From the NCBI GenBank assembly GCA_023663225.1, contig JAMPHU010000034.1, forward strand, positions 1 through 32,670: 32,670 nt of DNA. Reading direction: 5' to 3'. The stretch comes from Candidatus Gastranaerophilales bacterium. GTDB lineage: Bacteria > Bacillota > Clostridia > Lachnospirales > Lachnospiraceae. Of this stretch, positions 1 through 32,670 are shown piece after piece. A model generated the notes under the pieces. That model made no database searches and was not told the DNA's origin. It worked only from the letters and a program-made list of their open reading frames with translations. How positions within the stretch are numbered: position 1 is the stretch's first letter; each line of letters begins with the position of its first letter. The position numbers and the translations under genes were made by a program.

Positions 1-1
1 G

Positions 2-604
2 AAGAAAGAGTCCATGTCAATCTACTTGTGCTTCATTCAGCATATTTTGTGGAGCTTGAAGGAGGACGGCAAGGCGGCAATCGTAGTTCCCACAGGATTT
101 ATCACAGCTCAGTCTGGAATCGAAAAAGCGGTTCGGCAGACCATCGTGGAGAAGCGCTGGCTGAAGGGCGTTATCTCCATGCCCTCCAATATCTTCGCCA
201 ACACAGGGACAAATGTGTCTGTGCTTTTTATCGACAAGTCCAATAAAGATGGAAATATTATGCTCATAGATGCCTCTAAGTTGGGCGAGAAGAGGAAAGA
301 GGGGAAGAATCAGAAAACGGTTTTGCGCCCTGATGAAGTAGAGAGGATCGAGAATACGTTTATCAATCAGGTTGAAGTAGAGGATTTTAGTGTTTCTGTT
401 ACCTATGAACAGATAGCGGAAAAGAATTATTCGTTATCGGCGGGGCAGTATTTCGAGGTAAAGATAGAGTTTGTGGAGTTATCGCAGGAAGAATTTGAAA
501 AAAGGATGCTGGCATATTCATCACGGCTTGAAAAATTGTTTACGGAGGGGAAGACTTTGGAAGATGAGATACAGAAGAGGTTGGGGGAGTTGAAGTATGA
601 GTGA
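2..604 (+). CDS. hsdM: Type I restriction-modification methyltransferase subunit HsdM, C-terminal part (5' end outside window)
   Basis: This is the C-terminal portion of an N6-adenine methyltransferase of a type I restriction-modification system. HsdM pairs with HsdS to methylate the recognition site and with HsdR to cleave unmodified DNA. The reading frame is open from base 2, so the gene enters from the left, and the internal Met at 14 is not the start. The visible core reads GKAAIVVPTGFI followed by the ISMPSNIFANTGTNVSVLF block, which is the conserved C-terminal half of the N6_Mtase fold. The catalytic NPPY/F motif would lie upstream of the window. A charged helical tail (LEKLFTEGKTLEDEIQKRL) ends the protein, as is usual for contacts with HsdS. 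The stop codon overlaps the ATG of the next, broken, small ORF. Family assignment is secure; whether an intact hsdR is present upstream cannot be seen. Confidence 0.9.
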   Translation, partial: KKESMSIYLCFIQHILWSLKEDGKAAIVVPTGFITAQSGIEKAVRQTIVEKRWLKGVISMPSNIFANTGTNVSVLFIDKSNKDGNIMLIDASKLGEKRKEGKNQKTVLRPDEVERIENTFINQVEVEDFSVSVTYEQIAEKNYSLSAGQYFEVKIEFVELSQEEFEKRMLAYSSRLEKLFTEGKTLEDEIQKRLGELKYE

Positions 605-794
605 TTTTTCAAGATAATCATGCGTTGCATTACAAGATTATATTAATGATGGTGATACAGATAAAATAACTTATGGCTGTAGGCATACAAATCCAGATAT
701 ATGTGGCTCCTATTGTATTGATGGTGTATGTGCCTTTGTATCTAAAAATCATATATGTAAAAAGCCATCTATAAAAATGGAAGAAATTTTATAA
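597..794 (+). pseudogene. Broken small cysteine-rich ORF between hsdM and hsdS
   Basis: A short reading frame starts with ATG at 597, overlapping the hsdM stop, as expected for a translationally coupled operon gene. It reads MSDFSR, then hits TAA at 615-617. The same frame continues with coding-like sequence to 794 and contains a Cys cluster (GCRHTNPDICGSYC, then DGVC and HIC), resembling a small metal-binding protein. Near the end, a run of five A at 773-777 looks like a one-base insertion. Skipping one base gives KWKKFYKRLKGD, a more natural basic tail, but in the hsdS frame. Two lesions therefore seem to have inactivated it. I recall small Cys-rich ORFs at this place in type I loci of related bacteria, but that is memory, not a search. 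It could also be non-coding leader sequence of hsdS. Confidence 0.55.
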
Positions 795-813
795 GAGATT
801 AAAGGGAGACATA

Positions 814-1989
814 ATGATTGACTTTTGCGAATTAAAAGATTTATGTATAGATATTATTGATTGTCCTCATTCCACCCCGAAATGGTTAAATGAAGGAATT
901 CCTGTGATAAGGAACTATAATATATCAGGAGGACAGTTAGATTTATCAAAATTATCTTATGTTGATGAAGAAACTTATAAAAACAGAATTAAAAGAGCTG
1001 AACCTCATGAAAATGACATTATTATATCAAGAGAAGCTCCAATGGGTGAAGTATGCTTAGTGCCTAAAAATTTTAAGTGTTGTCTTGGTCAAAGGCTTGT
1101 TTTGTTAAAAGTTGATAAAGAAAAATGTAATCCACACTATTTATTATATGCCCTGTTATCACCATACGTGCAAGCTCAAATAAAAAAGATAGACCAAACG
1201 GGTTCCATTGTTAGTAATTTGAATATACCTGATTTGAAGAAATTGAATATTCCTATTATAAAGAAAAATCAAGATGATATCGCAGAATGTTTAAGAGTAT
1301 TAAATGAAAAGATAAATATAAATTATAGAATCAATGCAGAATTGGAATCAATGGCAAAAACAATTTATGACTATTGGTTTTTACAGTTTGAATTTCCGAA
1401 TGAAGAAGGAGAACCATATAAATCTTCTGGTGGGAAAATGGTTTGGAATGAGGAATTAAATAAAAAGATTCCGGAGGGATGGGAAGTTAAAACGATAAAA
1501 CAGCTTTTAAACGTTGTAACCGGTAAAGAAGATGCAAACTTTTCATCTTTAGAGGGACAATATAAATTTTTTACTTGTTCACATGAAATTTTACAGTGTT
1601 CAGAATATGCTTTTGAGGGCAGTGCGGTATTGGTTGCTGGTAATGGTGATTTTAATGTAAAGCATTATTCGGGAAAGTTTAATGCATATCAAAGAACTTA
1701 TGTACTTATTCCAGACGAAAAAAAGTATTTTGCTGTTATTTATATGGCAGTAAGTCAAAGAATCATACAATTAAAAAATAATGCTAATGGTTCAATTATT
1801 AAATTCATTACAAAAGGCGATATTGAAGAAATTCCAATTTTGATTCCTATTAAGAATGCTTTGCTGGAAACATTAAATAAATTACTTACAGCAATAGAGT
1901 TAAGGTGGAAGGAAAATGAAGAACTTATATTATTACAGAAGTTCTTGTTACCACTGTTAATGAATGGGCAAGTGGGCTTTAAGAAGTAA
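814..1989 (+). CDS. hsdS: Type I restriction-modification specificity subunit HsdS
   Basis: This is the DNA-sequence-recognition subunit of the type I system, 391 aa, a normal length. Two target recognition domains can be seen. The first is residues 1 to about 150, ending in SNLNIPDLKKLNIPI; the second starts near IPEGWEVKTIKQLLNVVTG and ends near FITKGDIEEIPILIPI. Each is followed by a helical spacer: RVLNEKININYRINAELE after the first, and TAIELRWKENEELILLQKFL at the C-terminus. The motif MAKTIYDYWFLQFEFP between the halves is typical of this family. The start ATG has a GGGAG ribosome site 6 to 10 bases upstream. The gene is AT-rich compared with hsdM, as expected for fast-evolving specificity genes. 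Target sequence cannot be predicted from the sequence alone. Confidence 0.93.
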   Translation: MIDFCELKDLCIDIIDCPHSTPKWLNEGIPVIRNYNISGGQLDLSKLSYVDEETYKNRIKRAEPHENDIIISREAPMGEVCLVPKNFKCCLGQRLVLLKVDKEKCNPHYLLYALLSPYVQAQIKKIDQTGSIVSNLNIPDLKKLNIPIIKKNQDDIAECLRVLNEKININYRINAELESMAKTIYDYWFLQFEFPNEEGEPYKSSGGKMVWNEELNKKIPEGWEVKTIKQLLNVVTGKEDANFSSLEGQYKFFTCSHEILQCSEYAFEGSAVLVAGNGDFNVKHYSGKFNAYQRTYVLIPDEKKYFAVIYMAVSQRIIQLKNNANGSIIKFITKGDIEEIPILIPIKNALLETLNKLLTAIELRWKENEELILLQKFLLPLLMNGQVGFKK

Positions 1990-2031
1990 GAAGACTAAAG
2001 TGTTTATGTTCAAAAATAAAGGGGTAAGCAT

Positions 2032-5000
2032 ATGTTAATGCTTGAATTGTTAAAAGGCATATCTAATTTGGGCACCGCAGAGGCAGAAAATCTGTTAGTA
2101 TCTGCTGGGGAAAGTATTTTAAAAAATCTCAAAAGTGCCCACGACTGGAAGAAAATATTAGTAGATACCGGCGAGTTCTTCATCGAGAATGAAAAAACGG
2201 CGGCACAGTTTTTTGACGACTTATCCCTTGTCCTTGCAAAGGACAATATGGTGGTGATTGCTAAGAATTTGAAAGATACAGACGGATATGAATTGAAAAA
2301 CCGTTTATATAAAATGCTGATGCAGCTTATGGCGAAATATGAAATTCACCATGAATTGGCGGAATCCTATTGTTTAAGGATAATGTATGTAATACTGGAA
2401 CAAATAAAGGTTATTGCCCCAGATAAATATGAACATTACTTTCTGCAGGAATGGAAGGATGAGCAACAAGCCAGTTTAGAAGAATTGCATATAAAGATAG
2501 ATAAAATGTCAAAAGACAATGCCTTATATCAAAGGCAGCACCTACTAATTGAATCATCCGGACAAATGGACATTGAGCTTAGACGGAGTACGGATAAGCC
2601 GTCCATAGGAATTGAGTTTTTCAAAATTGATGATGAACATTTTCAGGAAGAATTTGAGGAACATATATATGATGAGTTGGTCTATGTAAGAGGACGGTGC
2701 CAAGAGGAAACCATTTACTGTATCCTCAACGAGCTTTGGAGGTTAAATGAAAAAAGACCTATTTATGTAGTGAAAAGTTTGGAATCTTGGCAGAAGCTGC
2801 AGAATGTTGCCAGTGAAAACAATATATACATTCCATGGTTTTTCGCAGATGAAATTGTGGCAATTGAAAACAATACGAATATTTTTGTGTTAAATGAAAA
2901 TATGCCGGCGTACACCAGGAATGTCATTGAGTTAAGACCAAGGACTTTGAATACCATATCACACTGCCTTCAGGAAGCGGGAATGGAATCGGATGAAGCG
3001 TATGCGCTGATTGCAGATACTCATGGACTTTATATTCCTATGAAGAAGCGTTTGTTTCGGGGAGAGTATCAGAAGCGACCTCAGTGGATGGATGGAATCA
3101 GCGATAAGGTGAAGAAGATATGTTTGCTTTTAGGGAAATGGGAGGAGACGGAAGGAGATAAACTGATTATAGAAACTCTTTACGGAGGTGATTATGAGAA
3201 CTTTCTTGAAGAAATTCTGTCCTATACAAAAGGAGAGGATCCTTTTGTTTATGTGATCAAAGGTAGCCGAAGAAATCATGCACCGTTTTACTGTTTGGCA
3301 AGTACAGAGAACACATGGGAGTGGTTGGATGTTTCTTTGGATGATTCATTATGGAAAAGATTTATTGATATTTTTATAGAAGTCCTAAACGAATCGGAAA
3401 ATTTGTTTACCTATTCTGCACAGGAGAAGTTACTGGCTCAGATAAAGGGAGAAAAATTGTTTTGGTCTGAAACAATCAGAAAAGGCATGGTCAGAACTCT
3501 GATTATGAAGGGATGTTACAGGAAAACAAAAGACTGTCAGCCTGCTATGGATGAGGTAATAGATAGAATATTGAACTATATAACTACGGAAAAGCAGTGG
3601 TCTTATATTTCCACATTTTGGACAGATTTATGTGAGATATCTCCTAAAGCGGTTTTGGCACGATTAGAGAGGGAATTTGTGGAACCAACGGGGCTTCTGG
3701 GGTTATTTGAGCATCAAAGCGATGATTTTTTGTTTGGAAGAAATGCATATATTAACATTTTGTGGGGCGTGGAGCAGTTTCTCGTTCAAGACACATTTGC
3801 ATGGGATGCTTTTCACTGGTTGCTAAAACTGGATAGCCTTGATCATGAATATAAATCTAATGCGCCAAGGGATATTTTTGATAAGATTTTCTGTACTTGG
3901 TATAATTTTTCCGCGATTACAACCCCAGAGAAGAAAATTGAAGCCGCAAAATTAGCAATTCAATCAAGCGGGCACATTTGGACATATCTATATGAAGCGG
4001 TGTCTCATCGGGGCAGAAGTATATTGGGAGAATTATCAGCACCGAAATACAGAGAGCATAGGACGATGGAACCTGTAACCATCGGAGATGTGCAGACAGT
4101 ATCTATAGGTTATATTAATGTTCTTTTAAATAATATGGATTTTTCTGCTGAACGATGGAACAGAATATTGAAAGTAATCGAAGAGTTTGATTCAGAGATA
4201 AGAAAAGATGTATTCAATAGGCTTATGTATGAAGTGACTCAAATGACCGATTATGAGATTATAGATATCAAAAATAATATCAGAGAGATAATATATCGGC
4301 ATAGATATTTTGCTTCTTCCTCTTGGGCAATGTCAGAGAATAGGCTGCAGGAGTATGAAGAATTGTTGGATGAAATTTATACAAGTCAAGTCGAATATGA
4401 GTATGGATACTTGTTCTATGGGAATAGAGAATATCCGTTGCTTCATCCGGTGCCATATGAAACTGAAGGGGAAAAGAAAGGAAATGAATGTGCAACGGAA
4501 AAACTGGTTCGGGAAAAGTTGCTTGAATTTCAAAATAAAAACTATCGATTAGAGGTACTGGCGGAACTTTCCGGCAAAGAGCCGTATAACTCTCTTGGAA
4601 GCTATTTGGCGAAGTACTGGAAAGATGGTAAATGGGATTTTGAAACCTTTGAGATTTTATTGAAAGCCCAGCCATCTGGTAGTATGGCTGTTGATTATAT
4701 GACAATTGCCATTGGAGAAAATGTGGGATTATATCCCGATATCATTTTAAAGGTAAGAGAACAGGGTTATTCGGATGAAGTTTTGGCAAAAATTTATCGT
4801 TCGGAAGCATTTTCAACTGAAAATGTTCCTTTGATTTCAAACGCGCCTAATGAGATGAAAACTATTTTTTGGAAGGGACCTGTTTCTTATAGAAAAAGCA
4901 ATGTCCTTTGGGCTGTGAGTGAGAGTAAAAATCATTCGAGTTTGGACATTTTTTTGCAGCATATGTACCGTCTGCATCATGAAAATCCGTTGAGCGCATG

Positions 5001-5766
5001 GGAAATTTATTCCTATATGGAGGGTATTGAAGGAATGCAACATACTCAAAATAGTCAAATGACGGATTATTATATGAAACAGTTTCTTGAAATCATGCAA
5101 AAAGAATTCCTGCATGATGAAGAAAAATGTTTGAGAATTTCCCAAATAGAAATCTATTTCATGAATCTTTTAGAATGGGATAACATGAAATGCTTTCATC
5201 ATATAATCAAGAAATCGCCGGAATTGTTTGCTATGTTGGTTGCAGGGATTTATAAAAGGGATCATGAACCGAGAGAAAAGCTTGAACCGAACGAGCAATA
5301 TATACACAATATGTATACCGTGTATGATAAGGCACATTTTTGTCCAGCAGAAGAAGATGGCAAGGTAAAGGAGGAAAAACTTCGGCAATGGGTTGAGACA
5401 TTCAGTAGTTTATTGGAGCAAAATGACCAGAGTAGTTTATTTGGCTCTATGATAGGCAGATTGTTTGCGTTTTCACCGTGTGGGGAAGATGGACATGAGC
5501 CTTGCGAGGCAGTGAGGGCTCTCATAGAAGATTATTGTGATGATAGACTTTGTAGCAGCTATGAATCTGGTATTTTTAATCGTCGTGGAATATACAGTCC
5601 GTCTGCTGGGAAAGAAGAAATGCGAATGGCAGAAGATTTTAAGGCTAACGCAGAGTATTTGAATCACAAATATCCAAAGACGGCAAAAATTTTTTATAGC
5701 CTATATGATAGATATAAAAGAGAATCTGAACGGGCAAGGACGGAGGCAGAAAATGAGTGGTATTGA
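2032..5766 (+). CDS. Giant uncharacterised protein, possible inactivated STAND-like conflict protein
   Basis: A 1244-residue protein with no signal peptide or membrane segment. I cannot assign it to a named family with certainty. Residues 1 to about 165 are helical and charged. Near residue 215 a strand-loop-helix reads VYVRGRCQEETIYCILNEL. It sits where a STAND/NACHT P-loop would be but lacks the GKT/S signature. It is followed by IYVVKSLESWQKL, then FFADEIVAI and an IFVLNEN strand ending in VIELRPRTL, the order of strands in a P-loop ATPase that has lost nucleotide-binding residues. The remaining roughly 900 residues look alpha-helical, with many Trp and Glu, like a repeat scaffold. The gene lies 42 bases after hsdS with a GGGG ribosome site, and its end overlaps the start of the kinase gene. 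This suggests a sensor or scaffold of a defence module. The fold call is inference. Confidence 0.75.
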   Translation: MLMLELLKGISNLGTAEAENLLVSAGESILKNLKSAHDWKKILVDTGEFFIENEKTAAQFFDDLSLVLAKDNMVVIAKNLKDTDGYELKNRLYKMLMQLMAKYEIHHELAESYCLRIMYVILEQIKVIAPDKYEHYFLQEWKDEQQASLEELHIKIDKMSKDNALYQRQHLLIESSGQMDIELRRSTDKPSIGIEFFKIDDEHFQEEFEEHIYDELVYVRGRCQEETIYCILNELWRLNEKRPIYVVKSLESWQKLQNVASENNIYIPWFFADEIVAIENNTNIFVLNENMPAYTRNVIELRPRTLNTISHCLQEAGMESDEAYALIADTHGLYIPMKKRLFRGEYQKRPQWMDGISDKVKKICLLLGKWEETEGDKLIIETLYGGDYENFLEEILSYTKGEDPFVYVIKGSRRNHAPFYCLASTENTWEWLDVSLDDSLWKRFIDIFIEVLNESENLFTYSAQEKLLAQIKGEKLFWSETIRKGMVRTLIMKGCYRKTKDCQPAMDEVIDRILNYITTEKQWSYISTFWTDLCEISPKAVLARLEREFVEPTGLLGLFEHQSDDFLFGRNAYINILWGVEQFLVQDTFAWDAFHWLLKLDSLDHEYKSNAPRDIFDKIFCTWYNFSAITTPEKKIEAAKLAIQSSGHIWTYLYEAVSHRGRSILGELSAPKYREHRTMEPVTIGDVQTVSIGYINVLLNNMDFSAERWNRILKVIEEFDSEIRKDVFNRLMYEVTQMTDYEIIDIKNNIREIIYRHRYFASSSWAMSENRLQEYEELLDEIYTSQVEYEYGYLFYGNREYPLLHPVPYETEGEKKGNECATEKLVREKLLEFQNKNYRLEVLAELSGKEPYNSLGSYLAKYWKDGKWDFETFEILLKAQPSGSMAVDYMTIAIGENVGLYPDIILKVREQGYSDEVLAKIYRSEAFSTENVPLISNAPNEMKTIFWKGPVSYRKSNVLWAVSESKNHSSLDIFLQHMYRLHHENPLSAWEIYSYMEGIEGMQHTQNSQMTDYYMKQFLEIMQKEFLHDEEKCLRISQIEIYFMNLLEWDNMKCFHHIIKKSPELFAMLVAGIYKRDHEPREKLEPNEQYIHNMYTVYDKAHFCPAEEDGKVKEEKLRQWVETFSSLLEQNDQSSLFGSMIGRLFAFSPCGEDGHEPCEAVRALIEDYCDDRLCSSYESGIFNRRGIYSPSAGKEEMRMAEDFKANAEYLNHKYPKTAKIFYSLYDRYKRESERARTEAENEWY

Positions 5767-7090
5767 TGCAAATGATCCTAAACCCGGAATGAGAATTAAT
5801 GGCAAGTTTGGAACATATAAACTTGTGGAAAAATTAGGAGATGGGGGAAACGGCGTAGTATATTCCGTAGAAGTGATATCTGCTGAGAATGAGTTGCTAA
5901 GGAAAGAAAAACTCGCAATAAAAATATTGACAGTCAGGTCTTATAAGTATAGGGAACGAAAGAAAAGAGAGGAAAGGTTTCAAAAAGAAATTCAATATAT
6001 ATGTCAAATTCAAGATGAGGTAGAGGGAATTATTCCAATTTACGATGCTTCTTCTTTTTTGGAAGAGTGTGGGTACCTTGACTGGTATATAATGCCGAAG
6101 GCATCGAAATATTATTTTTGGAAATCTTATACTACAGAAGAAAAATTGAAAGACATGAGAAGCCTTGGAGAATGCATTGCACAGTTGCATGCAAAAGGGC
6201 TTGCACACAGAGATATCAAGCCTCGAAATTTATTGGTTTACAAAAATAGAGTATGCTTGTCAGATTTTGGCTTGGTCTGGAATATGGATGAAAAGAAGTA
6301 TCATATTACGGATATACAAGATAGCATGGGGCCTATAGCAACCCGACCACCGGAAATGCGAAGTGTGGAGGATTTGGCTGGTATTGATTACAGAAAATCT
6401 GATGTGTATTTGTTTGTAAAAACAGTATGGATTATATTGACAGGAGTAAAAGAGGGATTTTCTGGGGAATATAATCGCTCTAAAAAAAGTATCTATCTGG
6501 ATAGAGAAAAATTACGGTTAGAAACCGCAGAACCGCTCCATTTGATGCTAAAATCAGCGACCGAATATTATTGGCGAGATCGGATTGATATTGGTAAATG
6601 TATACAATATATTGATGAACAATTGGACATTATTGCAAGAAGAGCAAGTGATGTTGATATTAGTAGATGGAAATATGAGGAGACGGCAAAAGAAATAAGT
6701 GAAACGATTTCAGCAGATGCTCAAATTTATCAGGATACATATTCTATTCAGGAAATTTTGGAGAAGATGGCAGGAATGGTAAATCTTATTTTTGAAGAAA
6801 CAGGCAAAACATATGATCCGATGCTTCTAAAGGGTGCAAAGATTTTATCGGACAATCTGTTTGAATTGGAGATTAAAAACGCCTATTACAACAATAGAAG
6901 AAAAATAGTTGTTGACATTGAAAAGATATTTATGAAGAAAGATTTATCCTGCGTAATGTATATAAGGGGAGTAACCGGTCAATTTGATAATATACCGATA
7001 TTTACAAATTTGAAAGAGGCTCTTCAATCCATGGATAAACAAATTTGTATAAGCGGAACGTATAGCGTTCAACTTGCACAGTTCAAATGA
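5753..7090 (+). CDS. Ser/Thr protein kinase with C-terminal extension
   Basis: A Hanks-type serine/threonine kinase of 445 aa. All catalytic elements are visible: Gly-rich loop GDGGNG (29-34), the ATP-binding Lys in LAIKIL (57), HRDIKPRN with catalytic Asp 154, DFG at 171-173, a PPE motif closing the activation segment, and SDVYLF in helix F. It should therefore be active. About 180 further residues follow the kinase domain and are unrecognised; no transmembrane helix, PASTA or FHA domain is seen, so it is cytoplasmic. I chose the ATG at 5753 because GGAGG lies just upstream. It overlaps the end of the giant gene by 14 bases, implying translational coupling. An in-frame ATG at 5705 lies deeper in the upstream gene. 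Its position in the hsd operon suggests a signalling step in defence rather than cell-wall control; that is inference. Confidence 0.9.
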   Translation: MSGIDANDPKPGMRINGKFGTYKLVEKLGDGGNGVVYSVEVISAENELLRKEKLAIKILTVRSYKYRERKKREERFQKEIQYICQIQDEVEGIIPIYDASSFLEECGYLDWYIMPKASKYYFWKSYTTEEKLKDMRSLGECIAQLHAKGLAHRDIKPRNLLVYKNRVCLSDFGLVWNMDEKKYHITDIQDSMGPIATRPPEMRSVEDLAGIDYRKSDVYLFVKTVWIILTGVKEGFSGEYNRSKKSIYLDREKLRLETAEPLHLMLKSATEYYWRDRIDIGKCIQYIDEQLDIIARRASDVDISRWKYEETAKEISETISADAQIYQDTYSIQEILEKMAGMVNLIFEETGKTYDPMLLKGAKILSDNLFELEIKNAYYNNRRKIVVDIEKIFMKKDLSCVMYIRGVTGQFDNIPIFTNLKEALQSMDKQICISGTYSVQLAQFK

Positions 7091-7109
7091 CATAGCGGAG
7101 GTTATAGAA

Positions 7110-8477
7110 ATGTCAGAAAGTCAAAATATAGAATATAAAGAATCATGGCGCACAGAATACCTGAAGTGGGTGTGCGGTTTTGCTAACGCTCAGGGTGGGA
7201 CAATTTATATCGGGATAGATGATGCCGGAAAGGTCGTAGGTTTGAAGGATGTCAAGAAGCTGATGGATGATATTCCCAATCAAATCCAATCAGGACTTGG
7301 CATTATTGTCGATGTCAATAAACGGACAAAAGAAGGTCTGGATTATATTGAAATCAAAGTAAACCCCAGCACTTATCCGGTCAATTACCACGGTGAATAC
7401 CACTACCGAAGCGGTAGTACAAAACAGCAGCTTCAAGGAGCAGCTTTGACAGAGTTTATCAGAGAAAAAACAGGTTATCTGTGGGATGCGATTCCTGTTG
7501 ATAACATAGGTGTGGATGACCTTGACAGGAACAGCATTGATATCTTTCGTAGGGAGGCTGTGCGAAAGAAAAGGATGGAAAAAGAAGATTTGGATGTCCC
7601 GAATACAGAGCTTCTTGATCATCTTGATCTTTTAGTAGATGGACGCTTGAAACGTGCGGCGGTTATGCTTTTTTACCGAAAGCCGGGGCGGATCATAACA
7701 GGGTGCTATGTGAAAATCGGAAAGTTTGGCGTGGGTTCAGATCTGCAATACCAGGACACGGTAGAAGGGTCGTTGTTTAGCATTGCTGACAGGGTGATTG
7801 ATTTGATTTATACGAAATATCTGAAGGCGGCGATTACTTATGAACATGATGTGCGGATAGAAACATATCCGTTTCCACGTGAGGGTGTAAGGGAAGCAAT
7901 TTACAACGCCTTGGGACATAATAACTACGCTGCCAGTATCCCAATCCAGATTCGCATTGAAGAGGACGCAATGTATATCAGCAATAGCTGCATCCTGCCG
8001 AAAAACTGGACGGTGGAGACGTTGATGAAGCCTCACAAGTCAGAGCCGTTCAATCCGTCTATTGCCAATGCGTTTTATCGTGCCGGGTACATTGAGGCAT
8101 GGGGACGCGGCATCCAAAAGATTTGTGAAGCTTGTAGAGAACTTGGAACAGCGGCCCCTGAGTATACAGTGTTGGGCAATGATCTTACTGTGAAGTTTAC
8201 TGCCCTTGAAAGCGCTAAAGTACCAGTTCCTAAAGCTCCAAAACGTCAAGATGAAGTTTTGGATGAAGTTTTGGATGAAGTTTTGGATGAAGTTTTGGAA
8301 AACAGAATTGTAAAAGAATTAGAAAAAGATGCAAAGCTAAGCCAGAAAGAATTGGCAGAGAGAACCCAGGCATCTCTTTCATCTATTCAAAGGGCAATAA
8401 AAAACCTGAAAGAAAGCGGTCGCATTGTTCGAAAGGGTGGTAAAAGATTCGGATATTGGGAGCTCAATGAGATATAA
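7110..8477 (+). CDS. AlbA_2 (Schlafen-like) domain regulator with HATPase_c_4-type region and C-terminal winged helix
   Basis: A 455-aa protein of the family often annotated as putative transcriptional regulator or RecG-like. The N-terminal AlbA_2 domain shows NIEYKESW, then FANAQGGTIYIGIDD, the nucleic-acid-binding fold shared with Schlafens. The middle has PFPREGVREAIYNALGHNNY and YRAGYIEAWGRGIQKI, the HATPase_c_4 hallmarks. A charged linker contains four copies of DEVL, then a winged helix (LSQKELAERTQASLSSIQRAIKNL) for DNA binding. I chose the ATG at 7110, which has GGAGG about 9 bases upstream and lies 19 bases after the kinase stop; the in-frame ATG at 7074 lies inside the kinase gene. 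It is the last gene of the operon-like hsd run. Two further AlbA_2 fragments lie downstream of the insertion sequence. Its role here may be autoregulation of the module. Confidence 0.88.
   Translation: MSESQNIEYKESWRTEYLKWVCGFANAQGGTIYIGIDDAGKVVGLKDVKKLMDDIPNQIQSGLGIIVDVNKRTKEGLDYIEIKVNPSTYPVNYHGEYHYRSGSTKQQLQGAALTEFIREKTGYLWDAIPVDNIGVDDLDRNSIDIFRREAVRKKRMEKEDLDVPNTELLDHLDLLVDGRLKRAAVMLFYRKPGRIITGCYVKIGKFGVGSDLQYQDTVEGSLFSIADRVIDLIYTKYLKAAITYEHDVRIETYPFPREGVREAIYNALGHNNYAASIPIQIRIEEDAMYISNSCILPKNWTVETLMKPHKSEPFNPSIANAFYRAGYIEAWGRGIQKICEACRELGTAAPEYTVLGNDLTVKFTALESAKVPVPKAPKRQDEVLDEVLDEVLDEVLENRIVKELEKDAKLSQKELAERTQASLSSIQRAIKNLKESGRIVRKGGKRFGYWELNEI
8250..8297 (+). repeat. Four tandem 12-bp repeats inside the AlbA_2 gene
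   Basis: The unit GATGAAGTTTTG occurs four times in perfect tandem and encodes (DEVL)4 in the linker before the winged-helix domain. Because the unit is a multiple of three, slippage would change linker length without breaking the frame. Confidence 0.95.
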
Positions 8478-8540
8478 TCAAAATAAAAGTGCGCGGAATC
8501 AAATGCTCGACTCATTAGTGGCTCTTTTATCTGTTATTAG

Positions 8541-8680
8541 GCCGATCATGCCATCAGGATAGGCGAGGAATTTAAAACTACTTTTCACCTTGGAGATATA
8601 GACGGAGAAGTTGATGGGATTGATGGAGCAGTAGGGTTTGTCCTTTTTATAAAAGACGGATATTTAACTAGTGTATTGAC
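8541..8680 (+). pseudogene. C-terminal-side fragment of an unknown gene, cut by the insertion sequence
   Basis: After a stop at 8538-8540 a frame is open for about 45 codons with strongly coding-like content: RIGEEFKTTFHLGDIDGE and then GAVGFVLFIKDGYLTS. It runs directly into the left inverted repeat of the IS element, where it ends in TGA. No start codon or ribosome site precedes it. The FVLFIKDGYL strand is reminiscent of the C-terminal end of small immunity-type proteins, but I cannot name the family. The sequence on the other side of the IS does not continue it, so the insertion was accompanied or followed by loss of the rest. Confidence 0.5.
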
Positions 8681-10264
8681 CTGCTGATTAAACTTTATAT
8701 GCTGATAAATGCTGACTTTTGAGCTGTTTTCTGGTATAATAATTGCAGGGAAAATCAAGTAATCCATTCGATTTTCTTGCAGATTTTATACCGAAACAAC
8801 CCATAAGGAGCCAAAATGTACAAGCCGGCAGATAAAACACAGACATCCTTCCTCGATTTTAACCAGCCCATGGGGCTGTATATGAATCCCGACAACCGTT
8901 GGATCCAGATGGCGGATAAGATCCCCTGGGATCTGTTTGAAGTAAAATATGCCGGTCTGTTTCCAAGTGATACGGGCAATGTTGCATAGCCACTGCGTAT
9001 GGCTCTTGGTTCCCTGATCATCCGGAGCCGGTTCCGGTTCCCTGACAGAGAGCTTGTGGAGCAGATAACAGAGAATCCGTATCTCCAGTATTTTATCGGA
9101 CTGCCGGGATACCAGGATCCCCCGCCATTTGATGCAAGCACACTGGTGCTGTTCCGCAAACGGATCACAGCGGATATGCTGAACGAGGCAAATGAATATC
9201 TCCTGGCTCATAAGGATGACGACCAGCCGGGGTCACCATCTTCCGGAAACGGTGCAGAAGGAAGCGGCATACCCAAGGAAGAGGGAACCAACAAAGGAAC
9301 CCTTGCTATTGATGCCACCTGTGCCCTCGCAAATATCCGGTATCCGCAGGATATCTCCCTTCTGAACGAGACAAGGGAAAAACTGGAACAGATGATATAT
9401 CGTATGTGTAAATCATATGGACTGCAGCTGCCCCGGCGCTACCGCAGGAAAGCAAGGAAAGAATATCTGGCCTTTGCCAAGTGCAGGAAACATAACAAAA
9501 AACAGGTACGGACAGCGGTCAGGAAGCAGCTCTCTTATGTGCGCAGGGACATCGGTTATCTGGAAGGCTATTTCAGCCGTGGCTATGTACCGGATATCAG
9601 GGATATTCCGCATATCCTGACAATCTTGAAGCTATATGACCAGCAGGAATATATGTACAGGAGCAAGGTACATTCCGTGCCGGACAGGATCGTGAGCATC
9701 AGCCAGCCGTGGATACGCCCCATAGTGCGGGGTAAGGCAAAAGCCCCCGTAGAATTCGGTGCAAAGCTGGATGTGAGTATTGACGGGGAAGGATACGGGC
9801 GGCTGGAAAAAGTATCCTTCGATGCCTACAATGAAAGCGGCTACCTGATCGGGGCGGTGGAACGATACAGGTCACGCACGGGGCGTTATCCGGAGCGCGT
9901 GCTGGCAGATCAGATCTACCGAACCAGAGACAACCGGGCTTACTGTAAAAAGCATGGGATACGGCTGTCTGGTTCAAAGCTGGGCAGACCGTCACCGGAT
10001 GCCAAAACAGACAAGAAATTGGAACACAAAGATAATATGGACAGGATCGAAGTGGAGCGATTTTTCAGCCGCAGCAAACGCTGCTATGGCCTGAGGTGTA
10101 TCGTGACCAAGCTGGAAGAAACACAGATGACATCCATTGCGTTATCGGTATTCGTATCGAATCTGTTTCGGATTCAGAAACGGATACTTTTGCGTCTATT
10201 TTGGCAATTTTTTCGATATGGGTATATATCAAAGGCTGTAGCCTAAACGCGGTTTAATCAGCAG
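8681..10264 (+). mobile_element. IS1182-like insertion sequence
   Basis: The element is about 1.58 kb. Its ends carry a 13-bp perfect inverted repeat, CTGCTGATTAAAC at 8681-8693 and the reverse complement at 10252-10264. One transposase gene fills most of it. A TATAAT at 8735-8740 may be its promoter. A short outward match (TAGTGT, left, and ACACTA, right) flanks the repeats, but on the left it is separated by six extra bases, so the exact outer boundary and the target duplication are unclear. It interrupts a coding remnant on the left and lies in decayed sequence on the right. Confidence 0.8.
8816..10246 (+). pseudogene. IS1182-family DDE transposase with an in-frame amber codon
   Basis: The gene starts at ATG 8816 with AAGGAG upstream and reads MYKPADKTQTSFLDF through SDTGNVA, then TAG at 8987-8989, then PLRMALGSLIIRSRF in the same frame to 10246. 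Relatives have a Lys or similar codon at this place (GNVAKPLRMALG), so a single AAG to TAG change is likely. The DDE core is otherwise intact: LAIDATCA (first Asp), VLADQIYRTRDNRAYCKKHG (second Asp) and RIEVERFFSRSKR (Glu). Total length would be 476 codons, normal for the family. Restart at ATG 8999 would yield 415 aa without the first 61 residues. The transposase would otherwise catalyse cut-and-paste movement of the element; here it is probably inactive unless suppressed. Confidence 0.85.
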
Positions 10265-10271
10265 ACACTAA

Positions 10272-10427
10272 ATAAAAATATTATATCAATTTATTCGAAT
10301 TCCTTCGCATATCCTGTCCGAAACCGAATGGCTGGAATTCAAAGTAAATAACGACACCCTGAAATTTGGCGATATGCTATTTGGGGTGAATGAGATCAAG
10401 GTGTTCAATGCCACGCTGAGAGAGTGA
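10272..10427 (+). pseudogene. Decayed AlbA_2-type N-terminus joined to unidentified sequence
   Basis: A frame without a start codon reads SHILSETEWLEFKVNND, which matches the usual opening of AlbA_2 proteins (the xxEWLEFK motif). It then switches abruptly to FGDMLFGVNEIKVFNATLRE and stops at TGA 10425. After the stop the same frame continues FEEHT, suggesting that a Trp codon TGG became TGA. The piece seems to be an internally deleted, dead gene just right of the IS. The second half is not recognised. Confidence 0.45.
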
Positions 10428-10561
10428 TTTGAGGAGCATACCTAAAATATGGAGATCGGTTCAAGGATTATCAAAGTGTAAACGATGTCTGCTGGACTTA
10501 TTAAGTAGGCGTGTTATTATACCGTTAAAATTTATTTGATGGGTATTCGACTGTTGCGGAA
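10428..10561. other. Non-coding or fully decayed stretch
   Basis: Stops occur in all frames within short distances. The stretch lies between the AlbA_2 remnant and the ORF fragment near 10562. I see no RNA gene, promoter pair or terminator that I would defend. Confidence 0.4.
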
Positions 10562-10744
10562 TTGCTATACTATGGTTATTTTGGATCCGGTAACAACGTA
10601 AATATGGATTGGCTTGATAGAAACGGTTACTGGGCATCGCAGGGGCAATATCCGACACAAGTCCGATTAAGTAAAACACAGTTTAAAGAGATATTAGCGG
10701 AGGGAAATGTCAATGTGTCAAATGTTATTATCGATCAACCCTGA
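10562..10744 (+). pseudogene. ORF fragment of unknown function, overlapping the ASCH gene
   Basis: Sixty codons beginning at an ATG with no clear ribosome site; the frame is open a little further upstream (LFDGYSTVAELLYYGYF). The protein is rich in Gly, Asn and Tyr, with WLDRNGYWASQGQYP, and ends in NVSNVIIDQP, overlapping the start of the ASCH gene by 32 bases. It may be the tail of a lost gene whose 3' end contains the downstream ribosome site. No family is recognised. It could be a genuine small protein, but the missing ribosome site argues against this. Confidence 0.35.
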
Positions 10745-11111
10745 ATATGTGGAAAGTATTTTGCAAGGAACCAAACGTTATGAATATCGCAAATTCCGCT
10801 GCCGGGAAGATGTGGATAAGATTATTATTTATGCTACCGCACCGCAAAAAAAGGTTGTTGCAGAAGCAGAGATAGAAAGTATAGTCGAAGATGAAGTATT
10901 AAATGTGTGGCGCAAAACAAAGCAGTATTCCGGAATCACATATTCCTTTTTTAGGAAGTATTACAAGGGAAAGAAAAAAGCGGTTGCATACCAGTTAAAA
11001 AATGTTGTGATATATGAGGAACCGCGTACATTAAAAAGTATTGGCGTGAAGTGTGCGCCGCAGTCTTATTGCTATATTACTACATTAAAAGAAGAGGAAT
11101 TGGTGGTGTAG
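10713..11111 (+). CDS. ASCH/PUA-like domain protein
   Basis: A 132-aa protein resembling the ASCH/PUA-like superfamily, small beta-barrel domains that bind RNA or modified nucleotides. The opening MLLSINPEYVESILQGTKRYEYRKFRC matches the typical pattern of one beta strand, a short helix and the GTKxxEYRK motif that lines the binding cleft. YATAPQKKVVAEAEI is the next strand pair, and a helix-rich insert (VWRKTKQYSGITYSFFRKYY) follows. I chose ATG 10713 because GGAGGG lies 8 bases upstream; ATG 10707 would be too close to it. It appears intact although it lies among pseudogenes, so it may be under selection or recently acquired. A small acidic ORF follows 5 bases later. The precise ligand is unknown. 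Confidence 0.75.
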   Translation: MCQMLLSINPEYVESILQGTKRYEYRKFRCREDVDKIIIYATAPQKKVVAEAEIESIVEDEVLNVWRKTKQYSGITYSFFRKYYKGKKKAVAYQLKNVVIYEEPRTLKSIGVKCAPQSYCYITTLKEEELVV

Positions 11112-11116
11112 AAAAC

Positions 11117-11344
11117 ATGACAGTACGCGGAGTCGGTTCGATGATGGAAGCGTTGATGTCAGATGGTGATATACGGTTTCAGGCGGTTTATCTGGGGTAT
11201 AAAGATGAACGGGAGTATTTTACGAAACAGGATAATGATGAGATGGATAGGCTTAAATTATGGGATTTGAAAGAAGATGTTGGGTATTTTGACGAGAGCG
11301 ACTTAGAGATCGCCAAATTGATTACAAATAGGTCGGAGGAATAA
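11117..11344 (+). CDS. Small acidic protein of unknown function, partner of the ASCH gene
   Basis: A 75-residue protein starting MTVRGVGSMMEALMSDGD, rich in Asp and Glu, without signal peptide, membrane segment or Cys motif. It lies 5 bases after the ASCH stop in the same direction, so the two are probably co-transcribed. The start at 11117 is chosen because the in-frame ATG at 11051 lies deep in the ASCH gene. The upstream GGTGGT is only a weak ribosome site, consistent with translational coupling. I do not recognise a family. Confidence 0.5.
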   Translation: MTVRGVGSMMEALMSDGDIRFQAVYLGYKDEREYFTKQDNDEMDRLKLWDLKEDVGYFDESDLEIAKLITNRSEE

Positions 11345-11348
11345 ATAG

Positions 11349-11879
11349 GATTTACACAGACTCTCAGATGTTACAAAAACTGAATCAGTTCATGATATCA
11401 TATCCTTCGAGGACGAGATTATTGAATTTAAAACGGCAGAATCAAGTTTCTCGTTCAATGAATTGGGGGAAGATTTCTCTGCCCTGAGCAACGAATTGGA
11501 TAAAATTCAGAAGCGGGAACCTATATCCAAGGTGGACTTCTTGGAATTGAAGAAGCAGGGATTGTCAGAAGGGCGATATCCCAATATCTATATCTCATAT
11601 AAAGTGGCTGATATGGTGGATCAGAAGAAAGAATATGTGAAAGCCGCCGGATTAACGGATGAGATATGTATGCAGTTGATCAAGGGTTATTTGGAAAAAT
11701 TTGGGGAGTCTAAGGCATCGGAAATAACACAGGCCGTTGAAGATGCGCTTCCGGGTCAGCTTAATAAAATGCAAAAAAGCCGCAAAGTTTCTAATATTTT
11801 GCAGAAAATGAAGAAAAACGGAATAGCAGATACGAAAGGAAAAGGAGCAGGGGCACTATGGTTTATTCTTCATAATTGA
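11349..11879 (+). pseudogene. Internally deleted AlbA_2 protein gene (N-terminal motif joined in frame to C-terminal domain)
   Basis: A frame open from 11349 has no ATG start. It contains EIIEFKTAESSFSFNELG then DFSALSNE, the first strand and helix of an AlbA_2 domain. It then jumps directly to a different part: VDFLELKKQGLSEGRYPN, then ISYKVADMVDQKKEYVK and a winged-helix-like C-terminus (SRKVSNILQKMKKNGI ... GALWFILHN). In full-length relatives several hundred residues separate these parts, so a large in-frame deletion is inferred. A TTG at 11463 could start a 138-residue truncated product holding only the C-terminal domain, but no good ribosome site precedes it. Confidence 0.55.
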
Positions 11880-11884
11880 CTTAG

Positions 11885-11939
11885 GAATTGACTAAATAAT
11901 TGACTATGTAATAGCTGCTTAGTCAATTTTAGTCAATTC
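11885..11939. repeat. Long imperfect hairpin built from TTGACTA motifs
   Basis: The left arm (11885-11906) and right arm (11920-11939) are reverse complements apart from a two-base bulge and enclose a 13-base loop. Each arm contains two copies of the TTGACTA/TAGTCAA motif, and another TTGACTA lies at about 11988. It sits 6 bases after the AlbA_2 remnant. It is not followed by a clean T-run, so it may be an operator-like or mobile-element palindrome rather than a simple terminator. Confidence 0.7.
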
Positions 11940-12190
11940 AGGTTCTTTGATATTACGGGGAAATGGGTGCGAATATAGGATTTTTATTGACTAAATTCAA
12001 ATGAATTTTTGCACTCTTTTTGAAAACTGATAATTTGGAACTTACAAGTGCCAAAAGAATCAACGTTTCTAATGGAAGAATAAAACATCTGCGGATATGT
12101 CAGAAGAACTGAAGAAAGCACTGCCAGATATAGAAGAACTGAAAAAAATGTTGGAAAATGATGAGAGATAGAATCATCATAGAAAGATAA
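11940..12190. other. Gene-poor stretch with a short coding-like scrap
   Basis: No intact gene is seen. ATG 12097 opens a 24-codon frame (MSEELKKALPDIEELKKMLE, then four residues, stop at 12171) preceded by KTSAD in the same frame and, further up, a stop. It looks like the charged C-terminal tail of a lost protein rather than a functional small gene. Confidence 0.35.
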
Positions 12191-12636
12191 ATGCCTATGA
12201 ACATAGAAGCATATAATCTCGATTCTCTCCGGCAGTTGGTGCGGGATTTGCAGAAAGAGAATCGAAAGCTGAAACAACAGCTCGATAAAGCCAATATAGC
12301 CTACGATTCTGAAAGCATATTTGACGGGAGGATAGAAAGTGCAGTCGAATATGACCCGGATCAGGGAGAGCGGATTATCGGCAAATATATTACGGAAGGA
12401 CTGGCAAAAAAATTCTTTGCAATGTTTTGGGGCAGGATAGATGTATATGCGAAGCGGGGAAAAACGGCGGATATTTCCCACAGTGTAATCACCGCTGGAA
12501 TGACAGGATCTGTCCGAAGCAGCGTGGGGAGAAGACAGCCTGCGAAAACTGTGGGCATACAGAGTGGACAGCTTTGACACCCAAGAAGATAATGGAGCAT
12601 CTTCTCGGCTGTAAAGAGGACGGCTCAGATGTGTGG
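12191..12636 (+). pseudogene. Frameshifted N-terminal remnant of a TOTE-type primase-helicase
   Basis: The first part reads LRQLVRDLQKENRKLKQQL (coiled coil), then YDPDQGERIIGKYITEGLA and FFAMFWGRIDVYAKRG. Around 12455-12462 the frame shifts by a missing base and continues in another frame as KNGGYFPQCNHRW, then CPKQRGEKTACENCGH and KKIMEHLLGCKEDGSDV. Together these make the N-terminal region, including the Cys-rich zinc segment, of the large primase-helicase proteins of TOTE conflict systems and conjugative elements. The sequence breaks off at about 12636, where the relatives continue into the primase domain. The upstream UvrA-like gene boundary follows 30 bases later. The family call is from remembered motifs; relatives normally exceed 800 residues. 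Confidence 0.65.
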
Positions 12637-12666
12637 TATAGATTGAGAAGGATAAGAGAGGGAAAG

Positions 12667-15204
12667 ATGGAACGATTTGAGAATTACAGGGAGGTTCCCA
12701 GCGCAATCAAAATACGTGGCGCTCGTGTTCATAATCTTAAAAACATTAATCTGGATATTCCGTTGGGAAAGCTGGTAGGGATTGCAGGTGTCTCTGGTTC
12801 CGGAAAATCATCCCTGTCAATGGGTGTTCTGTATGCCGAAGGCTCCAGACGTTATCTGGAGGCATTGTCCGCTTATACAAGAAGGCGCATGACGCAGGCT
12901 GCGGAGGCGAAACTGGACAGTATAGAAAATGTTCCGGCGGCTCTGGCTCTCCATCAGCGGCCCGCTGTGCCGGGTGTTCGGAGTACCTTCGGTACATCTA
13001 CCGAGTTATTGAACCCGTTACGGCTGATGTTTTCCAGATTGGGAAGCCATTGCTGTTCCAATGGACACTATCTGCCTCCGACTACAAATGTGGCTGCAGA
13101 CAAACCATTGGTTTGTCCGGTTTGCGGGGAAACCTTCAGCGGCCCCAGCGCTGAAAGCTTTTCTTTCAACAGTCAGGGAGCCTGTAGAACATGTGGCGGT
13201 ACGGGAATTGTGCGGACAGTGGACGAGGCCTCGCTTGTTCCGGACGAGAGCCTGTCCATAGACGATGGGGCGGTGGCTCCCTGGAATTCTCTGATGTGGT
13301 CGCTGATGACGGATGTCTGCAGAGCCATGGGTGTTCGCACGGACATTCCCTTTTCGGAACTGACGGAAAAGGAACGGGATATTGTTTTTCACGGTCCGGC
13401 AGAGAAAAAGCATATTTTTTACAAATCGAAAAACGGCAGTGAGGCGGGAGAGTTGGATTTTACTTATTTTAACGCTGTTTATACTGTGGAAAATGCCCTG
13501 TCAAAAGTAAAGGATGACAAGGGCATGAAGCGCGTGGAGAAATTTTTGCGGCAGGATGTATGCCCGGATTGCGGCGGCACGCGGTTGAATGAGCAGGCTC
13601 GTTCAACCCTTCTTCTGGGACAAAATCTTGCGGAAGTGACGGCCATGACACTGGAAGCCCTGCTCTTCTGGGTATCTTCCGTTCCGGCAAAGATGCCGGA
13701 AGAGCTGCGGGATCTGGCGGAAAGTATCTGCAGTCAGTTCCGCCATACGGCAAAACGGCTGATGGAACTTGGCTTGGGTTATCTGACATTGGACCGCGCA
13801 GGGGCTACGCTTTCTACAGGGGAAAGACAGCGGGTACAGCTTGCAAGGGCAGTAAGAAATCGAACCACGGGTGTGCTGTATGTCCTTGATGAGCCGTCTA
13901 TCGGGCTGCATCCGGCGAATGTGGAAGGATTATTGGGTGTGGTAAATGATCTGGTAGATCGTGGTAATTCTGTTGTGTTGGTAGATCATGATGTGCGGGT
14001 GTTGAAGGCAGCCGACTGGCTGGTGGAAATGGGGCCTGGAGCCGGAATATATGGCGGTCAGGTCTTGTCTGCCGGGACGGTGAATGAGGTGGCGCAGAAA
14101 CAAGACTCCTTAATTGCCGGATTTCTGGCGGACCGGGAACAGACCGTGGTCAGGGACAGGATAAGCCCTGAAACCATGTTTATGCATGGACACATCCGGC
14201 TTTCCACGGAACCGCTGCATACGGTTCACGCTCTGGAACTTGATATTCCCAAGGGGCGGCTGGTTGCCGTCACCGGCGTTTCCGGTTCGGGCAAAACAAC
14301 GCTTATCTTGGAGAGTTTGCTCCCTGCTTTAAAAGCGAAGGCAGCGGAGGAAAAGATGCCTGTCCATATCAAAACGCTGGATGCGCAGGGCATTGAGAGA
14401 GCCAGCTTGATTGACGCGTCTCCCATTGGGATTAACGTCCGTTCCACAGTAGCCACATACAGCGGTGTTCTGGATGAACTGCGGCGGCTTTACGCAGCTA
14501 CGCCGTCGGCAAGGGAGCTTGGCTGCAAAATGGGGGATTTTTCTTACAATACCGGTTCTCTGCGTTGTCCCGGATGCGATGGTACGGGGCAGATTACGAT
14601 GGACGTGCAGTTCCTTCCTGACGTGGAGATTGAATGTCCGGAATGTGGCGGCTCCCGTTACCGAAAGGAGGCAGAGAAGATACGGTATTACTCCCGTAAG
14701 GCGGCACAGGACAGTCAGGGAATTTCATTGCCGGATTTGATGAGGCTGACGATAGATCAGGCTTTGGAGCAGCTTGCGGATGTGAAGAAAGTAAAGGGAA
14801 TGCTGCAGATTTTGGCAGACTTGGGGCTGGGGTATCTGACGCTTGGGGAGGCAACACCGGCGCTCTCCGGCGGCGAAGCTCAGAGGCTTAAGCTGGCGGC
14901 TGAAATGGGGAAAGCACAGGATGATGCTGTGTTTATTTTTGATGAACCTACGATTGGACTGCATCCGCTGGATGTACGGCGGCTGATTCAGGTATTCCAG
15001 CGGCTGATTGATAAGGGCGCTACCGTAATCGTGATTGAGCATGATCTGGACATGATTGCGAATGCGGATTATGTGGTTGATATGGGACCGGGCGGTGGAG
15101 AAGCGGGAGGGCAGATTATTGCCGTTGGCACTCCGGAGGAGATAGCGGGAAATGAAATGAGCATTACAGGAAAATATTTAAAACCAAATACAGAAAAATC
15201 GTAA
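12667..15204 (+). CDS. UvrA-like ATP-binding cassette protein (UvrA paralogue)
   Basis: An 845-aa tandem ABC ATPase of the excinuclease UvrA family. Walker A motifs are GVSGSGKSS (residue 41) and GVSGSGKTT (537); signatures are LSTGERQRVQLARA and LSGGEAQRLKLAAE; Walker B regions are YVLDEPSIGLHP and FIFDEPTIGLHP. Zinc modules CPVCG/CRTCGG, CPDCGG and CPGCDG/CPECGG are present. It is about 100 residues shorter than canonical UvrA (about 940), consistent with paralogues that lack the UvrB-binding domain and are linked to DNA-lesion or antibiotic tolerance; that is inference. I chose ATG 12667 (MERFENYREV, with AGAGAGGG upstream), since the longer frame to 12427 translates the dead helicase remnant. 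The first signature has LSTGE in place of LSGGE. No uvrB or uvrC is adjacent. GC content rises clearly here, marking the edge of the AT-rich island. Confidence 0.85.
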   Translation: MERFENYREVPSAIKIRGARVHNLKNINLDIPLGKLVGIAGVSGSGKSSLSMGVLYAEGSRRYLEALSAYTRRRMTQAAEAKLDSIENVPAALALHQRPAVPGVRSTFGTSTELLNPLRLMFSRLGSHCCSNGHYLPPTTNVAADKPLVCPVCGETFSGPSAESFSFNSQGACRTCGGTGIVRTVDEASLVPDESLSIDDGAVAPWNSLMWSLMTDVCRAMGVRTDIPFSELTEKERDIVFHGPAEKKHIFYKSKNGSEAGELDFTYFNAVYTVENALSKVKDDKGMKRVEKFLRQDVCPDCGGTRLNEQARSTLLLGQNLAEVTAMTLEALLFWVSSVPAKMPEELRDLAESICSQFRHTAKRLMELGLGYLTLDRAGATLSTGERQRVQLARAVRNRTTGVLYVLDEPSIGLHPANVEGLLGVVNDLVDRGNSVVLVDHDVRVLKAADWLVEMGPGAGIYGGQVLSAGTVNEVAQKQDSLIAGFLADREQTVVRDRISPETMFMHGHIRLSTEPLHTVHALELDIPKGRLVAVTGVSGSGKTTLILESLLPALKAKAAEEKMPVHIKTLDAQGIERASLIDASPIGINVRSTVATYSGVLDELRRLYAATPSARELGCKMGDFSYNTGSLRCPGCDGTGQITMDVQFLPDVEIECPECGGSRYRKEAEKIRYYSRKAAQDSQGISLPDLMRLTIDQALEQLADVKKVKGMLQILADLGLGYLTLGEATPALSGGEAQRLKLAAEMGKAQDDAVFIFDEPTIGLHPLDVRRLIQVFQRLIDKGATVIVIEHDLDMIANADYVVDMGPGGGEAGGQIIAVGTPEEIAGNEMSITGKYLKPNTEKS

Positions 15205-15212
15205 AATTCTTA

Positions 15213-15241
15213 TTGCAAAGGGAATTTCGCTGTGTTATAAT
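15213..15241 (+). promoter_or_regulatory. Promoter for the tRNA-Glu/tRNA-Cys unit
   Basis: A -35 box TTGCAA (15213-15218) and a perfect -10 box TATAAT (15236-15241) are separated by 17 bases, close to the ideal sigma-A arrangement. It lies 86 bases before tRNA-Glu, just after the UvrA-like gene. Confidence 0.8.
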
Positions 15242-15326
15242 CAATTTCGTTGAGACCGTTAAGCAGAAAGCGGTATTGAAAGAGACATTATCCCACGAAC
15301 AAGGGAGACTTCACAACCTCTACTAC

Positions 15327-15398
15327 GGCTCCATGGTCAAGCGGTTAAGACATCGCCCTTTCACGGCGGTAACACGGGTTCGATTCCCGTTGGAGTCA
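15327..15398 (+). tRNA. tRNA-Glu (anticodon TTC)
   Basis: A full cloverleaf can be drawn: acceptor stem GGCTCCA/TGGAGTC, D arm with GTCAAGCGGTTAAGAC, anticodon stem CGCCC with loop containing TTC and closing GGCGG, and T arm CGGGTTCGATTCCCG. The discriminator base is A, and CCA is not encoded. It precedes tRNA-Cys by 60 bases, likely one transcript. Confidence 0.95.
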
Positions 15399-15410
15399 TT
15401 TAGTTGTATG

Positions 15411-15450
15411 GAATGCATAGAAGAATGCATAAATAGAAGAATGCATAAAA
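15411..15450 (+). repeat. Three GAATGCAT copies between the tRNAs
   Basis: GAATGCAT occurs at 15411-15418, 15423-15430 and 15439-15446, separated by short AT-rich stretches, in the spacer between tRNA-Glu and tRNA-Cys. It may arise from slippage; no function is suggested. Confidence 0.6.
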
Positions 15451-15458
15451 TAGAATAC

Positions 15459-15530
15459 GGCGTAGTAGCCAAGTGGTAAGGCAAGGGTCTGCAACACCCT
15501 GATTCACCGGTTCAAATCCGGTCTGCGCCT
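15459..15530 (+). tRNA. tRNA-Cys (anticodon GCA)
   Basis: The acceptor stem is GGCGTAG/CTGCGCC. The D arm contains AGCCAAGTGGTAAGGC, the anticodon loop contains CTGCAAC with stem GGGT/ACCC, and the T arm is CCGGTTCAAATCCGG. The discriminator base is T and CCA is not encoded. Confidence 0.95.
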
Positions 15531-15535
15531 CTCTC

Positions 15536-15557
15536 AGAACCCCGAGTTCGGGGTTCT
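15536..15557 (+). terminator. Rho-independent terminator after tRNA-Cys
   Basis: Arms AGAACCCC and GGGGTTCT, with inner CG pairing, form a perfect stem of about 9 bp around a tiny loop, followed by TTG and a T-rich stretch. It lies 6 bases after the tRNA. Confidence 0.8.
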
Positions 15558-15638
15558 TTGTGTTATGTTGGATAAAATCGGATGTCACGGCATCACCATA
15601 AAGCAGTGATAGGCCGGCATACGGAGGACTTGCGTTAG

Positions 15639-16973
15639 ATGAAGAAGAGTTTCTTTCTGATTTTAAAGGAATTTCCGATCCTATTGATATGTGCGATGCT
15701 GTCAGCCGGATGCGGGGCGGGCGAAGAAGCTACGGAGCCGGTTGTCGGGAGTGAAGGAGCCGCAGCGCCGGTTCTTGGAGATGGAGGAGCCACGGAGCCG
15801 GTCATTGGAGATGGAGACGCCATAGTGCCGGCGGGCGAAGGCGGGGAAGCGGAGCAGGAAACTGTTGCGGAGCAGGAGCGTCTGGAGGAGTGGGCAGGGT
15901 ATTATCGCTGCTGGGGCAGTATGACGACAGGGATACATATATCCGCAGACCTTTGGATTTATGAGGAAAAGGGTCAATATTACGGGTATCTTGTTGCGGA
16001 TTGCTGGAAATCGGAGGGCGAAGGGGCATTTCAACATCAGATTAACGGAGTTTTGGCAAAGATACATGCGCAGGAGGATTCTGTGGAAGCATGTTTCTTG
16101 GAAGAATTTCCCGGGAAGCCGGGGCAGGAATCCCTGTTTACTTCTTATGAGAATGGTGAAAAAATGTTTGTCCTGTGCGGCGGACGGGAGACGCCTCAAA
16201 CGGAATGGACGGCGTCTGAGCTGTCCGGGGAGGACATGAACGGTTTTACGCCGTGGGATCATGCGTTGAGCGCCGCCGTGGAGAATGAGGAGCAGGCGGG
16301 GCAGTTTCTGCGGGCAGAAGGGATCTTGGCAGAAGAGAAACCTTGGTTTTGGTTTGATGACGAGAGCGGGACAAGGCGGCTGAATTTTTGGTTTGACCCT
16401 GAGGAGGAGAAAGGCACGGGAATTTTTTACACTTTTTATCCCGGCGAAGAGGATGATGAGAACTACATAGCCGGGTTCTCCATGGACAGCGGGGATATTG
16501 TGCAGAGGGTGTGGGAAAACCGAACCGATGCGGTCACAAAAGAGGGCGAAGAGGCGTATATGCCGGAGGAGGCCGTGGAGATCTGGGAGTACGATGAGGC
16601 CGGGCGGCCGGTTTCTTATCTCTTGGAGGGTTCGGATCTCTGGAAGGAGGAGCCGGAGCAGCTAAAGATCATCGAAATTACTTATACCTATCGGGCGGAC
16701 GGAACACTTGCGGAGAAGGCCTGTTGGTATAATCACCGTGCATTCGGCACGATGCGGATGAGCGAGACGTCCGTCTATGATTCACAGGAACGGATTCTCT
16801 ATACGAGGAGTTATATCACGCACGGCTATCTGGAGGATTATTACATTTATGAGGGAGACGCCATGGAGCCGTCCTATTGCCTGATATTGGATCATCAAGG
16901 ACCGGATGCGTGGGTGAGCTGCTTGGTGGAATATGTGGAGGACATCGGCGGGGCGTCCGCCGCAGACGATTGA
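15639..16973 (+). CDS. Putative secreted lipoprotein with short N-terminal repeats
   Basis: A 444-aa protein with a lipoprotein signal peptide: MKKSF, a hydrophobic stretch and the lipobox LSAGC, so Cys 25 would be lipidated and the protein anchored outside the membrane. After the Cys comes a low-complexity linker in which a unit of about 11 residues (APVLGDGGATEPV type) repeats three to four times. The rest is acidic and rich in aromatic residues: WAGYYRCWGSMTTGIHISAD followed by WIYEEKGQYYGYL looks like a beta-rich extracytoplasmic domain. Imperfect YD/RHS-like stretches such as WEYDEAGRPVSYLLEG and YTYRADGTLAEKACWY follow. GGAGG lies about 12 bases before the ATG. The gene stands alone after the tRNA terminator. 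Function unknown. Confidence 0.8.
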   Translation: MKKSFFLILKEFPILLICAMLSAGCGAGEEATEPVVGSEGAAAPVLGDGGATEPVIGDGDAIVPAGEGGEAEQETVAEQERLEEWAGYYRCWGSMTTGIHISADLWIYEEKGQYYGYLVADCWKSEGEGAFQHQINGVLAKIHAQEDSVEACFLEEFPGKPGQESLFTSYENGEKMFVLCGGRETPQTEWTASELSGEDMNGFTPWDHALSAAVENEEQAGQFLRAEGILAEEKPWFWFDDESGTRRLNFWFDPEEEKGTGIFYTFYPGEEDDENYIAGFSMDSGDIVQRVWENRTDAVTKEGEEAYMPEEAVEIWEYDEAGRPVSYLLEGSDLWKEEPEQLKIIEITYTYRADGTLAEKACWYNHRAFGTMRMSETSVYDSQERILYTRSYITHGYLEDYYIYEGDAMEPSYCLILDHQGPDAWVSCLVEYVEDIGGASAADD

Positions 16974-17096
16974 GTCTTTCACTCCGGCTATCTAGGACTT
17001 CCCTTTTGCCTGATTGTATGTTAAAGTAATAACAATAAGATGTATTTTCCGACAGAGACACCGATTCCTATATTGATACATGCAGGAGGGTAAAAG

Positions 17097-18845
17097 ATGA
17101 CGCACAGGGAGAAAGCCGATCAGCTTTTGAAGCAGCAATATCATTGTTCTCAGGCATTGTTTGGAGCTTTTGCGGAAGATTTCGGAATGGATTTGAAGAC
17201 GGCGTTTAAGATCAGCACCTGTTTCGGCGGCGGAATGCGGCAAGGGGGAACCTGCGGCTGTATTACGGCGGCGATGCTGGTGCTGGGAATGGCGCTGGGT
17301 TTTTATGACGCGCAGGACAGAGAGCAGGAGACCTATGGCAATAAGAAAACGGACGAGTTCATCCGGCGGTTTACGGAGCAGATGGACGGGGTGATTTACT
17401 GCCGGGATATTTTGGGCAAGGATATCTCCAAACCCGAGGACATGGCGGTGATCCGTCAGGAGAAGCTGATTTTGCAGAAATGTCCCAAGGCGATCAATAT
17501 CAGCATTGAGATTCTGGAGGAGATGCTGGCGGAGCATTTCCGGAATTTGAAGGAGAGCCATCTCAAGCCGGAGGATATTCCTCAAGGCGACGAGATGCAG
17601 GCCGTGCTGAAGAGCATGAGCAAGCTGAAACGTTTTCGGAGAAACGTCAACAATCTGCTGGTGTCTTCCTCCAAACAGATCGGCTTTATCCAGTTTGACA
17701 TCCGCAAGTTCAAAATTGTCAACGATTTGTACGGCGAGAAGTTCGGAGACGAAATTCTGGACTTTATCATCGACCAGCTGAAAGAGATCTGCCGGGACGA
17801 TCAGTATTTCCTGAATCTGCGAAGCGATGTGTTTATCGTGGTGACGGAGTATGACCGGGAGGAGCTGGTGGAGTTTATCCGGCGGCTGGACGCCAGAATC
17901 AACTGTTATAAGGACGTCAAACTGCAGATGGTTTACGGGGTGTATATGGCCGAGGACCGCTCGATGGAGCTTCGACAGATGGAAGACCGCGCCGCCATGG
18001 CCAGAAAGGCGGCTAAGAAGAATATTTTGACCAATATTTCGTTTTATCAGGAGCAGTACAAAGAATCTTTGTACAATCGGAAATTTATCGAGGAGAATAT
18101 GCAGGCGGCCGTCGCGGAGCGGCAGTTCATGATGTATCTCCAGCCGAAATACAGTATCCTCAAAAATGAGATCATAGGGGCGGAGGCGCTGGTTCGGTGG
18201 CGGCATCCGCAGCGGGGCATGATCTATCCCAATCAGTTCATCCCGATCATCGAGGAAAACGGTTTTATCAAGAAAGTGGACTATTATATTTGGGCGGAGG
18301 CGTGCCGTTTTATTAAAAGATGCGAGGAGGCGGGCATCGAATCCTGTCCGGTTTCGGTCAATGTGTCGAGGATTCATCTGCGGGACAATGAGTGTATTCA
18401 GGTGCTTTCTGATCTGATTGAGGAGAGCGGCATCAAGAAACCGCTGTTGGAGTTGGAGATCACGGAGACGGTGGACGATCAGCAGGTGAGTTTGAAGGCA
18501 TTGCAGCTGAAAGAGGAGGGTTTTACCCTGCTCATGGACGATTTCGGAAGCGGCTATTCCTCACTGAATATTCTGCTGGAGACGCCTTTTGACGTGATCA
18601 AGCTGGACAAGAAATTCATGGAGAATATGATGGTATCGGGCAAGGGAAGGCTGATTCTGGAACAGGTGGTCTCCATGGCCAATAAGCTGGATCTGGGACT
18701 TTTGGCGGAAGGTGTGGAGACCAGAGAACAGGTGGAATTGCTGCAGAGCATCGGCTGTGATCAGGTACAGGGATACTATTATGCAAAGCCGATGCCGGAG
18801 AACGAATTTTTTGCATTGTTGGAAAAACAATATGCCGGCAGGTAA
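17097..18845 (+). CDS. Cyclic-di-GMP phosphodiesterase: redox-type Cys domain, degenerate GGDEF and EAL domains
   Basis: A 582-aa cytoplasmic signalling protein. Residues 1 to about 140 match the C_GCAxxG_C_C family: Cys 17 (HCSQALFGAF), Cys 42 and CGC at 53-55 (GGGMRQGGTCGCITAA), a motif expected to bind a metal or cluster. The middle domain is GGDEF-like (IGFIQFDIRKFKIVNDLYG), but the catalytic GGDEF site reads LRSDVFIVV, so it should not make c-di-GMP. The C-terminal EAL domain keeps AEALVRWRHP, NVSRIHL, LEITETV, MDDFGSGYSSL, VIKLDKKFM and LAEGVETREQ, including the metal-binding and catalytic acidic residues, so active c-di-GMP hydrolysis is likely. The ribosome site AGGAGG is about 8 bases upstream. 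No transmembrane segment is visible. A redox- or metal-gated phosphodiesterase is the inferred role. Confidence 0.9.
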   Translation: MTHREKADQLLKQQYHCSQALFGAFAEDFGMDLKTAFKISTCFGGGMRQGGTCGCITAAMLVLGMALGFYDAQDREQETYGNKKTDEFIRRFTEQMDGVIYCRDILGKDISKPEDMAVIRQEKLILQKCPKAINISIEILEEMLAEHFRNLKESHLKPEDIPQGDEMQAVLKSMSKLKRFRRNVNNLLVSSSKQIGFIQFDIRKFKIVNDLYGEKFGDEILDFIIDQLKEICRDDQYFLNLRSDVFIVVTEYDREELVEFIRRLDARINCYKDVKLQMVYGVYMAEDRSMELRQMEDRAAMARKAAKKNILTNISFYQEQYKESLYNRKFIEENMQAAVAERQFMMYLQPKYSILKNEIIGAEALVRWRHPQRGMIYPNQFIPIIEENGFIKKVDYYIWAEACRFIKRCEEAGIESCPVSVNVSRIHLRDNECIQVLSDLIEESGIKKPLLELEITETVDDQQVSLKALQLKEEGFTLLMDDFGSGYSSLNILLETPFDVIKLDKKFMENMMVSGKGRLILEQVVSMANKLDLGLLAEGVETREQVELLQSIGCDQVQGYYYAKPMPENEFFALLEKQYAGR

Positions 18846-18846
18846 A

Positions 18847-18881
18847 AAACGCCGACGGGGTGTCTGACCCTGTCGGCGTTT
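18847..18881. terminator. Bidirectional terminator between convergent genes
   Basis: The arms AAACGCCGACGGGG and CCCTGTCGGCGTTT form a 14-bp stem with one wobble pair and a 7-base loop. It starts right after the EAL gene stop and lies 22 bases before the end of the convergent sirtuin gene. A-tract and T-tract flanks on both strands suit termination from both sides. Confidence 0.85.
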
Positions 18882-18903
18882 GACTTAGCGTTTTATGCTG
18901 CTT

Positions 18904-19635
18904 TTAGCAGGGATCCGGTATCTGGGCGAAGACTTCTCCAATGGGTTCCTGAATCAGCAGGTCGGCATATCGGTCTCTGGGCGTGGGGGCTTTGTTGATG
19001 ACCACCAGTTTCTCCCCCTTAAAATAGTCGATTAATCCGGCGGCCGGATAGACGGCGAGGGAAGTTCCGCCGATGATCAGAACCTGCGCCTCCCGGATAT
19101 GCTTTACGGCGGCGGAGATGACCCGGTCGTCCAAGCCCTCCTCGTACAGCACCACGTCCGGTTTCACAGGACCGCCGCAGGTCTCGCAGACGGGAACTCC
19201 CGAACTGTTGATGATATAATTGACGTCGTGGAACGCATGGCAATTCTCACAGTAGTTGCGCAGCACAGAGCCGTGAAGCTCCAAGACATTCACGCTGCCG
19301 GCCGCCTGATGGAGGCCGTCTATGTTCTGGGTGATGACCGCCCGCACTTTGCCCTGTGCCTCCAGCCGTGCCAGCGCCAGATGGGCGGCGTTGGGCTTGG
19401 CCTCCGTAAAGAGCATTTTCTTGCGGTAGAAGCGGTAGAACTCCTCCGGTTTGGATCGATAAAAGCTGTGACTTAGAATGGTCTCCGGGGGATAATCGTA
19501 CTCTTGGTGGTAGAGGCCGTCCACGCTGCGGAAATCGGGAATACCGCTCTCGGTGGAGACGCCCGCGCCCCCAAAGAAGACTATGTTATCATATGTGCGG
19601 ATAATTTCAATTAGGCTTTGTACGGCATCCGTCAT
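18904..19635 (-). CDS. cobB: NAD-dependent protein deacylase, sirtuin family
   Basis: A 243-aa class Sir2 enzyme that removes acyl groups from lysines using NAD. Visible motifs in order: GAGVSTESGIPDFR (NAD binding), TQNIDGLH (catalytic region), ELHGS with the catalytic His, the zinc site CENC ... CETCGG, GGTSLAVYPAAG, and VVINKAPTPRD. The length is normal. I chose ATG at 19635 (MTDAVQSLIE), which has AGGAGG immediately upstream on the minus strand; a longer frame to 19686 adds a poorly conserved extension that contains this ribosome site. The gene is convergent with the EAL gene and divergent from the DUF218 gene. Substrate range (acetyl or longer acyl) cannot be told. Confidence 0.93.
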   Translation of the reverse strand: MTDAVQSLIEIIRTYDNIVFFGGAGVSTESGIPDFRSVDGLYHQEYDYPPETILSHSFYRSKPEEFYRFYRKKMLFTEAKPNAAHLALARLEAQGKVRAVITQNIDGLHQAAGSVNVLELHGSVLRNYCENCHAFHDVNYIINSSGVPVCETCGGPVKPDVVLYEEGLDDRVISAAVKHIREAQVLIIGGTSLAVYPAAGLIDYFKGEKLVVINKAPTPRDRYADLLIQEPIGEVFAQIPDPC

Positions 19636-19674
19636 CTTTCTTCCTCCTTCACAAAACTTTTTCTTTAGAAATTC

Positions 19675-19690
19675 ATTATAACACATTATA
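19675..19690 (-). promoter_or_regulatory. Candidate -10 boxes for the sirtuin gene
   Basis: On the minus strand two perfect TATAAT hexamers occur at 19675-19680 and 19685-19690, 40 to 55 bases before the start codon. The -35 region is weak (TTTCTT-like), so the exact promoter is uncertain. Confidence 0.5.
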
Positions 19691-19710
19691 AAATCTTAAG
19701 AAAGGCTTTA

Positions 19711-19740
19711 TTGAGAAGCAGCGGGATTTTATGCTATAGT
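19711..19740 (+). promoter_or_regulatory. Candidate promoter of the DUF218 gene, giving a leaderless or near-leaderless mRNA
   Basis: TTGAGA (19711-19716) and TATAGT (19735-19740) are spaced by 18 bases. Transcription would start about 7 bases after the -10 box, at the ATG at 19747. No ribosome site is visible before this ATG. Confidence 0.5.
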
Positions 19741-19746
19741 GATTGT

Positions 19747-20604
19747 ATGAAAATACGAAAGCTTGGAAAAGAAGACAATTTGATACCGTTGGAGAAAAGC
19801 AGGAAGATCATCAAGCTGGACAGAAGAGGAAGAAAGAGCAGGGCGGGACTTCGGACCGCGGCGGGTGTGCTGACGGCTCTGCTGGCGGCGCTGTGTATGC
19901 TGTACTGCCTGTGCATTCGATTTTTCATGGGCTACGGAACGAAGTTTTTCCTGATTTGGGGCGTTATGGCCGTTGGGCTGGCGGGACTGTCCGTTCTGCT
20001 GTTTTGGCAGAGTGCGGCGGAGCGGATTCCGAAGGCGCTCCGAGTCGGATTTATGGTTTGTTTTACGGCGGGCGCGCTGGTGTTTGCGATCGTGGAAGGA
20101 TTGATTCTCAGCCGCTTTGGAGCCGAAGCCGGGGCGGGAGCGGATGTGGTGATTGTACTGGGCGCACAGTGGAAGAGCAGCGGACCCAGCTATGTGCTGC
20201 AGAAACGGCTGGACGCCGCGCTGGCGTATCTGGAGGAGAATCCTGACACGGTTGTCATAGTGTCCGGCGGGCAGGGAAAGGACGAACCGATCTCTGAGGC
20301 TGCGGGAATGGCTTCCTATCTGGAGGCTGCGGGGATCGCGCCCGAGAGGATTCTGCAGGAGGATCGTTCCACGGATACGAATGAGAATCTGGAGTTCAGT
20401 TCGGCGCTTTTGGACAAAACTCAGAATCGGGTTGTGGTTGTGAGCAATAATTTCCATGTGTACAGGGCTGTCAAGATTGCGCAGAAGAAAGGATACGCCC
20501 GGGTGGAAGGGTTGGCGGCGGACGCTTATCCGGCGATGCTTCCCAATCATTTATTGCGGGAATTTTTCGGCGTGATGAAAGATTTTGTCATGGGAAATTT
20601 ATAA
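19747..20604 (+). CDS. DUF218 (YdcF/SanA-like) membrane protein
   Basis: A 285-aa protein with a basic N-terminus (KIIKLDRRGRKSRAG) and three predicted membrane helices in residues about 35 to 125, followed by a DUF218 domain. The domain shows ADVVIVLGAQWKSSGPS, LEENPDTVVIVSGGQGKDEP, ISEAAGMASYLEAAGI, ILQEDRSTDTNENLEFS and VVVVSNNFHVYRAVKIAQ, the standard order of family motifs. Relatives (SanA, ElyC, YdcF) act in envelope homeostasis, but no reaction has been established for this subgroup. I chose ATG 19747; a TTG at 19711 lies inside the promoter. No ribosome site is visible. DUF951 and the rpsF operon follow closely. Confidence 0.85.
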   Translation: MKIRKLGKEDNLIPLEKSRKIIKLDRRGRKSRAGLRTAAGVLTALLAALCMLYCLCIRFFMGYGTKFFLIWGVMAVGLAGLSVLLFWQSAAERIPKALRVGFMVCFTAGALVFAIVEGLILSRFGAEAGAGADVVIVLGAQWKSSGPSYVLQKRLDAALAYLEENPDTVVIVSGGQGKDEPISEAAGMASYLEAAGIAPERILQEDRSTDTNENLEFSSALLDKTQNRVVVVSNNFHVYRAVKIAQKKGYARVEGLAADAYPAMLPNHLLREFFGVMKDFVMGNL

Positions 20605-20615
20605 GGGAGGCCTTT

Positions 20616-20789
20616 ATGGACATTCATGTGGGCGATGTGCTGAAATTGAAGAAACAGCATCCCTGCGGGAGCAGCGAGTGGGACGTGCTGCGCGTGGGGG
20701 CTGATTTTCGGTTAAAGTGCAGAGGGTGCGGGCATCAGATCATGATTGCACGCAGACTTTTGGAAAAAAACATCAAGCAAATTCTGTAA
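20616..20789 (+). CDS. DUF951 family protein, 57 aa
   Basis: A small protein starting MDIHVGDVLKLKKQHPCGSS with the DUF951 signature: KKxHPCG, then EWDVLRVGADFRLKCRGCGH and an MIARRLLEK helix. The Cys residues (CG ... CRGCG) suggest metal binding. Members are small proteins common in Firmicutes and often next to the rpsF-ssb-rpsR operon, as here. GGGAGG lies 7 bases upstream, and the gene follows the DUF218 stop by 11 bases. Function is unknown. Confidence 0.9.
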   Translation: MDIHVGDVLKLKKQHPCGSSEWDVLRVGADFRLKCRGCGHQIMIARRLLEKNIKQIL

Positions 20790-20794
20790 AATAC

Positions 20795-20823
20795 TTGCAT
20801 TTCTTGGATTTTCATGCTATCAT
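20795..20823 (+). promoter_or_regulatory. Promoter of the rpsF-ssb-rpsR operon
   Basis: TTGCAT (20795-20800) and TATCAT (20818-20823) are separated by exactly 17 bases. The leader of about 65 bases carries a small hairpin (GCTCAC/GTGGGC) before AAGGAGG. It may take part in S6-S18 autoregulation, but the classical protein-binding motif is not clear. Confidence 0.75.
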
Positions 20824-20896
20824 AAATCTTCGTGATATATTAATTTCCTTGCTCACACTGAGAGGTGGGCCAGAGACCAAAAGGAGGTAACGAAGC

Positions 20897-21187
20897 ATGA
20901 ACAAGTATGAATTAGCCGTTGTGGTCAGCGCTAAGATCGAAGATGACGAGAGAGCAGCCGTTGTGGACAAGTGCAAAGCTCTGGTCGAGAGATTTGGCGG
21001 TACCATCACAGAGGTGGACGAGTGGGGCAAGAAGAGACTTGCTTACGAAGTTCAGAAGATGAAAGAAGCTTTCTATTATTTCATCAGATTCGAGGCAGAA
21101 AGCTCTGCTCCCGCAGAGATCGAGAGCCGTGTCCGCATTATGGACAATGTGATCAGATTCTTGTGCGTTAGACAGGACGAGGCATAA
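20897..21187 (+). CDS. rpsF: 30S ribosomal protein S6
   Basis: A 96-aa ribosomal protein of the small subunit that pairs with S18 in the platform. It starts MNKYELAVVVSAKIEDDER and contains GGTITEVDEWGKKRLAYEVQ and EGYYY-like EAFYYFIRFEAE, typical of S6. AGGAGG is about 9 bases upstream. It is first in the rpsF-ssb-rpsR operon, the usual Firmicute order, with ssb 18 bases downstream. Confidence 0.97.
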   Translation: MNKYELAVVVSAKIEDDERAAVVDKCKALVERFGGTITEVDEWGKKRLAYEVQKMKEAFYYFIRFEAESSAPAEIESRVRIMDNVIRFLCVRQDEA

Positions 21188-21205
21188 AGAAAGCGAGAAA
21201 CAATT

Positions 21206-21670
21206 ATGAATAAAGTAATTCTGATGGGACGTTTAACCAGAGACCCCGAGGTGAGATATTCACAGGGAGCCAGCCAGACGGCCGTTGCAAGATTTTCCGT
21301 TGCCGTGGACAGAAGATTCAAGCGTGACGGGGAACCGGATGCGGATTTCTTCAACTGTACCGCTTTTGGCAAACAGGCCGAATTTATTGAACGCTATCTG
21401 CACAAGGGAACCAAAATCGTTTTGAGCGGCCGCGTTCAGAATGACAATTACACCAACAAGGACGGGCAGATGGTCTACAGTGTCCGCATCATCGTGGAAG
21501 AGATCGAGTTTGCGGAGAGCAAGAATGCATCTTCCCAGAATGCGGGCGGTTATGACAATTACGGCAACAACGGCGGATTTGGCGGCGGCGCACCCGCCCC
21601 GGCATCCGGCGCGGGCGACGGTTTCATGAACATCCCGGACGGCATCGACGAGGAATTACCGTTTAACTAG
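21206..21670 (+). CDS. ssb: Single-stranded DNA-binding protein
   Basis: A 154-aa SSB that coats ssDNA in replication and repair and recruits partners through its acidic tail. The OB fold shows MNKVILMGRLTRDPEVRYSQ, VARFSVAVDRRFKRDGEP, DFFNCTAFGKQAEFIERYL, KGTKIVLSGRVQND and YSVRIIVEEIEF. A glycine-rich linker follows and the protein ends in IDEELPFN, close to the consensus DDDLPF tip. It lies between rpsF and rpsR, which matches the conserved operon. Confidence 0.97.
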   Translation: MNKVILMGRLTRDPEVRYSQGASQTAVARFSVAVDRRFKRDGEPDADFFNCTAFGKQAEFIERYLHKGTKIVLSGRVQNDNYTNKDGQMVYSVRIIVEEIEFAESKNASSQNAGGYDNYGNNGGFGGGAPAPASGAGDGFMNIPDGIDEELPFN

Positions 21671-21697
21671 GTTTTGATTTTAAAAGGAGGTAACACC

Positions 21698-21961
21698 ATG
21701 GCCTACAATAAAGCAGAGAGATCCGATTCTCCTATGAGAAAAAAAGGCGGAATCCGCAGAAGAAAGAAAGTGTGCGTATTCTGTGGCAAAGATAATGTAA
21801 TCGACTACAAGGATACCGCAAAGCTGAAGAAGTACATTTCCGAGAGAGGAAAGATTCTTCCCCGCCGCATCACCGGCAACTGTGCAAAGCATCAGAGAGC
21901 GCTGACCGTTGCAATCAAGAGAGCGCGTCATGTGGCGCTGATGCCCTACGTTCAGGATTAA
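21698..21961 (+). CDS. rpsR: 30S ribosomal protein S18
   Basis: An 87-aa ribosomal protein partner of S6. It has [20 protein letters not shown] and [18 protein letters not shown], then [18 protein letters not shown], the canonical S18 signature, and keeps the Cys pair CVFC plus NC, indicating a zinc-binding variant. I chose ATG 21698 with AAAGGAGG upstream; the longer frame from 21674 includes this ribosome site. A strong terminator follows 12 bases after the stop. Confidence 0.97.
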
Positions 21962-21973
21962 GTTTTACACATT

Positions 21974-22010
21974 AAGACCGATCATCTTTCGAGGTGATTG
22001 GTCTTTTTGA
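21974..22010 (+). terminator. Terminator of the rpsF operon
   Basis: Arms AAGACCGATCATCT (21974-21987) and AGGTGATTGGTCTT (21992-22005) pair over 14 bases with G-T wobbles around a TTCG tetraloop, followed by TTT. It is a textbook intrinsic terminator. Confidence 0.92.
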
Positions 22011-22027
22011 TACAATTATTTATTTCA

Positions 22028-22060
22028 CAAACGCCTGATCTACCAAGAAATAGGCGTTTG
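22028..22060. repeat. Small hairpin abutting the large palindrome
   Basis: CAAACGCCT (22028-22036) and AGGCGTTTG (22052-22060) form a 9-bp perfect stem with a 15-base loop. The right arm overlaps the first bases of the large nested palindrome, so the two could form alternative structures. Confidence 0.7.
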
Positions 22061-22251
22061 CGAAACGCTCTAATTTTCAAGGAGTCATTGTGCAAATTGC
22101 ATATTCAACGCAGACACGCTTTCGCTCCAACCTCACCGTAGTGGCACATAAGGCGCTAAAATACAGCGCCTAAGTGCCAACGGTTCGCTAGGGTCTGCTT
22201 ATGAATATACAATCTGCACAATTCGGATTCCGAAAAATATCGTTTCGCAAA
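22057..22251. repeat. Nested palindromic element of about 195 bp
   Basis: The ends TTTGCGAAACG (22057-22067) and CGTTTCGCAAA (22241-22251) are perfect reverse complements. Inward, ATTGTGCAAATTG, ATATTCA and GCAGAC on the left are mirrored on the right with few mismatches. The centre is a strong hairpin at 22143-22178 (AGGCGCT/AGCGCCT core, loop AAAATAC) flanked by CCGT/ACGG. There is no ORF inside. The whole region looks like one foldable unit: a MITE-like or intergenic palindromic repeat, or a structured RNA. Confidence 0.75.
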
Positions 22252-22286
22252 TGTCTATTACCGAGAAAAGGAAGGAGGTATTTTTG

Positions 22287-22733
22287 ATGTTTCGCTATGT
22301 ACATACGAATATCATTGCCAAGGATGCGGCTAGATTAATCAATTTTTACAAGACGGTTTTTCAATGCAGGAGTATCGGGGAAAAGAGGGATTTGCGGGGA
22401 GAATGGCTCGACCGGCTGACGGGCGTCTCCGGCGCGCATATTGTGGGGGAACATCTTTGTCTGCCCGGATATGGGGAAGATCATCCCACGCTGGAAATTT
22501 TTGCCTATGATGAGACGGCTCCCCATGCGGACGCTCGGATCAATCGGTGTGGGATCGCACATTTGGCGTTTGAGGTGGACGACGTGGAGGAAACCCTTGA
22601 AAAAGTCCTTCAGGCGGGCGGGGGTACCTTAGGGGAGGTTGTGCGGACGGAATATGACGATGGACGGAAGGCCGTCTTTGTATATGCGCTGGACTGCGAG
22701 GGGAACATTATTGAGCTGCAAAGCTGGGAATAG
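22287..22733 (+). CDS. VOC-superfamily (glyoxalase-fold) protein
   Basis: A 148-aa protein with two VOC beta-alpha-beta-beta-beta repeats. It starts FRYVHTNIIAKDAARLINFYKTVF, with metal-ligand type His 6, continues through HPTLEIFAYDE with Glu 72, then IAHLAFEVDDVEETLEKV with a second His, and ends with CEGNIIELQSW carrying Glu. These are the four positions of metal ligands in glyoxalase I and related dioxygenases, so metal dependence is likely. The substrate is unknown; lactoylglutathione lyase-type or antibiotic-resistance-type activity cannot be separated from the sequence. AGGAGG lies 9 bases before ATG 22287. The upstream in-frame ATG at 22251 falls in the palindromic element. Confidence 0.85.
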   Translation: MFRYVHTNIIAKDAARLINFYKTVFQCRSIGEKRDLRGEWLDRLTGVSGAHIVGEHLCLPGYGEDHPTLEIFAYDETAPHADARINRCGIAHLAFEVDDVEETLEKVLQAGGGTLGEVVRTEYDDGRKAVFVYALDCEGNIIELQSWE

Positions 22734-22876
22734 TGATTTCGATCACATGCATAGTTGCGCTTGGAAATGTATGGTCTTTGCCCGAAATCATTGCTTTTTC
22801 TTTTTAAAAAAGATAGAATTAAAAAAGAGAAAATCATTGTAGTGAAGCGATATGGCAGAGATAGGAGGATGCAGTC

Positions 22877-25800
22877 ATGCGAAACAAGTTTACAAAGCGG
22901 ATGCTGGCACTGGTTTTGCCCTTTTTGATGATCTTCTCCATGACCTTTGTCAGTTCTGCAGAAAATGATGCAATCATGATAGCGATAGATGGAAACGACG
23001 CCGGTTCGGAGGAAATCTTCCCGGACGGCGTTTGGGATACGGGGGATGTCTTAGACGCGCAGACGCAGGAGACAGGAGCGAATGAGAGCGTGTCTGCGGA
23101 CGGTTCCGATATGGGTCTGGAATTGCTGGATGCGGAGGTGAGCGGATCCGGAGAAGATGTGGGACAGGCTTTGTTCGTGGTGACGGACGGCGATGGGACG
23201 GAATTTGGAAAATACGGCAGCTGGGCGGATCTGCTGGCTGCTTTTAAACAAACGGGCAATCCGGCGGAGGAGTATCTGATTACGGTTTCGGAAGAGGGAA
23301 TCATAGGCGCTTCCATGCCCGGCAAAGCAGGACGGATCACCCTGCGGCCCGCACAGGAGGGCGGCACGTTGAAATTTGCTTCCGCCACGGTGAATCTGGC
23401 CACGGCGACGGCGATCGAGGCTGCGGTTCTGGAGACGGCCAAGGACGGGAAGCCCGTGAACATCAACACCAAGGGAAAATCTTTGACTTTGCGGCAGACG
23501 AAACATCTCGGCGCGGTGAAGGGGAGTTCCTCGGGCAGCCTGACGCTGGAGGGCGACATCCGGACGGAGGGAGCGCTGCAGACCTTCAAGACCGTGACCG
23601 TGCAGGGCAGCCTGTATCTTGGGCATAACATGACGGGGGTTGCCAATCTGAATCTGGAAAACGGCACGGTTTATCCGGCTTCGGGCAGAACCCTTACGGT
23701 GGCGAACGTGACCGCCGGAGAGAGCGGAACGCTGGTCTATCCCGGCACGGGGGCTTTGCCCACGGTCAAAATAACCGGTGCGGTGAGCGGCGTACTGAGC
23801 ATCCGGCAGTATGCGGAAGATACGGAGGAGGCGGAGGAACTGTACTTTGCGGCGGGAACCAAGCTGTTGACCGCCTCCAAGGCGAAGGCGGAACAGTTTG
23901 CCGTCTTCGGGGATAAAAGAATCTGCTATAAAAAGGGCAGCGCCGTCTATGTGGGGGCGGAGGTGCTGCAGCTCTATGCGCAGGAGGAGTATCTGGGAAC
24001 CTACGCACAGTGGAGCGACGTGGTGTCGCAGATCAACGGAAGACGGCAGAAAGGGACGGCTTACCGAGTGGTGCTTCTGGACGATTTCACGGTAAACGGG
24101 ACGCTCTCTATGCCCGGCAAGGGAAAATACGCGGGAATCGCTATCGAGAATGGCGCGTCGGGACGAAAACTTGCTCTGCGGGTCACGGGGAATGTCACGC
24201 TGACGGCAGACCTGAATTTAGGCACGGGGCTGGATTGGTATGTGAAGGGCTTATCCGGCGCAAGCTGGAAGTTTACAATGGAAAATGGTTCCGGGCTGAC
24301 GGCGGGCGGCGCGGTGACAGTGGGTACGCTGTCGCTGGGGGAGGACACGTTCCTACAGGCGGACGGAAATTTTACCGTCAAGAAACTGCTGGAGGCGGAG
24401 GAGGGCGCACATCTTGTCCTGACGCAGAAAAAGAAGGCGGCTCTTAAAGACAGCATGATAGAGGGCGGCGCGAGGGTCACGGTGAGCATACGGGACAAAA
24501 ATGACAATCGTGTCACACTTTCGCAGGGAACGACTTTGTTTACCTTGTCCGGCAGCAGTTACGCCACGCAGTACCGCCTTCTGGACGGGGAAGGGAAGGA
24601 GTTGGCTTTGTACCGGAAGGGCAATGCGCTGAAGGTGCAGGGATCGGCGGCCACGCCCGTGACGCTGTATGACGTGGCGGAGGACGGCGAGGTGAGTCTG
24701 GGCGAATATGCCTCTCTGGCGGACGTCAAAACGGAGATTGCAAGGCGCAAGAATGCCAAAGGGTCGTACCGGCTGGAGGTGGCGGAGGATCTTTTCGTCA
24801 AAGGAGCCATTCCCTTTCCTAAGGCGGGAACCTACAAAGAAATTACTTTTACGGGAGCGCGCATCCGCACCACGGGAAATCTTACCCTGACGGGCGGCGT
24901 GACGTTTGCAAATGAAGTCCGCAAGGTGAAAAACGAGAAGGACGACAAGGCGCTCTTGTGGACCGTGAATCTCTCGAAATATACTTTGACCATACCGGCG
25001 GGATCTTCCGTGGACAGTCTGGGAAGCGTGAAAGGCAGCACGGGTTCCTGCCTGCGGGTGGAAGCGGGTGCAGAGCAGACGATCAACGGCGATCTGAAAG
25101 CGGCGGCGCTGACGCTGGGCGGCAGGTTACAGGTCACGGGAAACGTAACGGTCACGGAGATCTGCCCTGAGGCGGGCAACCGGTTTGTCTATGATCTGGC
25201 CAAGAACGTCACCGTGAAGGGCGATATCACAGGGGACGGCACGAAACTGCTTTTGGATCCGCTGAAAAACGGACAAGCGCTGAGCGTCTATACGGAAGGG
25301 CAGAAAATTCTGAGCAGTATGCCCAAAGCCAATATCAACCGGCTGAAGCTGGCGCAGGAGACGGAATATACGCTTTACCGGGAAAACGGAGCGGTCAAGC
25401 TGGGAACGCCGATCATCACGGTGTTTGCGGATACTTTGGATTATGAGTCCTGCATCCATGCGGCGTCTTCCGATCAGCCCCGTTTCGTGCGGGTCAACGA
25501 CGCCATGGATTATATCAACGATACGAAATTTACGGAGTATGTGATCCGGTTGGATCAGGATGTGCCTTCGGCAGGGAATTTTACCATGCCTTCGGGCGGG
25601 AAGCACATTGTCTTGTGCGGAATCGGCGGGGAACAAAAGACGCTTGCGCTCTCCGGCTCCCTCACGCTGGACGGCAGCAGCCTGACGGTGCGCAATGTGA
25701 AGCTGGACAATAAGACCGCAGCGGAGCCTGGCGTCACGCTGAAAAACAATGCGTCCCTGTATTTGTATGAGACCGGGATCAATACTTTAAATGCGGCCGC

Positions 25801-26245
25801 CGGGACGGCGGTGACGCTGGAGGGACAGGTGGAGCTAAAAGGAGCCGTGAGCGGAGCCTGTGATCTGACCGTAGCGGAGAATGCCGTGGTGCGCGTAAAC
25901 GGGAACCTGACGGCCGGGACGCTCACTCTGGCAGCTACGCCGGGGACGGAAGGCCGCGCGCAGTTTCGGATTTCAAGCGGCAAAAAGATCACGATAAACG
26001 GCAAGGTGGATACGGGCGGCACGGGACTCTTTCTCATGAATGTGACGGACAAAAACGATGCGCTGGCGGATTTGAAGGAAGGCACGGTGCTGGTCAATAC
26101 GCAGTACGGAGAGGCGGGACAGTTCAGCACGGAGAATATCATACCGGGTACGTTTGAGAAGTGGACGCTGACGAAGGAGGGAACCGCGGTAAAGACCAAG
26201 GCGGATGCGGCGGACGACGGACAGTGGTCGGGGGATTATCTGTAG
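22877..26245 (+). CDS. Large secreted repeat protein, probably surface or extracellular
   Basis: A 1122-aa protein with a clear signal peptide (MRNKFTKRMLALVLPFLMIF, cleavage near VSSAEN). After an acidic spacer, four diverged copies of about 230 to 265 residues begin near residues 98, 365, 595 and 847. Each copy opens with a short strand plus a GxYxSWxD-type helix (EFGKYGSWADLLAAF; YLGTYAQWSDVVSQI; SLGEYASLADVKTEI; RVNDAMDYIND). Next comes a strand and a SMPGK-like turn (ASMPGK, LSMPGK, IPFPKAGT, FTMPSGGK), then a long run of short T/V/L-rich strands such as LRVTGNVTLTADL, suggesting a beta-helix or beta-solenoid. No LPxTG, SLH or choline-binding repeat is visible, so anchoring is unclear. 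AGGAGG lies 9 bases before the ATG. It is probably an adhesin-like or scaffold protein; no enzyme motif was seen. Confidence 0.75.
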   Translation: MRNKFTKRMLALVLPFLMIFSMTFVSSAENDAIMIAIDGNDAGSEEIFPDGVWDTGDVLDAQTQETGANESVSADGSDMGLELLDAEVSGSGEDVGQALFVVTDGDGTEFGKYGSWADLLAAFKQTGNPAEEYLITVSEEGIIGASMPGKAGRITLRPAQEGGTLKFASATVNLATATAIEAAVLETAKDGKPVNINTKGKSLTLRQTKHLGAVKGSSSGSLTLEGDIRTEGALQTFKTVTVQGSLYLGHNMTGVANLNLENGTVYPASGRTLTVANVTAGESGTLVYPGTGALPTVKITGAVSGVLSIRQYAEDTEEAEELYFAAGTKLLTASKAKAEQFAVFGDKRICYKKGSAVYVGAEVLQLYAQEEYLGTYAQWSDVVSQINGRRQKGTAYRVVLLDDFTVNGTLSMPGKGKYAGIAIENGASGRKLALRVTGNVTLTADLNLGTGLDWYVKGLSGASWKFTMENGSGLTAGGAVTVGTLSLGEDTFLQADGNFTVKKLLEAEEGAHLVLTQKKKAALKDSMIEGGARVTVSIRDKNDNRVTLSQGTTLFTLSGSSYATQYRLLDGEGKELALYRKGNALKVQGSAATPVTLYDVAEDGEVSLGEYASLADVKTEIARRKNAKGSYRLEVAEDLFVKGAIPFPKAGTYKEITFTGARIRTTGNLTLTGGVTFANEVRKVKNEKDDKALLWTVNLSKYTLTIPAGSSVDSLGSVKGSTGSCLRVEAGAEQTINGDLKAAALTLGGRLQVTGNVTVTEICPEAGNRFVYDLAKNVTVKGDITGDGTKLLLDPLKNGQALSVYTEGQKILSSMPKANINRLKLAQETEYTLYRENGAVKLGTPIITVFADTLDYESCIHAASSDQPRFVRVNDAMDYINDTKFTEYVIRLDQDVPSAGNFTMPSGGKHIVLCGIGGEQKTLALSGSLTLDGSSLTVRNVKLDNKTAAEPGVTLKNNASLYLYETGINTLNAAAGTAVTLEGQVELKGAVSGACDLTVAENAVVRVNGNLTAGTLTLAATPGTEGRAQFRISSGKKITINGKVDTGGTGLFLMNVTDKNDALADLKEGTVLVNTQYGEAGQFSTENIIPGTFEKWTLTKEGTAVKTKADAADDGQWSGDYL

Positions 26246-26304
26246 GAAATCCGCTTGCCGAACGGGGATCAAATTGCTATCAATCGCATAAAAATGCAAA
26301 AAAA

Positions 26305-26378
26305 GCCGGGGTTGCTGCCAAACATTTCAAAATCCGACAAATTAAATGGTGGCATCCCGGCGTAATCTCTGTTATAAT
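26305..26378 (+). promoter_or_regulatory. Stem-loop and -10 box upstream of gdpP
   Basis: GCCGGG (26305-26310) and CCCGGC (26356-26361) close a long imperfect stem with partial pairing of TGCTGCCA to TGGTGGCA. TATAAT at 26373-26378 is a perfect -10 box, 73 bases before gdpP, with no good -35. The stem overlaps where the -35 would be, so it may terminate upstream transcription or regulate initiation. Confidence 0.5.
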
Positions 26379-26450
26379 GTACGGTGAGGGCAGAAGCGGC
26401 GCGATCGGGACAAGTGCGCCAATGCCCGGCAGAGAACATGGGGTGTATAC

Positions 26451-28502
26451 ATGAAGAAGCGGATTCGCCTAAAGGGCCGAATGAAAACATACATACAATT
26501 TAGTATTTATCTGGGGATTCTGCTCTGTGCGGTGGATGCGGCGATCTGTATGATTGACTACCGCGCGGGGTTTTTGCTGGGGATTTTTGCGGTATTTTAT
26601 TTTGCGGTGACGCTGACGATGTATTTTCAAAATAAGCCCGTACTCATGAACGAGCTGATCAGTTTTGCCACGGAGTACGGACAGATTCAGCGGAAACTGC
26701 TGCGGGATCTGGATTTGCCGTATGCGCTTTTGGACGACGCGGGAAAGGTGATCTGGACCAATCTGGCGTTCGAGGCGGCGATTCATCAGGCAAAGGGCTA
26801 TAACAAGTCGATCACCGGGCTTTTCCCGGCGATGACAAGGGACAAGCTTCCCGACGACGCAGGGCTGGACGAGGCGCAGTACGAACTGGAATATGAGAAT
26901 TGCGAGTATGTGGTGAAATTCCGGAAGATTTCGCTGAAAGATATGGCGGCCAACAGCGATATCATTGATGCGGAGGGCTATAACGGGTATCTGATCGCCA
27001 TGTATCTCTTTGACGAGACCGCTCTACACATTGCGTTGAAGGAAGTGGACGACCAGAGCCTTGCGGTGGGAATGATCTATCTGGACAATTATGAGGAGGC
27101 GCTGGAGAGCGTGGAGGAAGTCCGGCGTTCCCTGTTGATCGCCTTAATCGACAGAAAAGTCAACAAATATATTTCCGCGTTGGACGGAATCAGCAAGAAG
27201 CTGGAGAAGGACAAGTATCTGGTGATCCTGCGCAAGAAGGCGATCGCCCAGCTGCAGGAGAGCCGTTTTGACCTGCTGGAGGAAGTCAAGACCGTCAATA
27301 TCGGAAACGAGATGGCGGTCACCATCAGTATTGGCGTGGGACTGGACGGCCTTACCTACGCACAGAATTACGAGTTTGCCAGAAACGCCATTGATCTGGC
27401 GCTGGGGCGCGGCGGCGATCAGGCGGTGATCAAGACGCCGGAGAGCATCACCTATTACGGCGGCAAAAGCCAGCAGGTGGAGAAAAATACCCGTGTCAAG
27501 GCGAGAGTCAAGGCTCATGCGCTGCGGGAGATCATCACCGGCAAAGATAAGGTGCTGGTGATGGGACATCGGATGCCGGACGTGGACAGTTTCGGATCTG
27601 CGGTGGGAATCTACCGGATTGCGACCACGCTGGGGCGGAAGTGCCATATCGTATTGGACGAGGCCACCACGGCGATACAGCCCCTTGTGGCGCTTTTTAA
27701 GGACAATCCCGAGTATGAGGAAGATATGATTATCCGCGGGCAGGAGGCCATTGAGATGGCTGGCAACAATGCGGTTCTGGTGGTGGTGGATGTGAACAAA
27801 CCCTCGATCACGGAATGTCCGGAGCTGTTGAAGTACTGCAAGTCCATCGTGGTACTCGATCATCACAGGCAGGGTACGGAAACCATCGAGAACGCCACGC
27901 TCTCCTATGTGGAGCCGTATGCTTCATCCGCCTGTGAGATGGTGTCCGAGATTTTACAGTACACCTATGACAATATCAAAATCCGTCCGGAGGAGGCGGA
28001 CTGCATGTACTCGGGAATTGTGGTGGACACCAACAATTTCGTGACCAAGACCGGAGTGCGTACCTTCGAGGCGGCCGCATTCCTGCGCCGCAGCGGCGCC
28101 GATGTGACCAGAGTGCGCAAGATGTTCCGTGAGGATGCGCAGGAGTACAAGGCGCGGGCGGATGCGGTGAGTCAGGCGGAGATTTATAAGCAGTATTTCG
28201 CCATCTCCATCTGTATGGCGGAGGATCTGCCGAGTCCTACCGTAATCGGCGCACAGGCGGCCAACGAGCTTTTGAATATCAAGGGGATTAAGGCCAGTTT
28301 CGTATTGACGGATTATCAAGGGAAAATCTATGTCAGCGCCCGTTCCATCGACGAGGTGAATGTACAGATCGTCATGGAGCGCATGGGCGGCGGCGGCCAT
28401 CTGAACGTGGCGGCCTGCCAGATGGAAGGCGTGGGCATTGTGGAGGCGATCGGCGCTTTGAAGCGCACCATAGACGACATGCTGGAAAAAGGCGAAATTT
28501 AG
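26451..28502 (+). CDS. gdpP: Cyclic-di-AMP phosphodiesterase GdpP
   Basis: A 683-aa membrane phosphodiesterase that hydrolyses c-di-AMP to pApA. Two N-terminal transmembrane helices (IQFSIYLGILLCAVDAAICM and the AGFLLGIFAVFYFAV stretch) are followed by a PAS-like region (ALLDDAGKVIWTN), a degenerate GGDEF domain, and the DHH/DHHA1 catalytic module. DHH motifs seen are VMGHRMPDVDSFGSAVG, VVVDVNKP, VVLDHHRQG and YSGIVVDTNNF; DHHA1 ends with GGGGHLNVAACQ. Length matches the family (about 650 to 680). It is followed by rplI and dnaB, the conserved gdpP-rplI-dnaB order. The ribosome site before the ATG is weak. The protein should set c-di-AMP levels and so affect osmotic and wall homeostasis. Confidence 0.95.
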   Translation: MKKRIRLKGRMKTYIQFSIYLGILLCAVDAAICMIDYRAGFLLGIFAVFYFAVTLTMYFQNKPVLMNELISFATEYGQIQRKLLRDLDLPYALLDDAGKVIWTNLAFEAAIHQAKGYNKSITGLFPAMTRDKLPDDAGLDEAQYELEYENCEYVVKFRKISLKDMAANSDIIDAEGYNGYLIAMYLFDETALHIALKEVDDQSLAVGMIYLDNYEEALESVEEVRRSLLIALIDRKVNKYISALDGISKKLEKDKYLVILRKKAIAQLQESRFDLLEEVKTVNIGNEMAVTISIGVGLDGLTYAQNYEFARNAIDLALGRGGDQAVIKTPESITYYGGKSQQVEKNTRVKARVKAHALREIITGKDKVLVMGHRMPDVDSFGSAVGIYRIATTLGRKCHIVLDEATTAIQPLVALFKDNPEYEEDMIIRGQEAIEMAGNNAVLVVVDVNKPSITECPELLKYCKSIVVLDHHRQGTETIENATLSYVEPYASSACEMVSEILQYTYDNIKIRPEEADCMYSGIVVDTNNFVTKTGVRTFEAAAFLRRSGADVTRVRKMFREDAQEYKARADAVSQAEIYKQYFAISICMAEDLPSPTVIGAQAANELLNIKGIKASFVLTDYQGKIYVSARSIDEVNVQIVMERMGGGGHLNVAACQMEGVGIVEAIGALKRTIDDMLEKGEI

Positions 28503-28518
28503 AGAAAGGATGACAGAG

Positions 28519-28965
28519 ATGAAGATTATTCTTTTACAGGACGAGAAAAAATTAGGTAAAAAGAGCGAGGTAGTCGAAGTCAGCGAGGGCTATGCCAGAA
28601 ATTATATTTTGCCGAAAAAGATCGGCGTGGAGGCCAACGCGAAGAATCTGAACGATCTGAAGCTTCATCGGGCCAACGACGCAAAGGTTGCACAGGAACA
28701 GCTGGATGCGGCAAAAGCGCTGGCGGCGGAGCTGGAGAGCAAGCAGGTTGCGGTCAAAATCAAAGCGGGAGAGGGCGGCAGGGCTTTCGGGTCCGTCTCC
28801 TCCAAAGAGATTGCGGCGGCGGTGAAGGAGCAGCACGGTCTGGAGATCGACAAGAAGAAGATCCAGCTTCCCGAGGCTTTAAAAAATTTTGGAAGTTATG
28901 AGGTGGGCGTCAAATTGCATCCGCAGGTGACGGCCAAGCTGACCGTGAAGGTATTGGAGGCATAG
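28519..28965 (+). CDS. rplI: 50S ribosomal protein L9
   Basis: A 148-aa large-subunit protein with the usual two domains and a long connecting helix. MKIILLQDEKKLGKKSEVVE and VSEGYARNYILPKK are the N-terminal signature that binds 23S rRNA; the C-terminal domain has GRAFGSVSSKEIA and LKNFGSYEVGVKLHP. The Met at 28519 gives the usual MK start and a ribosome site (AAAGGA) about 10 bases upstream; the ATG at 28510 would be too close to it. It lies 16 bases after gdpP and 1 base before dnaB. Confidence 0.96.
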   Translation: MKIILLQDEKKLGKKSEVVEVSEGYARNYILPKKIGVEANAKNLNDLKLHRANDAKVAQEQLDAAKALAAELESKQVAVKIKAGEGGRAFGSVSSKEIAAAVKEQHGLEIDKKKIQLPEALKNFGSYEVGVKLHPQVTAKLTVKVLEA

Positions 28966-28966
28966 A

Positions 28967-30319
<1,353 letters not shown>

Positions 30320-30320
30320 C

Positions 30321-30375
30321 AGGATAGCAGAATGGTAGAATAGAAATAACAGAATAGCAAATAGCAGAATAGCAT
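30321..30375 (+). repeat. AGCAGAAT-type short repeats after dnaB
   Basis: The stretch just after the dnaB stop is built of imperfect copies of AGCAGAAT and ATAGCA-like units (about five in 55 bases). It is low-complexity and has no ORF; probably slippage-derived. Confidence 0.65.
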
Positions 30376-30397
30376 AGGAAGAATGAGTCCGCTTACG

Positions 30398-30434
30398 AAA
30401 GAGAATGTGCATGAGAAGCCATTCTCTTTTTTAT
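30398..30434 (+). terminator. Terminator after the gdpP-rplI-dnaB operon
   Basis: AAAGAGAATG (30398-30407) and CATTCTCTTT (30420-30429) form a 10-bp perfect stem with a 12-base loop, followed by TTTTTA. It lies within the upstream part of the long frame that precedes the MerR gene, supporting the shorter start for that gene. Confidence 0.88.
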
Positions 30435-30517
30435 ATGCGCCCAAGGCGCAGGTTTCTACGGAACAGGTCATGAGCGCCGTCTGTTCGTCGGAGGACGCGC
30501 TTCGGAAAGGAGAGGGA

Positions 30518-31129
30518 ATGGAGAATTATTTGTTGATTTCGGATGCTGCCAAAGAGGTTCAGGTGGAGAGCCATGTGCTGCGTTATTGGGAGGAGGAACT
30601 GCACCTGCCGATCAAACGCAACGAGCTGGGACACCGTTACTATACGCCGGAGGATGTGGAGCGTTTCAGACAGATTAAGAGCATGAAAGAGAGGGGATTG
30701 CAGTTGAAGGCGATCAAGATGGTGTTAAAAGACGGAAAACTGGACGTGATTTCGCAGGAGAATGCCCCGGAGAGCCGGGAGGAGAAAGCGCAGCGCCTCC
30801 AGTGGATTATGCAGCAGCTGATCCGTCAGGCCGTGCAGGAGAACAATGCGGAGCTGGTGCGGCAGATCAAGGAGAGCGTGTTAAAGGAGCTGGACTATCA
30901 GTTCCGGATGCAGGACGAGCGGGAGGAAGAGCGCGCCAAACAGGCCGCGGAGCGCACGGAAGCGTATTACCGGCAGATCGACGAACTGCTGCGCAAGAAG
31001 AGCGGCAGGAAGAAGATGGCAGAGCTGTTTGCCCGCAGCGCGGAGAAGAAAGCGGAGGGCGGCAAAGCGAAGCAGTCCGGTCAGGACAAGCGTCCGAAGG
31101 AAAAAAAGAAAAGGCATTTCGTCGTCTGA
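30518..31129 (+). CDS. MerR-family transcriptional regulator
   Basis: A 203-aa regulator. The N-terminal winged helix reads LLISDAAKEVQVESHVLRYWEEE then GHRYYTPEDVERFRQIKSMKERGLQLKAIK, the MerR signature; the remainder is a long charged coiled coil (QQLIRQAVQENNAELVRQIKE and EEERAKQAAERTEAYYRQI) and a Lys/Arg-rich tail. No ligand-binding Cys or substrate domain is seen, so it may be an orphan regulator. I chose ATG 30518 with AAAGGAGAGG upstream; the longer frame from 30383 crosses a terminator. Its stop lies inside a hairpin shared with the convergent ferredoxin gene. Confidence 0.9.
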   Translation: MENYLLISDAAKEVQVESHVLRYWEEELHLPIKRNELGHRYYTPEDVERFRQIKSMKERGLQLKAIKMVLKDGKLDVISQENAPESREEKAQRLQWIMQQLIRQAVQENNAELVRQIKESVLKELDYQFRMQDEREEERAKQAAERTEAYYRQIDELLRKKSGRKKMAELFARSAEKKAEGGKAKQSGQDKRPKEKKKRHFVV

Positions 31130-31137
31130 AATGCCTT
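31111..31137. terminator. Convergent terminator overlapping the MerR stop codon
   Basis: AAGGCATTTC (31111-31120) and GAAATGCCTT (31128-31137) form a perfect 10-bp stem with a 7-base loop. On the minus strand it is followed by a T-rich tract (TTTTCTTTTTTTCC), so it best serves the ferredoxin gene; it lies partly within the last codons of the plus-strand MerR gene. Confidence 0.8.
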
Positions 31138-31176
31138 CTCCGTCTTTCGTATTTGTTTTATCCGTGTGTCCGAAGA

Positions 31177-31347
31177 TCAGCCTTCTGCAATGGTTCCTAC
31201 AGGACACTGTCCTGCGCAGGAACCGCAGTTGATGCACTTATCTGCATCAATCTCGAATTTGCCGTCTCCCATGCTGATTGCGCCCACAGGACACTGTGCC
31301 TCACAAGCTCCGCACGCCACACAAGCGTCACCGATTACAAATGCCAT
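31177..31347 (-). CDS. 2[4Fe-4S] ferredoxin, clostridial type
   Basis: A 56-aa electron carrier. It has two canonical cluster motifs, CVACGACEAQCP and CINCGSCAGQCP, in MAFVIGDACVACGAC and IDADKCINCGSCAG, with the usual pseudo-twofold arrangement. Length is normal for clostridial ferredoxins. AGGAGG lies 6 bases upstream on the minus strand, and a promoter precedes it. It will accept low-potential electrons from enzymes such as pyruvate ferredoxin oxidoreductase or hydrogenases; the particular partner is not visible here. Confidence 0.97.
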   Translation of the reverse strand: MAFVIGDACVACGACEAQCPVGAISMGDGKFEIDADKCINCGSCAGQCPVGTIAEG

Positions 31348-31395
31348 AGTATTTCCTCCTTTTGTGTGATGAATTCATATCAATCTCTTGCGTTT

Positions 31396-31424
31396 ATTGT
31401 AATACAAAAGAAGTGCTAATTCAA
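31396..31424 (-). promoter_or_regulatory. Promoter of the ferredoxin gene
   Basis: On the minus strand TTGAAT (31419-31424) and TACAAT (31396-31401) are spaced by 17 bases, about 49 bases before the ATG. A single-gene transcript ending at the hairpin near 31120 is expected. Confidence 0.78.
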
Positions 31425-31489
31425 GTGCAAAAGATGGAAATGTAGAGAAAATAAATGGCAGAAGAAACGGCGGAACCAATGGCATAAAA

Positions 31490-32260
31490 TCAAACTGTCT
31501 GCTGCGCCTTCATCTCTTCCCTGCGCTTGCGGATGCCGTTTAGAATGACTTCCTTTTTCTCGATTAATTTGTCCTTGTCCATGGCGGGAACACCCTTTAG
31601 ACGGTATTCCATGCCCAGTTTCTCATATTTGGATTCGCCCATGGTGTGGTAGGGCAGTGCGTCTAACGCTTTCAGGTTGGAAAACTGCCCGATGAAATAT
31701 CCCAGTTCAAACAGGTATTGGTCGTCGTCGGTGTAGCCGGGGACGATCACATGGCGGATCCACATGTCCACATGTTTCTCGTCCAGATAGGCCGCAAATT
31801 TTAAAATATTGGTATTGGGCTGTTTGACCAGATCTTTATGCTTCTCCGGGTCAATGTGCTTGATATCCAGCATCACCAGATCGGTGAGTTCCATCAAGTG
31901 ATCCAGTTTCTTAAGCCATGGGGCGTTGTCGGGATTGTAGGCGATGCCGGAACTGTCGATACAGGTGTGGATATTTTTCTCCTTGGCCAGCGTAAACAGG
32001 TCGATCAGGAAGTCCACCTGCATCAGCGGTTCGCCTCCCGTCACGGTGAGTCCGCCGCCGTTTTTGTAAAAAGCGCTGTTGCGCTCGTACTGTTCTATAA
32101 TGTAGGAAGGCTCCATCAAGGTGCCGCCGTTCATCTCCCATGTGTCGGGGTTGTGGCAGTAGGCGCAGCGCATGGGACAGCCCTGCACGAAGACTACAAA
32201 ACGGGTGCCGGGACCGTCCACGGTTCCAAAACTTTCCAGAGAGTGTATTCTGCCTTGCAT
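31490..32260 (-). CDS. pflA: Pyruvate formate-lyase activating enzyme
   Basis: A 256-aa radical-SAM enzyme that installs the glycyl radical on pyruvate formate-lyase, with a [4Fe-4S] cluster bound by the CxxxCxxC motif at Cys 28, 32 and 35 (GCPMRCAYCHNPDTW). It begins MQGRIHSLESFGTVDGPGTR and has GGLTVTGGEPLMQ, CIDSSGIAYN, LVMLDIKHIDPEKH and VIVPGYTDDD, all typical of PflA. The ribosome site AAAGGA is about 10 bases before the ATG. A minus-strand TATAAT near 32302-32307 may be its promoter. No pflB gene lies next to it on either side, so its substrate gene must be elsewhere. Confidence 0.94.
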   Translation of the reverse strand: MQGRIHSLESFGTVDGPGTRFVVFVQGCPMRCAYCHNPDTWEMNGGTLMEPSYIIEQYERNSAFYKNGGGLTVTGGEPLMQVDFLIDLFTLAKEKNIHTCIDSSGIAYNPDNAPWLKKLDHLMELTDLVMLDIKHIDPEKHKDLVKQPNTNILKFAAYLDEKHVDMWIRHVIVPGYTDDDQYLFELGYFIGQFSNLKALDALPYHTMGESKYEKLGMEYRLKGVPAMDKDKLIEKKEVILNGIRKRREEMKAQQTV

Positions 32261-32307
32261 AATGTACGTCCTTTCCGTGTGGTGATAAAATTCTTCTGAT
32301 TATTATA

Positions 32308-32454
32308 CCGCATTCTGGGTGAAATATAAATAGAGAAATGTAAATTGATACCAAAAGCAGCGGGAAGTCGGTAAAACCAAGCTTACAGGACGCCCCGCGT
32401 GAAGGCGTAACAGAACGGATTGGCGGCGTAAGAGACAGAAACTTGTCAAAAATG
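32308..32454. other. Intergenic region between divergent pflA and lipoprotein genes
   Basis: No ORF is supported. It separates the likely pflA -10 box from the plus-strand promoter. Confidence 0.5.
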
Positions 32455-32482
32455 TTGACAGAGCGGCTAGGGGGGGTAAAAT
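32455..32482 (+). promoter_or_regulatory. Promoter of the rightmost lipoprotein gene
   Basis: A perfect -35 TTGACA (32455-32460) and TAAAAT (32477-32482) are spaced by 16 bases. A G-rich spacer (GGGGGG) lies between the boxes. Confidence 0.75.
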
Positions 32483-32538
32483 GAGGGGGCAATGCACAAT
32501 AAAACGTCGTATGACTTATAAAAAGGGGGAGAAAGATT

Positions 32539-32670
32539 ATGAAGAAAAAACTGACACTTTTGGCAATGGCAATGCTGCTGGTACTGGCGGCGTGCGGCAA
32601 CAAGACTGACGCTCCTACAGGAACGTCTGCTCCTGCGTCCGCAGGGACAGCCGAAAACGCGTCCAAGGAG
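32539..32670 (+). CDS. Lipoprotein, N-terminal part (3' end outside window)
   Basis: Forty-four codons of a gene that continues beyond the window. The signal peptide MKKKLTLLAMAMLLVLAACG has the lipobox LAAC with lipidated Cys 19, followed by a Ser/Thr/Ala-rich linker. The pattern resembles solute-binding proteins of ABC importers, but no functional domain is visible yet. GGGGGAGA lies about 7 bases upstream, and a strong promoter precedes it. Confidence 0.85.
   Translation, partial: MKKKLTLLAMAMLLVLAACGNKTDAPTGTSAPASAGTAENASKE

Follow-up and report, generated by a model that had tools for sequence, protein, structure and literature searches.

The core of the locus described here is probably a two-gene, NLR-like anti-phage module in which a giant protein would sense infection and a Ser/Thr kinase would carry the output, with an AlbA_2 gene as an accessory. 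The module is parked behind hsd genes in a 32,670-nucleotide stretch of DNA (hereinafter, the window) from the genome of a gut bacterium (Table 1). Comparison of 17 loci encoding window-type giants identifies the giant plus the kinase as the recurrent, though not universal, unit (9 of the 17 loci). The original prediction had taken the giant, kinase and AlbA_2 genes together for a defence module; 3 of the 17 loci contain this trio, 2 of them in the exact order, so the expected co-occurrence is borne out for the giant-kinase pair and largely fails for the full set. The giant is distantly related to part of a known phage-defence system, and the frequent presence of a kinase gene of its own next to it suggests a branch of bacterial immune receptors, so far unrecognised, that uses kinases.

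Organisation of the locus

On conserved starts, on which the coordinates of the kinase and AlbA_2 genes rest, the spacing is exactly as predicted: a 42-base gap between hsdS and the giant gene, a 14-base overlap between the giant and kinase genes, and a 19-base gap between the kinase and AlbA_2 genes. A GGAGG upstream of the kinase ATG ends 6 bases before it. In agreement with the predicted lack of a terminator between hsdS and the three following genes, a terminator scan found no terminator-like site on the + strand at the hsdS/giant, giant/kinase or kinase/AlbA_2 junctions; the + strand matches at 4669, 4724 and 7323 all lie within genes. Overall, the scan exceeds expectation only slightly (8 sites found compared to 4.4 +/- 2.2 in shuffles).

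Table 1. Genes and protein regions in the window, with the evidence for each
Feature	Positions	Strand	Evidence and remarks
hsdM 3' end (type I N6-adenine methyltransferase)	2..604	+	N6_Mtase E 5e-35; MTase_I E 5e-92; gene truncated by contig edge
hsdS (type I specificity subunit)	814..1989	+	Methylase_S E 1e-25; Specificity_I E 7e-84
Giant, 1244 aa, GapS6b-related receptor-like protein	2032..5766	+	ORF; GapS6b-type alignment; blastp
Helical N-terminal domain, clade-specific (aa 1-189)	2032..2598	+	Model helices, block pLDDT 28-80; beyond the region common to other clades
Degraded NTPase-like domain and helical segment (aa 190-341)	2599..3054	+	hhalign boundary; 13-sequence alignment without Walker A; model confidence low
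P-loop position VYVRGRCQEETIYC (aa 217-230), without GK[ST]	2680..2721	+	Alignment and pattern scan
Winged-helix-like segment (aa 352-431), H-H-E-H-H-E-E	3085..3324	+	Model secondary-structure order alone
GapS6b-type region (~aa 363-1232), mostly alpha-solenoid	3118..5727	+	hhalign E 6e-21 to 40-917 of 930; model
Ser/Thr kinase, 445 aa	5753..7090	+	Pkinase; conserved start; 14-base overlap with giant
Kinase C-terminal domain	6602..7087	+	Nearly exclusive to loci with a giant
Accessory gene, Schlafen AlbA_2 - HATPase_c_4 - winged HTH	7110..8477	+	Domain matches; common in genus

A receptor-like protein with a dead P-loop

STAND and NLR-like receptors of the Avs and bNACHT type consist of an N-terminal module, an NTPase, helical and winged-helix segments, and a repeat solenoid. 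The giant appears to follow this order, with putative NTPase-like and winged-helix-like parts and a repeat region present; its look is that of a STAND-type switch region, the P-loop dead, with a long stretch of repeats behind it. What separates the giant family from these receptors is the loss of Walker A: at the P-loop place, where the lack of a GKT/S signature in the window protein had been correctly predicted, the pattern [GA]xxxxGK[ST] is absent from all 13 aligned and all 22 scanned sequences, the window protein being one of them. In L041 this place holds a bare GKS, with the leading glycine missing, and three proteins (L016, L053 and L019) match the pattern at another site. Judging from these sequences, the dead P-loop is common to the whole family, and no sensor was converted locally into a scaffold. 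Of the proposed STAND-like sensor turned scaffold, the STAND-type look, the repeats, and the links with a defence family and a kinase stand; the conversion does not. The dead P-loop poses the question of how a receptor could switch without ATP.

An alignment-based model of residues 1-1200, weak at residues 190-341, predicts an alpha-solenoid from residue 439 onward (pLDDT mostly 80-93, with dips). Of the two folds envisaged originally, STAND/NACHT or repeat, fold searches returned the latter: the solenoid resembles generic HEAT/ARM-type solenoids, and no bacterial STAND receptor was noticed among the best 50 matches of each search, with coverage mainly of residues 479-938; the result is compatible with a STAND fold. 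Human SAMD9, an AlbA_2-bearing STAND protein, appeared at Foldseek rank 12 (E 1.7e-3, TM 0.14) and was discounted as evidence; sequence searches of solved structures yielded no credible relative of the giant. In the libraries searched, the window giant has no family match of its own above the cut-off and no recognised fused effector domain. The giant is subject to purifying selection, with dN/dS of 0.08-0.10 between the window and L031-L033 (at dS of 1.4-1.5, near saturation) and 0.18 between L031 and L032, a pair further from saturation; the value for the kinase is ~0.2.

Kinship with the protein encoded beside gapS6a

The giant is no orphan: by profile comparison, its residues ~363-1232 fall, as a distant relation, in the family of the protein whose gene adjoins gapS6a. 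In E. coli, L054:6675-6995 passes the NCBIfam antiphage_GapS6a model (136 bits, with a cut-off of 90), which labels GapS6a an anti-phage protein, and GapS6a itself matches HetE-N at 7e-39. A 930-aa protein, presumably GapS6b (a name inferred from its place), starts 5 bases after gapS6a. The window-clade profile of residues ~363-1232 aligns nearly end to end with residues 40-917 of this protein (hhalign E 6.3e-21, compared to 0.43-0.56 for one reversed and three column-shuffled decoys). In blastp within a 21-sequence set, the window protein alone gives 4e-7 and 1.7e-5, and the E. coli EC96 protein matches the window protein at 1.9e-26. Compared to GAPS6, where the 930-aa protein is covered over nearly its whole length by the C-terminal 870 residues of the giant, the giant adds an NTPase-like region and a helical N-terminus, and its partner is a kinase; no GapS6a/HetE-N domain was found among the six window proteins scanned or in residues 1-190 of the giant, the identification of which with GapS6a was dropped (E 0.22).

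In the relatives, the C-region is joined to varied N-termini: an HTH plus a second domain that has no library match (the hhalign match of this clade to the giant begins at residue 190), a region that is Cap4-like by eye only (EC96-type; a nuclease has no Pfam confirmation in two proteins), or Schlafen AlbA_2, which Pfam recognises in L022 and L024 and which alignment with these two reveals in L023 and L030 (four relatives in all). The tree of relatives comprises 29 sequences (omitting L032, L039, L042, L044, L045 and L079), and the window-type alignment A6 includes 12 of the 17 window-type giants. We tentatively consider it possible that GapS6b-type proteins are one receptor family, present in several phyla, that lost ATP binding early and traded outputs: fused nuclease-like or Schlafen domains in some clades, GapS6a in another, and in the window clade a dedicated Ser/Thr kinase in trans. 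On this reading, bacterial immunity would include a pathway from receptor to kinase whose NLR-like switch is independent of ATP. A literature search returned, among the matches listed, no description of the large subunit beside GapS6a; the wide family with its varied N-termini suggests a testable sensor role for this subunit, with the partner predicted to set the output.

The kinase as the probable partner of the giant

The window kinase is a true Ser/Thr kinase (Pkinase E 1.4e-16) that, as predicted, retains all catalytic residues; the GGNG, VAIK-type lysine, HRDIK..N, DFG and PPE motifs are present in all seven intact kinases. The nine kinase genes that adjoin a giant include these seven and two broken ones (L040 and L042). 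The 14-base overlap recurs in seven loci (the window, L031, L033, L034, L036, L040 and L043), down to ~44% giant identity, and in L045 the overlap is 11 bases. The kinase C-terminal domain is nearly exclusive to giant loci: of 397 family genomes, 3 carry it, each time next to giant sequence, and of 138 genus genomes, likewise 3, with giant sequence alongside in two; a remnant in G273, outside the 17-locus count, consists of a giant piece and a kinase C-terminal piece.

We propose that the giant is the receptor, with the GapS6b-type alpha-solenoid sensing infection: a phage product would bind the solenoid and the giant would, with no need to hydrolyse ATP, reshape or oligomerise; the N-terminal domain of the giant would recruit or release the co-encoded kinase, which would then phosphorylate host (or phage) proteins such that growth stops. 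The kinase would act in trans, and the cousins would use a fused domain (Cap4-like, the uncharacterised second domain, or AlbA_2) or GapS6a. Such an output would link receptor-like sensing with phosphorylation in bacterial immunity.

The near-exclusivity of the kinase C-terminal domain is expected of a dedicated partner, yet fits equally a rather unlikely alternative, namely, that the kinase has a regulatory role or acts as an antitoxin-like brake, phosphorylating the giant or the AlbA_2 protein to keep the system silent, the giant or a host partner being the effector. Consistent with a brake, GapS6b-type cousins pair with other partners, and seven of the 17 giants have no adjacent kinase, six of these (L035, L037, L038, L039, L041 and L079) without a kinase trace in the searched flank, in a remnant search that left out L042, L044 and L045. 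The lack, in the libraries searched, of a recognised fused effector domain in the window giant argues against this alternative.

The AlbA_2 gene

The predicted Schlafen-type gene does encode an AlbA_2 domain (SLFN_AlbA_2 E 4e-18), followed by HATPase_c_4 (E 6e-18) and wHTH; its assumed place in the module does not hold, as it is a common free-standing accessory and no core part. Homologues are present in 33 of 138 genus genomes, and a window-type giant accompanies them in just two of these, G000 and G422 (in G422, on another contig); 12 of the 17 giants, that of L033 included, lack an adjacent AlbA_2 gene; and another hsd operon in the genome of the window holds an AlbA_2 gene without a giant. 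All this makes it unlikely that the effector is the AlbA_2 protein, as a Schlafen that cleaves tRNA/RNA under the command of the giant, with the kinase as the switch and the trio as the true unit, even though AlbA_2-HATPase-wHTH genes adjoin the giant in 5 of the 17 loci, in two arrangements, and two of the four relatives with AlbA_2 fused to the C-region lie within full hsdRMS operons. Under the receptor-kinase reading, the AlbA_2 protein would have an accessory role, as a regulator or an RNase, and belong equally to the hsd locus. Passages of PMC12839542 describe an accessory protein made of a Schlafen RNase, a minimal histidine kinase and a wHTH, with the same domain order as the window gene; the window copy differs in that it follows the giant and kinase genes of an hsd locus.

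The hsd neighbourhood

Location beside hsd genes, one of the checks proposed originally, is uncommon: in blastp with three hsd queries (the window hsdM piece, the window hsdS and the L017 hsdR), an hsd gene lies directly beside the giant in 2 of the 17 loci, the window and L040 (hsdS-hsdR-giant-kinase), and no clear adjacent hsd gene was found in the other 15, several of which end at contig ends and one of which, L039, has a next ORF weakly matching hsdR (E 3e-5, 21% over 147 aa). This distribution renders improbable the interpretation of the giant and kinase as add-on controllers of hsd restriction (for example, sensing hsd inhibition) with no independent defence, for which one could cite the short hsdS-giant gap in the window, the order in L040, the AlbA_2-giants located 20 bases after hsdS (L024) and 28 bases after hsdR (L023), and a methyltransferase and hsdS 3-6 kb downstream in L038. 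The incomplete genome to which the window belongs yielded no hsdR of the L017 kind, apart from weak similarity to the hsdR of contig C30. That the genes are chance neighbours gathered in one island is highly improbable given the identical overlap in seven divergent loci and the near-restriction of the kinase C-terminal domain to giant loci, despite the kinase being present in only 9 of the 17 loci and the mixing of genes in defence islands. Giants labelled 'hypothetical' beside hsd genes may be immune receptors.

Comparison with known defence systems

The window kinase has its best PADLOC matches among the Stk2, PD-T4-6 and MAD6 kinases (E 1e-18 to 3e-22), mainly over the general kinase domain, and its partner is different. 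Among five window proteins compared with PADLOC (the contig ends inside hsdM), the kinase matches mad6 (1.5e-21), hsdS matches mad5 (2e-26) and hsdM matches mad2 (4e-10), with no match for the giant to this methylation-associated defence system (MADS). Two Shewanella relatives match PD-Lambda-4_A weakly and collinearly (E 9.5e-5 and 5.2e-4); neither the window giant nor eleven other relatives scanned do. In the passages of PMC12839542 that describe them, BREX BrxB and the PglW C-terminus are inactive STANDs with a dead P-loop, and PglW couples a Ser/Thr/Tyr kinase; compared by description, the likeness consists in a STAND-like domain with a dead P-loop in a defence locus. No BREX core genes were noticed in the window.

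Defence-like genes lie near several giant-family copies, among ten neighbours hand-picked for a defence-like look and so no blind count. Across 99 relatives, PDLC03991 gives partial matches alone, in one genome. Scans of viral contigs with the window protein, A5 and A8 recovered no relative, the scan with A7 recovered three, and phage records gave one weak match.

Organization of the locus

The window spans contig C39 from end to end; the draft genome has 111 contigs. Its gene order runs from the 3' end of hsdM through hsdS, a giant protein gene (1244 aa), a kinase gene and an AlbA_2-type gene (AlbA_2, HATPase_c_4 and winged HTH, in this order) to an IS5-family transposase gene (NCBIfam E-value 4e-97). 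The spacing given in the original prediction is correct: a gap of 42 bases separates hsdS from the giant gene, which overlaps the kinase gene by 14 bases, and 19 bases precede the third gene. The repeats within the AlbA_2-type gene are a possible length-variable linker.

Coordinates of features in the window and in the loci (L-numbers) of relatives
Locus	Positions	Feature	Remark
Window	2032-5766	Giant protein gene
Window	5753-7090	Kinase gene	+ strand
Window	7110-8477	AlbA_2-type gene	+ strand
Window	8250-8297	12-base repeat GATGAAGTTTTG	four perfect copies, immediately before the winged HTH
Window	12427-15204	UvrA-like protein	N-terminus matches TOTE primase model (E 9e-8)
Window	22877-26245	Open frame, 1122 aa	no Pfam match at 1e-5
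L072 (own genome, contig C30)	3303-11410	Second type I locus, hsdM-hsdS-AlbA_2-hsdR	60% identical AlbA_2-type protein between hsdS and hsdR
L032	10725-10821	Deletion inside kinase gene	start and short later stretch left; giant still open, AlbA_2 gene open up to contig end
L040	2-80	Run of QTDR repeats	starts the hsdS reading frame at contig start
L054 (E. coli chromosome)	6675-9793	gapS6a and large partner	phage tail genes nearby
L046 (Buttiauxella plasmid)	6576-9670	Pair very similar in sequence to E. coli gapS6a and large partner
L053 (E. coli HS)	6596-10693	HigA-type-HTH-fused relative, 1365 aa	sole annotation HigA antitoxin; PIN-domain gene directly upstream
L016 (Shewanella plasmid)	152-4264	Relative	weak, collinear match to PADLOC PD-Lambda-4_A (E 9.5e-5)
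L048 (Shewanella plasmid)	6983-10801	Relative	weak, collinear match to PADLOC PD-Lambda-4_A (E 5.2e-4)

Relatives of the giant protein

Searches of Pfam, PADLOC and NCBIfam with the giant gave nothing above cut-off. Among the 397 genomes of the family, tblastn detected matches in 9, five of them of the window type, which has its own helical N-terminus; among the 138 of the genus it detected them in 3 (window type in two). A further 18 plasmid records matched, the better of which mostly have an annotated HTH. A scan with the C-terminal alignment, using one genome per species, yielded 15 loci, four of them (L033, L040, L042 and L044) in genomes already met; the relatives named there are mostly from Lachnospiraceae. 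A class-wide profile search gave matches in 4 of 331 genomes.

Profile comparison connected the window clade, represented by 12 sequences, with two other groups. One, of six proteins, has a different second domain at the N-terminus, frequently preceded by an HTH, and matched over aa 190-1238 (E 2e-82); the other, of four AlbA_2-fused proteins, matched over aa 364-1231 (E 1.5e-32). Decoys made by reversal or column shuffling scored E-values of 0.32 or higher. In E. coli, a gapS6a gene identified by NCBIfam antiphage_GapS6a (136 bits, cut-off 90) is followed after 5 bases by the gene for a 930-aa protein, labelled hypothetical in RefSeq, which, from its position, we take to be GapS6b. Its residues 40-917 align with the window clade at about aa 363-1232, with an E-value of 6e-21 against 0.43-0.56 for decoys. 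GAPS6 is reportedly a two-gene anti-phage system, from the Gamma-Mobile-Trio work; among the papers listed by our literature search for GAPS6 or GapS6b, none describes either. In the tree of the common C-region (29 sequences), the two presumed GapS6b proteins (support 100/100), the four AlbA_2-fused proteins (100/100), four proteins with an N-terminal domain that appears Cap4-like by eye (94/95) and the window clade (11 rows; 100/100) form separate groups; the neighbour of the window clade is a long-branched sequence whose placement the program marks as unsure. The observation behind the original prediction is real and can now be placed better: the giant and kinase of the window most likely represent a branch, coupled to a kinase, of a receptor family of the GapS6b type.

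The Shewanella matches hint that PD-Lambda-4_A belongs to the same family. PD-Lambda-4 is included in the domain table of PMC10952713 and is not named in the main text of PMC9519451.

Partner genes

Across the 17 window-type loci (the window, L031-L045 and L079), a kinase gene adjoins the giant in nine, being intact in the window, L031, L033, L034, L036, L043 and L045, split over two frames in L040 and truncated in L042; in L032 it has suffered an internal deletion, and seven loci lack it. In L039 and L044 the giant itself is decayed. In seven loci the first 14 bases of the kinase gene lie within the end of the giant gene; in L045 the overlap is 11 bases. The kinase domain is normal and, as had been claimed for the window, retains its catalytic residues (seven of the seven intact kinases aligned). 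Of the 397 family genomes, three have the C-terminal domain of the kinase, namely G000, G318 and, as a remnant, G273, each time adjacent to giant sequence. Three of the 138 genus genomes have it: G000, G422 and G451, the last as a decayed piece and with no giant.

An AlbA_2-type gene adjoins the giant in five of the 17 loci, downstream in the window, L031 and L032 and upstream in L043 and L079. Co-occurrence of all three genes, the check named in the original prediction, largely fails, but that of giant and kinase does not: the exact order of the trio is present in 2 of the 17 loci and any order in 3, adjacency of giant and kinase being commoner. AlbA_2 homologs (E at most 1e-60) are present in 33 of 138 genus genomes, own genome counted. 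Within the AlbA_2-fused clade, two of the four proteins end full hsd operons (L024, 20 bases after hsdS; L023, 28 bases after hsdR), and L040 has the order hsdS-hsdR-giant-kinase. All ten hand-picked neighbours (L024, L030, L034, L036, L038, L040 and L043) matched PADLOC models. PMC12839542 describes inactive STANDs in BREX and also accessories of the type Schlafen - minimal histidine kinase - wHTH; judging by titles and the beginnings of abstracts, no comparable gene combination was recognized in the literature search.

Loss of the P-loop and predicted structure

When 13 sequences of the window clade and the second-domain clade are aligned, a hydrophobic strand is followed by a short loop, in many cases with EE as its last residues, then by a helix, strands and finally a helical part; Walker A is absent at the P-loop place. 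Scanning 22 sequences for the pattern gave the same result, so that the loss is family-wide; L041 has a bare GKS there, without the leading glycine, and in three of the 22 the pattern occurs at another place in the chain. In the model of the giant (15 sequences in the alignment; pLDDT 74.6, pTM 0.51), aa 190-341, a putative NTPase-like region, have low confidence, aa 352-431 have a winged-helix-like order, and aa 439-1200 form an alpha-solenoid (pLDDT mostly 80-93, with some dips) that resembles HEAT/ARM proteins generally.

Proposed mechanism and selection

Most likely, the C-region would act as the sensor and the N-terminal part or the partner as the output, because the former is constant while the latter varies. 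In the window clade, the kinase would be the likeliest output, since no known output domain is fused here and a dedicated kinase overlaps the stop codon of the giant. Given the missing Walker A, switching of the receptor would be ATP-independent, and the link to GAPS6 and the neighbours suggest that the giant senses phage. Against this scheme counts the presence of an intact kinase beside the giant in only 7 of the 17 loci.

The dN/dS ratios are approximate because dS is often above 1. The giant has 0.08-0.10 against L031-L033, and the giants of the pairs L031-L032, L034-L036 and L040-L043 have 0.10-0.18. Comparison of the kinase with those of L031 and L033 gives 0.20-0.23, and that of the AlbA_2 protein with two relatives gives 0.06-0.11; all three genes look to be kept by purifying selection. 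Conservation of the giant is lowest at about aa 641-720 and 881-1040, within the solenoid, and these stretches might hold a sensor surface.
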